Shown: positions 1 to 64,000 of the stretch, in pieces | Position numbering within the stretch: the first letter of the stretch is position 1 | Layout: each line of letters begins with the position of its first letter | Assembly: GCF_013466425.1 (NCBI RefSeq) | Contig: NZ_CP059165.1 | Coordinates: 5,456,001-5,520,000 of the forward strand | Reading direction: 5' to 3' | Length of the DNA stretch: 64,000 nucleotides | Origin: Mycobacterium vicinigordonae | Lineage (GTDB): Bacteria > Actinomycetota > Actinomycetes > Mycobacteriales > Mycobacteriaceae | Program-made: the position numbers and the translations under genes | The notes under the pieces: model-generated | The model's database searches: none | Seen by the model: the letters and a program-made list of their open reading frames with translations, nothing else | Told to the model about the DNA's origin: nothing

Positions 1-32
1 TTCTCACCCCGCGGCAGCCTGCCGAGCCGCCC

Positions 33-686
33 GTGACGACCCCCAGCGAAGAACCCGCCTGGAAGCAGCGCGCCGTAGAGCGGTCCATCAAAACCGCGAA
101 ACTGCGTGCAGCGCAGCGCGTCCAGCGCTTCCTGGACGCCGCGCAGGCGATCATCATCGAAAAGGGCAGCACCGACTTCACCGTCCAGGAGGTCGTGGAC
201 CGTTCGCGACAGTCGCTGCGCAGCTTCTACCTGCAATTCGACGGCAAGCATGAGCTGCTGCTAGCTCTGTTCGAAGACGCCCTAAGCCGCTCGGCCGATC
301 AGATCCGCGCCGCCACCGAAAGCCATACCGATCCCCTAGAGCGACTCAAGGTCGCCGTCGAATTGCTCTATGAGGCGTCCCGCCCGGACCCGACGGCCAA
401 AAGGCCACTCTTCACCGACTTTGCGCCGCGTTTGCTAGTTACCCATCCCACAGAGGTCAAGGTCGCACACGCGCCGCTGTTGGCGTTGCTCACCGAACTC
501 ACCGAGGCCGCGGCCGCGGCCGGCAAACTGCGCGCCGACGTCAACCCCAAACGGGCGGCCGCCATGACCATGCAGACCGTGATGTTCATCGCACAATCCA
601 GCGGTGGCACCGACGACGCGACGGTCAAACCCATCTCCGCGGACGAGGTTTGGGACTTCTGCTCACGCGGATTCGCGGGCAAATAA
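33..686 (+). CDS. TetR-family transcriptional regulator
   Basis: Predicted DNA-binding repressor of about 217 residues. The N-terminal helix-turn-helix lies around residues 25-70 (FLDAAQAII, then FTVQEVVDRSRQSLRSFYLQF), where S-FYLQF replaces the usual YYHF of TetR proteins; the rest is an all-helical ligand/dimer domain. I used the GTG at 33, but the frame stays open to the left window edge, so the true start may lie outside. It stands 218 bp upstream of a co-directional P450, in whose promoter there are two inverted repeats, so local control of that P450 is a reasonable inference. Family call is firm; the ligand is unknown. Confidence 0.8.
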   Translation: MTTPSEEPAWKQRAVERSIKTAKLRAAQRVQRFLDAAQAIIIEKGSTDFTVQEVVDRSRQSLRSFYLQFDGKHELLLALFEDALSRSADQIRAATESHTDPLERLKVAVELLYEASRPDPTAKRPLFTDFAPRLLVTHPTEVKVAHAPLLALLTELTEAAAAAGKLRADVNPKRAAAMTMQTVMFIAQSSGGTDDATVKPISADEVWDFCSRGFAGK

Positions 687-721
687 TTCGCCGGCCGACA
701 CTCGGCCACAAAATTCGACAA

Positions 722-738
722 TGTGCGAATATCGCACG
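722..738. promoter_or_regulatory. Inverted repeat matching the IclR-locus operator
   Basis: GTGCGA and TCGCAC (723-737) form a perfect 6+3+6 inverted repeat. The 17 bases 722-738 match 37639-37655, beside the IclR gene, at 15 of 17 positions. It lies upstream of the P450 at 905, so that gene may belong to the IclR regulon. No binding data. Confidence 0.5.
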
Positions 739-751
739 TCAACGGTTGTGC

Positions 752-766
752 GAGAATGCTATTCTC
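752..766. promoter_or_regulatory. GAGAAT-N3-ATTCTC inverted repeat
   Basis: Perfect 6+3+6 inverted repeat about 140 bp upstream of the P450 start. The same motif recurs exactly at 63340-63354 and with one changed base at 52096-52114. The size and symmetry suit a dimeric TetR-type repressor; the TetR at 33 is the nearest candidate. Confidence 0.55.
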
Positions 767-904
767 CGATATCAAGAATCATAAATAGCCGAAACGGATT
801 CCACGTTGACACTCATTGGTGGGTGATGACAGAGTTCTGGGGCGGCATGAACGCGCACCCGCGAGGGACGGGAGAGCGCGGTTCCGGCGAGAGGGCAATT
901 TCCC

Positions 905-2107
905 GTGACAGTAAGCGCAGCCAATGATGTCTATTTCGACCCCTACGACGTCGAACTCAATGCCGACCCCTACCCGATGTTTCGGCGCCTACGGGAGGAG
1001 TCGCCGCTCTACTACAACGAGCAGCACGACTTCTACGCGCTGAGTCGGTTCGCCGATGTCGACGACGCGCTCGTCGACTACCAGACCTTCAGCTCTGCTC
1101 GGGGCGCAATTCTCGAACTCATCCGGGCCAACATCGACATGCCACCGGGGGTGCTCATCTTCGAGGACCCGCCGGTGCACGACATCCACCGCAAGTTGTT
1201 GTCCCGCATGTTCACGCCACGCAAGATCAACGACCTCGAGCCCAAAATCCGTGAATTCTGTGCTCGCAGTTTGGATCCGCTGATCGACACCGGCAGATTC
1301 GACTTCGTCACCGATCTCGGCGCACAGATGCCGATGCGGGTGATCGGCATGCTGCTGGGTGTTCCCGAAGAAGATCAGGAAGCCGCAAGGGATTTCGCCA
1401 ACGCGCAGATGCGAACCGAGGCGGGCAAGCCGATGGAGGTCTCGGCCGAGAACATGCTCAACGGCGAGTTCTTCGGTCAGTACATCGACTGGCGCGCCGA
1501 GCATCCGTCCAACGACATCATGACCGAGCTGCTCAACGCCGAGTTCGAGGACGAGACCGGCACCGTACGCCGCATGCGCCGTGACGAACTGCTCACCTAC
1601 GTCACCGTGGTGTCCGGGGCAGGCAACGAGACCACCACTCGGCTGATCGGATGGGCCGGCAAAGTTCTTGCCGAACACCCGGATCAGCGGCGCGCCCTGG
1701 TCGAGAACCCGGCGCTGATTCCCGCGGCCGTCGAGGAACTACTGCGCTACGAACCGCCGGCTCCGCACGTGGCACGATACGTAACCCGCGATGTCGACTA
1801 CTACGGCCAGACCGTGCCCGAGGGCAGCGTGATGATGATGCTGATTGGTGCGGCCAACCGTGACCATCGCCAATTCCCGCCCGACGGTGACGTTTTCGAC
1901 ATCCGTCGCGAGCCGCGCCAGCACCTTACGTTCAGCGTCGGCACCCATTACTGCCTCGGGTCGGCGCTGGCACGCCTGGAGGGCCGCATCGCACTCGAGG
2001 AGATCTTGAAGCGTTTCCCCGAATGGGATGTCGACCTCACCGAGGCCAAGCTTTCCCCGACGTCCACTGTGCGGGGTTGGGAAACCATGCCGGCCGTAAT
2101 CGGCTGA
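905..2107 (+). CDS. Cytochrome P450
   Basis: Haem monooxygenase of 400 residues, the usual size for a soluble bacterial class I P450. The I-helix oxygen-activation motif reads GAGNETTTR (around residues 240-248), the ExxR motif is in EELLR, and the haem-ligand loop FSVGTHYCLG starts at residue 343 with Cys350 as thiolate ligand. The start is a GTG at 905. Two SDR genes follow at 2131 and 2983 in the same direction with short gaps, so hydroxylation followed by alcohol oxidation is a likely sequence of steps. No ferredoxin is adjacent; those at 12808 and 63415 could serve. The substrate is not evident. Confidence 0.93.
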   Translation: MTVSAANDVYFDPYDVELNADPYPMFRRLREESPLYYNEQHDFYALSRFADVDDALVDYQTFSSARGAILELIRANIDMPPGVLIFEDPPVHDIHRKLLSRMFTPRKINDLEPKIREFCARSLDPLIDTGRFDFVTDLGAQMPMRVIGMLLGVPEEDQEAARDFANAQMRTEAGKPMEVSAENMLNGEFFGQYIDWRAEHPSNDIMTELLNAEFEDETGTVRRMRRDELLTYVTVVSGAGNETTTRLIGWAGKVLAEHPDQRRALVENPALIPAAVEELLRYEPPAPHVARYVTRDVDYYGQTVPEGSVMMMLIGAANRDHRQFPPDGDVFDIRREPRQHLTFSVGTHYCLGSALARLEGRIALEEILKRFPEWDVDLTEAKLSPTSTVRGWETMPAVIG

Positions 2108-2130
2108 ATCACTTAAGAAAAGGGGTAATC

Positions 2131-2970
2131 ATGGCAGGTCGTGTGGAAGGCAAAGTCGCCTTCGTCACCGGGGCCGCGCTCGGTCAGGGCCGCAGCCACG
2201 CGGTTCGCTTGGCGCAGGAGGGCGCCGACATCATTGCCGTCGACGTCTGCAAGCGAGTCGTGGAGACCAGCCCCATCCCGGCGGCGACGCCCGAAGATCT
2301 GGCCGAAACCGCCGATCTGGTCAAAGGTCTCAATCGACGGATCTTCACCGCCGAGGTCGATGTGCGCGACTACGACGGGCTGAAGGCCGCCGTGGACGCC
2401 GGCGTGGAGCAATTGGGTCGGCTGGACATCATCGTTGCCAATGCGGGCATCGGCAACGGCGGGGACACCCTGGATCAGTGCAGCGAACACGACTGGCAGG
2501 AGATGATCGACGTCAACCTTTCCGGCGTCTGGAAGACGGTGAAAGCCGGTGTACCGCATCTGGTCTCGGGCGGCAACGGTGGCTCGATCATCCTGACCAG
2601 CTCGGTCGGCGGGCTCAAGGCCTACCCGCACTGCGGCAACTACGTCGCCGCCAAGCACGGCGTGGTCGGCATCATGCGCTCGTTCGCGGTCGAATTGGGA
2701 CACCACATGATTCGGGTCAACTCCGTGCATCCCACGCACGTCAGCACGGGCATGATCATGAATGAGGGAACATGGAAGATGTTCCGGCCGGACCTGGAGA
2801 ACCCGGGCCCTGACGACATGGCCCCAATCTGCCAGATGTTCCATACGTTGCCGGTTCCGTGGGTGGACGCACAGGACATCAGCAATGCGGTGCTCTTCCT
2901 CGCTTCCGACGAAGCCCGCTACATCACCGGGGTCACCCTGCCTGTCGATGCGGGAAGCTGCTTGAAATAG
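2131..2970 (+). CDS. Mycofactocin-type SDR oxidoreductase
   Basis: Short-chain dehydrogenase of 279 residues. It opens with a Rossmann segment typical of the mycofactocin-coupled SDR subfamily: GKVAFVTGAALGQGRSHAVR, followed by EGADIIAVDVC. The catalytic Ser is in LTSSVGG and Tyr/Lys in YVAAK. Members of that subfamily are thought to hold NAD non-exchangeably and pass electrons to mycofactocin; this is family knowledge, not shown here. The start is the ATG at 2131; the upstream in-frame extension overlaps the P450 end and has no sensible start. It lies 23 bp after the P450 gene and 12 bp before the next SDR, so the three are probably one transcript. Confidence 0.88.
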   Translation: MAGRVEGKVAFVTGAALGQGRSHAVRLAQEGADIIAVDVCKRVVETSPIPAATPEDLAETADLVKGLNRRIFTAEVDVRDYDGLKAAVDAGVEQLGRLDIIVANAGIGNGGDTLDQCSEHDWQEMIDVNLSGVWKTVKAGVPHLVSGGNGGSIILTSSVGGLKAYPHCGNYVAAKHGVVGIMRSFAVELGHHMIRVNSVHPTHVSTGMIMNEGTWKMFRPDLENPGPDDMAPICQMFHTLPVPWVDAQDISNAVLFLASDEARYITGVTLPVDAGSCLK

Positions 2971-2982
2971 GGTTCCGTCAGT

Positions 2983-3828
2983 ATGGACGGAATTTCTAGC
3001 TTCGAGGGGCGCGGAGCGGTCGTCACCGGCGGTGCGAGCGGGATTGGGTTGGCTACCGCCACCGAGTTCGCCCGCCGTGGCGCCCGACTGGTGCTTGCCG
3101 ACGTCGACGGACCGGGATTGGAGCAGTCCGTCGCCCACCTGCGCGGGCAGGGGCTCGACGCGCACGGCGTGCTGTGCGATGTCCGGCACCTCGAGGAGGT
3201 CGTGCGCTTGGCCGACGAGTCGTTCCGGCTGCTCGGCCAGGTCGACGTCGTGTTCAGCAACGCCGGCATCGTGGTGGCGGGCCCGATCGCGGAGATGACG
3301 CACGAAGACTGGCGCTGGGTGATCGACATCGACCTGTGGGGCTCAATCCATGCCGTTGAGGCGTTCCTGCCGCGGCTGCTCGACCAAGGTAACGGTGGTC
3401 ACCTCGTATTCACCGCGTCGTTCGCCGGACTGGTGCCCAACGCCGGACTGGGCGCATACGGCGTCGCCAAATACGGCGTCGTTGCCCTGGCCGAAACCTT
3501 GGCCCGCGAGGTGAAAGGCAACGGCATCGGCGTCTCGGTGCTGTGCCCGATGGTCATCGAGACCAAGCTGGTGTCCAACTCCGAACGAATCCGCGGTGCG
3601 GATTACGGGCTGGCCTCGACGCCGGAGGTGACCGGATCGTTCGGGCCGCTGCCGGCGCAGGACCAGACCGTCAACGTCGAGGAGTTCGCCCGCCTCACCG
3701 CCGACGCTATCCTGGCCAACCGGCTGTACGTGCTACCCCACGAAGCCTCCCGCGCCTCAATTCGCCGCCGCTTCGAGCGCATCGACCGCACCTTCGACGA
3801 GCAGGCCGCCGAGGGCTGGCGACACTAG
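2983..3828 (+). CDS. SDR-family oxidoreductase
   Basis: NAD(P)-dependent short-chain dehydrogenase/reductase of 281 residues. The cofactor motif TGGASGIG sits near residues 16-23, the NAG motif is in SNAGIV, and the active site shows Ser in FTASFAG with YGVAK. The tail is longer than in classical SDRs (RRFERIDRTFDEQAAE), as often seen in actinobacterial 'classical-type' members acting on lipophilic alcohols. It follows the mycofactocin-type SDR by 12 bp and is the last gene of the P450 operon; a hairpin lies just beyond it. The substrate is unknown. Confidence 0.88.
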   Translation: MDGISSFEGRGAVVTGGASGIGLATATEFARRGARLVLADVDGPGLEQSVAHLRGQGLDAHGVLCDVRHLEEVVRLADESFRLLGQVDVVFSNAGIVVAGPIAEMTHEDWRWVIDIDLWGSIHAVEAFLPRLLDQGNGGHLVFTASFAGLVPNAGLGAYGVAKYGVVALAETLAREVKGNGIGVSVLCPMVIETKLVSNSERIRGADYGLASTPEVTGSFGPLPAQDQTVNVEEFARLTADAILANRLYVLPHEASRASIRRRFERIDRTFDEQAAEGWRH

Positions 3829-3835
3829 GATCGGA

Positions 3836-3861
3836 CCGGCGGGTGGTCCACCACTCACCGG
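3836..3861. terminator. Possible hairpin between convergent genes
   Basis: CCGG and CCGG arms flank an inner GTGGT/ACCAC stem around a two-base loop, between two convergent SDR genes. There is no T tract, which is common in mycobacteria. The inner stem has one mismatch, so the call is tentative. Confidence 0.4.
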
Positions 3862-3876
3862 ACAGCGCCGATCTGA

Positions 3877-4680
3877 CTAAGCAGGCCCCAGCCGGTACTC
3901 GCCGGTGACCGGATCACGGAACCAGCCGCCGGCGGCGTGCGTACCACCGTCGACGTGAATGGTCTGACCGGTGATGTACGTCGACATCCCCGACGCGAGA
4001 AATACTGCGGTGCTTGCGATTTCGTCGACATCACCGGCACGACCCCAGGGCACGACGGCACCCACGGATGGGGTGGCGGTCTGTCCTGCGAGCTGCGCCA
4101 GACCTTCGGTCATGGTGATGTCGGGGGCGATCGCATTAACCCGGATGGCGTGCCGAGCCAATTCCAGTGCGGCGGTCTTGGTGTAGTTCACCACCCCGGC
4201 TTTCGCGGCGGCATAGGCCGCATAACCCGGTGCGGCGCGTACACCCTCAATGGAGGTTACCGCCATGATGCTGCCGGGCAGGCCAGCAGCGACCAACTCT
4301 CGCGCAACCCGCTGGGTGCACAACAGCACGTGCCGCAGGTTGGCGCGATACAGTGCATCCCAACCGTTTTCGCTCGTCTCCAGCAGCGGCGAGGAGAACG
4401 TCCCACCTGCGTTATTGACCAGGATCGTCGGTACACCGAGTTCGGAGATCGTGCGCTGCAGTGCCGCGTCGACCTGACCGCTGTCGCGCACGTCGGTGGT
4501 GACTCCTAGTGCGCCGCTCGATTCGGCCGCATCGTGGCAGCTTTCCGGGTTGCGTTCCCAGATAGCCACTTTCGCGCCAAATGCCGCCAGGCCCGCGGCC
4601 ACACCGCGACCAATGCCCGTTCCTCCACCGGTGACCACCGCGACGCGGCCGGTGAGCAGTATGTCGGAAGGGTCGATCAT
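3877..4680 (-). CDS. SDR-family oxidoreductase
   Basis: Short-chain dehydrogenase of 267 residues. It has the TGGGTGIGRG cofactor loop near residue 17, VNNAGG, catalytic Ser in VTSIEG and YAAAK. The Asn-Ala-Ile-Ala-Pro-Asp segment after the active site is typical of FabG-like enzymes. Its ATG overlaps the TGA of the CoA-transferase gene by four bases (ATGA), so it is the last gene of the long minus-strand operon that starts at the TetR at 13670. It may oxidise a hydroxyacyl-CoA or ring alcohol made by the crotonase upstream; that is inference. Confidence 0.88.
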   Translation of the reverse strand: MIDPSDILLTGRVAVVTGGGTGIGRGVAAGLAAFGAKVAIWERNPESCHDAAESSGALGVTTDVRDSGQVDAALQRTISELGVPTILVNNAGGTFSSPLLETSENGWDALYRANLRHVLLCTQRVARELVAAGLPGSIMAVTSIEGVRAAPGYAAYAAAKAGVVNYTKTAALELARHAIRVNAIAPDITMTEGLAQLAGQTATPSVGAVVPWGRAGDVDEIASTAVFLASGMSTYITGQTIHVDGGTHAAGGWFRDPVTGEYRLGPA

Positions 4681-7064
4681 GCGGGTGCCTGTCCGATGAC
4701 GCCGTCGGCTTCCAGCTCGGCGATCTCGCGTTCATCGACGCCCAGCTCGGCCAGCAACTCGCGGTTGTGTTGTCCCAGTAGAGGTGCGGGCTGGACGTGA
4801 AATCGGTCCGGACCCTCAGACAGCCGCATCGGCACGGTGCTGAGCCGTGCCGGGCCGTTGACCGGATGGTCGACAAGTTCGAAGAAACCCCGTGCCGCCA
4901 GTTGGGCCAGTTCGGTCTGGCGATGCGGCTGCATGACCTTGGCCACCGGGACGCCGGCATCCCACAGCGCGGCCACGATCTGATCGCCGGTTTGCTGCGC
5001 ACACCATTCGGCAAGTTCCTGGTCGATCCGGCCCTGTTGTGCACGGCGGCCCGCGGCGGTGCGAAGCGTCGGATCGGTAGCCCACGAAGGCGATCCGAGC
5101 GCCCTTCGCAGTTCGCACCACTGCTCGTCGGTCGCGACCGCGATGGCGACCCAGCTGTCGAGGCGACCGAACTCGTCGATTTCGTTGGTGCGGTAGAGGT
5201 TCTGCGGGGCCGCCGTGGGCCCGCGATTGCCGGCGCGTTCCAACAGCCTGCCGTAGGCGGAGTATTCGATGACCTGTTCGGCGGCGACGTTGAGCGCCGC
5301 GTCCACCATCGCCGCTTCCACCAGCACTCCCTGCCCGGTCCGGCGCCGGTGTTCCAAAGCCAGCAGCAGCGCGTTGACGGCGTGGATGCCAGCGTTGGGG
5401 TCGCCGACTGAGTATGGCTCGAAGGGCGTGAGGTCAGGGTAGCCAGTCAACCAGCTCACTCCCGAAGCCGACTCGATGACGTAGGCGAAGGCCGGGTTGT
5501 CCCGCCACGGCCCGTCCAGCCCGAAGCCAGGCATCCGCATCAGGACCGCATCCTGCCGAAGATCCTGCACCGCCGACCAATCCACCCCGATCTGATCCAG
5601 CACCCTCGGCGTGAAGTTCTCCGCGATCACGTCACAGGTGGGAATCAGCCGGCGCAGCAGGTCTCTGCCACGCGGATTCTGCAGGTCGAGTGTCAAACCT
5701 TTCTTATTGGTGTTCAGCGCCGCGAAGATCGGCGACTTCTCCCACCACAGTTCTTCGGCGACCGGTATGCCCGCGATCAACCTGGTGCCGTCGGGCCGCC
5801 GGGTGGATTCGACATGAATCACCTCCGCGCCCAACATCGCCAAGAAGTGGGTACAGGACGGGCCCGCCCAGAAAGTTGTCATGTCGAGCACGCGAAGCCC
5901 GCTCAGCGGCAGGCTCTTTGCGGATGTGGCTGGCGCTTGTCGGGGCGGCTGAACGCGCCGGTGCCGCGTGTTGTGCTCACCGAGTCGGGGCGCCGGGCCC
6001 GGTGGGCGCAGTCGCGCCGGTGACATCCGGTAGGGATGGCCGGGCTGGGTGAATCCGTCGCGGGGATTGCGCTGGAAGCTCTCGCGTGCCACGAAATGGT
6101 CCAGCGCCGGAGCATTGGCGCCGTTGGCGACTGGGGCGCTGGGTATCCGGAACGCTTTGGCGAGTTCGCGGATGTCGTCGACGCAGTGACTGCGCACCCA
6201 GGCGTAGATCTCGTCGGCGTGCACGTTGGCCTGTTCGGTGATCGACAGCGGCGAGTCCTCGTCGATCCACTCCGGGTGCCCGACCATCGCGCACAGGTCG
6301 AACCATTGCTGCGCGGTGCCGCAGCCGAGGTCCACCAACCCGTCCTGTGCGGCGGCGACTCCCGGCACGGTCCGACGCCGGGTATCGCGCCACGGTCGGC
6401 CGAGCATCTCGTGGTAGGTCACCGGATAGTAAGTGAGACCCAGGATCTCGGCCTCCAGTATGGACAGGTCGATCAGCCGTCCGTGGCGTGCAAAATGTGC
6501 CGCGAGGGTGGCGGCGCTGGCGTAGGCGCCCGCCAGGTACTCGCCGACCTGGCCGCCGACGAACACCGGGGCGCGGTCGGCAACCCCTCGGCCAAGCCCG
6601 ATGATGCCACCGGACCAGGCTTGCAGGGTGAATTCGGTGGCCGCGCGCTGCGACCACGGTCCGAGCCGACCGAACGGTGTGATCGCCGTGACGATGAGGT
6701 GTGCATGCCGGTCCCGAATCTGCTCCGGGGTAAACGACTGGTGCTCGGCCACTTTCGATCCGCCCGACCACACCACAGCGTCGGCGGAGGCCAGCAGCGT
6801 CTCAACAAGTTCGAGGTCGGCATCGTCGGCCGGATTGGCGACGACGCTAAGCTTCGACCCCGCCAGAAAGCTGAACAACGCGCCGTCGGCACCCGGCTCG
6901 ATGCGCGCACCCGACGCCGACCATGTCCGCAGCGGATCACCCTCCGGTGATTCGATTTTCACGATATCTGCGCCGCCGTCGGCGAGCAGCTTAGAGCAGT
7001 AGGCACCGGCGATCCCGCTGGAGAAGTCGATCACCGCGAAGCCCGTCAACGGAGATTCGGCCAC
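4677..7064 (-). CDS. Fused double-domain class III CoA-transferase (CaiB/BaiF)
   Basis: A 795-residue protein with two CaiB/BaiF domains in tandem: roughly residues 1-345, then a Pro/Arg-rich linker, then 385-795. Family III enzymes move CoA between carboxylic acids using a catalytic Asp that follows a V-x-x-x-M/L-x segment. The second half keeps it (AMVDAA, Asp588); the first half has Glu204 in the matching place (SILEAE). The GTG at 7064 was chosen because it abuts the crotonase stop (TAGTG) and begins the conserved domain; the longer frame upstream only shadows the crotonase. Ordinary family members are about 400 residues and work as intertwined dimers, so this fusion may be an internal pseudo-dimer. 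Confidence 0.88.
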   Translation of the reverse strand: MAESPLTGFAVIDFSSGIAGAYCSKLLADGGADIVKIESPEGDPLRTWSASGARIEPGADGALFSFLAGSKLSVVANPADDADLELVETLLASADAVVWSGGSKVAEHQSFTPEQIRDRHAHLIVTAITPFGRLGPWSQRAATEFTLQAWSGGIIGLGRGVADRAPVFVGGQVGEYLAGAYASAATLAAHFARHGRLIDLSILEAEILGLTYYPVTYHEMLGRPWRDTRRRTVPGVAAAQDGLVDLGCGTAQQWFDLCAMVGHPEWIDEDSPLSITEQANVHADEIYAWVRSHCVDDIRELAKAFRIPSAPVANGANAPALDHFVARESFQRNPRDGFTQPGHPYRMSPARLRPPGPAPRLGEHNTRHRRVQPPRQAPATSAKSLPLSGLRVLDMTTFWAGPSCTHFLAMLGAEVIHVESTRRPDGTRLIAGIPVAEELWWEKSPIFAALNTNKKGLTLDLQNPRGRDLLRRLIPTCDVIAENFTPRVLDQIGVDWSAVQDLRQDAVLMRMPGFGLDGPWRDNPAFAYVIESASGVSWLTGYPDLTPFEPYSVGDPNAGIHAVNALLLALEHRRRTGQGVLVEAAMVDAALNVAAEQVIEYSAYGRLLERAGNRGPTAAPQNLYRTNEIDEFGRLDSWVAIAVATDEQWCELRRALGSPSWATDPTLRTAAGRRAQQGRIDQELAEWCAQQTGDQIVAALWDAGVPVAKVMQPHRQTELAQLAARGFFELVDHPVNGPARLSTVPMRLSEGPDRFHVQPAPLLGQHNRELLAELGVDEREIAELEADGVIGQAPA

Positions 7065-8038
7065 TACCGCTTCTTCTTTCCGCCATCGGCCTTGCGCGCC
7101 TTCTTGCTCAGTCGCCATTCGGGCGGGAACTTGTTGTCGTTGTCCTTGACCGCATCGGCCAGGCCCCGGTCGACGGCAGCGGCCAGGGAGAAGGTGCCAC
7201 CGTCGGGCCGCATCCCGCCGCCCATCGATTCGAACACTCCACTGAGCACACTCCCCAGGTATTCGCCCTGAAACTGTTTCATCACCTCGAAAAACGTCTT
7301 CTGCAGGAAGACCGTGTCGGTGGGCCGATTGCTGGCGCAAGCCAACGCGCACTTCGCCACCTCGGCATCGAGTTGGTCGCGAGGCACCACGCTGTTGAGG
7401 AAGTTGCAGTCGTACATCTCCGCCGCGGTGAAAGCCCTTCCGGTAAAGACCATTTCCTGGAACTTGCGGATGCCCATCGTCTGGGCCCACCACCACATCC
7501 GGGGGCCCCAACCGTAGTATCGAAACGACGGGTGCCCAAACAGCGCGTCGTCACTGGCGATCACGAGGTCGGCATCGGCGGCCTGGTAAAAGTGCCAGCC
7601 GTAGCAATAGCCTTTGGCCTCCACGATGCTGATCTTCTTGAAGTCCTGCAGGCCCCGAATGCCCGAGTTCGGGTTGGCGTACCATTGCCCTATCGCCGCT
7701 CCGTGGCGGAAAGTGTCCTTCGGCGGATACCTGACATCCTCGGTGCCCAAGCCGAATTCGGCGAGCAGCGGCCCTGAGTCGGCAGCATTCTTGGCCTGCA
7801 TGAACTCCTCGAGATCGGCGCCGGAGCCCAGGTCCTCCCCCGCGCCGCGGATGACCACCACCTTGACGTCGTCGTCGAGGCTGGCGCGGTGCAGCAGATC
7901 GGCGTAGCGCCGCCGCGCGGCAATGGTAGGTGCGTTCAGCTGTTCCGGCCGGTCGAAGGTGATGGTGGCGATGCGGGTGGTGATGTCCTTGTCATATCGG
8001 ATGATCTTGCCCGCCTTGCGATCCGCTTTGGCGGCCAT
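7064..8038 (-). CDS. Enoyl-CoA hydratase/isomerase-family protein with atypical active site
   Basis: Crotonase-fold protein of 324 residues, longer than usual (about 260) because of an insertion around residues 85-120 and a Lys/Arg-rich tail. The CoA-binding/oxyanion region GAGEDLGSGADL is present. The two hydratase glutamates are not: where typical enzymes read GGGCEL and FGxPE, this one reads GWHFYQ and FGHPSF. It may therefore catalyse another crotonase reaction such as C-C hydrolysis, isomerisation or decarboxylation. The ATG at 8038 was preferred to a TTG at 8053 because it lies two bases after the preceding stop. It is in the middle of the TetR-controlled operon. Confidence 0.85.
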   Translation of the reverse strand: MAAKADRKAGKIIRYDKDITTRIATITFDRPEQLNAPTIAARRRYADLLHRASLDDDVKVVVIRGAGEDLGSGADLEEFMQAKNAADSGPLLAEFGLGTEDVRYPPKDTFRHGAAIGQWYANPNSGIRGLQDFKKISIVEAKGYCYGWHFYQAADADLVIASDDALFGHPSFRYYGWGPRMWWWAQTMGIRKFQEMVFTGRAFTAAEMYDCNFLNSVVPRDQLDAEVAKCALACASNRPTDTVFLQKTFFEVMKQFQGEYLGSVLSGVFESMGGGMRPDGGTFSLAAAVDRGLADAVKDNDNKFPPEWRLSKKARKADGGKKKR

Positions 8039-8040
8039 GT

Positions 8041-9159
8041 TCAGCCGCGCCAAAACGGACTGGTCGTAAGGACTTCCGGCCCGTCAGGCGCTATCAGCAC
8101 CGCTTCGCGCCCGAACACCGCGCCGACTTCCGGTTTCCAGACATACCCCGTGACGGCCAGCACCATGCCGGGCTGCAGTCGCTCCACCGCCGCGGTGTCC
8201 GGCAGCGACCCCGAGACCACCGGCGGGTCGAACCCCATCCCCAGACCTCGGGCCACCGGCATCGCCGGCAATGGCTCTCCCGCGGCCTGATAAGCGGCCA
8301 GCAGGTCCGCGGCCGGCGCTCCGGGCTGGCATGCGTCAATCAGCTTGTCCCACAGTCGGCCCCAGCGACCGAATACCTCGGCCACGCCCGGCACCGATCC
8401 GACCGGCCAGGTTCGGCCGACCTCACCCACGTAGCCGCCGGCCACCACTCCCGACGACAGCGCCACCAAATCACCGGACTGAATACGACCGTCGCCGCCG
8501 GCACGACGCCAGGGATGTTCACGCGAAGTTACCCACGCCACATCCTGATTCGACGGAGTGCTCACGCCGCCGGCCGCCAACGCCTCTAACAGCACGCCAG
8601 CGAGGTTCGTCTCGTCCATTCCCGGCCGCAGCTCAGACACCGCCGCGGACAGCGCCATCTCGGCAACCTTGATCGACTCGCGCAGCGCCCGGATTTCGTC
8701 GGCGGTCTTGATCCGTCGCGCGGCACGCATAGCCAGCTCCCCATCCACCAGCTCGGCGTCGGGAAACGCTGTCGGCAGCAGCTGGGCGAAACTGGGTGAG
8801 AGCGCGTCGGTTCCGACCCGGCGGGCGGTGGCGGCACCCTCGATGCGCCGAAGCGCCGCCACGGTGTTCACCGGATTCCAGGAGATGCCGTACAGGTTCT
8901 CGTGCGGAATATCTTCCGGCACACCTTCATCCCAGGTACTGAGCAGGTGGATAGCGCCTGTCGCGCGCACCAGCACGCAGCTCGGGCCGAACGGCCGGGT
9001 CCCGGCCACCCAGAGTTGCGGTGCGCCGGTGATATACCGAATGTTGGCCTGCCTGCCCAGGACTAGCACGTCCAGGTCGTGCTCGGCCATCTGGGCCAGC
9101 GCGCGTTCCCGACGACCGTGCCGCAGCGCGGTGTCGTCGGCCAGAACCTCAGTCGACAT
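8041..9159 (-). CDS. M24-family 'pita-bread' protein lacking most metal ligands
   Basis: A 372-residue protein with an N-terminal creatinase/aminopeptidase-like domain and a C-terminal M24 fold, related to its upstream neighbour. Against the five M24 metal ligands, four are replaced: Ser235 and Glu246 stand for the two Asp, Leu306 for the His and Thr337 for the first Glu; Glu352 remains. A dinuclear-metal peptidase activity is thus unlikely. Creatinase shows that the fold can work without metal, so this may be a non-peptidase hydrolase/lyase or a non-catalytic partner of the next protein. The start ATG overlaps the end of the neighbouring gene by 11 bases, which suggests coupled translation. 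Confidence 0.82.
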   Translation of the reverse strand: MSTEVLADDTALRHGRRERALAQMAEHDLDVLVLGRQANIRYITGAPQLWVAGTRPFGPSCVLVRATGAIHLLSTWDEGVPEDIPHENLYGISWNPVNTVAALRRIEGAATARRVGTDALSPSFAQLLPTAFPDAELVDGELAMRAARRIKTADEIRALRESIKVAEMALSAAVSELRPGMDETNLAGVLLEALAAGGVSTPSNQDVAWVTSREHPWRRAGGDGRIQSGDLVALSSGVVAGGYVGEVGRTWPVGSVPGVAEVFGRWGRLWDKLIDACQPGAPAADLLAAYQAAGEPLPAMPVARGLGMGFDPPVVSGSLPDTAAVERLQPGMVLAVTGYVWKPEVGAVFGREAVLIAPDGPEVLTTSPFWRG

Positions 9160-10372
9160 AGGGGGCGTAGGGGTAGTCGGTCAGTTTCATCGAGCCTTCC
9201 TCGGTGATCACCAGGACTTCCTCACTGCGATAGCCGCCGGTCCCGTCCTCCCAGACCACCGGCTCGAGTACCAGCACCATGCCTGATTGCAGCACGAAGT
9301 TCTCGTCGAACTCGTCGCCGAGATCGGTTCCGATCATCGGCATCTCGGCGGCGTTGACGCCGATGCCGTGACCGAGGTAGAAGTGCGGAAGCCACGGCCG
9401 GACGCCGCCGTTGGCGGCAGTGGCAGCGCGACCCAGGTCGGCTGCGGTTGCCCCGGCGCGCGCAACGCCCAGCACGGCATCCATAATGTGGCGCCATTGG
9501 TCGAATTGCGCCTGCTGACGCGGCGACGGGTCCTGTCCGACGATCCAGGTCCGTCCGAAGTCCGAACAGTAACCCTGGTAGGTGATGCTGACGTCGGTCC
9601 ACAGCACGTCACCGCGGACCAGCTCCCGCTCGGTGCTCAGCAGGGGCAGAGCCAGGTCGCCATGCGTGGTCCACACCCCCTCGGCCCGGCTATTTGGCAT
9701 CACCTGCCAGATCGGTTCCAGCATGCTGGCCATGGCCCCGAGTTCGAAGGCGCGGCGCAGAAAGCGACCAGACAGGTCAACTTGGCGGATTCCGGGCGCC
9801 AATGCCTGCTGCACTTCGAGCATTGCCTGGTCGGTGATCCGGACCGCGGTGCGGATGCAGGAAAGTTCATCCGGTGTCTTGACCGCCTTGGCGGCACTCA
9901 CCACAGCCGCGGCGTCCACCGGAGTACCGTTGGGGAACAGTATGTTCCGCGCCCGAGACATGGCACCGGTGAATTCGTCGACCGCCACGGTCGCTCCCAC
10001 CGGGATGAGCTCTGCCAGTTTGCGCGCGAAATCTGAAACGCCCTCGTCGAATTCGAGATAGACAGGTCCATGTCGGTGATCTGACGGCAGGTCCGATTCC
10101 TGCGCGGCACCCTCCCGGAACGGCAGGAACAGGTGCGGCGTGTCGTCGTCGACGAGGACTACCGCAACCGGGCGCTCGACGTAGGACAGCCCGGCATCGC
10201 CCAGCGGCCAACTTGTCCCGGTCGCGTAGACGACGGCGTTATTGCCCAGCAGGATCAGGGCATCGACACCCCGGTCGGTCATCGCCGCGCGGAGCCGCGC
10301 CCCGGTCTCGCGGCGCAGCCGGGTTAGGTCGGGGGTCTCCGGGATGATTAACCGGTCGGTGATCGTGCTCAT
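9149..10372 (-). CDS. M24-family metallopeptidase-like protein (Xaa-Pro aminopeptidase type)
   Basis: A 407-residue creatinase/aminopeptidase-P-like protein. All expected dinuclear-metal ligands can be seen: Asp260 and Asp271 (in VLWTDVS and YCSDFGRTW), His335 (LGHGIG), Glu370 (VLVLEP) and Glu384 (YRSEEV). It may cleave an Xaa-Pro-like imide bond; but in this catabolic operon a small-molecule amide, imide or ester is equally possible, as M24 folds include creatinase and the DMSP lyase DddP. Its ATG overlaps the amidohydrolase stop (ATGA), and its end overlaps the degenerate M24 gene. Confidence 0.87.
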   Translation of the reverse strand: MSTITDRLIIPETPDLTRLRRETGARLRAAMTDRGVDALILLGNNAVVYATGTSWPLGDAGLSYVERPVAVVLVDDDTPHLFLPFREGAAQESDLPSDHRHGPVYLEFDEGVSDFARKLAELIPVGATVAVDEFTGAMSRARNILFPNGTPVDAAAVVSAAKAVKTPDELSCIRTAVRITDQAMLEVQQALAPGIRQVDLSGRFLRRAFELGAMASMLEPIWQVMPNSRAEGVWTTHGDLALPLLSTERELVRGDVLWTDVSITYQGYCSDFGRTWIVGQDPSPRQQAQFDQWRHIMDAVLGVARAGATAADLGRAATAANGGVRPWLPHFYLGHGIGVNAAEMPMIGTDLGDEFDENFVLQSGMVLVLEPVVWEDGTGGYRSEEVLVITEEGSMKLTDYPYAPYVD

Positions 10373-11526
10373 AGGCCCAGAAATTCACGGATGTTGCCGC
10401 TGACAATCCGGACCGCCTGTTCGGACCCGACGGCCTCGACGACGGCCGCGAGCGACTTCTCCGAATAGCCGTATGTGCTTTCGTTGTGCGGGTAGTCGCT
10501 GGACCACATCACCTTGTCCACGCCGATCCGGTCGATCAACTCCAGGCCCAGCGGGTCCACCATGAATGAGGCGCTCATGTGGGTGTCCCAGTAATAGCGA
10601 ACATCGTGCTCAAGCGGGCGGTTGAACATGTGCTGGTAGGAGGCGACTAGATGCTCGGCGTCTTGCAAAGCCCATGGGACCCAAGCGATCCCACCTTCAA
10701 ACCAGCCGATTCGCAGGCCGGGGTGATCGTCGAGGATGCCGGAGAAGAGGTACTTCGCAAACTGCTCGCGAAAGCCGTCAATGTTGATCATCATGCCGAC
10801 CACCACGCTGTTGAACTGACAGGGGGTTTTCGGCGGCGTCTCCCCGATGTGATGCGTGACCGGAAGCCCGGCGGCCTCGATCTCGTCCCACACCGGTCTC
10901 ATCGCGGTGCTGCCATAGTCGATGATGTTTCCGTCGTCATCCTTGCCCGGGTTCAACGGGAGCAGAAACGTCTTGAGCCCCAGCGACTTGAGCTCGGATA
11001 GCGTTTTTCGGGTACCTTCCGGATCCCACCAGTTGATCAGGCCAGCCCCGTAGAAGTGGCCGTTGGACTTCTCCTGCAATTCCGCAATGTACTCGTTGTA
11101 GATACGAAAGGTGAGCTCGCGAAGTGCCTTGTCCGGGTAGTGAAACAGTGCCAGGACGGCGTTCGGGAAGGCAAGCTCTTTGTCGACGCCGTCCTCGCGA
11201 AGTTCTTGAATCCGGGCCTCGATGTTGGTGCTGGCAGCCCCAGGCAGATCATCGTACTGCATGAGCACTGCGCTGAAGTCACCCGGCAGGAACGACTGAC
11301 CCTTGCGGCCAACCTGGTATGCACCGTCCTCGTACCAGATTCGCGGTGCCTTGTCCTTGAGGTTTTCGGGAAAGCGCTCGTAGAAGATGTCGGAGGCCAA
11401 CGAGATGTGATTGTCGGCGGAGAACACCTCGGTCCCGGCGGGCAGGCCAACGTTGCTGTCGAGGGCGTGACCTTTGCGATCCTTGGGTGCGCCAAAGCCT
11501 TTCGGTGGGTAAAGCGTGCTTGTCAT
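10369..11526 (-). CDS. Amidohydrolase-family (TIM-barrel) hydrolase or decarboxylase
   Basis: A 385-residue protein of the amidohydrolase 2 family, which includes ACMSD-type decarboxylases and TIM-barrel hydrolases. Family marks are the early SADNHIS motif (a variant of the D-x-H metal site), the central VTHHIGE, WFEGGIAW, and the final MWSSDYPHNES with the conserved Asp. The ATG at 11526 was chosen because GAGAGG lies a few bases upstream and the longer frame only crosses the P450 end. A 40-bp gap separates it from the P450, and its end overlaps the M24 gene. A carbon-carbon bond hydrolysis or decarboxylation role is inferred. Confidence 0.85.
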   Translation of the reverse strand: MTSTLYPPKGFGAPKDRKGHALDSNVGLPAGTEVFSADNHISLASDIFYERFPENLKDKAPRIWYEDGAYQVGRKGQSFLPGDFSAVLMQYDDLPGAASTNIEARIQELREDGVDKELAFPNAVLALFHYPDKALRELTFRIYNEYIAELQEKSNGHFYGAGLINWWDPEGTRKTLSELKSLGLKTFLLPLNPGKDDDGNIIDYGSTAMRPVWDEIEAAGLPVTHHIGETPPKTPCQFNSVVVGMMINIDGFREQFAKYLFSGILDDHPGLRIGWFEGGIAWVPWALQDAEHLVASYQHMFNRPLEHDVRYYWDTHMSASFMVDPLGLELIDRIGVDKVMWSSDYPHNESTYGYSEKSLAAVVEAVGSEQAVRIVSGNIREFLGL

Positions 11527-11566
11527 CGTTGACCTCTCGAATACTTCTGTGGGCTGCGTATCGGGC

Positions 11567-12811
11567 TTACCAGGTGACCGGCAGTTCGTAGACGCCGTAG
11601 GCAAGCCGGTCATCCTTGAACGGGATGCCTTCCAGCGGCGCCGCCAACTCGAGTGTGGGCACCCGTCGGAACAGAGTCCGGAAGACGATCTGCATCTCGG
11701 CACGGGCAAGCTGCTGGCCCACGCACTGATGCCGGCCGTAGCCGAACGCGACGTTACGGTCCGCGTTGGACCGGTGGAGATAGAGCCGGTCCGGTTCGGT
11801 GAAGGCGTGTGCGTCCCAATTCGCCGGGGCCAGGTCGATGATGATGCCCTCCCCGGCGCGAATCACCTCGCCGGCGATCGGAATGTCCTCGACGGCGACG
11901 CGACGCTGACCGTTCTGGATGATGCTGAGATAACGCAGCAACTCCTCCACGGCGTTGGCCACAATCTTGGGGTCTTCCGCATCGCGGATCGCTGGCAGCT
12001 GGTCCGGATTCTGCAGCAGCGCTAGCACCCCGAGGCCGAGCATGTTCGCAGTGGTCTCATGCCCTGCGATCAGCAGCCCGGTGCCCAATTGCGCGGCTTC
12101 TTTGACGCTCAGTTCGCCTGCCTTGACCCGTTCGGCCAGATCGGAGACCGCGTCCTCGGCGGGGTTCTGCATCTTCGCTTCGACTAATTGGCACAGATAC
12201 TTGTGCAGGCTCATGGCACCTTTGACGGTGTCCTCACCGGTGGCGTACCGCGCGAGACCGACGTTGGCGTGGTGCTGAAACATCTCGGCATCCTCGTAGG
12301 GCACCCCCAACAGCTGGCTGATCACCAGCGAAGGCACCGGCAACGCGATCGCGGTGACGATGTCGGCCGGTTGCGGTCCGGCCAGCATCATGTCGATGTG
12401 GTCGTCAGTGATCTGCTGGATGGCCGGCCGGAGTGCTTCTACCCGCCGAAAAGTGAATGGCTTGGATAACATTCGGCGGAATCGAGTGTGCTCGTCGCCG
12501 TCGGACGTGAACACCGAGCGGGGCCGTTTGTGCACCGTCGACAACATGCCGGCGTTCCAGTGCGGAAAGCCCGGCACCCGGTCGTCCACACTTACCCTCG
12601 AATCCGAGAACAGCTCGCGGCACTGCTCGTAGCCGGTGATGAGCCAGGGTGTGCTGCCGTCCCAGATCCGCACCCGGGAAAGGGGTTTGGCATCGGCCAA
12701 CGCCATGACCTCCGGGGGTGGGGCGAACGGACAGCCCGCCGCTCGCGCCATCGGATACTCGGGGATGCTGGTATCGGTCGTGCTGTCGGTGAGCGTGTCG
12801 GGCAAGGTCAC
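11567..12811 (-). CDS. Cytochrome P450 (CYP105-like appearance)
   Basis: Soluble P450 of 414 residues. The I helix reads LLIAGHETTANM, the ExxR is EELLR, and the haem loop is VAFGYGRHQCVG with the thiolate Cys. The N-terminal PMARAAGCPFAPPP and the DGDEHTRFRRMLSKPFT segment resemble CYP105-type actinobacterial enzymes. Its GTG overlaps the ferredoxin stop (GTGA), so ferredoxin and P450 are translationally coupled and very likely redox partners. As the second enzyme in the TetR-led operon it probably performs the first hydroxylation of the substrate. Confidence 0.93.
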   Translation of the reverse strand: MTLPDTLTDSTTDTSIPEYPMARAAGCPFAPPPEVMALADAKPLSRVRIWDGSTPWLITGYEQCRELFSDSRVSVDDRVPGFPHWNAGMLSTVHKRPRSVFTSDGDEHTRFRRMLSKPFTFRRVEALRPAIQQITDDHIDMMLAGPQPADIVTAIALPVPSLVISQLLGVPYEDAEMFQHHANVGLARYATGEDTVKGAMSLHKYLCQLVEAKMQNPAEDAVSDLAERVKAGELSVKEAAQLGTGLLIAGHETTANMLGLGVLALLQNPDQLPAIRDAEDPKIVANAVEELLRYLSIIQNGQRRVAVEDIPIAGEVIRAGEGIIIDLAPANWDAHAFTEPDRLYLHRSNADRNVAFGYGRHQCVGQQLARAEMQIVFRTLFRRVPTLELAAPLEGIPFKDDRLAYGVYELPVTW

Positions 12812-13002
12812 TCCTCGATCTGGATTGCCAGCGCCGGGCAGAATGCGGCAGCTTTACGGGTCGCGTCGGCCTGGTCGGCGGGAGGGTTCGGGTTGAGCAG
12901 GACGACGACGCCGTCCTCATCACGCTGGTCGAAGACCTCCGGCGCGTTCATCACGCAGTTGCCTGACGAAGCGCAGATATCTTGGTCGACAGTGACTTTC
13001 AT
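12808..13002 (-). CDS. 3Fe-4S ferredoxin
   Basis: A 64-residue single-cluster ferredoxin. Cys10 and Cys16 (CASSGNC) and a later Cys-Pro (FCPAL) give the three-cysteine pattern of 3Fe-4S ferredoxins that serve actinobacterial P450s; the middle position that would bind a fourth iron is not Cys. The acidic C-terminus (AIQIEE) is usual. The ATG at 13002 was chosen over the longer frame because the protein then begins MKVTVDQDIC, and it overlaps the TetR stop (ATGA). It is the expected electron donor to the next-door P450. Confidence 0.92.
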   Translation of the reverse strand: MKVTVDQDICASSGNCVMNAPEVFDQRDEDGVVVLLNPNPPADQADATRKAAAFCPALAIQIEE

Positions 13003-13670
13003 CTCTTCGGCTTTTCGGTTACAGGTGTGACGGGTGCCAGCCACAGGCCGACGATCGCATCGATGAGACCGGTGGCGGCGGCCCGCCAGGACGGGCGCGG
13101 TAACGACGTGCCCTCGGCCAGGGCACGCTCGAGGTCCGCGCAGGTGTGCATCAAAAGGTTGCGCGCCATGATGTTTCGCTCGAATCGGACGGAGACCGGC
13201 AGGTCGGGTAGGCAGCTGTTGATGCCGTCGATCACCTCAACCAGCGACGAAGAACTCAGCGCATCCTTAACGACGAGGTTGTGGTAGGCCGGATCGGTCA
13301 TAGCCTGCGCGGCGAATCGGGCGTACCAGGTGGGGTTGCCCAGTTCCTCCAGGTGCTCGGTGAGGGGGCAGACCAGGCAGGCGACCCAGTCCCGCATCTC
13401 GGCTGCGGCGGGCAGGCCGGCCACCATCTTCTCCCGCAGTCGCTCGACGGGCCCGCGGTGCTTCTGCTCGATGGCACGCACCAGGTCCGCCTTGGTGCCG
13501 AAGTGGTATCCGACCGCGGCGTTGTTGCCCTGTCCGGCCGCCTCGCTGACCTGCCGGTTGGACACCGCGAATACGCCGTGTTCGGCGAATAGCCGCTCGG
13601 CGGCGGCCAGGATCGCCTCCTGTGTGGAGCTGGCCCGGTCGCTGCGCACGGGTCGACCGACTGTGGTCAT
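12999..13670 (-). CDS. TetR-family regulator, first gene of the catabolic operon
   Basis: A 223-residue TetR protein. The HTH region is AILAAAERLFAEHGVFAVSNRQVSEAAG followed by a canonical VGYHFGTKADLVRAI. The ATG at 13670 was preferred to a TTG at 13682. A 22-bp palindrome lies 28 bp upstream of the start, and an almost identical palindrome lies 28 bp upstream of the SDR at 19556. The simplest reading is autoregulation, with this protein repressing its own operon and the distant SDR until a pathway compound binds. Its stop overlaps the ferredoxin start. Confidence 0.88.
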   Translation of the reverse strand: MTTVGRPVRSDRASSTQEAILAAAERLFAEHGVFAVSNRQVSEAAGQGNNAAVGYHFGTKADLVRAIEQKHRGPVERLREKMVAGLPAAAEMRDWVACLVCPLTEHLEELGNPTWYARFAAQAMTDPAYHNLVVKDALSSSSLVEVIDGINSCLPDLPVSVRFERNIMARNLLMHTCADLERALAEGTSLPRPSWRAAATGLIDAIVGLWLAPVTPVTEKPKR

Positions 13671-13697
13671 GCCGCCAGTCAACCGCGCTTGCCCGCG

Positions 13698-13719
13698 TTA
13701 AGTCAAGCGATTGATTTAA
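13698..13719. promoter_or_regulatory. Putative TetR operator (copy 1)
   Basis: A 22-bp inverted repeat: TTAAGTCAA, four bases, TTGATTTAA. The arms match at 9 of 11 positions. It sits 28 bp upstream of the TetR start and shares 20 of 22 bases with the copy at 19584-19605. Confidence 0.7.
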
Positions 13720-13755
13720 TCTGCAGCGGATCGGCCCGGATGGCCCGTACCTGCG

Positions 13756-15273
13756 CTACGACGTCAGGTCAGTGGTGGCCGGGCCTTCCAGCAGCGTGCC
13801 GTCCGGCGCGAACCGCGACCCGTGCAGGGGGCACTCCCAGGCCTGATCGGCGTCGTTCCAATTGACTATGCCTCCCAGGTGTGGGCAGACCGGCGAGACG
13901 CGATGCTCGATGCCGTCGACCCTTGACCTGGCCTCCAGATGCCACGGTGGACCGCTGACCACCCCGGCGCCGTCATCGGTCGGGCTGCGACGCGTCAGGT
14001 GCACCGATGGTGTGATCCATCCCTTGGTCAGGTTGAACCCCACTTCGAGGTTGGACATCACAGCCGATGACAGCCCGGCCAGCTCGTGGCGGCTCCAACT
14101 GGCGAACGCATCGGCCCAGTCCATCCGCCCACCCAGGATTCTGGTCGATAGCGCCAACGCCGCAGCAGGTCCGTTAGTCATTCCCCATTTGTTGAAACCC
14201 GTTGCCACGAAGATGCTTTCGAAGTTGGGAAGGATCGGGCCAACATAGGGCAGTTCGTCGATGGGCTCGTAGTCTTGTGCCGACCAGAAGTGCGTCTGCG
14301 CCGCACCGGGGTAGTGCAGACGTGTCCACGACGACAGCTCGTCGAGCGCCTTGGAGGGGCTCCTCTCGCGGCCGACGGTGTGTCCCGCGCCGCCCACGAT
14401 CAGCAGCTCGCCGTCTCCGACAAGCGCGTACCGGACGGATCGCGTCGGCGAGTCGGTCGAGATCATCATCGGCCGGGTGATGCTGCCGGGAACCTTGAAT
14501 GCCATGCAATAGGACCGTTGCGGCTTCACGCGGGCGAAGTAGCCGCCGCGGTCCAGGATGGGGATTCCGGTGGCCAGCACCAGCTGGCCCGCCCGCACTT
14601 CGACTTCGCGCCGCAACTCATCGTTCACCTGCACGCGGACCCCATTGCCGCGGCTAGACACCTTACGTACTCGACAATTCTCGACTAGTCGCCCGCCGTG
14701 TTCGAGCAACTCGACGGTCAGCGTATCCAGCAGCGTCATCGGATCGAACTGTGCCTGCTGGGGCAGCCGGACGCCGCCACGGTAGGGAAACGGTACCGGG
14801 GCGTCGTCCTCCCACGTGACTGGCAGGCCCACCGTCTGCGCGGCCTTGAACTCGGCATGCGCCGATGCGAGGCCCTTGTCGGACTGGGCATAGCTATAGG
14901 CGTCCTCGTGCTGCACCGCCACACCGTGCTGCTCGCAGTATTTGAGCAACCACTCCATGCCTTCCCGGTTGCCGTCGACGTAGGCACGGGCGGTATCGCG
15001 GCCGTGTTTAGGCAGGATCTTCGACAGGTGCGTGGCCTGCAGCAAGCTGAGCTTGGACGTGGTGTTGCCGCTGGCGCAGGCGCCGACGCTGCGCGCCTCG
15101 ACCACCAGCACATCTTTGCCGGCGCGGGCCAGCAGCACCGCGGTCGTCAGCCCGGTTATCCCAGCACCCACGACAACGACGTCAGCGGATGCCGGCCCCT
15201 CGGCGAGTATGCTCGCCGCCCAGGGCTTTTGGTTGTGCTCGGCAAGCCAGAGAGAAGTCCGCAAAGGAGCCAT
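13756..15273 (-). CDS. FAD-dependent oxidoreductase with C-terminal Rieske domain
   Basis: A 505-residue fusion. Residues about 30-380 form a D-amino-acid-oxidase-type flavoprotein with the dinucleotide motif VVVVGAGITGLTTA and a C-terminal FVATGFNKWGMTNG. The last 60 or so residues form a Rieske domain with CPHLGG and CPLHG, the Cys/His pairs that bind a 2Fe-2S cluster. This arrangement is known in the YhfW/glycine-oxidase-like group, whose substrates are mostly unknown. It ends 85 bp before the TetR start and reads the same way, but the operator lies between them, so it is probably a separate unit. Confidence 0.87.
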   Translation of the reverse strand: MAPLRTSLWLAEHNQKPWAASILAEGPASADVVVVGAGITGLTTAVLLARAGKDVLVVEARSVGACASGNTTSKLSLLQATHLSKILPKHGRDTARAYVDGNREGMEWLLKYCEQHGVAVQHEDAYSYAQSDKGLASAHAEFKAAQTVGLPVTWEDDAPVPFPYRGGVRLPQQAQFDPMTLLDTLTVELLEHGGRLVENCRVRKVSSRGNGVRVQVNDELRREVEVRAGQLVLATGIPILDRGGYFARVKPQRSYCMAFKVPGSITRPMMISTDSPTRSVRYALVGDGELLIVGGAGHTVGRERSPSKALDELSSWTRLHYPGAAQTHFWSAQDYEPIDELPYVGPILPNFESIFVATGFNKWGMTNGPAAALALSTRILGGRMDWADAFASWSRHELAGLSSAVMSNLEVGFNLTKGWITPSVHLTRRSPTDDGAGVVSGPPWHLEARSRVDGIEHRVSPVCPHLGGIVNWNDADQAWECPLHGSRFAPDGTLLEGPATTDLTS

Positions 15274-15301
15274 GAGTCGCTGATACCCGCGAACAACGCC
15301 G

Positions 15302-15683
15302 TCAAACAGCGGGCCACAGTATCGGCCTGCCTCCGGTAACGGCTACCCGCGCACCGGAGACGTAGCTGGCGTCGTCGGATGCCAGCAGGACGTAGACCGC
15401 CGCCAATTCGGCCGGCTGGCCAGCTCGACCCAGTGGAACGCTGTCACCGAAGAACTTCACCTTCTCGGCGGGCATGGTCGCCGAGATCAGCGGAGATTTC
15501 CTCCAGGCTCTGGTACGTCATCTGGTAAGCGGTATTGTTGACCAGAGTGTCGATGTACCCGAATTCGGCTGCGGCGCAGTCGATAACGGCGCGCTTTAGG
15601 CCGGGGACGGTTTGTTGCTGCTCGGGGAATGCCATGACAGGCGGACTAGCCGTTCGGAACCCGGATAAATGTGCTGCGTCCAA
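15302..15683 (-). pseudogene. Remnant of an SDR gene (two frames, central part deleted)
   Basis: On the minus strand one frame contains AEFGYIDTLVNNTAYQ, the NNAx region of an SDR; about 20 codons later a different frame takes up with [20 protein letters not shown] and ends with [13 protein letters not shown], the end of an SDR of the YhdF type. The roughly 110 residues that should lie between, including the Tyr-Lys active site, are missing, as is the N-terminal cofactor loop. The frame change at the junction around 15480 shows that a deletion broke the gene. It cannot be an active dehydrogenase. Confidence 0.7.
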
Positions 15684-15870
15684 AGCTTGTAGGGCCCGCG
15701 CGGCGACGCTGTCGGCGACGTTTGGCTCGACGGATCAGGGGTACTACCGGGGCTGGTGTTCTTCAGCCCAGCAGGAACAACTCTGCGACTCAGAGGTTGT
15801 TCGCAGCCAGCGGTGGCCAGTTGGCGCCGCTGCGCGCCATTGAAATCAATGTTGTCGAAAGGAACTCGTC

Positions 15871-16185
15871 ATGGTGCGTGTCGCGTCGGTACCCGCCTCG
15901 CACGTTTACGCGCGGCACCTGGTCGATACGGAGATCAATTGCGTTGTCCGCCTTGATGACCCCGTTCCTGCGGACGGGCACACCGTGCCCGATGGCTGGT
16001 GGCCAATGGCGGGATGGCTCTCGTCGTTCGAAGCCAGCGGCCACATCCGCCGCCGAGCCGACGGTCGACCGGTCCGCAGAGTCAGAGTGGAACGGTCCGC
16101 AATCGCTGGTCGAGAACAGATCTCGTTGCACGACAACGTTTTTGCAAATTGCGGAAGAATCCCTTCGAACGTATCAGGAGTTGAT
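15871..16185 (+). pseudogene. 105-codon reading frame in frame with katE, possible glycosyltransferase N-terminal remnant
   Basis: An ATG at 15871 with AAGGA eight bases upstream opens a frame that runs without a stop into the catalase. Its first 45 residues (RVASVPASHVYARHL, then VPADGHTVPDGWWP) resemble, from memory, the start of an actinobacterial glycosyltransferase family. After that the protein has no recognisable pattern. I read it as a truncated gene whose remains join katE by chance, but an N-terminally extended catalase cannot be excluded. The 190 bp before it (15684-15870) hold nothing I recognise. Confidence 0.35.
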
Positions 16186-18321
16186 ATGTCTGTAGCGCGC
16201 AAGCCGTCCCAATCCACGCCCCGCCGCATCAGCCCGACTGGTGCTTCCACCAGTTCCGATGGCCTCGACAACGACCCGCGCGCACAGCAAGGTTCGTTTT
16301 TGACCACCGCCGAGGGGCTGCGACTGCCCGACACCGACCACTCGCTCAAGGCCGGCAGCCGAGGTCCGAGCCTGCTGGAGGACTTTCACCTTCGGGAGAA
16401 GATCACCCACTTCGACCACGAGCGTATTCCCGAGCGGGTCGTACACGCCCGCGGCGCAGCGGCGCACGGTGTATTCGAGGCCTACGGAAATGCGTCCGAC
16501 TACACCCGGGCAGCCTTCCTGGCCCGCAAAGCCAACAAGACCGACGTGTTCTGCCGCTTCTCCACCGTGCTGGGTTCGCGCGGCTCGGCCGACACGGTCC
16601 GCGACACCCGCGGCTTCGCGGTGCGGTTCTACACCGACGAAGGCAATTTCGACTTGGTGGGCAACAACATTCCGGTCTTCTTCATCCAAGATGGCATCAA
16701 GTTCCCCGATATCATCCACGCCGGCAAGCCGCATCCGGACCGTGAAATCCCGCAGGCGCAGTCCGCCCACGACACCTTCTGGGACTTCGTGTCGTTGCAC
16801 ACCGAGGCCACCCACCACGTGTTCTGGAATATGAGCGACCGGGGCATCCCGCGTTCCTACCGCACCATGGAGGGATTCGGCGTCCACACCTTCCGGCTGG
16901 TGAACCTGCGCGGCAAGACCAGCCTGGTCAAATTTCACTGGAAGCCGGTGGCGGGTGTGCACTCGCTGGTATGGGAGGAAGCGCAGATCGCTGCGGGGTG
17001 CGATCCCGACTTCCACCGCCGCGACATGGCGGACGCCATCGACGCGGGTGCCTTCTTTGAGTACGAACTCGGAATCCAGGTCATGCCCGACGACGGGACC
17101 GACAGCTATGACGGCATCGACTTGCTCGATCCGACGAAGATCGTTCCCGAAGAGCTGGTTCCGGTCACGCTGATCGGCAAGCTCACGCTGAACCGCAACC
17201 CCACCAACTACTTCGCCGAGACTGAGCAGGTCGCATTTCACACGGGCAACTTTGTTCCGGGCATCGAGCCGACAAACGACCCGCTGATGCAGGCCCGGCT
17301 GTTCTCCTACCTCGACACCCAACTGACCCGGCTCGGCGGACCAAATTTCACTCAGCTGCCGATCAACCGTCCGCACTGTCCGGTCAATGACATGCTGCGG
17401 GACGGCATGCACCAGAACGCCATTCACCAGGGTCTGGCCCCCTACCGTCCCAACAGCATCGACGATGGGGAGCCCGAGGTTGCTGACGCCGACGACGGCG
17501 GCTACGTGCAGACTCGGCGCTTGATCGAAGGAAGCGCCGTCCGCGCCAATCCCGTGTCGTTCGAGGACCACTTCAGCCAGGCGGCGATTTTCTATCGCAG
17601 TCTGAGCCGCGTCGAGCAGCTGCATGTGATAGAGGCATTTACCTTCGAACTGGGCAAGTGCTACGAGCAGTCGATAAAAGAACGCGAGTTGGAGGTACTC
17701 GCAAATGTCGATACCGATCTGTGTCAGCAAGTCGCGGTTGGCCTGGGGCTGCCGGCGCCGAAAGGCAATCCGCCGAAAGACGTTTCGCCGTCACCCGCCT
17801 TGTCCCAGGTATATGCCGAACCGGGCCCCGTGGCGGGCCGCAAGGTCGGCATCATCGCCGACTCGGGCTCGGATCTCGCCGGCGTCGGGAAACTGATCAA
17901 GGCGGTAACTGCCGCCGGAGCGGTTCCGCTGCTCACCGCTCCGGGCGGCGGAAAACTCAAGTCGGGCCGACGGATCGAGGTGGTCGAGCGCACCCTGCTG
18001 ACCGCGCGGTCGATCGAGTTCGACGCGGTGGTGGTGGCGGCGGGTACCACCCCGACCGGCGACATCAAGCTAGTAACTTTGCTGCAGGAGGCTTTTCGGC
18101 ACTGCAAGCCAGTGGCCGCGTGGGGGGATGGTGTGGCTGTCCTGGAATCGGCCGGTATCTCGCGCGACGGTCCGGGTGTGCTGATCGCCGATGACGTCGA
18201 CAAGAAAACCACTGCCGGGCTGCTGGCCGCACTCGGTATGCACCGGGCGTGGGATCGCGCGCCGACGGTCATGGCGTCGGCGGTTCCTCCCGCGAATAGG
18301 CGTCCGGCGAAGAAGAAGTGA
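16186..18321 (+). CDS. katE: Large-subunit (clade 2) catalase HPII type
   Basis: Haem catalase of 711 residues, the size of KatE/HPII enzymes with the extra C-terminal flavodoxin-like domain. The core shows [12 protein letters not shown] with the catalytic His, [19 protein letters not shown] with the essential Asn, and the proximal haem-Tyr region RLFSYLDTQ. The C-terminal part (from about residue 545, [13 protein letters not shown]) is the DJ-1/PfpI-like domain. The ATG at 16186 was chosen because AGGAG lies five bases before it. It decomposes hydrogen peroxide in the cytoplasm and may protect against the many oxygenases nearby. Its 3' end overlaps the convergent DoxX gene by 53 bp. Confidence 0.95.
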
Positions 18322-18718
18322 CACGAGCCAAAGGCCGCGTGCACCACAGCGCCCAGACCACCAGCAACGGCTGGAACAGTAGGCGGATACCACGAGCCAG
18401 GTCGGAATTCAGACCGAAAGCATTCGTGTGCGTGACGAATTGGGAGATGTTACCGGGAAACACCAGCACAAAGAACAGCGCGACCGCCCAGCCGACGGAC
18501 GCGCGCCACCGGGTGAGCAGCAGCAGTGCCGCTCCGAGCACGAGTTCCACCACACCCGAGGCGCTGACCACGAAGTCGGTATCCAGCGGGAGCCATGGAG
18601 GCACCTGTGCATAGAAAGTGGTTCGCGCAAACGTCAGATGCCCGACTCCTGCGAAGATCAGCACGCCGGCGAGAACTGCCCGCCCGACGGTGCGTAAGAG
18701 GGAGGCCACCGGGTGCAC
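18269..18718 (-). CDS. DoxX-family membrane protein
   Basis: A small integral membrane protein of 149 residues with four predicted transmembrane segments: LLRTVGRAVLAGVLIFAGVG, VVELVLGAALLLL, SVGWAVALFFVLVFPG and a last one near LLFQPLLVVWAL. The early GHLTF and the PWLP motif are typical of the DoxX/YphA group. DoxX-like proteins of mycobacteria have been linked to membrane redox complexes, but the function here is unknown. It is convergent with katE and overlaps its 3' end; the start used is GTG at 18718. Confidence 0.75.
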   Translation of the reverse strand: MHPVASLLRTVGRAVLAGVLIFAGVGHLTFARTTFYAQVPPWLPLDTDFVVSASGVVELVLGAALLLLTRWRASVGWAVALFFVLVFPGNISQFVTHTNAFGLNSDLARGIRLLFQPLLVVWALWCTRPLARVTSSSPDAYSREEPPTP

Positions 18719-18746
18719 CCAACCAGTATGTCTCTCGGCGGCAACA

Positions 18747-19556
18747 TCAATCCGCCCGTGTGCGAGAACGATTCACTTTGCCGGCTACGGTCCCCCCGTC
18801 AACCGGTAGCACCGTCCCGGTAACGTACCGAGACCGGTCGGTCGCGAAATACAGAGCGGCCTCTGCCACGTCGTCGGGCGTACCCTCGCGCTTGAGCGGG
18901 CGGTCGTCGCGCATGGTCTGGCGAATCGCTGCCTCGAAACGCTCAAGCTCGGCGGGATCCTTCGCGCTGGACGACGATGCCAGGATCGAAGTCGGTATGT
19001 TGCCGGGCGCGATAGCGTTGACCCGAATCTCGTAGCGGGCCAGGTCGATTGCCGCCGACTTGGTGAACTGGATGACGGCCGCCTTGGAAGCTCGATAGGT
19101 CATCACACCGCCGCCGGCCTGGATCCCACCGATCGAGGTCACATTGATGATGGAGCCGCCGCCATGGTCCGCCATGTGCCGCGCGGCGTCCCGGGTGCCG
19201 GCCATCACGCCCAACACGTTGACCCCCATCACCCGGTAGAAGTCCTCGAAGTCCTCGTCAAGCAACCGGCGCAACGGGCCCGAGATGCCGGCGTTGTTCA
19301 CCATGACGTGCAACCCACCGAATTTCTCGACCGCCACGGCAACCACCGCGGCAACCTGTTCCTGGTCGGAAACGTCGGTCTGATGAAATATCGCGGACGG
19401 CCCTAAGGCGTCGGCCAACTCGTCGCCAAGATCGGTCCGGACGTCGGCAATAACCACCCGGGCGCCCTCGGCGACAAACCGCTGCACCATGCCCCGGCCG
19501 ATACCCGCAGCCCCGCCGGTGACCACAGCCACCTTGTCCGTCAATTCGTTGACCAC
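18747..19556 (-). CDS. SDR-family oxidoreductase carrying the shared TetR operator
   Basis: Classical SDR of 269 residues with TGGAAGIGRG, MVNNAGIS, Ser in VTSIGG, and YRASK. The Asn-Ala-Ile-Ala-Pro-Gly segment after the active site and the final PVDGG are canonical. The start is a GTG at 19556. A 22-bp palindrome ends 28 bp upstream and is nearly identical to that before the TetR at 13670, so this gene is probably a satellite of that regulon and performs one oxidation step of the same pathway. It is 28 bp upstream of the DoxX gene in the same direction and could be co-transcribed with it. Confidence 0.88.
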   Translation of the reverse strand: MVNELTDKVAVVTGGAAGIGRGMVQRFVAEGARVVIADVRTDLGDELADALGPSAIFHQTDVSDQEQVAAVVAVAVEKFGGLHVMVNNAGISGPLRRLLDEDFEDFYRVMGVNVLGVMAGTRDAARHMADHGGGSIINVTSIGGIQAGGGVMTYRASKAAVIQFTKSAAIDLARYEIRVNAIAPGNIPTSILASSSSAKDPAELERFEAAIRQTMRDDRPLKREGTPDDVAEAALYFATDRSRYVTGTVLPVDGGTVAGKVNRSRTRAD

Positions 19557-19583
19557 CCGTCGAGTTAATCGGGGCGGCCCTCA

Positions 19584-19605
19584 TTAAGTCAAGCACTTGA
19601 TTTAA
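19584..19605. promoter_or_regulatory. Putative TetR operator (copy 2)
   Basis: TTAAGTCAA, four bases, TTGATTTAA; the arms match at 9 of 11 positions. It lies 28 bp upstream of the SDR start, the same distance as copy 1 from the TetR start. The core CAAG-N2-CTTG resembles the reported KstR2 motif, but the flanks differ. Confidence 0.7.
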
Positions 19606-19633
19606 CACGGCAGGTAGCCTCGATGCAGACACG

Positions 19634-22600
19634 TCACCCGGGCCCGTTACGGCGCACCGCCTCCTGCGCCAGCTGTACCCGCGAGGTGTAGCCCAACTTC
19701 GTGTACATATGCGTCAGGTGGGCCTGCACGGTGCGCGGAGAGACGAATAGTCGTTCGGCGATGTCCTTATTCGTCAGCCCATCGCTGACCAGTCGCGCCA
19801 CGTCGATTTCGGTCGGGGTCAGAGCTGCCCAGCCCGTGCCGGGCCGTTTGCGCTCGCCACGTCCGCGCATTGCATAGGCGATAGCGTCTTCGGGCGACAA
19901 CGCCGCGCCCTCCGCCCAGACTTCCTGAAATCCGTTGTCGCCGAGCATGTTAACACATGTATCCAGCGCCGCCCGATACGAGCCCTGGTAGATCGGAAAT
20001 CGAAACTCGCCGGTGCCGTTGCGCATCGCATCGGCCGCCGCAAGGATCCGGGTCGCGTCAGTGTGCCTATCGGCCTGCACCGCCAGCCGCGCCAGCGCTT
20101 CCAGGATGAGTGGGACCCCAAGGCGCCCCTGGTTGGTGGTCGCGACCGAAAGAGCCTCCCGGACATCGCGGCGGCTCTGTTCGTAGTCGCCGAGGTCGGA
20201 CGCGATGTGCGCCCTGATACCCAGCGCATACATCCGATGCCAACCGGCCAGGGAGGTTACTGCCTCGTCGGCCAGTTCCCGCGCCCGGGCCAAGTCGCCG
20301 TCTAGGTGCGCGCACTGGGTGATGGCAGTGATTGCCACGGTGCCGCGCTGTACCGCGGGAAACTCCCAAACGGTCCGACTGATCGCACGCGCGGAGTCGG
20401 CATCACCCTGGGCGACGGCAGCCATCGCCATGACGGTGCCGGCCGCGCGTTCCAGCATGACGTCGAGTTCCGCTCCCGCTGCCATCGCCGCCCGACCGAT
20501 CCGGTTGGCTTCGGCGACCTCACCCCGGTACACCAAGGTGCACCCTTGGCTGATCAGACACAACATCATTCCGACGCCGTCACTGTCGGACTCGCAGTCG
20601 GCGAACACGCGGCGATAGGTCTCGACAGCGCCGGCGAGGTCGGCACGGAACATCTGGGACATGCCAATGGCCCAACGACACGAGTGCTCGTTGGACCAGT
20701 CGTCAAGCGCATTCGCGATGTCGGCCCCTTCAACGCCGATAGCACTGGCGGCGACCGGATCCCCGGCCATGGCGGCCAGATAGGCCTGCCGGCCCAGGAT
20801 CTGACTCAGCCTCCAGTCGTCCCCCGTCAACCGGGCCAACTCGTTCGCCTCGGACAAATAGCGGGCAGCCAGGTCGAAGTCGAGTCCGGCCAGGCAACCA
20901 CACGCCGTCAAGGTTCGGCTCAGCAGCGCGTGATCGCCGAGCCCGCGGGCGGTTTCGACGGCCCGCTCCGCCTGATCCATGGGGTAGTGGGCCACGGTGA
21001 AGGAGTCCAGGAAGACCTTGTCGGCTATAGCGCGGGCGTATACCTCCGGGGCGACGTCATCCGGATCCAAACCCTTGTCGGTCAGGATCGCGTCGAACCA
21101 CGTCAAACCCTCGCGAAGTCGGCCCCGGCCCTGCCATAGCGGCTGCAGCGACGATGCCAGCGCAAGGGCTGCCGCATGCTCGCCGCCACCGCAGCAATAG
21201 GTGAACGCGGCACGCATGTTGTCGATGTCGGCTTCGACACGGTCGACGCGGCGTCGAAAGTCGTCGCGGGCGGAGACATCCAGCTCGGCGGCCAGCGAGG
21301 AGTAGTGGTTGCGGTGCCGCGTCAGCACCGCGTCGGCCTCCCCGGCCTCCTCCAGCTTTTCCAGCGCATAGTCGCGGATTGTCTCCAGCATCCGATATCG
21401 CGCCCGATCGTCGACGCTGTTCGCCTGCACCAGCGACTTCTCCACCAGCAGCGTCAGCTGGTCCAGTACCTGGTAGCGCTGTCCGCATTCGCAGACCGCA
21501 ACCACGCTGTCGAGGTCGAAACCTCCGGCGAACACACCCAGCCGCCGAAACAACACCGCCTCGGCTTCGCCGAGCATCGAATGCGACCAGTCGACTGAGG
21601 CACGCAACGTCTGCTGACGCCGCACGGCGGTGTGCGAGCCGCCGTTGAGCAACAGAAACCTGTCCTGCAGACTGTCGCGGATGTCGGCGGCCGACAGGGC
21701 CCGCATGCGGGCGGCCGCCAACTCGATAGCCAACGGCATGCCGTCCAGGCGGCGACAAATCTCGGTGACCACGTCGAGATTGCCTACGGTAAGTCCGAAG
21801 TCGGGCTGGACATGGCGGGCACGGTCAGCGAACAGCTGGACAGCCTCGTCAGCCAAGGCCAGGGAGGGCACCTGCCAATTCACCTCAGCGGCAAGGCGCA
21901 GCGGTTCGCGACTGGTCGCAAGCACCCGTACGGCTGGGCAGCGGCTCAACAGTGAAAGCACCACTGCCGCAGCCGCTTCCCGCACATGCTCGCAGTTGTC
22001 AAACACGAACAAAGCTCGGCGGTTGGCGATACGCGCAGCGGCAACATCGACGATCGAGCGGCCCGGCTGCTGGTGCATCCCCACGGCCTCGGCGACTGCC
22101 GCCTCGACCAGGTCGGCGTCGGCGATCGGCGCGAGATCCACATAGTGCACCGGGTCCGCCGCATCCCCGGCGACTCGGGCCGCGAGCTCACTGGCAAGGC
22201 GGGTCTTGCCGACCCCGCCGGCGCCGGTCAGCGTCACCAATCTGTGCTCGTCGAGAATGCCTTCCAGTTCGGTTATTTCGGCACTGCGTCCCACAAAGCT
22301 GGTCAACGGTATCGGAACCGTCTGTGCAGCACCAATATTCGCAGAACGCAGCGGAGGAAATTCGCCGAGCAGGTCGGGATGGCATAGCTGCACGATCCGT
22401 TCGGGGCGAGCCAGGTCGCGCAACTGATAGCTGCCCAGATCGGTCAGCCAGACTCCACCCGGCAGACTATCGATCACCAGCTGCTCGGTGGCGGTAGTCA
22501 GTACGGTTTGACCGCCATGCGCCAGATCGCGCACGCGCGCAGCGCGATTGACGGTGGAGCCGATGTAGCTCGCGGTGTCACGAAGCTGGATCTCACCTGA

Positions 22601-22882
22601 ATGCAGGCCAATACGCAGCCGAAGCGGGGCCAACGGTGCGAGCTGCAAGGCCAGCGCACACGCGACGGCGTCGCTGGCCCTGCTGAAGGCGATCACGAAG
22701 CTGTCGCCCTCGCCTTGTTCGACCGCACGCACGCCGTGATGGTCGTCCACCAACCGGGCCAACGTCGTATCGAGGCGGGCGACGGCCCCCGTCATGTCTG
22801 CTGGACAGCTCTGCCACAGCGCGGTGGAGCCTTCGACGTCGGCCAGCAACAGCGTCACCGTTCCAGTCGGCAGTTCGCTCAC
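19634..22882 (-). CDS. Cyclase-AAA ATPase-LuxR regulator
   Basis: A very large regulator of about 1082 residues. Domain order: class III adenylate/guanylate cyclase domain at residues 1-170 (LLLADVEGST and QGEGDSFVIAF supply the two metal Asp), an NB-ARC/AAA domain with Walker A GAGGVGKT and FVFDNCEH, a helical TPR-like region, and a C-terminal LuxR HTH (LTPTEIDVARLVSDGLTNKD then FVSPRTVQAHL). M. tuberculosis has several paralogues of this plan (for example Rv0386 and Rv2488c). The GTG at 22882 was chosen because GGAG lies seven bases upstream and the conserved start ELPTGTVT follows; an ATG at 22936 is possible. Confidence 0.88.
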   Translation of the reverse strand: MSELPTGTVTLLLADVEGSTALWQSCPADMTGAVARLDTTLARLVDDHHGVRAVEQGEGDSFVIAFSRASDAVACALALQLAPLAPLRLRIGLHSGEIQLRDTASYIGSTVNRAARVRDLAHGGQTVLTTATEQLVIDSLPGGVWLTDLGSYQLRDLARPERIVQLCHPDLLGEFPPLRSANIGAAQTVPIPLTSFVGRSAEITELEGILDEHRLVTLTGAGGVGKTRLASELAARVAGDAADPVHYVDLAPIADADLVEAAVAEAVGMHQQPGRSIVDVAAARIANRRALFVFDNCEHVREAAAAVVLSLLSRCPAVRVLATSREPLRLAAEVNWQVPSLALADEAVQLFADRARHVQPDFGLTVGNLDVVTEICRRLDGMPLAIELAAARMRALSAADIRDSLQDRFLLLNGGSHTAVRRQQTLRASVDWSHSMLGEAEAVLFRRLGVFAGGFDLDSVVAVCECGQRYQVLDQLTLLVEKSLVQANSVDDRARYRMLETIRDYALEKLEEAGEADAVLTRHRNHYSSLAAELDVSARDDFRRRVDRVEADIDNMRAAFTYCCGGGEHAAALALASSLQPLWQGRGRLREGLTWFDAILTDKGLDPDDVAPEVYARAIADKVFLDSFTVAHYPMDQAERAVETARGLGDHALLSRTLTACGCLAGLDFDLAARYLSEANELARLTGDDWRLSQILGRQAYLAAMAGDPVAASAIGVEGADIANALDDWSNEHSCRWAIGMSQMFRADLAGAVETYRRVFADCESDSDGVGMMLCLISQGCTLVYRGEVAEANRIGRAAMAAGAELDVMLERAAGTVMAMAAVAQGDADSARAISRTVWEFPAVQRGTVAITAITQCAHLDGDLARARELADEAVTSLAGWHRMYALGIRAHIASDLGDYEQSRRDVREALSVATTNQGRLGVPLILEALARLAVQADRHTDATRILAAADAMRNGTGEFRFPIYQGSYRAALDTCVNMLGDNGFQEVWAEGAALSPEDAIAYAMRGRGERKRPGTGWAALTPTEIDVARLVSDGLTNKDIAERLFVSPRTVQAHLTHMYTKLGYTSRVQLAQEAVRRNGPG

Positions 22883-23092
22883 GCCACAGCTCCAATTCAC
22901 CGGCGATGTGTCCGCGCGGGGATCAGACTCACCCATGCTAGCCAGCCTGCGACCGCGGAAGGCGGACAACATCAGCACATATGCGTAGAAAACGGGATCG
23001 TCGCCCGCGCCGACGAGTTACGCCTTCCTACCAATGCCCCGGAGCCATCCCGCACCGCAAGCTCGACTCACCGACAAGGAAGGAGCTTTCTG

Positions 23093-24280
23093 ATGACACG
23101 ACAACTCGACGGGACCGGGCCGAACATCGGCGCCGTCCTCGGTGGGCACTGCGATCCGCACTTCGCCGACCTTGCCGCCGCTCTCGCCGAGGAAATATCC
23201 AGGGGAAGCGAGCTCGGCGCAGCCGTTGCCATTGACATCGGCGGCGAGATGGTGGTCGACCTGTGGGGCGGATACGCCGATCGGGCCAAGACCAGGCAGT
23301 GGGACCAGGACACCATCGTCAACGTCTTTTCCAGCACCAAGAATGTCACCGCATTGGCGGCCCTGCTGCTTATCGATCGCGGCGAGCTGGATCCGTTCGC
23401 CCCCGTAGCCCGGTACTGGCCGGAATTCGCGGCCAACGGAAAGCAGGACATCGAGGTGCGGCATGTCATGAGCCACACCTCCGGCGTCTCCGGCTGGGAG
23501 CTGCCATTCACCGTCGATGACCTCTACAATTGGGACCTTGCCAGCGCCCGGCTGGCCAGCCAAGCGCCCTGGTGGCAGCCCGGTACCGCGTCCGGATACC
23601 ACGTGTTGAGCAGCGGCCAGTTGATCGGGGAGTTGGTGCGGCGAGTCAGTGGAATGAGTCTCAAACGGTTCGTCCGCGAAGAAATCGCAGAGCCGCTCGG
23701 CGCCGACATCCAGATCGGCGTCCGCGCCCAGGACGACAGCCGAGTGGCCGAGCTGATCCCACCCCCGCCGCTGGAAGTACCTCTGGAAGCGGTGCCCGAG
23801 GATCACCCGATGCGAAAGACGTTCGGGATCATGGCTCCGAACGCCGAGGCCGCATTGACTGCGCAGACGGTGGGTTGGCGGCGCGCAGATATCGGCGCGG
23901 CCAACGGTCACGGCAACGCCCGCGCCCTGGCGCTCGCACTGTCCGCTGTTTCGTTGGGCGACAGCGTTGCTGGGAGGCAATTGCTGCGACCCGAAACCGT
24001 CGACCTGATCTTCACCGAACAGGCCAACGGTCTCGACCTGGTGCTGGGCATGCCCGCTCGTTGGGGGATCGGATTCGCCTTGCCGAAATACGATGCGGTA
24101 CCCGACATCCCGGATGGGCGGATCTGCTACTGGGGTGGCTGGGGTGGATCGACGGTGGTAATGGATCTCGATCGTCGGATGACCTTCGCGTATGTGATGA
24201 ACAGAATGGGGCAGGTCACTGCGGCGGGATCGGATCGCACCCAGCGGTATACCCGGCTGGTCTACCACGCCATGAGGTAG
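23093..24280 (+). CDS. Beta-lactamase-family serine hydrolase (EstB-like)
   Basis: A 395-residue class C beta-lactamase-fold protein. The nucleophile motif SxxK is in FSSTKNV, the Tyr of the second motif is in TASGYHVL, and the third motif region is near CYWGGWGGS. The absence of a signal peptide and the WGGYAD segment fit the cytoplasmic esterase branch (EstB, LipE-like) better than a true beta-lactamase. The ATG at 23093 follows a strong AAGGAAGGAG; the longer upstream frame shadows the divergent regulator. It may hydrolyse short esters or lactones. It is divergent from the cyclase-LuxR gene, with a 210-bp shared upstream region. Confidence 0.87.
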   Translation: MTRQLDGTGPNIGAVLGGHCDPHFADLAAALAEEISRGSELGAAVAIDIGGEMVVDLWGGYADRAKTRQWDQDTIVNVFSSTKNVTALAALLLIDRGELDPFAPVARYWPEFAANGKQDIEVRHVMSHTSGVSGWELPFTVDDLYNWDLASARLASQAPWWQPGTASGYHVLSSGQLIGELVRRVSGMSLKRFVREEIAEPLGADIQIGVRAQDDSRVAELIPPPPLEVPLEAVPEDHPMRKTFGIMAPNAEAALTAQTVGWRRADIGAANGHGNARALALALSAVSLGDSVAGRQLLRPETVDLIFTEQANGLDLVLGMPARWGIGFALPKYDAVPDIPDGRICYWGGWGGSTVVMDLDRRMTFAYVMNRMGQVTAAGSDRTQRYTRLVYHAMR

Positions 24281-24361
24281 AGCTCAGCCGTCGCACGCTC
24301 AGCCGTTCCGACTAAAGCGGACAACCGGTTAGCCTTTGCGGAGCATGCCTTCCGGTGGAGG

Positions 24362-25934
<1,573 letters not shown>

Positions 25935-25938
<4 letters not shown>

Positions 25939-26903
25939 GGACATTCCTTCGGACGGCTTGAGCCCCGCAGGGCTTCGCGCACTATCTGGCACGCGTCGGT
26001 GTTTGCCTGCTCGGCGGCGGGAATGTCGTCGGGCAGATTGAAGAAGCCGTGGAACATTCCCGGGTAACGCCGGACGGTGGTGGGCACTCCGGCGGCACGG
26101 AGAAGCCGGGCGTATTGTTCGTCCTCGTCGCAGAGTGGGTCGATCTCGCCGGTGATGATATGCGCCGGAGGCAGGCCGGCAAGGTCGGCAAGGATTGGCG
26201 AAGCCCGTACGTCGCTGCGGTCGCCGCCCGGGCCCAGATACTGCTCGGTGAACCACCGCTGGTGGTCGATGGTCAGCACACCAGGGGCCGACCGGGCATG
26301 CGCCCCGGACGGTTTACGGCGCTGATCCACCACCGGGTAGATGAGCAACTGAAATGCGATCGGCGGGCCACCTTGGTCGCGGGCCAGCAGGCACACCCCC
26401 GTGGCCAGATTCCCCCCGGCGCTGTCGCCGGCCAGCACAAGCCGGCCGGGGTCGCCACCGAGCTCGGTCGCGTGACCCGCCACCCAGCGCGTCGCGGTCC
26501 AGGCGTCGTCGAGGGCGGCCGGGAATCGATGTTCGGGGGCAAGCCGATAGTCAACCGAGACGACCACGGCACCAACACCATTGGCAAGCCGGCGGCAGCA
26601 GGCATCATGAGAGTCCAGGTCACACAGCACGAAACCGCCGCCGTGCAGATAGACAATCACCGGCGCCGCCGATCCCGCTGCCGGCTGATAGATCCGCACG
26701 GGTATCTGCGCGCCATCCGGCCCGGGTATGTCGCGGTCGGTTACCCGCGCGACCGGTATATGCCGGCGCGGCTTGCGACTGGCTCGCAGACTCTCGCGCA
26801 CTTCGTTGGCGTCGGCGCTGCCGTCGCGCATCGAGGCGAATGCCGCGGCCATCCGTTGCGCGACTTCACGGCCCGGTTCTAACCGCGTCGTCGATTCCGT
26901 CAC
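25935..26903 (-). CDS. Hormone-sensitive-lipase-family esterase
   Basis: Alpha/beta hydrolase of about 322 residues. The oxyanion motif is HGGG (VYLHGGGFVL), the nucleophile is Ser in GDSAGG, the acid is Asp in GEIDPLCDEDE, and the His is in MFHGFFNL. This is the LipH/LipN/HSL class of mycobacterial carboxylesterases, which hydrolyse short- and medium-chain esters. I used the GTG at 26903 (MTESTTRLEPG); two further in-frame GTG/ATG codons up to 26942 are possible, and no clear ribosome-binding site decides. First gene of an operon with two SDRs; it may free an alcohol for them to oxidise. Confidence 0.87.
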
Positions 26904-27033
26904 GACCGTCACACTAAGGCTTCGGACGGTTCGGACGACCACGTCCTCCCGTTCATCGGGAAAGCCCGCCGCCGAATCATCCGGGACACGGTTGGATGTA
27001 ATTCAGCGGAAGTAGAAGTGGAGGTGCGCCCGG

Positions 27034-28425
27034 ATGCGTCGTCTCACCGGTGTCGACAACTTGTTTCTCAAACAGGAGAAGAACACGCAACCCCAGCACA
27101 CCATCAAGGCCGTCGTACTCGATCCCGCCGCTGCGCACCAGCCGCTGACCTTCGAGGCGATTCGAGCGGCGGTGCCCGCCCTGGCGGAACGGATCGAGCC
27201 GCTGCGCTGGCAACTCCTGCGGCCGCGGCTAGGCCGGCCGTGGTGGATCGAACGTCCGGATATCGACCTCGATCACCATGTCAAGCGGGTGTCCACGCCG
27301 GCGCCCGGCGGCGACCGGGAGCTGAGTGCGCAGATCAACGAGATCAACATGGGCGGACTCGACCACAGTCGGCCGTCCTGGCAGCTGTGGTACGTCGATG
27401 GGCTGGCCGGCGGCCGAATCGCGTTGGTGCTCAAACTCCATCACACGCTGGCCGACGGCATGGCGTCGCTGCGGCTGCTCGAGACGATGCTCAGTCCCGA
27501 TGCCGGCGAACCCTTACCGACAGCTAACGGCGCGCTCTGCGGCGAGCGCCGGCCCAAAGCAGTGCAGTGGTATCGCACGCTGCTAACCCACCAAGTTAGC
27601 GCCGCCGCAAGGTTTCCCGGCGTACTGGCACGATCGGCACGCACGATCGAGACGGTCCGCGCCCGCCGTAAGGCCGGCCGACCCGGCTTCGCCGAGGCCT
27701 TCGCAGCACCATCCGCCCCGTTCAACGCTCCGTTCACCACACGTCGCGAATTCGCCTTTATTACTTGCGATCTCGACCAGATCAAGACAGTCAAGGCGGC
27801 GTTCGGAGTGACAGTTAACGACGTGTACCTCGCCGTGTGCAGCGGTGCCGTCCGGTCGTATCTGCAACAGCACGGCAAGCTGACCGCAGAACCGTTGTCC
27901 GCCGTAGTACCAGTGGCGATTCGACCACCGGGCGCCGAGGTGGACTGGGGCAACCAGGTCACCACGTGGTACACCTCCCTCGCCACCGATGTGGCCGATC
28001 CCGTCCAGCGGCTGATGCAGATTTCGGCTAACACCAAGGCTGCCCGAGCGGTCCACGACGAGCGCGACCTGTGGTTATTCGGCGACTGGATGGAATACTG
28101 GCCCTTGTTCTGGTTCTACGGGCGCGCACTGCCGATCGTCGGCGCGGCGACCAAGAAGCGCCCAACGTACAGCCTGATCGCCTCGAACGTTCCCGGCCCG
28201 AGGAACCGGTTGTATCTTGGCGGGGCACCGGTGGAGAAGCTGATCTCGGTGGGACCCATCGTCTATCCCTACGGCTTGAACTTCACCGGTTGGAGCTACG
28301 GCGACGATATGACCATCGGGATGCAAGCGTGCAGCGACCACGTTCCGGACATCTGGGAGATTGCCGACGGCATTCAGGTCACCCTCGCCGAACTGTTTTC
28401 GCTGGCGAGGGAATCGGTCGCTTAG
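27034..28425 (+). CDS. WS/DGAT acyltransferase (triacylglycerol/wax ester synthase)
   Basis: A 463-residue member of the bifunctional wax ester synthase/diacylglycerol acyltransferase family. It has the catalytic HHxxxDG motif (LHHTLADG) near residue 140 and the later conserved segments NDVYLAVCSGAVR, NVPGPRNRLYLGGAPV and YGLNFTGWSYGD. It transfers an acyl group from acyl-CoA to diacylglycerol or fatty alcohol at the membrane surface. The ATG at 27034 follows GGAGG. It is divergent from the lipase-SDR operon with a 130-bp gap. Storage of acyl-CoA made by catabolism is a sensible role. Confidence 0.93.
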   Translation: MRRLTGVDNLFLKQEKNTQPQHTIKAVVLDPAAAHQPLTFEAIRAAVPALAERIEPLRWQLLRPRLGRPWWIERPDIDLDHHVKRVSTPAPGGDRELSAQINEINMGGLDHSRPSWQLWYVDGLAGGRIALVLKLHHTLADGMASLRLLETMLSPDAGEPLPTANGALCGERRPKAVQWYRTLLTHQVSAAARFPGVLARSARTIETVRARRKAGRPGFAEAFAAPSAPFNAPFTTRREFAFITCDLDQIKTVKAAFGVTVNDVYLAVCSGAVRSYLQQHGKLTAEPLSAVVPVAIRPPGAEVDWGNQVTTWYTSLATDVADPVQRLMQISANTKAARAVHDERDLWLFGDWMEYWPLFWFYGRALPIVGAATKKRPTYSLIASNVPGPRNRLYLGGAPVEKLISVGPIVYPYGLNFTGWSYGDDMTIGMQACSDHVPDIWEIADGIQVTLAELFSLARESVA

Positions 28426-28454
28426 GTGACAACAGCTTTGCTGCGGCCTCGTCC

Positions 28455-29276
28455 CTACATGTCGAAGAAGTCCAGCAGCAGGTCGTTCACCACCGCGGAC
28501 TGCTCGATTTGCGGGCAGTGACCCGCCCCGTCGATGACGACCGAACGCGCGCCACCGATCTGCTCGGCGATTTCAGCTGCCCAACCCGAAGGGAGCAGCT
28601 TGTCGCCCCTGCCTTCGACAACCAGCGTCGGCACCCGAATCCTCTCATATGGCCGCTCGCTCGATGGCGCCGTCGTTGCACCGGCGTTGGGCCGGCGAAA
28701 ACGGGCCGCCGCCACAGCTTCCCACGCGCCGGGGGCGACGCTCGATTGGTAGCGGCGCCAGACATAGTCCTCGTCGGCTGGATAGCAGCGGTCGTAAAAC
28801 AACGCCTCCACGATGTTCCGCATCGCCGGTAGCGTTGCGTCGTACTGTTGCAGCGCATCGAAATGATGGTTCTGCTGAATCTCCCCGCCCCCGCATATGA
28901 TTGCGATGCTGCGTACAGGCAGCAGTGGCGACTCCGACGTGGTGTCGGTCAGCAGATTGATCGCGCCCATGGAGTTTCCAGCGAAGTGCGCCGAGGTGAC
29001 CCCGAGGATCTCGCAGAACCGCGCCACGTGGCGGATCCGCATGGCGCGGCTGTTGACGAAGTCGATCACCTTCGCCGATTCCCCGAATCCCAGCTGGTCG
29101 GGAGCCAGCACCCGGAACCGGTCGGCGAGTACGGAAATATTTCTCTCCCAGCCTAATTCAGCACTGGCACCGAACTCACCGCCATGCAGCAGCACCAAGG
29201 GGTCACCAGAACCGGCCTCAAGATAGCTCGTCACGAGTCCGTCGACCTCGACGGCTCGGCGATGTGCCTTGATCAC
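28455..29276 (-). CDS. Alpha/beta hydrolase, C-C bond (MhpC/BphD) type
   Basis: A 273-residue alpha/beta hydrolase. LVLLHGGEFGAS gives the oxyanion region, the nucleophile elbow is GNSMGA (typical of meta-cleavage-product hydrolases), then Asp in EGRGDKLL and His in GAGHCPQIE. The GTG at 29276 overlaps the cyclase stop (GTGA), which rules out the longer frame. It is the last gene of the eight-gene catabolic operon and is a second hydrolase beside the MhpC-like enzyme at the operon start, suggesting two hydrolytic steps or two substrates. Confidence 0.85.
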   Translation of the reverse strand: MIKAHRRAVEVDGLVTSYLEAGSGDPLVLLHGGEFGASAELGWERNISVLADRFRVLAPDQLGFGESAKVIDFVNSRAMRIRHVARFCEILGVTSAHFAGNSMGAINLLTDTTSESPLLPVRSIAIICGGGEIQQNHHFDALQQYDATLPAMRNIVEALFYDRCYPADEDYVWRRYQSSVAPGAWEAVAAARFRRPNAGATTAPSSERPYERIRVPTLVVEGRGDKLLPSGWAAEIAEQIGGARSVVIDGAGHCPQIEQSAVVNDLLLDFFDM

Positions 29277-30262
29277 TTGATCGCGATCGGGTTCAACGGG
29301 GAACCGACCGCGCCGGTGAACCGCAGCGGTGGCGCGATCAGCTGGAACTCGTATACGCCGTCGGTCGCACAGTCCGCGGCCAGCGCGGTGAGGTCCCAGT
29401 ATTCGCCGAGCATCAGCCCCATGTCGCGCAGACACAACAAATGGAAGGGCAAGAACAACCCGTCGACACCGGACACCGGGTCCTCGACCTGAAGGTTGTC
29501 CGCCGCTACGGCGGCAACCTCGTTGTCGTGCAGCCACTGTGCGCAACGCCAGTCCAGCCCCGAATAGGGCTCGACCTTGTCGCCGGTGAGCGCAAACCTG
29601 GTCCACCAGCCGGTCCGGACCAACACGACATCACCGCTCTCGATGGTCACCCCCTGCGCCCGGGCGACGTCGTCTAACTCCTGCGGTGTGATCGGATTGC
29701 CGTGTTCTAGAAAGACTTCCGCGCCACGGTGCCGCACCAGGTCCAGTAGCACACCGCGCGAGGTGATGCCCTTGACGTCGACCTTATCGATGCCGCAGTG
29801 GAATGCGCCCATGCTGGTCACCGAATCCGCTGGAAAACCGTTGTACAGCTTGCCCTCGTAGTACACGTGCGCCAAGGCATCCCACTGGGTGGCTGCCTGC
29901 AGTGGCATGATGATCATGTCGTCGTTGAAGCGAAACGGATTGTCCGCGAGATAACTGGCCAGCTGGGCGGCAGTCGGATTCTTCGCCCATCCGGGCCCAT
30001 ACTGCGCCAACGAGGCGGCGTCACCGCCGTCGACTGTCATCACGTGAATCGGGTTGTGTCGGAACCCGAATGCGCCCTGCGGCCCCGACGATCCGAAATC
30101 TACGCCCAGGGGGAACACCTTGCCGTGTCGGACCAGCCCGGCGGCCTGCCGAACCTTCTCGGCAGTAATGAAGTTCAGGGTGCCCAGCTCATCGTCATCA
30201 CCCCACCTGCCCCAGTTGCTGACGTCGGCGGCGGCCCGGCGAAAGTCGGTCATGGTGGCCAT
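29273..30262 (-). CDS. Cyclase-family (kynurenine-formamidase-like) metal hydrolase with altered motif
   Basis: A 329-residue protein of the 'cyclase' family, which includes kynurenine formamidase and isatin hydrolase. The family metal motif is H-x-G-T-H-x-D-x-P-x-H; here the corresponding segment reads QAATQWDALAH, so both first His are Gln while Asp and the last His remain. Other family features are kept (YNGFPADSV, RGVLLDL, GDVVLVRTGWW). Such longer members are common in actinobacterial catabolic clusters and their reactions are poorly known. The ATG at 30262 overlaps the SDR stop by one base (TGATG). Confidence 0.82.
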   Translation of the reverse strand: MATMTDFRRAAADVSNWGRWGDDDELGTLNFITAEKVRQAAGLVRHGKVFPLGVDFGSSGPQGAFGFRHNPIHVMTVDGGDAASLAQYGPGWAKNPTAAQLASYLADNPFRFNDDMIIMPLQAATQWDALAHVYYEGKLYNGFPADSVTSMGAFHCGIDKVDVKGITSRGVLLDLVRHRGAEVFLEHGNPITPQELDDVARAQGVTIESGDVVLVRTGWWTRFALTGDKVEPYSGLDWRCAQWLHDNEVAAVAADNLQVEDPVSGVDGLFLPFHLLCLRDMGLMLGEYWDLTALAADCATDGVYEFQLIAPPLRFTGAVGSPLNPIAIK

Positions 30263-31077
30263 CAGGCCCGTCCTTCCTCGAGTTCCCCCGCGATTGCGGC
30301 GCCCACGTTCCCCCCGTCGACCCACACCACTTGGCCCGAAATATAGCTCGCTGCCCTGCTATTCAGGAATAGCAATACCGCGGCCTGCTCCGCCGGGTCC
30401 GAGACCCGGCCCAGCGGCTTGGGGATGTCGTCGAGGAACTGCGGCCCGTAGGCGGTTCGCAGCTGATCGAGGATCGGCGTCTGGGTGACGCCCGGTCCGG
30501 TGCAGTTGATCCGGATGCCGCGCGCCCCTAGATCGTTGACGCTGCGCATTGTGTAGAGGATGAGGGCCTCCTTGGACAGCTGGTAACCGGTGCCCAGCAG
30601 GTCCGGGTGACGCTCACACCACTCGATGCCCTCCGGCATGGTTGCCGTGCGCAGCAGCGGCGCCACATCACGCAGATGTTCCCGGTACGCCGACGCCGCC
30701 AGCGACGACACACTTACGATCGACGACCCTGCGGCCATCCGGGGCAGCAGCGCCTCGGTGAGGTGTCGCAAACCCAAGAAGTTGATTGTCACCACCAAAA
30801 GGGGGTCCCCGATTCCGGACGAGACGCCAGCGATGTTGAACAACGCGTCGACGGGTCCGGCGATGGACGCGACGGCATCGTCAATCGACGCCGGGTCGGA
30901 CAGATCGACCTGGTGAAATTCACTGAGCCCGAACGCGGTTCGCTGGCGGTCCAACCCCACCACCTCGGCGCCGAGCGCGCCGAGCTGCTGCACCACGTGC
31001 GCTCCGATGCCCGACGCGCATCCGGTGACCGCCGCACGGCGGCCGTCATAGCGCAGCAGCTGGTCGACTGTCGCCAA
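30262..31077 (-). CDS. SDR with long insertion before the active-site Tyr
   Basis: SDR of 271 residues: TGCASGIGAH cofactor loop, FNIAGVS in the NAG position, Ser in VSSLAASAY, then about 35 extra residues (HLRDVAPLLRTATMPEG) before YQLSK. This insertion is typical of 3-alpha-hydroxysteroid dehydrogenase/carbonyl reductase-type SDRs, where it shapes a substrate lid. The start is TTG at 31077, three bases after the LLM gene; no better start is visible. Fourth-to-sixth position of the aromatic/steroid operon suggests it oxidises a ring or side-chain alcohol. Confidence 0.85.
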   Translation of the reverse strand: MATVDQLLRYDGRRAAVTGCASGIGAHVVQQLGALGAEVVGLDRQRTAFGLSEFHQVDLSDPASIDDAVASIAGPVDALFNIAGVSSGIGDPLLVVTINFLGLRHLTEALLPRMAAGSSIVSVSSLAASAYREHLRDVAPLLRTATMPEGIEWCERHPDLLGTGYQLSKEALILYTMRSVNDLGARGIRINCTGPGVTQTPILDQLRTAYGPQFLDDIPKPLGRVSDPAEQAAVLLFLNSRAASYISGQVVWVDGGNVGAAIAGELEEGRA

Positions 31078-31080
31078 CGC

Positions 31081-32394
31081 TCAGTTGCCCTCGGCCCGCG
31101 CCTGCTCCTTCAGCCGCTGCGCGGCCTGCACGCGGCCCTCGTTGATCTCGGCCATCGCCTCGGGAATCTCACTGGCGGTGAAATTTCCACCACGACCGGT
31201 CGGCAGGCCACCGAACGAGTACTGCTCGTCGAACGGCGGAATACTCGACTCGGGCCGGCGGGCCTCCACCTTCTCGATGACCGGCGCCAGCCTGGCGACC
31301 TTCTCCGCCGCCTGCTTGACGTCACGTTCGATGAACTCGGGCAGCACCTCCTTGCCCATGAGTTCGATGGATTCCATGGTGCCCTCGTGGCTGCGGGGGT
31401 TGAGCAGCAGGATGATCTCGTCCACGCCGCTCTCCTCATAGCCGCGCAGGAACTCCCGCACCGTGGCCGGCGAGCCGATCGCCCCGCGACCCGGACCGTA
31501 CGCCAACGTCGGGTCCTTTTCCACCTCTTCAAGATAGCGCTCCCACACCCCGGTGCGCCCCGGCGTGTGCACGCCCGTCATGTAGTAGTGCATGATGCCG
31601 AACGAGAAGAAGCCGCCGCCCTGACCGAGGCGCTGCAGCGCCAGCTCGTCGGTCTTGGCGACCATCATCGACAGGTCACCGCCAATCGCCAAGATGTTCG
31701 GGTTGATCTGCGGGGTGATTGGCACTCCGTTCTCTTCGAACTCCTTGTAGTAGCCGTTGACTCGCTCGGTCAGCGGTCCGGGACCCGTGTAGGCGAAACT
31801 CAGTGCGCCGATACATTTTTGCGCTGCCATCTGCACGCTGGCCGGCCGGGTGCAGGCGACCCAGACCGGCGGGTGCGGCTTCTGCAGCGGCTTGGGGATC
31901 ACGTTGCGGGCGGGCATCTGGATGTGCTCGCCCTTGAACCCCGAAAAGGGCTCCTCGATCATGCAGCGAATGGAAACCTCGAGCGCTTCCTCCCACTGAG
32001 CGCGCTTGTCGGCGGGGTCGATGTTGAATCCGCCGAGTTCACCCACCGACGAGGATTCGCCGGTGCCGAACTCGACTCGGCCGTTGGAGAGCAGATCCAG
32101 GGTGGCAATTCGTTCGGCGACCCGGGCCGGGTGATTGACCGCGGGCGGGAGATGCATGATGCCGAAGCCCAGCCGAATGTTCTTGGTGCGCTGGCTGGCT
32201 GCTGCCAGAAATATTTCCGGTGCGGTGGAGTGGCAGTACTCCTCGAGGAAGTGGTGCTCGGTCAACCAGACTGTGGAGAATCCCGCCTTGTCGGCGGCCT
32301 CCACCTCATCGAGGCAGTCCTGCAGCATCTTGCGCTCGTCGTCGGGAACCCAGGGCCGCGGCAGCGCGAACTCGTAGAACAGAGAGATCTTCAT
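31081..32394 (-). CDS. LLM-class (luciferase-like) flavin-dependent oxidoreductase
   Basis: A 437-residue luciferase-like TIM-barrel protein: KISLFYEFALP at the start, WLTEHHFLEEYCHS (the conserved EHH), RLGFGIMHLP, HPARVAERIATLDLLSNGRVEFGTG. These monooxygenases use reduced FMN or F420; members near sterol and terpene clusters often perform Baeyer-Villiger-like or hydroxylation steps. The C-terminal 70 residues are an extension (IPPFDEQYSFGGLP onward). A perfect AGGAGG lies five bases upstream of the ATG, and the gap to the flavoprotein gene before it is only 18 bp. Confidence 0.9.
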   Translation of the reverse strand: MKISLFYEFALPRPWVPDDERKMLQDCLDEVEAADKAGFSTVWLTEHHFLEEYCHSTAPEIFLAAASQRTKNIRLGFGIMHLPPAVNHPARVAERIATLDLLSNGRVEFGTGESSSVGELGGFNIDPADKRAQWEEALEVSIRCMIEEPFSGFKGEHIQMPARNVIPKPLQKPHPPVWVACTRPASVQMAAQKCIGALSFAYTGPGPLTERVNGYYKEFEENGVPITPQINPNILAIGGDLSMMVAKTDELALQRLGQGGGFFSFGIMHYYMTGVHTPGRTGVWERYLEEVEKDPTLAYGPGRGAIGSPATVREFLRGYEESGVDEIILLLNPRSHEGTMESIELMGKEVLPEFIERDVKQAAEKVARLAPVIEKVEARRPESSIPPFDEQYSFGGLPTGRGGNFTASEIPEAMAEINEGRVQAAQRLKEQARAEGN

Positions 32395-32412
32395 TTGCTT
32401 CCTCCTAATGGG

Positions 32413-34149
32413 TCAAGGGTCTGTGGGATCAAGGGGCTGGATGGCTTGCCGTTCCACGATGTGCTTCGCCGCGACATAGCCGAAGGTCATGGCGGGCCCG
32501 ATGGTTGCGCCCGCACCGGCGTAGCTGCGGCCCATCACCGGCGCAGAAACATTGCCCACCGCATACAGGCCCGGTACCACCGTGTCGTCGGGGCGGAGCA
32601 CGCGCGCGAACTCGTCGGTGCGCAACCCCCCCGAGGTGCCCAGGTCGCCGAGCACGATGCGGAATGCGTAGTAGGGCGGGTCACCCAGCGGGTATAGATT
32701 CGGGTTGGGCAGAGTTGGGTCGCCGTAGTAGTTGTCGTAGACGCTGTCACCACGGTTGTAGTCGTCGTCATGGCCTTGCCTGGCCAGCTCGTTGAACCGG
32801 GTGGCGGTGGCCCGAAGTTGTTGCGCCGGAACGCCGATCTTGGCAGCCAGTTCCTCCCAGGTCGATGCCGCCTTGACGACGCCGGAGTCCAGCCAGGCCG
32901 CCGGCATCTTGGGGCCGGTAGGCACCGGCGCGCCGGGGATCTTCGGAATCGGCAGGTGCCCGCCGACCACGTAGCGGTTGAACGAGCGGTGGTCGGTGAT
33001 CAGCCAGCACGGGATATGAGTGACGCCGGACTTCTGGCCTTCGATCATCGCGTGGCCGAAGTCCATGTATGGCGCGGCCTCGTTGATGAAGCGTTTGCCT
33101 TCGCCATTGACGATGAACTGTCCGGGCATCATTCGCTCGTTAAGCATGAATTGCATTCGCCCGTCCGGCCATTGAATCGCCGGGAACCACCAGGCCTCGT
33201 CCATCAGTTCGGTCGCCGCGCCAACCTGTTGCCCGGCTCGGATACCGTCGCCCAGCGCGGCCGGGTTGCCAAAACTCCAGTCCTGGTCCACCACGGGCTG
33301 ATGCTCCTTACGCCACGCCGTGTCGTGGTCGAAGCCGCCCGAGGCCAGTATCACGCCGCGTCGCGCACCGATCCGCAGCTGCTCGCCATCGCGCTGCACG
33401 AGCGCGCCGACCACCGTTCCTTGTGCATCGGTGAGTAATTCGGTCATCGGAGTGTCCAACCACAGCGGAATCTCTCGATCCTTCATCGCCAGTCGCAACC
33501 GAGCGGCCAGCGACTGTCCGATCGCCGCCATCCGCTCACCGAAAACCCTCGCCCGGACCATCCGCAACGTCAGCTTCAGCAATACACCTTTGCCGGCCCA
33601 GGACTGCCGGATCCGGTAGAACGAACGAAGTTCCTTGGGACCCAGCCAGATTCCTTTGGGCGCTAGCGCCAGCGGTGTCAACAGTCGCGGTTCGTCGTCG
33701 CCGAGTGCGCGCAGATCGATCGCGGGGACGTTGATGGTGCTGCCGAGTTCCGATCCACCCGGCAGCTCCGGGTAGTAGTCCGCATAGCCCGGCTTCCAGA
33801 CGAATTCGAGCCAGGGGCTGAGCTTCTCCAGAAAGTCCAGCATCTGCGGTGCGGCCTCGACATACCGGCGCAGCCGGGCTTCGCTGACCAGTCCGTCGGT
33901 GATCTGCCGTAAGTACTGGACAACGCTTTCCGGCGACGGCGAGTAACCCGCCCTGCGCTGCGCGGGTGCACCCGGTACCCAGATGCCGCCGCCGGACAGA
34001 GCGGTCGAACCACCGAACTGCGGCGATTTCTCGATGACCAGCGCATCCAGACCGGCGGCGTTCGCGGTCAGTGCGGCGGTCATGCCGCCACCGCCCGACC
34101 CGATGACGAGCACGTCCACTGCCCGATCGAAGCCCGTGGATCCCCTCAC
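32413..34149 (-). CDS. FAD-dependent 3-ketosteroid-delta-1-dehydrogenase-like enzyme
   Basis: A 578-residue flavoprotein. It has the dinucleotide motif [57 protein letters not shown], and the C-terminal [29 protein letters not shown]. The order and spacing follow KstD (Rv3537), and the Tyr pair in DPPYYAF, used by KstD for proton abstraction, is kept. It may dehydrogenate a ring 1,2 to a carbonyl. The GTG at 34149 overlaps the dioxygenase stop (GTGA). Related enzymes act on other cyclic enones, so the exact substrate is open. Confidence 0.88.
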
Positions 34150-35096
34150 TCGCTCACCGCCGTCCGGATGGCGAAACCGGCGATCAAATCGGCGGCCAGC
34201 CGGTAGTAGCGCATGGTGGTCCGATACGGGCCTGCGGTCGCCATTGCTGCGAACGCCGCTATCCAGGTGCGGATCTCGTGCGCCGAACTGCCACCTTCGT
34301 GCGTGACGAAGGAATTGGACCACTGATCCAACTCGGCCAGGTGCCCAGCGTCGACGATGTCCAGAAACCGCCGATCCCACTCTGGGTTGAGCGGCTGCAG
34401 ATCGCTGTTACCACTGGCGAAACTGCGGGCCGCCTCGATCACCTGAGTTTGCCGGGCCTGGCGTTGTTCGGTGGTCATCGGCCGGCCCTGCACGATGCGT
34501 TCCAGCACCGCTGGCCCGGCCGTAGCCAAGGTGGGCACCGGCGGACTGTGCGAAAGCCCGCCGGAACCGACCAGCAACACCCTTTTGTCCAGCGCGCCAA
34601 GGAAATTTCCGACCGCGGTGCCCAGCGCCCGACAACGGTGCAGCGGTCCGAGCGGGACCGCGATCGCATTGACGAAGATTGGGATCACCGGCACGGCGGT
34701 AGCCGCACCGCACAGCTTCTCCAGCGGCTGCACCGTCCCGTGGTCGACGTCCATGCCCGCCGACACGGCGACGTCGACACCGGCGCCCAGAACGGCTGTC
34801 GCGCAGTCGCGGGCGACGTCGCCGGCCACCTCGAGCGGGCCAGCGTAAGTGCCATAGTCGCCGACACCGCTGGCCTGCATGCCGATACAGAACGGCGGCA
34901 TCGCCCTATAGAAGAAGCCGTTGTAGTGATCCGGGGAGAAGATGACGACGAGTTCGGGGTCGTAGTCGGCGACGAAAGAGCGCGCCTGAGCAATCGCGGT
35001 CTCTACATCGTCAAGCAGACTCCGCGGCGGCCCCGGAAGATTCAGCAGCGGGCTGTGGGACATACAGCACAGAGCCAGTGGCACGGTCGACTTCAC
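34146..35096 (-). CDS. mhpB: Class III extradiol dioxygenase, MhpB-like
   Basis: A 316-residue LigB-type extradiol ring-cleavage dioxygenase very like E. coli MhpB (2,3-dihydroxyphenylpropionate 1,2-dioxygenase). Shared marks are CMSHSPL, the iron-site [16 protein letters not shown], the catalytic His in [10 protein letters not shown] and in [11 protein letters not shown], then [11 protein letters not shown] and [12 protein letters not shown]. It opens a catechol ring with non-haem iron and oxygen. The GTG at 35096 gives an 86-bp overlap with the preceding hydroxylase; a GTG at 35084 would also work. Placed next to MhpA- and MhpC-like genes, so the same order of steps as in phenylpropionate breakdown is probable. 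Confidence 0.9.
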
Positions 35097-36717
35097 CCCC
35101 TTGCGGCGTCAGGGCGAGTCTCTCCAGGAGCGCGGCGCTCAAGTCCGGTGACCGCTGCGCAATGCAGGCTCCCGCGATGCACCGGTCTGGACGAAGGAAC
35201 ACCACCGATTCCGGATGCGTGTCGAACCAGGCCTTGAGATCACCGCACCGGTCGCCGACGATCAGGACATCGGGATCGTCCTGATCGACCCAATGCAGCT
35301 GCGTTGCCGGGCGTAGCGCAACGAACTTGGCACCCAGCACTTTCCAATCCGCGAAGGCGAGTTCGCCGAGGATCCTGCGCGGGTTGTTGTTCCAGCACAA
35401 CACGGCGAACCAGGTGCCCAGCACGTCGTCGAGCAGGACGTTCTGCTGGGTGCGGGTGTCGACTCGGGGCTGGATGAACAACGTGCCCGCCGGCGAGTCC
35501 GCCGCGGCGACCGAGTGCACCACCGCACCCTGCTCGTAGCGCGGCATGGGCTTGAACCTCATCTCCAGCACGTATCGCTTGAGCGTCGGCAGCACGGACG
35601 CAGAGCGGATTAGCAAGTCGCGCGCGGAGGCCACCCTGCGGTTGGTGGGTGAGATGACGCGGCCCACCATGGTTGACAGGTCGATCATCGCCCGGGCGTG
35701 CTTACGCCTCTCCACGTCGTAGCTGTCCAGCAGTGCCTCGCCGGCGCGGCCGTTGACGACCGCGGCAAGCTTCCAGCCCAGGTTCGCCGCGTCCCGGATG
35801 CCGCTGTTGTAGCCCTGCCCCTGCCAGACCGGCATCAGGTGCGCGGCGTCCCCGGCGAGCAGCAGCCGTCCGTTGCGGAAGGACCCGGCGATGCGAGAGT
35901 GGTGCGTGTAGACGCGGCGGCGGATCACCTCCACCCGGTCTGGGCGGGGGACCATCCGCGCCAGCATCCGGGTCAGAAACGCGGGATCCTCGGCCTGCTC
36001 GTCGGTCTCGTCGGCGTGAATCATGAACTCGAAGCGCCGAATTCCGTGGGCGATCGAGATCGAGGCGTACGGGCGCTCGGGGTCGGCCCCGACCTCACTG
36101 TTGGGATGACCCAGCGGGTCGTTGGCGACGTCCACCACCAACCACCGGGTAGCCGAAGTGGTGCCGTCGAACGACACGCCCATCACGCCGCGCGTCTTGC
36201 TGCGCCCGCCGTCGCAGCCCACCACGTACCGCGCCCGCACGAAGCCGGCCATGGCCTCGCCACCCAATTCGACGGTCACCCCGCCGTCATCCTGCGCGCA
36301 CGCGGCCATCGGGCTACTCCACCGGACCTGCACATGATCGAATCTGTCCAGTCCGCGCAATAATTCGGCATCGACGAGCGGCTGGACGAACCCATTGCGC
36401 TTGGGCCAGCCGAATCGGGCGTCCGGCGGCGCCATCTCGGCCAGCACCCGACGCTTGGCATCGTAGAAGCGCAGTATCTGATTCGGCACGGTGTGCGGCA
36501 GGACCTGCTCCACCAGACCGATCGCCTGGAAGGTGCGTAGCGACTCGTCGTCTAGCCCGACGCCACGGGGATAGTCGATCAGTGACGCCCTTTCCTCCAC
36601 TACCAGCGTCCGAACTCCTTGCAGACCAAGGATATTGGCCAGTGTGAGACCGACCGGCCCGGCACCGATGACTACGACGTCGAAGTCCTCGACACCAGCG
36701 CCGTCACCCTCGACCAT
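35011..36717 (-). CDS. mhpA: FAD-dependent aromatic hydroxylase, MhpA-like
   Basis: A 568-residue flavoprotein monooxygenase. [17 protein letters not shown] binds ADP of [15 protein letters not shown] is the DG motif, and [33 protein letters not shown] is the GD motif region, very typical of MhpA-type 3-(3-hydroxyphenyl)propionate hydroxylases. It adds an ortho hydroxyl to a phenolic ring using NAD(P)H. The ATG at 36717 overlaps the hydrolase TGA by one base, which excludes the much longer upstream frame. Its end overlaps the dioxygenase gene. Substrate could be a phenylpropionate or a larger phenol. Confidence 0.88.
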
Positions 36718-37580
36718 CAGCGACCCAGCAAGAAGTCGATGTGTAGCCGGTTGAAGGTCTTGGCATCCTCGTACTGCGGCCAGTGGCCGCAGCCCGGCAT
36801 CAGCTCGAACCGCGCACCGGGAATCATCGACGCGATGCGCCGGCCTTCGGGTACGTCGGCGGTGGGGTCGTCGCTGGTCCACAGCACCAGCGTGGGTGCA
36901 GCAATTGCGCCGTATTCCTTCGGGCCCAACATGTTTCGCGCCCGGACCTCGGGGTCCTGCAGTGCCATGATGTCGCGCATCGCGGCGACGAACCCCGGCT
37001 GCCGATAGATCCGCTGCCGACTGGCCACCAGATCGTCGTAGTCCTTGGACTTGTCCGCCATCAACCACTTGATGCGCGCCTGCACTGTCGCCCACGACGG
37101 ATCCTCGGCGGCAGCCATCGACAGTGTGATGATCCGTTGCATCACCTCGGGGTCGGCCTGCGAGCCGCCAGCGGTGTTGAGCACCAGCCGGTCTATCACG
37201 TCGGGATGGTCGATGGCGGCGCACGCGGCCACCCAGCCCCCCAGCGACTCACCGCTGAGCTTGATGCGGTCGACCCCGATGGCATCCACCACCGCCATCA
37301 AATGGTGGACATAGTGCGGGATTTCGAGCGGATGATTGGGCTTTTCGGTGTACCCGTGCCCCAGCATGTCGATCGACCAGGTCCAGAAATGCTCGGCGTG
37401 CGCCGCGAGGTTGCGGACGTAGGCCTCAGCGTGCCCGCCGGATCCGTGCAGCAGGATCAGCACCGGCTGGCCGGGTTCGCCGGCCCGCAGGTAGCGGGTC
37501 CGCACTCCCCCGGCCCTCAGGTATCCCTGCTCGAACGGCACGCCCTGCAGATCGCCCCAGACGCTCTCGAACTCCGTCAC
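36717..37580 (-). CDS. mhpC: Meta-cleavage-product alpha/beta hydrolase, MhpC-like
   Basis: A 287-residue alpha/beta hydrolase. [14 protein letters not shown], the nucleophile elbow GESLGG, Asp in [11 protein letters not shown] and His in GCGHWPQYE match C-C hydrolases of meta pathways such as MhpC. It should split the ring-opened vinylogous diketone formed by the dioxygenase. First gene of the operon. The GTG at 37580 was preferred to that at 37601 because GAGGGGA lies just upstream of it. The 24-bp palindrome at 37646 lies between this promoter and the divergent IclR gene. Confidence 0.87.
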
Positions 37581-37645
37581 AGTTCCCCTCTGCCTGGCCA
37601 CCCGGTGAGAACAAGGCTCTCGTCTTCAACATATATCGTGTGCTA

Positions 37646-37669
37646 ATATCGCACATTGATGTGCGATAT
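37646..37669. promoter_or_regulatory. Perfect palindrome, putative IclR operator
   Basis: Arms ATATCGCACAT and ATGTGCGATAT around a two-base centre: 11+2+11, no mismatch. It lies in the 128-bp gap between the divergent mhp-like operon and the IclR gene. The left part (37639-37655) recurs at 722-738. The AT-rich flanks could hold both -10 regions. Confidence 0.75.
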
Positions 37670-37708
37670 ATATAGAGCTTGGCTCTCCCTCGGAGGTCTG
37701 TCAACCCC

Positions 37709-38374
37709 GTGACCGGTTCCCAGACGCTGGCCCGAGGACTCACCGCGCTGCAGCTGGTGGCCGCCTCTTCGGCCGGGCTCACCATGCAAGAGGTCGCCGA
37801 CCAGGTGGGCGTGCACCGCACCATCGCCTATCGGCTGCTGGGCACATTGGCGCAGTTCAAGCTGGTAGCCAAAGGTGGCGACGGGCGGTATCGGCCGGCC
37901 GCGGGTCTGGTGCCACTGGGCGCGTCCTTCGACCGCAACCTGCGCCAGCTGTGCCTACCGACGCTGCGCGGGCTGGCGGACGAATTGGGCACCACGGTGT
38001 CGCTGCTGGTGGCCGAGGGAGACGAGCAGGTGGCGCTCGCGGTGATCGTCCCAACCCAAGTCGCCTACCAACTCGCCTTCCACGAAGGCAGCCGATATCC
38101 GCTGGACCGGGGCGCCGCCGGAATCGCACTACTTGCGGCCATGCCACCCCGTGCCGCCGAACGCGACTTGGTTACCTCGACCCGACAGCGCGGCTGGGTC
38201 ACCACCCACGGGGAGATCGAACCGAACACCTACGGCCTGGCCGTCCCTGTTGTCCGCCCGGCGCCCTCACCGCCCACCTGCATCAACCTGATCTCGCACC
38301 GCGAAGACGTGGTGATGCGCGGCAAGGATGCCGTCATCCACGCCGCCGGGAAGTTGTCCGCGCTGTTGAGCTAG
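37709..38374 (+). CDS. IclR-family transcriptional regulator
   Basis: A 221-residue IclR-type regulator. The winged HTH lies at residues 5-60 (LARGLTALQLVAASSAGLTMQEVADQVGVHRTIAYRLLGTL), followed by an effector domain with LPTLRGLADELGTTVSLLVAEGD and YPLDRGAAGIALLAAMPP. IclR proteins commonly control aromatic degradation, as MhpR does for mhp genes. The GTG at 37709 is 11 bp after GGAGG; an in-frame TTG at 37679 is less likely. It is divergent from the mhp-like operon, and the perfect palindrome lies between them. A second flavoprotein gene follows after 19 bp. Confidence 0.9.
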   Translation: MTGSQTLARGLTALQLVAASSAGLTMQEVADQVGVHRTIAYRLLGTLAQFKLVAKGGDGRYRPAAGLVPLGASFDRNLRQLCLPTLRGLADELGTTVSLLVAEGDEQVALAVIVPTQVAYQLAFHEGSRYPLDRGAAGIALLAAMPPRAAERDLVTSTRQRGWVTTHGEIEPNTYGLAVPVVRPAPSPPTCINLISHREDVVMRGKDAVIHAAGKLSALLS

Positions 38375-38393
38375 AGGCTGGAAGGTGACACCG

Positions 38394-40055
38394 ATGCCTG
38401 AGGATCAAACCCGAGACCATGAGTACGACTCCGACCATGAGTACGACTGGGATTATGAGTACGACGTCGTCGTACTGGGTAGTGGCGGCGCCGGGCTCAC
38501 CGCCGCGCTGGCGGCCGCCACGACCGGCGCGACAGTGGCGGTGTTCGAGAAGGCGGCCACAGTCGGCGGCACCACCGCCGTCTCGGGTGGAATTGCCTGG
38601 ATTCCCGCTCACAATCGTTGCGCAGAAAGGGAATTGACGCCCGAGGATGCACTGCGTTATCTACACGCCCAGTCGTATGGCTCGATGGACAGCGACCTGG
38701 TGGACACGTTCGTGCGAACCGGACCGGTGATGCTGGACTTCGTGGAATCCCACAGCGGCCTGCGGTTCGAGGTGGCGACCGGCTTCCCCGACTACCAGCC
38801 CGAGCTACCGGGCGGCCAACCGGCAGGCGGTCGATCGCTCAGCGCGGCGCCGTTCGATCTCGGCCTACTCGGTGACTGGGCCACCAGAATCACCGCGTTT
38901 CCCGCCGACTGGTCCAACGTCGGCTTCGACGCCGAGACCCGGGCCAGGTTGCACGCCGACATCGACCGGGCCGGCGAATTGTGCGTAGCGGGGACAGCGC
39001 TAATCGCCGGATTGCTCAAGGGACTGCTGGACATCGCGGTTACCCCCCACACCGGGTCGCGCGCCACCGAACTCCTGGTCGACGAACACGGCGGTGTCTC
39101 GGGTGTGCGGATCGCCGGGCCCGAGCGAACGGAGGACGTGCGGGCGCGCCGGGGCGTCATTCTGGGCACCGGCGGATTCGAATGGGATCCGTTGTTGACG
39201 CAGGCTTTCCTGCGCGGACCCATGCACGGCGCCGTCTCCCCGCCCAACAACACCGGCGACGGGTTGCGCATGGCGATGGCGCTGGGTGCCGATCTGGCCA
39301 ACATGGGCGAGGCGTGGTGGGTACCGATCGTGCGGATTCCCGACGACACCATCGAGGGCCGGCAACGCAGCCGAAGCGTGCGTCTGGAACGCACTCGGCC
39401 GCGCAGCATCATCGTCAACCGGGCGGGTCGGCGGTTCGTCAACGAGGCCGGCGAATACAATTCGATGGCTGGGGCGTTCCACTACCTGCAGCCGGGCAAG
39501 GGTTACGTCAACGACCCCGCCTGGATGGTCTTCGACTCAATTCACTTGGGCCGCTACGGTTTCTTGGGAATCGGGCCGAACGACCCAGTACCGGAGTGGT
39601 TCTGCGAATCGGCCGACCTCGCCGAACTGAGCGCAAAAACCGGCATCGACGCAGCCGGACTCGCCGACACACTGCAGCGGTGGAACCGCAACGTCGCCGC
39701 GGGCAGTGATCCCGACTTCGGCCGTGGCTCCAGCGCTTATGACGGCTACTGGGGTGACGACAGCGCCCCCACCCTGTCCGGAAAAACGTTGGGGCCCATC
39801 GACACCGCCCCCTACTACGCGGTGCCGATCAGCGTGGGATCGATGGGTACCAAGGGCGGACCGCGGACCGACGTGGACGGCCGGGTCCTGCACGTCAACG
39901 GCCGACCAATACCCCGGCTGTTCGCGGCGGGCAACGCGATGGCCGGTGCGACCGGTCGCGCCTACGGCGGCGCTGGCGGAACTATCGGTCCGGCAATGGT
40001 TTTCGGCTATCGGGCCGGTTACACCGCGGCGACCGGCGAGTCTGTCAAGGTTTGA
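38394..40055 (+). CDS. Second KstD/fumarate-reductase-like FAD-binding dehydrogenase
   Basis: A 553-residue flavoprotein with DVVVLGSGGAGLTAALAAA, EKAATVGGTTAVSGGIAWIP, RGVILGTGGFEWD and a C-terminal NAMAGATGRAYGGAGGTIGPAM. It keeps the overall KstD plan and the Tyr pair (APYYAVPISVG) but is clearly diverged from the copy at 32413. The ATG at 38394 follows GGAAGG. Residues 9-25 are an unusual acidic Tyr-rich run coded by an 18-bp repeat. It probably shares the IclR transcript; its end overlaps the convergent kinase gene by 11 bp. Confidence 0.87.
   Translation: MPEDQTRDHEYDSDHEYDWDYEYDVVVLGSGGAGLTAALAAATTGATVAVFEKAATVGGTTAVSGGIAWIPAHNRCAERELTPEDALRYLHAQSYGSMDSDLVDTFVRTGPVMLDFVESHSGLRFEVATGFPDYQPELPGGQPAGGRSLSAAPFDLGLLGDWATRITAFPADWSNVGFDAETRARLHADIDRAGELCVAGTALIAGLLKGLLDIAVTPHTGSRATELLVDEHGGVSGVRIAGPERTEDVRARRGVILGTGGFEWDPLLTQAFLRGPMHGAVSPPNNTGDGLRMAMALGADLANMGEAWWVPIVRIPDDTIEGRQRSRSVRLERTRPRSIIVNRAGRRFVNEAGEYNSMAGAFHYLQPGKGYVNDPAWMVFDSIHLGRYGFLGIGPNDPVPEWFCESADLAELSAKTGIDAAGLADTLQRWNRNVAAGSDPDFGRGSSAYDGYWGDDSAPTLSGKTLGPIDTAPYYAVPISVGSMGTKGGPRTDVDGRVLHVNGRPIPRLFAAGNAMAGATGRAYGGAGGTIGPAMVFGYRAGYTAATGESVKV
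38418..38465 (+). repeat. 18-bp tandem repeat in coding sequence
   Basis: Two full copies and one partial copy of an 18-bp unit (CATGAGTACGACTCCGAC and variants) code for the repeated peptide HEYDSD / HEYDWD / YEYD at the start of the flavoprotein. It lies just before the FAD-binding strand, so copy number could vary without disturbing the fold. Confidence 0.75.
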
Positions 40056-41262
40056 GTGCCAGCTCGACACAGACGTGCGTGCCCGGGGGCGCGTCCAGGA
40101 AGACGAAGGTGCCGCCCGCGGCGTCGACCCTGGCCCGGTGCGAAGCCAACCCGATATGCCCCTCCCCCAACCGCCGCGCCATCGTGTCCCCGCTGACACC
40201 CACACCGTCATCAGAGACCTCCAGCACACAAACCCCATCAGCGACACGCAAACTCACCGAAGCATGCACAGCCCCGGAATGACGCACCACATTCGACAAC
40301 AACTCCCGCGCCGCCGCGAACACGATCGGGTCGATCTCGTTTCGCACCGGATAGTCAATATCGGTACTCACCTCGATACCCGAGCGCTTGGCCGTAAACC
40401 CCGCCAACTGCTCCACCGCAGCACCCAACCCAACCTGCTCAAGAACCGCCGGATGCAGCTCGAACGTGGCCTGCCGCAACCGCTCCGAGGCACTGTGCAG
40501 ACCCGACAAAGCACGACTCACCCGCTCGTCATCGGGATCATCCAAGGACAACTCCACCAACTCCTGACGCGCGACCAGCACGTCCTGCAACGGCCCATCG
40601 TGAATGGCCTCCGAGATCCGGCGCTGCAACTCCTCCGACGCCGTCATCGTCTGCGCCAGCAACTCCTCACGCAACGCACTCAGCCCCGCCACCGAGCGGA
40701 CATGCCGTTCCTCGATGCGCACCACCACCAACGCCGTACCGCACAAAAACGCATACAGCGCGAATCGAAAGACGGCTTCGGGCCAGCCGATCGCGCGCAC
40801 CATCACAGGATCCTCGACAACGGCCAAAGCGAATCCGACCAACGTGAAGGCCAGCACCACCGCTGCCCGCCGGGTCGACACGTCGAGGCCAACCAGCACC
40901 GGCAACAGAGTCATGATCAGCAACGGGTAGATCCCGTCGGTGGACTGCATCTGAAACCCGGTCAGGGCCACCACATCGATCGCGATGAACGCGAACGGTT
41001 CAAACCGGCGCACTCCGACCAGCCGGCCCATCCCCACCCAACGGCGTGACGGGGCGAAGGCCATTACCACCGAACACACTGCGATGAACGCGTAAACGAC
41101 GATCAGCACGGTTTGCTGAGGCCACTCCGACTGCCGGGTGCCGATGAGCATGGCTGCCACCATGAGGGCCACCACCCCGACCCGTAACACCGATGCAATC
41201 CGGTATGAGCGCAACCGGTGCACACTACGAACGCGCTCCAATTCCACGTCGCTGGTCGACAC
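40045..41262 (-). CDS. NarL-type sensor histidine kinase 1
   Basis: A 405-residue membrane histidine kinase of the HisKA_3 (NarX/DesK) class. The N-terminal 170 residues hold about six hydrophobic segments (VLRVGVVALMVAAMLIG, LLIMTLLPVLVG and others) with little periplasmic sequence. The phosphoacceptor His is in EAIHDGPLQDV, the N-box in AARELLSNVVRHSG and the G-boxes in DDGVGV and GHIGLASH. The GTG at 41262 is divergent from the response regulator at 41351. The C-terminal half is nearly identical in DNA to kinase 2, while the sensor parts differ. Confidence 0.9.
   Translation of the reverse strand: MSTSDVELERVRSVHRLRSYRIASVLRVGVVALMVAAMLIGTRQSEWPQQTVLIVVYAFIAVCSVVMAFAPSRRWVGMGRLVGVRRFEPFAFIAIDVVALTGFQMQSTDGIYPLLIMTLLPVLVGLDVSTRRAAVVLAFTLVGFALAVVEDPVMVRAIGWPEAVFRFALYAFLCGTALVVVRIEERHVRSVAGLSALREELLAQTMTASEELQRRISEAIHDGPLQDVLVARQELVELSLDDPDDERVSRALSGLHSASERLRQATFELHPAVLEQVGLGAAVEQLAGFTAKRSGIEVSTDIDYPVRNEIDPIVFAAARELLSNVVRHSGAVHASVSLRVADGVCVLEVSDDGVGVSGDTMARRLGEGHIGLASHRARVDAAGGTFVFLDAPPGTHVCVELALKP
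40072..40618. repeat. Long direct repeat, copy 1 (kinase C-terminal half)
   Basis: Aligned base by base with 42034-42580 (offset 1962), these 547 bp differ at only two places that I can find (40131 and 40396). Similarity continues with more mismatches to about 40700. Outside this stretch the two kinase genes are clearly diverged. Confidence 0.85.
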
Positions 41263-41350
41263 ACGAACACCGTACTCACGGCGCCCTAGGTCGGAGCCGG
41301 TCCGGCGATTGCGAACAGTTCTTTGCCTGCCAGCCGCTAGACTTTGCACC

Positions 41351-42004
41351 ATGGTCGGCGCTGTGACGCCCGAAAAGGTGCGCGTGGTGGTCGGCGATGA
41401 TCACCCGCTATTCCGCGAGGGCGTGGTGCGCGCGCTGTCGTTGAGTGGCTCGGTGAGCGTCGTCGGCGAAGCGGATGATGGCGCGGGCGCCCTCGAGCTG
41501 ATCAAGGAACACCGACCCGACGTCGCGCTGCTGGACTACCGCATGCCCGGGATGGACGGAGCGCAGGTGGCCGCGGCGGTGCGCAACAACGACCTGCCGA
41601 CCCGGGTGCTGCTGATTTCGGCGCACGACGAAGCCGCGATCGTGTATCAGGCGCTGCAACAGGGTGCGGCCGGATTTCTGCTCAAGGACTCCACTCGCAC
41701 CGAGATCGTCAAAGCGGTGCTCGATTGCGCGCAGGGCCGCGATGTAGTAGCGCCCTCGCTGGTCGGCGGGCTGGCCGGCGAGATCCGGCAGCGCGCCGCA
41801 CCAAACACTCCGGTGCTCAGCGCGCGCGAACGCGAAGTGCTGCAACGCATTTCCCGCGGCCAGAGCATCCCCGCGATTGCCGCCGAGCTGTATGTGGCGC
41901 CGTCGACGGTCAAGACGCACGTGCAACGCCTCTACGAGAAGCTCGGTGTCAGCGACCGCGCCGCTGCTGTTGCTGAGGCGATGCGCCAGCGGCTGCTGGA
42001 CTAG
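41351..42004 (+). CDS. NarL/LuxR-family response regulator
   Basis: A 217-residue response regulator. The receiver domain has the acidic pair in VVGDDHPLFRE, the phosphoacceptor Asp in VALLDYRMPGMDG, and Lys in FLLKDSTRTE. The C-terminal LuxR HTH reads LSAREREVLQRISRGQS, then YVAPSTVKTHVQRLYEKLGV. It is divergent from kinase 1 (88 bp) and convergent with kinase 2, where the two stop codons share the bases CTAG. It is the only regulator for both kinases in view, so both probably phosphorylate it. The ATG at 41351 is preferred. Confidence 0.92.
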   Translation: MVGAVTPEKVRVVVGDDHPLFREGVVRALSLSGSVSVVGEADDGAGALELIKEHRPDVALLDYRMPGMDGAQVAAAVRNNDLPTRVLLISAHDEAAIVYQALQQGAAGFLLKDSTRTEIVKAVLDCAQGRDVVAPSLVGGLAGEIRQRAAPNTPVLSAREREVLQRISRGQSIPAIAAELYVAPSTVKTHVQRLYEKLGVSDRAAAVAEAMRQRLLD

Positions 42005-43236
42005 CCGCCGGTCCGCAACGGCAGTCGCACACGGACGTGCGTGCCCGGGGGCGCGTCCAGGAAGACGAAGGTGCCGCCCGCGGCGTCGACCCGGGCCCGG
42101 TGCGAAGCCAACCCGATATGCCCCTCCCCCAACCGCCGCGCCATCGTGTCCCCGCTGACACCCACACCGTCATCAGAGACCTCCAGCACACAAACCCCAT
42201 CAGCGACACGCAAACTCACCGAAGCATGCACAGCCCCGGAATGACGCACCACATTCGACAACAACTCCCGCGCCGCCGCGAACACGATCGGGTCGATCTC
42301 GTTTCGCACCGGATAGTCAATATCGGTACTCACCTCGATACCCGAGCGCTTGGCCGTGAACCCCGCCAACTGCTCCACCGCAGCACCCAACCCAACCTGC
42401 TCAAGAACCGCCGGATGCAGCTCGAACGTGGCCTGCCGCAACCGCTCCGAGGCACTGTGCAGACCCGACAAAGCACGACTCACCCGCTCGTCATCGGGAT
42501 CATCCAAGGACAACTCCACCAACTCCTGACGCGCGACCAGCACGTCCTGCAACGGCCCATCGTGAATGGCCTCCGAGATCTGACGCTGCAACTCCTCCGA
42601 CGCCGTCATCGTCTGCGCCAGCAACTCCTCACGCAACGTACACAGCCCTGCCACCGAGCGGACATGCCGTTCCTCGATGCGCACCATCACCAACGCCGCC
42701 ACGCATAGAAACGCATAGAACCCGAACAGGAACCCGGTATCCGGCCAGCCGATCGCCCGCTTTTGCAGATGGTCCTGTATCCCGGCGAAGGCGAACCCGA
42801 CCACGGTGCAAGCCAGCAACAGTGCTGCCCGGCGTGTGGACATGTCCACCCCGACCAGCACCGGCAACAGGATCATGATCAGCAGCGGATAAATCCCATC
42901 ACTGGACAGCATCTGCAGGGCGGTCAATACGACAACGTCGATCGCGATGAAGGCGACTGGCTCCATCGGGCTCACGTCGCCGAAGCGGTTCCACCCGAAG
43001 CGCGCAAACGGCGCGAACGCCAGGATCAGCGCGCTGACGCAGGCGAGTGCATAGAAGACGACCAGCGTTGTCTGCCCGCCCCATTCGGACCGCGGGCTGG
43101 CCAGCACCATGGCGCCCACAACGAAGGCCAGAACACCGATCCGCAGCACGGCGACCACACGGTAGGAGCGCAGCGCATGAACCCTGCGCACGCGCTCCAT
43201 TTCCCGGTCGCCGGCCCGCCCTGAAGCACTGGCCAC
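42001..43236 (-). CDS. NarL-type sensor histidine kinase 2
   Basis: A 411-residue paralogue of kinase 1 with the same plan: about six membrane segments, then HisKA_3 (EAIHDGPLQDV) and HATPase boxes. The sensor part differs in detail, for example FAPFARFGWNRFGDVSPMEP and GIQDHLQKRAIGW. It starts with GTG at 43236, only 13 bp after the stop of the KimA-like transporter, so it is most likely co-transcribed with the two transporters. This ties the two-component system to ion transport. The 3' half is the second copy of the long direct repeat. Confidence 0.9.
   Translation of the reverse strand: MASASGRAGDREMERVRRVHALRSYRVVAVLRIGVLAFVVGAMVLASPRSEWGGQTTLVVFYALACVSALILAFAPFARFGWNRFGDVSPMEPVAFIAIDVVVLTALQMLSSDGIYPLLIMILLPVLVGVDMSTRRAALLLACTVVGFAFAGIQDHLQKRAIGWPDTGFLFGFYAFLCVAALVMVRIEERHVRSVAGLCTLREELLAQTMTASEELQRQISEAIHDGPLQDVLVARQELVELSLDDPDDERVSRALSGLHSASERLRQATFELHPAVLEQVGLGAAVEQLAGFTAKRSGIEVSTDIDYPVRNEIDPIVFAAARELLSNVVRHSGAVHASVSLRVADGVCVLEVSDDGVGVSGDTMARRLGEGHIGLASHRARVDAAGGTFVFLDAPPGTHVRVRLPLRTGG
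42034..42580. repeat. Long direct repeat, copy 2 (kinase C-terminal half)
   Basis: Second copy of the 547-bp repeat described at 40072-40618; differences at 42093 and 42358. Both copies lie on the same strand with the response regulator between them, so recombination between them would delete that gene. Confidence 0.85.
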
Positions 43237-43249
43237 CGAAATACCGTAC

Positions 43250-45277
43250 TCACATAACGGGCTGCTGTTGGGAGTCGTGCACTGCTCCCTCAGTCACAGG
43301 GCGCGACGGACGGATGCCGACCGCCGCGGACCGCGACGCACGCTGTTCGGTTTCCGCCCGCGCGATCCGCGACTCGATGTCGTAGGGCACGATGATCGCG
43401 GTCGCACCGCGGATACGGCTGACGGCGCGCGCCATCTTGTCTGCGGTGCGGTCGTGCAGCAACCGACCCAGCAGCGGCGAGTAGGTTCGGCGCGGCAACA
43501 GGACGGTCACCTTGCTGTCGGGATGCTCACGGAGCACCTGGGCGACCAACTCGTACGCGGACTTGCCCAGATGGCGATCCGGGCAGTCGACCATGCGCAG
43601 TTCGGTGTCGTGCTCGAAGCGCTCCCAGCGTTGCCGGAGCAGCGCGGCATGATCGGCGTCGATGACGAAGTGCACCGCGGTCAGTTCGTCGGCGTGCAGC
43701 CCGTTTCCGTAGCGCAGTGCTTCGATCTCGGCGAGGTCGACGGTGTCCACGAAAATCAGCACCCGTAGTCGCGCGTGCTTGGCTACCTCCGGAGGTTCGG
43801 TCCGCGACATCTCCAAAACTGATGCTTCCGAACGGTATTGGCGATTCAGCCGCATCAGGAACAGCACCAGTAGCGGGAAGATGACCACCACCAGCCAGGC
43901 GCCCTCGGTAAATTTGGCCACCGCGAAGATGCCCACCACAACCGTTGACAGGATTCCGGCCGCTAGGTTGACCGCCAACTTCGGGCGCCACCGCCGGCCG
44001 CGATGAACCAGATGGTGCTTGGTCATCCCGTACCCGGCCATCGAGAAGCCGGTGAATACCCCGATGGCGTAGAACGGCACCAACGCGGTTACCGAACCTT
44101 CGGTGACCAGCAGCAGCGCCACCGCCAGCGCCGCCAAGGTGATGATGCCGTTGGAGAAGACCAGGCGATGCCCCCTCTTCATCAGCGGCCGCGGCAAGAA
44201 CCGGTCCTCGGCGACGAAGCTAGCCAGCCCCGGGAAGCCGTTGAAGCTGGTATTGCACCCGGTGAACAAGATGGCGGCGGTCGACGCCTGCACCAGGAAG
44301 TACAGAGTGTTGCCGAGGGCGCCTTGCCCGAAGACGGCGCGGGTGATCTCGGAGAGCATTGACGGATATTCGTGCAGATAAGGCGTGGCGTGGGTGACGT
44401 GCGCCAGCCAGGCAACCCCGGCCAGCAGGAAGCCCAGGATGCAGGCCATCACGGTCAGCACCCGGCGCGCGTTGATGCCCTCGGGTTTGCGGAAGCTGTC
44501 GACGGTGTTGGAAATCGCCTCGACACCGGTCAACGATGTACCACCGTTGGCGAACGCCCGCAGCACGACCAGCACGGTCGCACCCATAACCAGCCCGCTG
44601 CCATGATGCACCGGGACCGCACCGACGAGCTTGTGAGGATCGTATTTCGGTAAGCCCCAGATGATTTCACGAACTAATCCGGTCAGGATGGTCAGGGTGA
44701 TCATGACGACGAACGAGTACGTGGTGATCGCGAACGCCCGGCCCGACCGCCGCAACCCCCGCAGGTTGGTCAGACACATCAGCACCACCACGCCCACGGT
44801 GAGCTCCAGGTGGTAGGGACGCAGCGCCGGGATCGCGGAGACGACCGCCAACGTCCCGGCCGCGGGCTGCACAGCCACCGTCACCACGTAGTCGATGAGC
44901 AGCGCTGCCGCCGCGACCTGCGCCGTACGGGGACCGAAGTTCTCCCGCGCTACCAGGTAGGCGCCGCCGGCCCGGGTGTAGGTCGTGACGACCTGGCGGT
45001 ACGACGCGGTGACCAGCACCAGGATCAGCAGCACGACTCCGGTGATCGGCAGCAACAAGGTGAACGCTGCCATGCCGGCCGCCGGCAACAGCTCGATCAT
45101 CACCTGCTCCGGCCCATAGGCGGTTGAGGAGATTGCATCGGGCGAAAGTGCGCCCAGCGCAATGTGGTTCGACAATCTTTCGGAGTCGAGTTGATCGCTG
45201 GTCAGTGTCTTTCCGAGGAAGATCCGCTTCCATCGGTCGGCAAATGACTGCGGTATACCGCCAGCCTGAGTCGTCAC
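43250..45277 (-). CDS. KimA-like APC-superfamily transporter 1 (potassium/amino acid)
   Basis: A 675-residue membrane protein: some 12 hydrophobic segments up to residue 460, then a soluble C-terminal domain of about 200 residues. LSPDAISSTAYGPEQ near residue 45 corresponds to the segment conserved in KimA (YdaO), the potassium importer of the APC superfamily; ASYRQVVTTYTRAGGAYLVARENFG and EAISNTVDSFRKPEG are also typical. The M. tuberculosis relative Rv2690c stands beside the trk genes ceoB/ceoC, which supports a potassium role. It is 84 bp after its paralogue and 13 bp before kinase 2. Amino-acid transport remains possible. Confidence 0.85.
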   Translation of the reverse strand: MTTQAGGIPQSFADRWKRIFLGKTLTSDQLDSERLSNHIALGALSPDAISSTAYGPEQVMIELLPAAGMAAFTLLLPITGVVLLILVLVTASYRQVVTTYTRAGGAYLVARENFGPRTAQVAAAALLIDYVVTVAVQPAAGTLAVVSAIPALRPYHLELTVGVVVLMCLTNLRGLRRSGRAFAITTYSFVVMITLTILTGLVREIIWGLPKYDPHKLVGAVPVHHGSGLVMGATVLVVLRAFANGGTSLTGVEAISNTVDSFRKPEGINARRVLTVMACILGFLLAGVAWLAHVTHATPYLHEYPSMLSEITRAVFGQGALGNTLYFLVQASTAAILFTGCNTSFNGFPGLASFVAEDRFLPRPLMKRGHRLVFSNGIITLAALAVALLLVTEGSVTALVPFYAIGVFTGFSMAGYGMTKHHLVHRGRRWRPKLAVNLAAGILSTVVVGIFAVAKFTEGAWLVVVIFPLLVLFLMRLNRQYRSEASVLEMSRTEPPEVAKHARLRVLIFVDTVDLAEIEALRYGNGLHADELTAVHFVIDADHAALLRQRWERFEHDTELRMVDCPDRHLGKSAYELVAQVLREHPDSKVTVLLPRRTYSPLLGRLLHDRTADKMARAVSRIRGATAIIVPYDIESRIARAETEQRASRSAAVGIRPSRPVTEGAVHDSQQQPVM

Positions 45278-45361
45278 AATAGGTTCGCTTTCTTGGAGAA
45301 CGTCGTGCTTGTTCCGGCGTGCACGGCCAATGGTTCGACGCCGGAGGGACGGCCTGCAGGT

Positions 45362-47347
45362 TCAGCCCACCCGAGTGACTTCCGCCACTCGAGATTCGAT
45401 GTCAAAGGGCACAATTTGCGCGGTGGCACCCGAAATTCGGCTCACCGAACGGGCGATCTTGTCCGCGGTGCGGTCGTGCAGCAGTCGGCCGACCAGTGGC
45501 GAGTAGGTTCGGCGTGGCAGCAGCACTGTCACCTTGCTGTCGGGATGATCGCGCAGCATCTGCGCGATCAACTCGTGGGCGGCCTTGCTCAGATGGCGGT
45601 CGGCGCAGTTGACCATGCGTAGTGGGGTGTCGTGCTCAAAGTGCCTCCAGCGCTCGGTCAGTCGCGCCGCATGATCGGCGTCGATCACAAAGTGCACAGC
45701 GGTCAGCTCGTCCGCGTGCAAGCCGTTTCCGTAGCGCAGCGCCTCGACCTCCGCAAGATCGACCGCGTCGACGAAGACGACGACTCGGTGTTTGCTGTAG
45801 CGGGCCAGATCTGGCGGTTCGGTCTGGGACAACTCCAAGACCGAGGCCTCGGCCCGGTACTGGCGGTTAAGTCGCATCAGTACCAGCACCAGCAGCGGGA
45901 AGACGACGACCACCAGCCACGCGCCCTCGGTGAACTTGGCCACCGCAAAGATGCCGACCACGATCGTGGACAGGATTCCGGCCGACAGGTTGACCGCCAG
46001 CTTGCGGCGCCACCCCCGGCCGCGATGAACCAGGTGGTGCTTTGTCATGCCGTATCCAGCCATGGAGAAACCGGTGAATACGCCGATGGCGTAGAACGGC
46101 ACCAACGCGTCGAGCGAGCCTCCGGTGACTATCAGCAATGCCACCGCCAGCGCCGCCAGGGTGATGATGCCGTTGGAGAAGACCAGCCGATGGCCCCGCT
46201 TCATTAGCGGCCGCGGCAAGAACCGGTCCTCGGCGACGAAGCTGGCCAGCGCCGGAAAGCCGTTGAAACTCGTGTTTCCTCCGGTGTAGAGGATGGCCGC
46301 GGTCGACGCCTGGACCAGGAAGTACAGGATGTTACCGACAGTGCCGTGGCCGAAGACCGCGCGGGCGATCTCGGACAGCATCGACGGGTACCCGTCGACG
46401 TACGGGGTGGCGTGGGTGGCGTGCGCCAGCCAGGCGACGCCGGCCAGCAGAAACGCCAGGATGCAGGCCATCACGGTCAGCACCCGGCGCGCGTTGATGC
46501 CCTCCGGCTTGCGGAAGCTGGTCACCGTGTTGGAGATCGCCTCGACACCGGTCAACGACGACCCACCGTTGGCGAATGCGCGCAGCACGATCAGCACCGT
46601 CGCACCCATCACCAGTCCGTTGCCCTGGTGGACTGGTACCGCGCCGGCGATGTGCGCTGGGTCATACACGGGGAGGGTCCCCATGACCTGGTGAACGATG
46701 CCGACAACTATCGTGAGCGAGACCATAACGACGAAGGCGTAGGTCGGCAGGGCGAACGGCGCTCCGGCTTCCCGCAGGCCACGCAGATTCGCGAGGCACA
46801 TCGTCAGTACCACGCCCACAGTGATCTCGAGGCTGTACGGGCCGAGTACCGGCACCGCGGAAACCACTGCCACGGTCCCGGCTGCACATTGCACCGCAAC
46901 GGTCACCACATAGTCGATCAGCAGCGACGCCGCGGCAATCTGAGCGACCCGCGGTCCGAAGTTCTCCCGTGCCACCACATACGACCCGCCGGACCGCGTG
47001 TAGACCATCACCACCTGGCGGTAGGACGCGGCCACCAACACCAGGATCAGCAGGATGACGCCGGTAATCGGAAGCAGCAACGCGAACGCTGCCATGCCCG
47101 CCGCGGGCAGCAGCTCGATCATGATCTGTTCCGACCCATAGGCGGTTGACGAGATCGCGTCCGGCGACAGCACCCCTAACGCGACCGGATTAGACAACCG
47201 CTCGTGCTGCAGCTGGTTATTTATCAACGGCCTGCCGAGAAACCCTCGCTTGCACACGTCGGAAAACGACGACCATGTTCTTTGTTCATGATCCAAAGTT
47301 GTTGCCAAGGCGTGATATTCCTTTGCCCAATCGGTAATTGACGTCAA
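45362..47347 (-). CDS. KimA-like APC-superfamily transporter 2
   Basis: A 661-residue paralogue of the transporter at 43250, alike over almost its full length (LSPDAISSTAYGSEQ, TRSGGSYVVARENFG, GGNTSFNGFPALASFVAEDR), and with the same C-terminal soluble domain. The frame opens with TTG at 47347; a later TTG near TLDHEQ would align better with the paralogue, so the start is uncertain. It is probably the first gene of the transporter-transporter-kinase operon and is divergent from the two-RCK channel, with about 510 bp between them. Confidence 0.85.
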   Translation of the reverse strand: MTSITDWAKEYHALATTLDHEQRTWSSFSDVCKRGFLGRPLINNQLQHERLSNPVALGVLSPDAISSTAYGSEQIMIELLPAAGMAAFALLLPITGVILLILVLVAASYRQVVMVYTRSGGSYVVARENFGPRVAQIAAASLLIDYVVTVAVQCAAGTVAVVSAVPVLGPYSLEITVGVVLTMCLANLRGLREAGAPFALPTYAFVVMVSLTIVVGIVHQVMGTLPVYDPAHIAGAVPVHQGNGLVMGATVLIVLRAFANGGSSLTGVEAISNTVTSFRKPEGINARRVLTVMACILAFLLAGVAWLAHATHATPYVDGYPSMLSEIARAVFGHGTVGNILYFLVQASTAAILYTGGNTSFNGFPALASFVAEDRFLPRPLMKRGHRLVFSNGIITLAALAVALLIVTGGSLDALVPFYAIGVFTGFSMAGYGMTKHHLVHRGRGWRRKLAVNLSAGILSTIVVGIFAVAKFTEGAWLVVVVFPLLVLVLMRLNRQYRAEASVLELSQTEPPDLARYSKHRVVVFVDAVDLAEVEALRYGNGLHADELTAVHFVIDADHAARLTERWRHFEHDTPLRMVNCADRHLSKAAHELIAQMLRDHPDSKVTVLLPRRTYSPLVGRLLHDRTADKIARSVSRISGATAQIVPFDIESRVAEVTRVG

Positions 47348-47860
47348 AAGCCTAGCGGCTCAGCACACCTCACCCCCCGCTCAGAGGGCTACCGACAGCA
47401 TGTTGTCAGGATATTCCCAAGATAACTTGATATCGATGTAACAATGGACGCCCAGTATGGAGACCAAAGCGCGCCACGGGGGCCGCTAGAACCGCAAGAC
47501 GCCGACGAAAATGGAGGTTGGGCGCCATCACAACCAGGCGCGGCGCATTGGCAGCCGCGACCTCGAAAGCTCGCTGGTTCCACGGCCTGGCTGTCGTTCG
47601 GCGTTCACCGGATAACGAACGACCGCCAATCCTTGTCGCAGATCAATTGCCGCAGCAGCCTTTTATTCGCGTCGAATTTGCCGTGGCAGCAGCGTTTATC
47701 GAAATGACTGTTAGCAGTCGAGACAATAGGGGAACGGATGCTGCAGCAAGATCAGTGTTCATGCCAGGCAAAAAGTATTGATCAGCAGAAATATTCGCGC
47801 CGATCACGCCGAACTCTGGCAGTGGCCAGTCCAGGCCAGCACCGCGAGGAGCCGAATTTG
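47348..47860. other. Long intergenic region between divergent transporter and channel genes
   Basis: About 510 bp without a supported gene, less GC-rich than its surroundings. Short frames exist on the plus strand (for example from 47444, starting MDAQYGDQ), with no recognisable domain. I looked for a ydaO-type c-di-AMP riboswitch, which precedes kimA in Bacillus, and found no convincing core. It should hold the promoters of both potassium-related units. Confidence 0.6.
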
Positions 47861-49621
47861 ATGCAACAGCGGGTAATCGTCAGCGGTGACGACGCGCTCG
47901 CCACGACGATCATCGAGGAGTTGAAGCGCGCGGGCGCCAGCGTCGTGAAACTCATCGGTCCCGAACTAGCCGGCACCAGAGTCAAAGCGGAACTGGCGCG
48001 GGCCGGCGTAACCGAGGCGGCGGCCGTCATCTGCGCCAGGGACGACGACGCGACCAATCTCGAGATCGCGTTGCTGGCGCGGAAAGCCAACCCGGATATC
48101 CGGGTGGTGTCGCGCCTGTCGAACGAGGTTCTGCGCGAGGCGGTGGCCGAGGACGAGGGACCCAGCGCGATCTTCGGAGTCGCCGAGCTCGCCGCCCCGG
48201 CTGTCGTCGAGGCGTGCTTGGCGCGCACCACACACCCGTTCGAGGCGGCGGGGATCGAATTCGCGGTCTTCGGTGCCGAAGCGCCGCACGAGGGGACGCT
48301 GCGGGAGATCTTCGGAGACCTCGCCCCGGTGGCAATCATGCGCGGCCAGAATGCATCTGACCCCGGCCAGGTAGTGGTATGCCCCGGCCGCGATGAACAT
48401 GTCTGCGAGGGCGACTGGACGGCGCTGATCGGAACACAGGACGAACTAACGACTTTCGGCGTCAAGGTTCCACGCCAAACGCGTACGCGTTCGCACCATT
48501 CCCGGTTCCGCCGGATGCTTGACGCGGCGCGCCTGTTGCCGGCCGAGGTCAACCCGGCCTTTTACCCGGTAATCATCGCCCTGGTCGTGCTGATTCTGGG
48601 CTCGACCATGTTGTTGCACTTCGCCTACACGCACCCCGGAATGTCCTGGGTCGACGCGTTCTACTTCACCATCGAGACCATCACGACGACCGGTTACGGC
48701 GACTTCAGCTTCGCCGAACAACCCACCTGGCTGCGCGTCTACGCGGCCGTGTTGATGCTGGGCGGCGTCACCACCACAGCCCTGCTGGTCGCCTTCGTCG
48801 CCGACGTGCTGTTGTCCCGCCGCTTCGTCTGGTCGTCCGGACGTCCCCGGGCACGCCACCTGCGCAACCATGTGATCGTGGTCGGGCTCAGCGCCCTGGG
48901 CATCAAGGTCGTTCGGGACCTGACCGAGTCCGGCCACGACGTCGCGGTGATCGAACGTGACCAGGGCAATCCGTTCGTAGCGGAGGCGAACGAGCTGGAC
49001 GTGCCGGTCATCTATGGGGACGCGACGCTACGTCAGACGCTGGAATCGGCCCGCGTGGACACCGCACGTGCCGTAGCGGTGTTGACGCGCGACGACATGA
49101 TCAACATCGAGGCCGGAATGGTGCTTCGCGAGATGCTGAGCGCCCAGGTGACCCCGGAGGTCAATCGCTGGAACGAGGTACCCCTCGTTTTACGTGTCTT
49201 CGATCACGACCTCGGCGCCGCAGTGGCGCAGCGGTTCGGCTTCGACAACGTCCGCTCCACCGTGGAGATCGCCGCCCCGTGGTTCGTCGGCGCCGCACTG
49301 GGCCTGGAGATACTCGGGACGTTCTCGGTGGGCAGCCGCTCCTTTCTGATCGGTAAGATGCATGTCCAGCCGGGCAGCGAACTCGACGGTTTGCAGATGT
49401 TCGAGATGTCGACGCAAACCCGCGTTTTCGCCATCACTCGAGACGACGCCCCGGTTCAACTGCACCCGCGCCGTGATGCCCGACTTTGTGCCGGAGACAC
49501 CGTGTACCTGGCCGGGCCGTATCGAGAGCTGCTGGCCACGTTGCGCAAGGGACAGCAGTCCAAGCAGACCTCTGACGATCTGGACGCCGAACACGGGGTG
49601 AGTGCCAGCTCGAACAACTGA
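47861..49621 (+). CDS. Potassium channel with two RCK (TrkA-N) domains
   Basis: A 586-residue protein with an unusual order. An N-terminal RCK/TrkA-N domain (RVIVSGDDALATTIIEELKR; residues 1-200) is followed by a two-segment pore with selectivity filter TTTGYGDF (around residue 285), then a second TrkA-N domain (HVIVVGLSALGIKVVRDL; from 335) and a TrkA-C-like tail. Canonical Kch/MthK channels have only the C-terminal RCK part. It probably opens or closes to potassium according to nucleotide or redox ligands. The ATG at 47861 follows GAGGAG; the longer frame upstream has no domain. Divergent from the KimA-like operon. Confidence 0.88.
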   Translation: MQQRVIVSGDDALATTIIEELKRAGASVVKLIGPELAGTRVKAELARAGVTEAAAVICARDDDATNLEIALLARKANPDIRVVSRLSNEVLREAVAEDEGPSAIFGVAELAAPAVVEACLARTTHPFEAAGIEFAVFGAEAPHEGTLREIFGDLAPVAIMRGQNASDPGQVVVCPGRDEHVCEGDWTALIGTQDELTTFGVKVPRQTRTRSHHSRFRRMLDAARLLPAEVNPAFYPVIIALVVLILGSTMLLHFAYTHPGMSWVDAFYFTIETITTTGYGDFSFAEQPTWLRVYAAVLMLGGVTTTALLVAFVADVLLSRRFVWSSGRPRARHLRNHVIVVGLSALGIKVVRDLTESGHDVAVIERDQGNPFVAEANELDVPVIYGDATLRQTLESARVDTARAVAVLTRDDMINIEAGMVLREMLSAQVTPEVNRWNEVPLVLRVFDHDLGAAVAQRFGFDNVRSTVEIAAPWFVGAALGLEILGTFSVGSRSFLIGKMHVQPGSELDGLQMFEMSTQTRVFAITRDDAPVQLHPRRDARLCAGDTVYLAGPYRELLATLRKGQQSKQTSDDLDAEHGVSASSNN

Positions 49622-49643
49622 CCCGGTGCTCCGCCCGGCCTAT

Positions 49644-49664
49644 GTGAAGGCTGTCTGGCTTCAC
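49644..49664. terminator. Weak hairpin after the channel gene
   Basis: GTGAAG and CTTCAC form a 6-bp stem around nine bases, 22 bp after the channel stop. No T tract. Low confidence. Confidence 0.3.
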
Positions 49665-49782
49665 GGCAACCTCCTTGACGGTTCAGATGGCTGACCAATC
49701 GGCATAGCGGATGTCACCGTTTTCCCTGACCGACGAGATCGGGCCACACTGCCCCGACCGATTTGAATTGTGAACCGATACA

Positions 49783-51123
49783 ATGTATTTCGCCGCAATA
49801 CCGCCCGAAGTCAATTCCGGACGTATGTATACAGGCCCTGGCTCGGCCCCGATGCTGGCTGCCGCCGAAGCCTGGGAAAGTTTGGCGGCCGAGCTGCATT
49901 CGGCGGCGAGCTCCTATCAAGCGGTGGTGTCAGGGCTCGTCGCGGGACCGTGGCTGGGTCCGACGTCGATGACGATGGCGGGCGCCGCCTCGAACTACGT
50001 GGCATGGCTCGGTGGCGCCGCCGCGCAGGCCGAGGAGACGGCCGACCAGGCCACTGCCGCCGCAGCAGCCTTTGAGTCGGCGTTCGCCGCGACGGTGCCG
50101 CCGGAAGTAGTGGCCGCCAACCGCAGTCTGCTGGCGGCCCTGGTCGCCACCAATCTGTTGGGGCAGAACACGCCTGCCATTGCCGCCACCGAGGCGCAGT
50201 ACCTCGAGATGTGGGCGCAAGACGCCGCCGCGATGTACGGCTACGCCGGTTCGTCGGCCGCGGCCACGCAATTAACGCCCTTCCTAGGGCCCCAACAGGC
50301 CACGAGTCCGTCGGCGGCGGCTGGCCAGTCCGTTGCCGTCAGCCAGGCTGCCAATACCGCGGCGGGCACCGCGCAGGGCGCGGTGTCCCAGGTCGCGCAG
50401 GTCTTCTCCGCGGTGCCCGACGCGCTGAGCGGCCTGGCGGCGTCGTCCCCGAGTGCTGCCGCCTCGCTGTCGCCGCTCGACCTGCTCGACATCGGTGCCG
50501 ACCTGATCGCGTTCTTGATCGACGCGCCGGTGTCGCCCCTAGGCGTTATTTCGCTGCCGATCGACATCGTCGGCGCCCAGACCGGTTTGCACACCGACGA
50601 CATCGTGTCCGGATGGGCGGATGAGAGCACAGCAATTCCGGGGCTAACGGGCGCGAAGTTCGTAGTACCGCCGCAAACGATTGCAGCGGGTATCGGGGAG
50701 GCCAACTCAGTAGGCGCATTGTCGGTGCCGCCCACCTGGACTGCTGCCACACCCGCGGTGCGTCCGGTCGCGCTGGCCTTACCTGCCAATTTCGGCATCG
50801 ACCAGCAGGCGCTGACGGCCAGTTTGTCCAATAGCGTCGACACCGCAGCCGGTGACATGGCGCTGGCGACTGCGGCCGGACGCGCCGTCGGCGACACGGT
50901 AGGCGGGCGGGGTCGTCAAGTTGCCCAAGCGGCTACCAGAGGCCAGAAACCCGCCGCCGAGAACGCCAAGACCGAGACCGACGAGAAGGCCGAACACGAG
51001 GAGCCGCGTACCGTGGTGACCGGAATCGCCGCCGAGATACGTGAATTCGCCCGGCTTCGCGACGAGGGCCTGATCACCGACCAGCAGTTCGTTGAGCAGC
51101 GGAACCGGCTACTGGACCTTTAG
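49783..51123 (+). CDS. PPE family protein, SVP subgroup, with C-terminal SHOCT-like domain
   Basis: A 446-residue PPE protein. Residues 1-175 are the PPE domain: Pro-Pro-Glu at 7-9 ([15 protein letters not shown]), then [12 protein letters not shown]. The SVP subgroup mark is [10 protein letters not shown] around residue 310. The last 30 residues ([30 protein letters not shown]) match a SHOCT-type short C-terminal helix pair, preceded by a charged linker rich in Lys and Glu. PPE proteins are exported by ESX systems, usually with a PE partner; neither is in this window, so the partner must be elsewhere. Start ATG at 49783. Confidence 0.93.
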
Positions 51124-51134
51124 CGCCACACCGC

Positions 51135-52043
51135 CTAGTCGGGCCGCGACGGCGCCGACAGGAGTCTTTCGGCTGCAGCGTACGGGTCTTCGCGGCCATC
51201 GACCACCGACTGGGCGAGCAGATCGAGGTCCGGCCGGGTGCGCAGCCGGGTCTGTGCCAGCGACAGGATCTGCGCTCTCGCACGGGCCAGCCGCCGGGCA
51301 CGATTGTCGGCGCGGTGATGCACCTCGATCGCGTCGACCAGCTCCGTTAGCCCCTCCCCACGTGCGGCGACCAGGCTGACGATCGGGGCCTGGGTTTCGG
51401 CGCGCAGGTCCCGCACGGTTTGTTCGGCGCCCTCCCGGTCCGCCTTGTTCACCACCACGATGTCGGCGACCTCCAGCAGGCCTGCCTTGGCGGCCTGCAC
51501 CGCGTCGCCGGCCCCGGGGTTGAGAATGACGATGGTCGGATCGGCGAGCGCCGCGATTTCGATCTCGGACTGCCCCACACCGACCGTCTCGGCGAGCACC
51601 ACGTCGTAGCCGATGGCCCCTACCAGCCGGATGGCCGCCGGCACCGCCGCAGCAAGGCCCCCGAGGTGACCTCGACTGGCCACGGATCGGATTAACACGT
51701 CAGAATCGTTGATATGGGCTGTCATTCGGATACGGTCGCCGAGCAGCGCGCCGCCGCTGAACGGTGACGAGGGATCGACGGCCAGCACCGCGACCCGACA
51801 CCCACGTTCCCGGTAGGCGCCCACCAGGCCACCGATCGTCGTCGACTTCCCCGCTCCGGGCGGACCAGTGATGCCGATGACCCGTACGTTGACCACGGGG
51901 AGACCGAGTGTGGAGAGCACCTCGTCGCGGCGCTCACTCTCCACCAGGCTGAGCAAGCGACCCGCGGCACGCGGAGATCCGTTGCGCGCCTTGATGATCA
52001 GATCGTTGACGTCCGTGGGATGCGGGCGCATGGCGTCGGGCAC
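51135..52043 (-). CDS. meaB: MeaB/ArgK-type GTPase
   Basis: A 302-residue P-loop GTPase of the MeaB/ArgK family. Walker A is GPPGAGKST, the base-binding motif is NKAD, and AVDPSSPFSGGALLGDRIRM is the family signature. These proteins protect or reload B12-dependent acyl-CoA mutases such as methylmalonyl-CoA mutase. No mutase gene stands beside it, which is unusual, so it may serve a distant or unusual mutase. The GTG at 52043 follows GGAG with eight bases of spacing; an ATG at 52031 is possible. It is convergent with the PPE gene (11 bp) and divergent from the hydrolase. Confidence 0.92.
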   Translation of the reverse strand: MPDAMRPHPTDVNDLIIKARNGSPRAAGRLLSLVESERRDEVLSTLGLPVVNVRVIGITGPPGAGKSTTIGGLVGAYRERGCRVAVLAVDPSSPFSGGALLGDRIRMTAHINDSDVLIRSVASRGHLGGLAAAVPAAIRLVGAIGYDVVLAETVGVGQSEIEIAALADPTIVILNPGAGDAVQAAKAGLLEVADIVVVNKADREGAEQTVRDLRAETQAPIVSLVAARGEGLTELVDAIEVHHRADNRARRLARARAQILSLAQTRLRTRPDLDLLAQSVVDGREDPYAAAERLLSAPSRPD

Positions 52044-52095
52044 GGACAGTTCTCCACTTCGGCGGCGCGCGGGGTGAAGAGCCGACCGCGCATTC

Positions 52096-52114
52096 GTGAG
52101 AACTATATTCTCAC
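52096..52114. promoter_or_regulatory. GAGAAC-N3-ATTCTC inverted repeat between divergent genes
   Basis: GTGAGAAC and ATTCTCAC flank three bases; one mismatch in the 8-bp arms. It matches the motif at 752 and 63340 except for one base. It lies between meaB and the hydrolase and could act on both. Confidence 0.55.
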
Positions 52115-52226
52115 AGCTCGAGAGTATGAGTTGCAAGGCGGGCTCCGGGCGCAGCGGCCCGGCCCGTTGCGTGCGATTCTGGTGGTTGCCATCACGACTT
52201 GCCAACAAGAAAGGGCGTCTTTGGTG

Positions 52227-53099
52227 ATGACCCCACAGCCCACGATCGCCGTTCCGGGCGGACTGGTATGGGCCAAGCGGGTCGGTCCCGCGCAGCCGAG
52301 CGGATCGCGCCCGCTGTTGGTGGTGCACGGGGGTCCCGGGTTGCCGCACTATTACCTGAGTGCGCTGGAACGCCTGGCCGACGAACGCGAGGTGGTCTTC
52401 TGGGACCAACTGGGTTGCGGAAACTCCGAGCGTCCGACCGACCCGGGGTTGTGGACCATGCGGCGTTCGGTGGCCGAAATGGACTCAGTCATAACGGCTC
52501 TGGGCCTGTCCGACTTCCACATCTTCGGCAACTCTTGGGGGGCGATGCTCGCCCAGCAGTACCTGCTGGACTTCCCCAGCGGTATCCGCAGCTTGACCAT
52601 CTCCAACAGCGCCGCGTCCATTCCGGTGTTCGCCGCCAACGCAATTCGACTCAAGGCTGGGTTGGACCGGGCAACTCGGGACGCCATCGACCGACACGAA
52701 ACCGCCGGAGCCACCGATTCCGCCGAGTACCGAGCGGCGATCGCCACCTGGAACGAAACCCACCTGTGCCGCCGCAAGCCCTGGCCCGACGACCTCTACC
52801 GCGCCTTCCAGAATATGGGCGCAGAGATATTCGATACGATGTTCGGCCCCAGCGTCTTTCGCATAGTCGGAACGATGCGGGACTGGGACGTGGTCGATCG
52901 GCTCGGCGAGATCACCGCGCCGACGCTGCTGCTCGCCGCCCGGTTCGACGAGTTCTCGCCGGAGCACATGCGAGAGATGCACCGGCGCATCCACGGCTCA
53001 CGCTTCGAGTTCTTTGAGAACAGCGCACACCTCCCCTTTATCGAAGAACCCGAACTGTTCGACACAGTGGTGCGCGATTTCCTAGGTCAGCACGACTGA
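52227..53099 (+). CDS. Proline-iminopeptidase-family alpha/beta hydrolase
   Basis: A 290-residue alpha/beta hydrolase of the S33 group. HGGPG (VVHGGPGLPHYYL) is the family hallmark, DQLGCGNSERP follows, the nucleophile elbow is GNSWGA, and the acid and His lie in ARFDEFSP and SAHLPF. Family members cleave N-terminal proline, amides or lactones of small compounds. I used the ATG at 52227; a GTG just before it is an equal option with AAGGG upstream. Divergent from meaB, with a 19-bp inverted repeat between them. Confidence 0.87.
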   Translation: MTPQPTIAVPGGLVWAKRVGPAQPSGSRPLLVVHGGPGLPHYYLSALERLADEREVVFWDQLGCGNSERPTDPGLWTMRRSVAEMDSVITALGLSDFHIFGNSWGAMLAQQYLLDFPSGIRSLTISNSAASIPVFAANAIRLKAGLDRATRDAIDRHETAGATDSAEYRAAIATWNETHLCRRKPWPDDLYRAFQNMGAEIFDTMFGPSVFRIVGTMRDWDVVDRLGEITAPTLLLAARFDEFSPEHMREMHRRIHGSRFEFFENSAHLPFIEEPELFDTVVRDFLGQHD

Positions 53100-53296
53100 T
53101 CCGGGAGGAACGACGATCAGGCGCAGGTTCGCCGAAATCACTTCCATGCAAACCGTGTTGGCTCAGGCTGGCCGTGATGCTACTGATCAGCTGATCGGCC
53201 CGATACGCACCGATTCCGGCCGTCCTGTTGGTAAACACTAACGCCCGCACTCACACCTCGGTGGCGGCTGTGCGGTAAAGTCATCCCGGATTACAT

Positions 53297-53310
53297 GGAA
53301 CTTGAGTTCC
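53297..53310. promoter_or_regulatory. GGAACT-N2-AGTTCC inverted repeat before mmpS
   Basis: Perfect 6+2+6 repeat 91 bp upstream of the mmpS start. The rest of the 300-bp gap (53100-53401) shows nothing else that I recognise. A site for the TetR at 56741 is plausible. Confidence 0.45.
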
Positions 53311-53401
53311 GTTATGGACGCGCCCCCACGTCGACCGATCTACAACTGTGCGAACAACTCGGTTCGCATAGGGGCCGCCGGGCGTCATGTTGAAGGAGGA
53401 G

Positions 53402-53842
53402 ATGGCGGTGTTTCGACTTCTCAAGAAGGTGTGGATTCCGCTGCTGCTCGTCGTAGTCATCGCTCTGGGCTCCTATGTCGTGATTCGCGTACGCAACACT
53501 TTCGGTGCCAATACTGCCGTCGCGCGGGGCGACGTAAACGCCGAGACCAAGCCGTTCAATCCCAAGCGCATCACCTACGAAATCACCTCGCCCGCAGGGG
53601 GCAGCATCAGCGCCAACTACCTCGATGAAAATGGGCAACCCCACCTGATCGAACATGCCCCGCTGCCGTGGTCGTACACCATCGTGACAACCCTGCCGTC
53701 GATGTCGGCCAACATCGTTGCCCAAGGCGACCGGGGCATGCGTGACATCCGATGTCGGGTCATCGTCGACGGCCAAGTCCGCGACGACCGCACCATCAAC
53801 GAATTCGAGCCCTTCATCTACTGCTTGGTGAAATCTGTATGA
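53402..53842 (+). CDS. MmpS-family small membrane protein
   Basis: A 146-residue MmpS protein: one N-terminal transmembrane helix (VWIPLLLVVVIALGSYVVI, residues 10-28) followed by an extracytoplasmic beta-rich domain (ITYEITSPAGGSISANYLD, LPSMSANIVAQG, IRCRVIVDGQ). MmpS proteins assist their MmpL partner in lipid, siderophore or drug export. The ATG at 53402 directly follows GAAGGAGGAG; a GTG at 53408 gives better spacing. Its TGA overlaps the mmpL ATG (ATGA), so the two are translationally coupled. Confidence 0.93.
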   Translation: MAVFRLLKKVWIPLLLVVVIALGSYVVIRVRNTFGANTAVARGDVNAETKPFNPKRITYEITSPAGGSISANYLDENGQPHLIEHAPLPWSYTIVTTLPSMSANIVAQGDRGMRDIRCRVIVDGQVRDDRTINEFEPFIYCLVKSV

Positions 53843-56694
53843 GTAACGAGCCCGACTCTCGCTCCCGCATCGCCCACCTGATCCGTACCCTGGCGGTGCC
53901 GATCATCCTGTTCTGGCTCCTGGTCGCCCTCGGGACCACGCTGTTTACCCCCGACCTCGGTGAAGTGGCGGGGAGGCACTCGGTGCCCATGACTCCGCGG
54001 GACGCAACGGCGTTCAAGGACATGATGAAGATCGGCCACAAATTCGAAGAGTTCGACACGGACTCCTCGGCGATGATCGTTCTCGAGGGTGAGGACAAGC
54101 TTGGCGACAGCGCACACGTCTTCTACAACAAGCTCGTCGCGAAGCTCAAGGCCAGCAAGCACGTTCAGTTCCTCCAGGATTTCTGGAGTGACCCGCTGAC
54201 CGCCGCCGGCTCCCAAAGCCCAGACGGTAAAGCCGCCTATGTACAGGTCTTCCTCGACGGTGCGCAGGGCACCACTCCCGCCCACAAGTCGGTCGCCGCA
54301 ATCCGCAAGATCGTCGCCGACGTACCGCCGCCACCCGGCATCAAAGCCTACGTAGCCGGCAACACCGTGCTCAACACCGATACGCTCAAAGCCGCGCACA
54401 ACAGCATGGAACTCATGACCCTGGTCACCATCGGCGTCATCTTCGTGATGCTGCTCTTCATCTACCGGTCGCTAAAGAACGCCATCCTTGCGTTGATCCT
54501 GGTTCGCTTCGAGCTCTACGCCGCGGAAGGCATCGTGGCGACCGCCGGCAATCTTGACATCATTGGGCTCACGCCGTACGCCGTCAGCATGGTCACGATG
54601 CTGACCATCGCCACGGGAACCGACTATTTCATCTTCCTGTTGGGTCGCTACCACGAAGCCCGATCGCGCGGCGAAGACCCCGAACAGGCGTACTACAGCG
54701 CCTACAACGGCGTCGTGCACGTCATCCTGGGGTCGGGACTGACGATCGTGGGCGCCTGCCTGTGCCTGACCGCGACCAAGCTTCCGTACTTCCAGACGAT
54801 GGGAATTCCGTGCGCCATCGCCCTGGTGGTGACGATGCTGGCGGGCCTGACTCTGGCTCCAGCGGTGCTGGTGGTCGCGTCCCGGTTCGGCTTCTTCGAT
54901 CCGAAACGTCAAGTGTCGGAACGGGGTTGGCGCAAGGTCGGCACCCTGGTGACGCGGTGGCCGAAACCCATCATTGTGGTCGCGACCTTTATCGCGGTGA
55001 TCGGGTTCGTCAGCCTGACGACCTACGTGCCAACTTACAATGACAGGAAGTTCACTCCGCCCGAGATCGCGGCCAACGTTGCGCAGACGGCGGCCGAGCG
55101 ACACTTCACCCCGGCGCGCGTGAATCCGGAATTGCTGATGGTCGAAGCCGACCACGACATCCGCAACCCGGCGGACATGCTGATCATCGACAGGATCGCC
55201 AAGGCCGTCTTCCATGAACGCGGCATTGGGCGGGTGCAGACCATCACCCGACCCCTAGGGGCGCCGATCGAGCACAGTTCGATCCCGTTCGTGATCGCCA
55301 TGAACAGTTCGAGCACCCTGCAGACGGCGAAATTCATGAACGACAGCATGGCGGCCATGCTCGAGCAGGCCGACGAGATGGGCCGGACGATCGCAGTCAT
55401 GCAGCACATGTACGGCGTCATGAAGCAGATGACCGAGACCACCCACGAGATGACCGGCGATATGCACGTGTTGCAAGCCGACATCGAGGGGGTGCGCCAG
55501 CACGTCGCCGATTTCGAAGACACCTGGCGCCCAATTCGCTCCTATTTCTACTGGGAGAAGCACTGCTACGACATCCCGGTGTGCTGGTCGTTGCGGTCGA
55601 TATTCGACATGCTCGACGACATCGACACCATGGCCGACGACATCGGAAGAACAACCAAGGACATCGACAAGCTCGACACCTTGATGCCGCAACTGCTCGC
55701 TGATTTTCCCAAGACCATCGAGTCAATGCAGAGAATGCGCGATTACATGCTGTCCACCCACAGCTCCATGGCAGGCATTCAGCATCACATGCAAGAGAGC
55801 GCCGAAGGCTCGACGATGATGGGCAACTACTTCGACCAGGCCAAGAATGACGACTCGTTCTACCTGCCGCCGGAGGTCTTTCAGAACCCCGACTTCAAAC
55901 GCGGCCTGAAGATGTTCGTCTCGCCCGACGGCAATGCCGTCCGATTCATCATCACCCACCAGGGCGACCCTGCCTCGGTGGAAGGCATTCAGCACGTCCA
56001 GGGCATCAAGCAGGCCGTCGCCGACGCGGTCAAGGGAACGCCGCTGGAATCGGCGAAGGTATCGCTGGCCGGCACCGCATCGATGTACAGTGACATGCAG
56101 CACGGGGTCGGCATCGACTTGACGATCGCCGGAATCGCGACGCTGATCCTGATCTTCTCGATCATGCTGCTGATCACCCGTAGCTTGGTGGCGTCCCTGG
56201 TGATCGTCGGTACCGTGCTGGCTTCACTTGGCACGGCATGCGGTCTTTCCGTGCTGCTCTGGCAGGACATCCTTGGGCTGGGCCTGCAATGGATCGTGCT
56301 GCCGCTGACGGTAGTCATCCTGCTGGCCGTCGGGTCCGACTACAACCTGCTGCTGGTTTCGCGTCTGAAGGAAGAGATTCCGGCCGGCCTCAACACCGGC
56401 ATCATCCGGGGCATGGGCGCTTCTGGCCGGGTGGTCACCGCCGCCGGCCTCATCTTCGCGGCGACCATGGCGTCGATGATCGTCAGCGACCTGGTGGTGA
56501 TCGGCCAGTTCGGCACGTCGATCGGCATCGGCCTACTCGTCGACACGTTCATCGTGCGAGCATTCATGACGCCGGCGATCGCCGCCGCCCTAGGCCGCTG
56601 GTTCTGGTGGCCGCTGGACACCTTCCGCATGAAGAACAGTGCAGCGGCGCCCACGAACGACCCCGCAGCTGTCCCGCAACCGATGAGGGTGTAA
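53839..56694 (+). CDS. MmpL-family RND transporter
   Basis: A 951-residue RND transporter of the mycobacterial MmpL family, with two blocks of transmembrane helices around a large extracytoplasmic loop. The proton-relay Asp-Tyr pairs are in ATGTDYFIFLLGRYHE and in VGSDYNLLLVSRLKEE. The second loop is rich in Met and contains long helices (residues about 510-680), as in the MmpL4/MmpL5 cluster. It exports lipids, siderophores or drugs with MmpS; which one is not visible. Downstream, after 46 bp, comes a TetR regulator. Confidence 0.94.
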   Translation: MSNEPDSRSRIAHLIRTLAVPIILFWLLVALGTTLFTPDLGEVAGRHSVPMTPRDATAFKDMMKIGHKFEEFDTDSSAMIVLEGEDKLGDSAHVFYNKLVAKLKASKHVQFLQDFWSDPLTAAGSQSPDGKAAYVQVFLDGAQGTTPAHKSVAAIRKIVADVPPPPGIKAYVAGNTVLNTDTLKAAHNSMELMTLVTIGVIFVMLLFIYRSLKNAILALILVRFELYAAEGIVATAGNLDIIGLTPYAVSMVTMLTIATGTDYFIFLLGRYHEARSRGEDPEQAYYSAYNGVVHVILGSGLTIVGACLCLTATKLPYFQTMGIPCAIALVVTMLAGLTLAPAVLVVASRFGFFDPKRQVSERGWRKVGTLVTRWPKPIIVVATFIAVIGFVSLTTYVPTYNDRKFTPPEIAANVAQTAAERHFTPARVNPELLMVEADHDIRNPADMLIIDRIAKAVFHERGIGRVQTITRPLGAPIEHSSIPFVIAMNSSSTLQTAKFMNDSMAAMLEQADEMGRTIAVMQHMYGVMKQMTETTHEMTGDMHVLQADIEGVRQHVADFEDTWRPIRSYFYWEKHCYDIPVCWSLRSIFDMLDDIDTMADDIGRTTKDIDKLDTLMPQLLADFPKTIESMQRMRDYMLSTHSSMAGIQHHMQESAEGSTMMGNYFDQAKNDDSFYLPPEVFQNPDFKRGLKMFVSPDGNAVRFIITHQGDPASVEGIQHVQGIKQAVADAVKGTPLESAKVSLAGTASMYSDMQHGVGIDLTIAGIATLILIFSIMLLITRSLVASLVIVGTVLASLGTACGLSVLLWQDILGLGLQWIVLPLTVVILLAVGSDYNLLLVSRLKEEIPAGLNTGIIRGMGASGRVVTAAGLIFAATMASMIVSDLVVIGQFGTSIGIGLLVDTFIVRAFMTPAIAAALGRWFWWPLDTFRMKNSAAAPTNDPAAVPQPMRV

Positions 56695-56740
56695 ACATCG
56701 AAGACCCGCACCGGGATCTGGCACGCTTTGGTGAGAATCG

Positions 56741-57388
56741 ATGAAGCGCTTCGGGCCGCGGGTGGGAGCAGGTACAGGGCAGATGAGCGAGATGGAATCG
56801 AAGCTACGCCAACGGACGGACGGCCGGCTGGACCGCTCCCGTGATCCCGCGATCCTCAACGCCGCTCTTGCAGCGTTGACCGAGAACGGCTACGACGCCA
56901 CCAACATGGACGACATCGCGGCCCGCGCTGGCGTCGGCAAGGCCGCAATCTACCGGCGATGGTCATCAAAAGCGGCGTTGATAACCGACGTCCTGGTCTA
57001 TTGGCGGCCCGATCTGCGGACCGACGACACCCCCGACACAGGCAGCTTGGCTGGCGACTTCGACGCCCTCATCGAACGCGCAGTGCGCACTGACAACCAG
57101 TTGATCACCACCGACCTGGTACTCCGTGTCGCTTTAGAAGCCACCCGCGATCCTCAGCTCGCCACGGCCGTCGACGATCTCCTACTGCTCAGGGGGGGCC
57201 GAATAATCTCCAATATCCTGACCCGAGCCGCGGCCCGGGGCGAGATCGCCGCCGACCGTGACTGGTCTCTGGTCGCCGACGTGCTAACCGCAATGGGCCT
57301 GCTGAGGGTGCTGAGCGGACAAACCGTTGACGCCAAATTCCTACGACAAGTCGTTGACACCGTCGTCTACCCAGCGCTTGCCACCTAG
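56741..57388 (+). CDS. TetR-family regulator after mmpL
   Basis: A 215-residue TetR protein. The HTH is ILNAALAALTENGYDATNMDDIAARAGVGKAAIYRRW, followed by SSKAALITDVL; the C-terminal part fits the TetR_C_11-type ligand domain (IISNILTRAAARGEI). The ATG at 56741 was used; the ATG at 56783 would remove an N-terminal tail. Co-directional with mmpS/mmpL and 46 bp behind, it probably controls their expression, maybe through the palindrome at 53297. Confidence 0.87.
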   Translation: MKRFGPRVGAGTGQMSEMESKLRQRTDGRLDRSRDPAILNAALAALTENGYDATNMDDIAARAGVGKAAIYRRWSSKAALITDVLVYWRPDLRTDDTPDTGSLAGDFDALIERAVRTDNQLITTDLVLRVALEATRDPQLATAVDDLLLLRGGRIISNILTRAAARGEIAADRDWSLVADVLTAMGLLRVLSGQTVDAKFLRQVVDTVVYPALAT

Positions 57389-57915
57389 ACATCGCCTCCG
57401 TGCTCGATCCCCGCACAAACACGAAGACCTCTGAGCCAGCTTGGCGACTTAAGAGCGCGGAAAATCAAGGCGATACAAGCATTCTCGCCCGGGCCAATGC
57501 AGCCGGCACCGTTCGGCCGCGGCCAGCCCACGTCTCGACCGCCAGGATCAAACTCAAGTCGCAGGTATGCGGCGTAGACCACTTGCTGTCTTCCACCGTG
57601 TCGGCCATGTCGGTGTCGATCCACCCGGCGTGTACGCGGCCGACAAGCGTTTCCGCGCAGCGTAGTTCGATGCGACATCGCGTTGATCGGACCCGGCGTG
57701 GGATTGAAATTGCCTACTGCTGCGTGGAATTGGCCGGTGCCGGCTTTGTCGCCGACGTGTGCGCGGACGAGGGTGCAGTCCGTGGTGAGGGATTTCTTCG
57801 AGGACCAGATCCTGCCCGCACCGATGGCGCTGATTCGAAACTGCGGATGCGGGTATAGGCCGGGCGTGATTGGCTGCAGACGATACTGCTGCGACGAATC
57901 GGAATCGGGGCCACA
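57389..57915 (-). pseudogene. Gene-poor stretch with a decayed SDR remnant
   Basis: About 530 bp without a sound gene. On the minus strand near 57580-57655 one frame reads ETLVGRVHAGWIDTDMADTV, which recalls the segment after the active site in SDRs (VHxGxIDTDMA). Neighbouring pieces in other frames do not join into a protein. I read it as the eroded end of an SDR gene; similarity over so short a stretch could mislead. Confidence 0.35.
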
Positions 57916-58722
57916 TTGACCAAGCGTGAGGTCGGATCCAGCCTGCATGTCAGCGTGACCGAACCGACGACACTCGAGTTCCAGATCACCGTGGCCGCCC
58001 TGCCCGGCTTGCAGGTGAACGAGTCACTGACGGTGACGGTGGATGGCAGCCCGGTGACGGTCCGCGAGATCGCCGGCGAGCATGGCACCCGAATCCACAC
58101 CGGGGAGTTCGGCGTCGGGGATGTCCGAATCAACTATGAGGCCACCGTCACCGGCCGGGCCGAGCCACCCCCGGTGCGCGACATCGACGCCTCGACGTAT
58201 CTGCGGCCGAGCCGTTATGCAGAAGCCGACAAGTTCTTCGGGTTCGCGGCCACCGAGTTCGGCCAATACACCGACTCGGTGACGGTGCTGGAGAAGGTGT
58301 CGTCGTGGGTCGGCACGCGGTTGAAATATGTTCCAGGTTCCAGTGATCCGATCGACGGCGCGACTGATACCCTGCTCGCCGGTGCCGGGGTGTGCCGAGA
58401 CTACGCGCACCTGGTGATCGCGTTACTGCGGGCGGTCAACATCCCCGCCAGACTGGTGTCGGTGTACGCACCGGGCTGCGACCCGATGGACTTCCACGCC
58501 GTGGCTGAGGCGCTGATCGACGGAGACTGGCGCGTCGTGGATGCAACCTGCCTGGCGCCTCGGCAGGCGATGCTGCGCATCGCCACCGGCCGCGACGCAG
58601 CCGACACTGCCTTCCTGGACAACCACCGCGGTGCCATCGACCTCCGCGACATGATGGTCACGGCGGTGACCAGCGACGATCTGCCCCGCGATTCCGTTGA
58701 GGACCTGGTGACACTGGGCTGA
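57916..58722 (+). CDS. Transglutaminase-like (cysteine protease fold) protein
   Basis: A 268-residue protein. The N-terminal 90 residues are a beta-rich domain, followed by the transglutaminase-like core with the triad Cys in AGVCRDYAHL, His in DFHAVAEAL and Asp in VVDATCLAP. Bacterial relatives act as peptidases or peptide cross-linkers on unknown substrates; many stand with circularly permuted ATP-grasp genes, which are not here. No signal peptide is visible. The start is TTG at 57916, as no ATG or GTG in frame lies before the conserved part. Confidence 0.83.
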   Translation: MTKREVGSSLHVSVTEPTTLEFQITVAALPGLQVNESLTVTVDGSPVTVREIAGEHGTRIHTGEFGVGDVRINYEATVTGRAEPPPVRDIDASTYLRPSRYAEADKFFGFAATEFGQYTDSVTVLEKVSSWVGTRLKYVPGSSDPIDGATDTLLAGAGVCRDYAHLVIALLRAVNIPARLVSVYAPGCDPMDFHAVAEALIDGDWRVVDATCLAPRQAMLRIATGRDAADTAFLDNHRGAIDLRDMMVTAVTSDDLPRDSVEDLVTLG

Positions 58723-58843
58723 TCCTCAGGGGCTGGAGTGATTGATCCCATAGTTAGGTTGTTCCGCAACTTCCGCGCGGGTAAGCGCTTGCAACGTGAT
58801 TGCCAAGGAATCGTAAGGCGATTCAAGGGAAGGGAGCGCAACA

Positions 58844-59086
58844 GTGAGTAACCGCGACAGTGGACCGGTGGCGGCCGTCAAGGGCATCGTCGAGGACGTG
58901 CTCGGCAAGTCCAAAGAGATCGCCGGCATCGTGATCAACAACGACAACCTTCGCAACGAAGGCCGGGCGCAGCAGGACAAGGCGCAGGCGCAGCGCGACG
59001 TGGCCAAGAAAGAGGCTCAGGCCGAGTCGGCGAGGGCTGCTGCTAGCGCGGCCGAGGCGCGCCAGAAGACCAAGTCCGCCAAGTAA
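58844..59086 (+). CDS. CsbD-family stress protein
   Basis: An 80-residue, highly charged helical protein. The N-terminal part (VKGIVEDVLGKSKEIAGIV, then NEGRAQQDKAQAQRDVAKKEA) follows the CsbD/YjbJ pattern, and the rest is an Ala-Glu-Lys helix. CsbD proteins rise under general stress, but their job is unknown. GTG start at 58844 preceded by GGGAG. A strong hairpin follows 11 bp after the stop. Confidence 0.85.
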   Translation: MSNRDSGPVAAVKGIVEDVLGKSKEIAGIVINNDNLRNEGRAQQDKAQAQRDVAKKEAQAESARAAASAAEARQKTKSAK

Positions 59087-59097
59087 GAGTTAGTCGC

Positions 59098-59137
59098 CCG
59101 AAGTGGGGTCGCCGCCAATGCGCCGGCCCCACTTCGG
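59098..59137. terminator. Strong bidirectional hairpin terminator
   Basis: CCGAAGTGGGG and CCCCACTTCGG form a perfect 11-bp stem around an 18-base loop, between the convergent csbD-like and crotonase genes. No T tract, as is usual in mycobacteria. Confidence 0.7.
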
Positions 59138-59157
59138 TGTTCAACGGCGTGCGAAGG

Positions 59158-59925
59158 CTAATTTTTGCTCGCGTTGAGTTTGGTGACGATCGACCTGAAG
59201 TCTTCGGTGACGAACGACTGGTGCTCGGCGGACAAGGCGTAGTCGATGCTGGCGAGCACCGCACGCTCCAGGTGGATGTTGAGCACCCGCTTGGTGCTTT
59301 CCACCGCCTGCTGAGGCAATTCCAGGATGCGCTGTGCGCAGGCCACCGCTTCCGCGACCGGATCGTCGACCACGTGGTTGGCTAGGCCGAGTTCGACTGC
59401 CCGCTCGGCGCGAATCCTGGTGCCAGTCAACGCATATTCCTTAGCCAGCAACAGGCTGATGTGCAGTGGCCAAGTCAGCGGACCACCGTCGGCGGCCACC
59501 AATCCCACCTGGACGTGCGGGTCGGCTAGGAAGGCGTGGGGCGCGATGTAGACGATGTCGCTGAGCGCCACGAGGCTGCAGCCCAGGCCCACTGCCGGGC
59601 CATTGACCGCCGCCACCACCGGAATTCGGCAGCGTGCCATTCCCAGCACGATCTCCCTGCCGTCCCGAATGGTCTTGGCGCGCAGGTCGGCGTCCTCGGC
59701 AAGTTCGGCCAAGTACGCGAAATCCCCGCCGGCAGAGAACGCCTTGCCGGCGCCGGTCAGCACCGCGGCGCGAGCCGACGCATCGTCGGTGAGCCGCTGC
59801 CACAGCCGGGCCAGACCGACGTGCAGGCTGTCGTTGACCGCGTTGAGGTCGTCAGGCCGGTTGAGCGTGATGATCCGCAGCGACCCGTCCGCCCGGACGT
59901 CGATTTCACTTGGCATGTCGTACAT
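59158..59925 (-). CDS. Enoyl-CoA hydratase/isomerase-family protein
   Basis: A 255-residue crotonase of normal length. The oxyanion loop is GAGKAFSAGGDF and the second glycine is in VNGPAVGLGCSL. The usual catalytic glutamates are replaced (Ser in GLGCSL, His in ADPHVQ), as in many mycobacterial EchA paralogues, so hydration is not certain and isomerisation or hydrolysis is possible. The ATG at 59925 follows GGGAG. It begins right at the end of the acyl-CoA dehydrogenase and is the last gene of the FadD-FadE-FadE operon. Confidence 0.87.
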   Translation of the reverse strand: MYDMPSEIDVRADGSLRIITLNRPDDLNAVNDSLHVGLARLWQRLTDDASARAAVLTGAGKAFSAGGDFAYLAELAEDADLRAKTIRDGREIVLGMARCRIPVVAAVNGPAVGLGCSLVALSDIVYIAPHAFLADPHVQVGLVAADGGPLTWPLHISLLLAKEYALTGTRIRAERAVELGLANHVVDDPVAEAVACAQRILELPQQAVESTKRVLNIHLERAVLASIDYALSAEHQSFVTEDFRSIVTKLNASKN

Positions 59926-59926
59926 T

Positions 59927-61015
59927 TCAGACTCCCAATCCCAGAATTCGCGAGGCGATGATGTTCTTCTGTATCTGCGACGTGCCGCCCATGACGCTTT
60001 GCGCGCGGCTGTAGAGGTAAGCGCTGAGCAGATCCGGGTCGCGGGTACCGCCGACCGCCAGCGCGGCATGTCCGACCGACTGCTCCACCCAGGTCATCAG
60101 CAGCTTGTCCAGCGAACCTTCCGGGCCGTGCGACACGCCATCGAGTTGCTCGGACAGCCGCCGCCGCACGTGGTGGGTCAGCATCTGCGCCTGCACCGCC
60201 GCCCACGCAACTTCGTCGGCTACATCGCCGTCAGTGCGGTCCACCAGCTGCGCCACCAGCTTGTTGTAACGGGCGGCATATCCCAGCGTGGACGGTTCGC
60301 GCTCGTGGCCGACGACGGTCATCGCGACGGCCCAGCCGTCACCCGGGGCGCCCACCATCCGATCTGCCGGAACCCGGGCGCCGTCAAAGGTCACCTGCCC
60401 GAACTCGTTGGTGACGCCGTTGATCATCTGCAGTGGACGTTGTTGCACCCCATCTTGTCTCATCGATATGACGAAAGCGGAGATGCCGCGGTGCCGCTTG
60501 GCGGCGGGTTCGGTGCGGGCTAGCAGCAGACACCAGTCGGCGACATCAGAGTAGCTAGTCCAGATCTTGTGGCCGTGGATCACATACTCGTCACCCATGC
60601 GGGTCGCGGTGGTGGTCAGCGACGCCAGGTCGGATCCCGCGCCCGGTTCGCTGAACCCCTGACACCAGCGTTCGGTGCCGTTGATGATGCCCGGCAGGAA
60701 TCGCTGCCGCAGTTCGTCGCTGCCGTGCCGGCCGATACCGATCACCAGGTAGCCGACGCTGGGCCGCGGCGGGGCGCCCGCTCGGGCGATCTCCTCGTCG
60801 ACGATGACGTCGTAAACCGGCGGCAGCTCCCACCCGCCGTACTCGCGCGGCCACGACAAGCCGAAGAACCCTTCCTGATACAGAGCGCGATGCCAGTCCG
60901 CCTGCCCTGCCCAGTACTCGTCACCCGAGCCACCGAATTCCTTCGCGTGCAGGGCAAGCCACGACCGCAACCGTTCCCGGAACTCCGCTTCCTGCGGTGA
61001 GTCACGAAAGTCCAC
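59927..61015 (-). CDS. Acyl-CoA dehydrogenase (FadE), subunit A
   Basis: A 362-residue flavoprotein. WCQGFSEPGAGSDLASL is the FAD/substrate signature, GHKIWTSYSDVADWCLLLARTE follows, and the C-terminal motif VMGGTSQIQKNIIASRILGL is well kept. With the next gene it forms the split pair seen in FadE26/27 and FadE28/29 of cholesterol catabolism, where two half-like subunits make an alpha2beta2 enzyme for bulky steroid side chains. GTG at 61015; it overlaps the other subunit by 14 bp. Confidence 0.9.
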   Translation of the reverse strand: MDFRDSPQEAEFRERLRSWLALHAKEFGGSGDEYWAGQADWHRALYQEGFFGLSWPREYGGWELPPVYDVIVDEEIARAGAPPRPSVGYLVIGIGRHGSDELRQRFLPGIINGTERWCQGFSEPGAGSDLASLTTTATRMGDEYVIHGHKIWTSYSDVADWCLLLARTEPAAKRHRGISAFVISMRQDGVQQRPLQMINGVTNEFGQVTFDGARVPADRMVGAPGDGWAVAMTVVGHEREPSTLGYAARYNKLVAQLVDRTDGDVADEVAWAAVQAQMLTHHVRRRLSEQLDGVSHGPEGSLDKLLMTWVEQSVGHAALAVGGTRDPDLLSAYLYSRAQSVMGGTSQIQKNIIASRILGLGV

Positions 61016-61907
61016 GGCCGACCTCCTTCAGGGTGACCGGCCACAGCTCGGTCGATGTCAGGGCCCGGCGCAGGTAGACGTGCACCAGGCATTCCCACGT
61101 GTTGCCTATTCCGCCGTGCACTTGTATGGCGGTCTCACATACGGTTACGGCGGCACGGGCGCAGTAGATCTTGGCCACCCGGGCCGACTGGATGGCTTCG
61201 GCAGGTTCCAGTTCGTCGACAGCCCATGCGGCATGCCGCAGCACGCTCACCGAACCTTCGATGAGCGCCAGACTTTCGGCGAGCAGATGGGCGACGGCCT
61301 GATACGACCCGATCGGTTTGCCGTACTGCTCCCGGAGCTTCGCGTAGTCGCAGGCCAGGGCGTGTGCCCCGCGCGCGGCACCGACCAGGTCGGCCGCGGT
61401 GATGACCAGCGCCAACGCCCGCCATCGGTCGGCGGCTTCCGCGGACACCTCTCCCAGCGGCGCCGGCGAACCTGTGATCCGAACACAGGACCGGGTCAGG
61501 TCGGCACCGTCAACGCGGTCGCCGAGGTGTACCTTAAGGACCGTGGTGCCCGAAAGTTGAACGGCCCGTTGATAACCGCGGGTGTCGACCCCACGATCCT
61601 CGACCGCGACGGTAGCCCGCTCGACTCTCGTCTCCAGGTGCCGGGTCAGATCGTCGGCCAGCACCGGGCCCAGAAACGGAGCATCGAGGAGTCGCCGTCC
61701 GAATTCCTCTGCGACGATCGCCGCCTCGACACCCGAGGCCTCATCCGAGCGCAGCGATCGCCACCCGGTCAACTCGATCTGCTTGTCCAGCCGGGCAATT
61801 CGACCCTGGTCGGCCAAGTCGCCTACGGCGGCCGGGCCGAGGTCGTCGGCCAGCTTTGCGGCGGCGTCGCGCAATTGCTGCTGTTCAGCCGTCAGCCGTA
61901 CATCCAT
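61002..61907 (-). CDS. Acyl-CoA dehydrogenase (FadE), subunit B
   Basis: A shorter (301-residue) acyl-CoA dehydrogenase-like protein. REQYGKPIGSYQAVAHLLAE and AIQVHGGIGNTWECLVHVYLRRAL are the C-terminal FAD-binding signatures; the N-terminal part (VRLTAEQQQLRDAAAKLAD) is helical and the middle domain is reduced. Such short subunits pair with a partner in mycobacterial heterotetrameric FadE enzymes. The ATG at 61907 overlaps the FadD gene by 23 bp. A role in removing hydrogen from a ring-bearing acyl-CoA is inferred. Confidence 0.88.
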   Translation of the reverse strand: MDVRLTAEQQQLRDAAAKLADDLGPAAVGDLADQGRIARLDKQIELTGWRSLRSDEASGVEAAIVAEEFGRRLLDAPFLGPVLADDLTRHLETRVERATVAVEDRGVDTRGYQRAVQLSGTTVLKVHLGDRVDGADLTRSCVRITGSPAPLGEVSAEAADRWRALALVITAADLVGAARGAHALACDYAKLREQYGKPIGSYQAVAHLLAESLALIEGSVSVLRHAAWAVDELEPAEAIQSARVAKIYCARAAVTVCETAIQVHGGIGNTWECLVHVYLRRALTSTELWPVTLKEVGRGLS

Positions 61908-63297
61908 AGCTCTCCTTGAGCACTCTGCGTAACACCTTGCCCGAGGGCAGGCGAGGAATCTCCGGCACGAACACCACCCGGCTCAGCCGCTTATAAGACG
62001 CCAGTTTCGCTTCCACCCGCGCGGTGAGTTCGGCGGCGAGCTCGGTGTTGTCGAATGTGGGGTGCGTGGCGACGGCGGCGACCACTGCCTCACCATTGGC
62101 TCCGTCGGCAACGCCAAAGACCGCGCAATCCCGTACGGCCGGATGACCATGCAGTACGGTCTCGATCTCGGCGGGGGCAACCTGGAAGCCCCGCACCTTG
62201 ACCATCTCCTTGAGTCGGTCGGTGATCGACAACCAGCCGTCGCAGTCCAGGTGGCCCACGTCCCCGGTGCGGTACCACCCGTCCCGCAGCACGTCACTGG
62301 TGGCCTCGGCCGGGAGGTAGCCGGCCATCAGGGAGTCCGCGCGTGCCTGGATCTCTCCCGTCTCTCCCGGATCAACCGGCTCACCAGTCTGCAAGGACAC
62401 CACCCGCAACTGCACGCCGGGCACCGCGCGGCCGACGGAGTCCAGCCGAGGCCCCTGGATGGGGTTGCAAGCGATGACCGGCAACTCGGTGGTTCCGTAC
62501 GCCGGAACCCAGCCGACGCCGGTGCGCCGGGTGACCATCTCGGCGACCGTGGCGGTCACCGGGGTCGCACCCCACATGAAGTACCGCAGCGACGACAAGT
62601 CGTAGGACTCCAGCTGAGGGTGAGAGGCGATGGCCAGCGCGATCGGTGCGACGGCCATTTCGACTGTGATGCGGTCGATTTCGATGTGCCGCAATATCCG
62701 GTCAATTTCGAAGCGGCGGTGTAGCCGTATCCAGATACCGGTGCGCAGCGCGGTCAGGATGTTCAGCAACCCCAGGATGTGCGACGGGGGCGTGGCCACC
62801 TGGATGCGGTCCCGAGTGGTCAGCTGCAGCGCGTCGCGCCAATCCCGCACGGCCGCATCCAGCGACGCGTGGGTGTGCCGCACGGCCTTCGGCAACCCGG
62901 TGGTGCCGGAACTGAACACCAGCGCCGCATCACCGTTGGGTGATAGGGCGCCGATGGCTTCGCGGGGAGCGAGCGGTTCGTCCAAGTGCAATGTCGGCAT
63001 CAGCCCGGCCAGCACTGGATGGTCACCGACGGCGTCGGTCGGGTCGGTGAGCGCGAGCGCATGGTCGACCTCGTCGCGCTTCCAGGCCGGGCTGAGGAGG
63101 ACCGCCACCCCGCCGAGCCGCCAAATCGCCAGCACGGCGGCGACGAACTCGGGCCGGTTGGACGACATGACCGCGATCCGCTGGCCCGGCCGGACACCCC
63201 TTTGGCGCAGGGTGGCGGCGAGGGCGCCGGTCAGCCCATCGAGTTCGGGCAGGCTGAATCGCTGCTCTTCGAACACGAGCGCGGCCGGCTCGGTCAC
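61885..63297 (-). CDS. Acyl-CoA synthetase (FadD-type AMP-forming ligase)
   Basis: A 470-residue member of the adenylate-forming family, somewhat short. The P-loop-like AMP motif is VFSSGTTGLPKAV, then YGTTELP, GWYRTGDVGHLD, and the hinge/C-terminal LKEMVKVRGFQVAPAEIE with the final Lys in PRLPSGKVLR. It joins a carboxylic acid to CoA and starts the degradation pathway formed by the two FadE subunits and the crotonase. The GTG at 63297 follows AGGAGG with eight bases of spacing. A GAGAAT-type inverted repeat lies 43 bp upstream. Confidence 0.92.
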   Translation of the reverse strand: MTEPAALVFEEQRFSLPELDGLTGALAATLRQRGVRPGQRIAVMSSNRPEFVAAVLAIWRLGGVAVLLSPAWKRDEVDHALALTDPTDAVGDHPVLAGLMPTLHLDEPLAPREAIGALSPNGDAALVFSSGTTGLPKAVRHTHASLDAAVRDWRDALQLTTRDRIQVATPPSHILGLLNILTALRTGIWIRLHRRFEIDRILRHIEIDRITVEMAVAPIALAIASHPQLESYDLSSLRYFMWGATPVTATVAEMVTRRTGVGWVPAYGTTELPVIACNPIQGPRLDSVGRAVPGVQLRVVSLQTGEPVDPGETGEIQARADSLMAGYLPAEATSDVLRDGWYRTGDVGHLDCDGWLSITDRLKEMVKVRGFQVAPAEIETVLHGHPAVRDCAVFGVADGANGEAVVAAVATHPTFDNTELAAELTARVEAKLASYKRLSRVVFVPEIPRLPSGKVLRRVLKESYGCTADG

Positions 63298-63339
63298 GTC
63301 CCGCCCTCCTGGGTGGCTGAGAAGATACTATCGCTAGGT

Positions 63340-63354
63340 GAGAATAGTATTCTC
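63340..63354. promoter_or_regulatory. GAGAAT-N3-ATTCTC inverted repeat before fadD
   Basis: Perfect 6+3+6 repeat between the divergent fadD operon and the 2Fe-2S ferredoxin, in a 117-bp gap. The same as at 752-766. Likely a shared operator for both directions. Confidence 0.6.
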
Positions 63355-63414
63355 TATAGTGAAGAACGCAAAGTGCACAGCAAATGGCGACGACCCGGTG
63401 GCAGATAGGCGGTC

Positions 63415-63696
63415 ATGACGGAGCCCGGCATGGTAACGATTCACCTCGACCGTAAGAAGGTCACGGTGCCACTTGTTGCCGGCGAGACACTCCTGGAGAG
63501 CGCGCGCCGCGCGGGGCTCGATCCGCCGTTCAACTGCGAGGCCGGTAACTGCGGCACCTGCATGGCCAGGCTGACCGAGGGCACCGCAACCATGCGGACC
63601 AACGACGCCCTCGACGACGACGAGGTCGAGGACGGCTACATTCTGACCTGCCAGGCCGTACCGGACGCCGCACCGATCACCGTGCAGTACGAGTAA
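63415..63696 (+). CDS. 2Fe-2S plant-type ferredoxin
   Basis: A 93-residue ferredoxin. The cluster cysteines are in CEAGNCGTC (C-x4-Cys spacing then C-x2-C) and LTCQA, the plant/vertebrate-type pattern. Stand-alone ferredoxins of this kind pass electrons to Rieske ring-hydroxylating oxygenases or monooxygenases. ATG at 63415; the EthD-like gene follows after 16 bp. Divergent from the fadD operon with a shared operator, so the oxidation step it serves is probably part of the same regulon. Confidence 0.92.
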   Translation: MTEPGMVTIHLDRKKVTVPLVAGETLLESARRAGLDPPFNCEAGNCGTCMARLTEGTATMRTNDALDDDEVEDGYILTCQAVPDAAPITVQYE

Positions 63697-63712
63697 CCAC
63701 CAGGAGGCCACG

Positions 63713-64000
63713 ATGGCAAAAGGAATCATCTACGTCGAGACGTACCCCAGCTCGCCCGAACGCGAGCAGGAGTACAACACCTGGTACGACGAGGTCCACT
63801 TGGGCGAGCTCGTCGCGCTGGACGGAATCGTCTCGGCACGCCGGCTGCGGCCGGTCAACGGCGAGGGGCCCTACATCGCCCTCTACGAGATCGAGGGCGA
63901 TGACCTCGAGGAGGTGCTGCACAGCATGAGCGGCGCAAAGCTGACCATGTCCAGTGCGCTGCAACTCGATCCGCCACCGATCCCGCGGCTGCTTCAGACC
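63713..64000 (+). CDS. Small EthD/dabb-like protein, cut by window end
   Basis: The first 96 codons of a gene starting at ATG 63713, nine bases after CAGGAGG, and open to the window edge. The protein begins MAKGIIYVETYPSSPE and continues with EYNTWYDEVHLGELVALDGIVSARR, the pattern of small ferredoxin-like alpha-beta barrel proteins (EthD/dabb or DUF4286-like) often found beside oxygenase and ferredoxin genes. Its role is unknown; EthD itself is needed for a P450 system. The total length cannot be seen. Confidence 0.75.
   Translation, partial: MAKGIIYVETYPSSPEREQEYNTWYDEVHLGELVALDGIVSARRLRPVNGEGPYIALYEIEGDDLEEVLHSMSGAKLTMSSALQLDPPPIPRLLQT

Follow-up and report, generated by a model that had tools for sequence, protein, structure and literature searches.

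A TetR-family regulator encoded in the 64,000-nt stretch of Mycobacterium vicinigordonae DNA analysed here (the window) very probably controls its own nine-gene operon and a separate SDR gene through two copies of one palindromic site. This reading of the sequence, which a preliminary description had already put forward, is the best supported one because the twin sites are unique in the genome and conserved at both genes, and because TetR and SDR show one and the same presence pattern across 198 genomes. As a local regulon of two units the system appears to be real, well conserved and ordinary in kind; its history and the promoter layout shared by both units are the interesting part. The palindrome offers a testable candidate operator for a TetR that is uncharacterised and occurs in 153 of 198 Mycobacterium genomes sampled. 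Among the papers listed by the literature searches, whose reach excluded most subscription journals, none describes this regulator or operator as judged from titles and abstract starts.

Twin operators in the window and genome

The 22-bp palindrome TTAAGTCAA-N4-TTGATTTAA occurs without mismatch at both positions given in the preliminary description (Table 1), and 100 dinucleotide shuffles of the window yielded no match to it. As described there, the copies share 20 of 22 bases, differing at two positions, and their near edges lie at -28 from the TetR ATG and the SDR GTG, leaving 27 bp between site and start codon at both genes. The proposed search for further copies covered the full genome, a single contig of 6,266,765 bases: at ≤3 mismatches, TTAARTCAANNNNTTGAYTTAA matched only the two known places, and the backwards control pattern matched one place in the same scan. 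At this threshold no operator was found at katE, the FAD/Rieske gene or the small ORF.

Table 1 Features of the TetR locus and of the displaced SDR, in window coordinates
Feature	Position	Strand	Remarks
SDR, operon's last gene	3877..4680	-	family match
CoA-transferase family III	4677..7511	-	matched in two stretches; limits are those of the ORF, with the true start probably near 7070
enoyl-CoA hydratase/isomerase family protein	7064..8053	-	family match
M24 / creatinase-fold protein b	8041..9159	-	family match
M24 / creatinase-fold protein a	9149..10372	-	family match
PF04909 amidohydrolase-superfamily protein	10369..11709	-	ORF limits; true start probably near 11570
cytochrome P450, CYP105Q4 type	11567..12811	-	match to PDB 8swl
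single-cluster ferredoxin	12815..13002	-	start overlaps TetR stop
TetR-family regulator	12999..13670	-	ATG start; PF00440, PF17939
-10-like TTGACT before TetR (putative)	13677..13682	-	18 bp from -35-like box, 6 nt before ATG; differs from TANNNT at second base
operator 1 (candidate)	13698..13719	-	minus strand TTAAATCAATCGCTTGACTTAA; upstream of TetR; ≤3 mismatches in 80/80 fetched loci (best 80 of 523)
-35-like TTGACT in operator 1 (putative)	13701..13706	-	assigned from spacing
DNA between SDR and TetR	13756..18718		small ORF, katE, FAD/Rieske gene
FAD/Rieske oxidoreductase	13756-15273	-	between SDR and TetR
katE	16186-18321	+	between SDR and TetR
small ORF	18269-18718	-	beside displaced SDR
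displaced SDR, regulon's second unit	18747..19556	-	GTG start
-10-like TTAACT before SDR (putative)	19563..19568	-	18 bp from -35-like box, 6 nt before GTG
operator 2 (candidate)	19584..19605	-	minus strand TTAAATCAAGTGCTTGACTTAA; upstream of SDR; site ≤45 bp from SDR start in 64/75 loci + window
-35-like TTGACT in operator 2 (putative)	19587..19592	-	assigned from spacing

Genes of the operon and its surroundings

The nine-gene operon described earlier was recovered: TetR heads a run of minus-strand genes whose ORFs nearly touch or overlap, in the order TetR, ferredoxin, P450, PF04909 protein, two M24-family proteins, enoyl-CoA hydratase family protein, CoA-transferase III and SDR. Membership of the regulator in the TetR family is indicated by its N-terminal HTH (PF00440, 35.3 bits, cut-off 24) and by a conserved palindromic operator near its own gene at 80/80 orthologous loci (best 80 of 523); the C-terminal domain matched PF17939 (27.8 bits, cut-off 26.3).

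The P450 aligns over nearly its full length (residues 5-414) with residues 3-414 of M. marinum CYP105Q4 (PDB 8swl; 812 bits, E 6.3e-244). According to the available text of PMC6237146, the ferredoxin Fdx9 lies beside CYP105Q4 in M. marinum, much as a ferredoxin gene here adjoins the closely matching P450. The table of that paper lists Fdx9 as lacking a counterpart in M. tuberculosis, and CYP105Q4 kept its spin state with every substrate tested there; a difference is that a TetR goes unmentioned in the main text. The link between the SDR and this orphan P450 may aid the search for its substrate. CYP105Q4 is reportedly also the subject of a later structure paper.

The best solved matches of the PF04909 protein were PtmU3 and DitZ, the latter of which we take to be part of diterpenoid breakdown. 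The accessible part of PMC10811679 places PtmU3 in PF04909 as a dinuclear monooxygenase and counts carboxylases, hydratases and hydrolases among the other members of that family. Because the family is thus mixed in activity, the protein could be an oxygenase or a hydrolase. Our guess is that the operon breaks down a lipid- or terpenoid-like acid by an oxidative, CoA-linked route.

Several features of the surroundings are recorded here as separate observations. Past the operon end, at 905-2970, lie a second P450 (905-2107) and a mycofactocin-coupled SDR (2023-2970, TIGR03971 above cut-off). A large LuxR-type regulator with guanylate-cyclase-like and AAA domains occupies 19634-22978 and stops a short way upstream of operator 2. 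A putative SDR gene remnant, seen by eye at about 15310-15600, is flanked by katE and the FAD/Rieske gene. The small ORF had no family match in Pfam or NCBIfam.

Conservation and co-occurrence

Of 523 loci that encode a TetR relative, the 80 with the best matches were used for comparison. They include several strains of one species and are therefore not independent; with the window they give 81 TetR rows. The SDR comparison, for which an SDR with enough upstream DNA was required, comprises 76 rows (75 loci and the window), five loci (L007, L027, L032, L061 and L081) having been left out for lack of an SDR match at the cut-off or for too little DNA. Each of the 80 fetched loci (best 80 of 523) has the site, with ≤3 mismatches, 23-30 bp upstream of the aligned start of TetR (none in 59 loci, one in 15, two in 5 and three in 1). 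Their 1,580,404 bases hold 67 further sites at ≤4 mismatches, at most one per locus: 64 are located 24-42 bp before the start of an SDR orthologue, two (L051, L052) 68 bp before one, and the last at L061, a locus without SDR match. A second copy thus stands close before the SDR in 64 of the 75 loci with a usable SDR orthologue from this set. In the half-sites the columns reach or approach 2 bits, and the outer flank and most of the spacer stay below 1 bit. Within 9.5 kb downstream of TetR (71 loci covering that length), the P450, the PF04909 gene and each M24 gene were found in 70/71 loci, and all seven genes checked occurred in this order in 40/71 at the cut-offs used.

Across the 198 Mycobacterium genomes, the site was present at ≤2 mismatches in 150, and the backwards control pattern in 3. 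With cut-offs of E 1e-60 for TetR and E 1e-95 for SDR, each of the two genes occurred in 153, and the two sets of genomes were identical. Site and TetR were both present in 149 genomes, TetR only in 4, the site only in 1 and neither in 44 (Fisher 3.5e-38, with relatedness ignored); the 149 count co-presence per genome and not a site positioned at TetR, and some of these genomes also have a paralogous TetR. All four genomes with TetR only (G027, G099, G140 and G041, the last with a TetR that is 59% identical) have a 3-mismatch site just upstream of TetR, and the site in the single site-only genome, G089, resembles those of the paralogue. In the wider family, TetR relatives at E 1e-40 were found in 37 of 151 genomes, ten of them in the window's genus; of the 27 from other genera, 20 were represented by loci, and the site (≤3 mismatches, ≤150 bp upstream) occurred in 5 of these 20.

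A shared promoter layout

Both promoters have the same arrangement: the TTGACT of the operator, 17-18 bp, TTNACT, usually 6 nt, and the start codon. In the layout search a spacer could measure 16-19 and a gap 3-8, and the start codon could differ from the aligned one by up to three codons. All 81 TetR rows have TTGACT, 17 or 18 bp, and TTGACT or TTCACT, with a gap to the start codon of 6 nt in 64 rows, 7 in 16 and 3 in one. Among the SDR rows the layout is present in 64/76, with TTAACT (TTGACT in one) as the -10-like box, a spacer of 18 bp (59 rows) or 17 bp (5 rows), and a 6-nt gap in 61/64; locus L028 has a close operator and an offset aligned SDR start, which places it outside this count.

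At both genes of the window the -10-like box, 18 bp downstream of the -35-like box, leaves 6 nt up to the start codon, which makes leaderless transcripts probable; the accessible text of PMC3898074 defines these by a start codon ≤5 nt from the transcription start. Shine-Dalgarno-like words, which occur in 13% of random 17-mers, were found at -20..-4 in 0/65 SDRs with a close operator versus 10/11 without one, and at -12..-4 in 0/65 versus 5/11. For TetR they appear in 27/81 rows at -20..-4 and in none of the 81 at -12..-4, the region where such a word would be expected. Their absence alone proves little because all five further genes of the operon that were checked in the window are without such words too; the contrast between the SDR lineages is the stronger point.

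The same text of PMC3898074 describes many leaderless transcripts in M. tuberculosis, with TANNNT at 73% of primary starts and 27% without it. Every row with the layout carries TTNACT instead, and in view of this departure from TANNNT the -10 box, assigned from spacing, is putative. The start points are putative as well. Lacking the A of the mycobacterial consensus, the assigned promoter may be wrong or weak. Taken together, the layout suggests that both promoters are leaderless and that the repressor would cover their -35 regions.

The SDR as a displaced neighbour

The preliminary description regarded the SDR as a distant satellite across katE. It is indeed separated from TetR here, by 5,076 bp with katE in between, but in 35 of the 76 rows it lies directly upstream of TetR (distance ≤202 bp), the other 41 having distances of ≥605 bp. 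A newly recruited far target is ruled out since adjacency of the two genes is common in relatives; judging from these arrangements, the SDR of the window is a displaced former neighbour of TetR that has kept its own site. All 41 separated rows retain a close SDR operator at ≤3 mismatches. The inserts differ among the 12 loci examined, whose contents were read by eye, and the nearest relative (G045) has an insert with katE, FAD/Rieske and small-ORF genes, as in the window.

Among the 35 adjacent rows, the operator is close in 24, far in 2 and absent within 300 bp in 9. Control of the SDR is not universal, because 9/76 rows have no site within 300 bp and 2 have one 68 bp away. In the nine rows without a site, a same-strand frame overlaps the SDR start or ends ≤28 bp from it; the two rows with a far site have no such frame. 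Five of the nine frames were scanned and all five encode an alpha/beta hydrolase. These nine loci mostly bear Mycolicibacterium names or belong to unnamed species.

On a quick tree of the joined TetR and SDR proteins, separation requires at least 12 changes. A close operator versus the rest requires a single change (support 88, quick tree), and the three states close, far and none require 3. The association of operator and separation is not statistically independent, because the rows without a close operator fall beyond one branch. It is conceivable, at somewhat less than an even chance in our view, that promoter capture preceded gene scattering: the SDR of one lineage may have gained a tetR-like, leaderless-type operator-promoter, perhaps a copy of the tetR one, and only in that lineage did the genes part, repeatedly. 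If so, the module would have let the SDR move with the regulon still whole. Species in which the two genes adjoin and species in which they are parted together provide a natural series on regulon cohesion during gene drift.

Proposed control and alternative readings

We consider it highly likely that TetR represses its own operon and the SDR via twin operators at leaderless promoters, the SDR being a displaced neighbour. The palindrome would be the operator of the TetR of Table 1, and a repressor dimer would sit on TTAARTCAA-N4-TTGAYTTAA at both places, where it would cover TTGACT, the likely -35 box of each promoter. A ligand, perhaps the pathway acid or its CoA ester, may release the dimer, upon which the nine-gene oxidative/CoA-linked operon and the SDR would be switched on together. 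The SDR would once have stood next to tetR and later been parted from it by katE, the FAD/Rieske gene and the small ORF, with its operator-promoter retained.

That TetR binds both sites and activates from them is unlikely. Were the start codon also the transcription start, the operators would be centred near -38.5, close to the position of a class II activator, and the weak TTNACT box could need help; against this, the site covers the -35 region itself, and TetR-family proteins are often repressors, as the literature excerpts consulted describe them. A working tetR site with a mere relic at the SDR is the least credible alternative and extremely improbable: the nine SDR rows without a site would fit it, whereas the site persists in every separated row and the SDR half-sites keep close to 2 bits per column beside a drifting flank.

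Binding of one or both sites by another regulator, such as KstR2, we regard as very improbable. The core of operator 2 does resemble the KstR2 motif AnCAAGnnCTTGnT (accessible text of PMC3068626) and its flanks differ, as had been pointed out correctly; counted by eye, copy 2 matches 9/10 of the specified letters and copy 1 8/10. The full motif was nevertheless found in 0/81 TetR sites and 0/65 SDR sites, and the window contains no copy of it; the core CAAGNNCTTG is present in 24/81 TetR sites and only 4/65 SDR sites, and the site tracks TetR across the 198 genomes. Among 40 PDB sequences matched at E 0.01 there was no recognisable KstR2 entry. KstR2 was thus rejected on motif and distribution, and from these letters and counts we judge the resemblance to be superficial. 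The KstR2 regulon, as far as PMC3068626 was available, is similar in that a short palindrome marks both the gene of its TetR-type repressor and a few nearby promoters; it differs in a motif that no site here matches in full, in having three sites between divergent genes as opposed to two head-to-tail units, and in comprising a 15-gene cholesterol regulon and not a CYP105Q4-type operon. Conserved palindromes near TetR genes were likewise found by comparison by Balhana et al. 2015 (PMC4482099), whose accessible text deals with 30 divergently oriented regulators with M. tuberculosis numbers, whereas the TetR described here heads its own operon.

Paralogues and additional sites

Nine loci (L114-L121 and L124) carry a second TetR, 60-66% identical, behind a variant site with a sequence close to TAAATAAACTGCTTGATTTA; among the matches obtained, a P450 of the same type follows it in all of them but L121. 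Cross-talk between the two repressors is possible. In genome G196, a one-mismatch site (L113:3179-3200) precedes the second TetR match by ~950 bp; it is also close to where the main operon ends. Other genomes hold a few sites at neither TetR nor SDR, namely L122:3713-3734, L123:3967-3988 and L194:2967-2988, with 1-2 mismatches and no adjoining TetR match; that of L194 is flanked by an acyl-CoA thioesterase gene on one side and an SDR-like ORF on the other.

A limonene-1,2-epoxide-hydrolase-like gene occurs in 18/198 genomes, all with two TetR matches, and PF07858 was found in the two copies scanned. At the cut-off applied, the window's genome gave no match to this gene. The variant palindrome is near this gene in 5/18 loci (L196, L197, L198, L200 and L201). 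In three genomes (L188-L190), a large frame starts on the far side of the variant site; in L188 it encodes an L-lactate permease (PF02652), and the other two look alike by eye.
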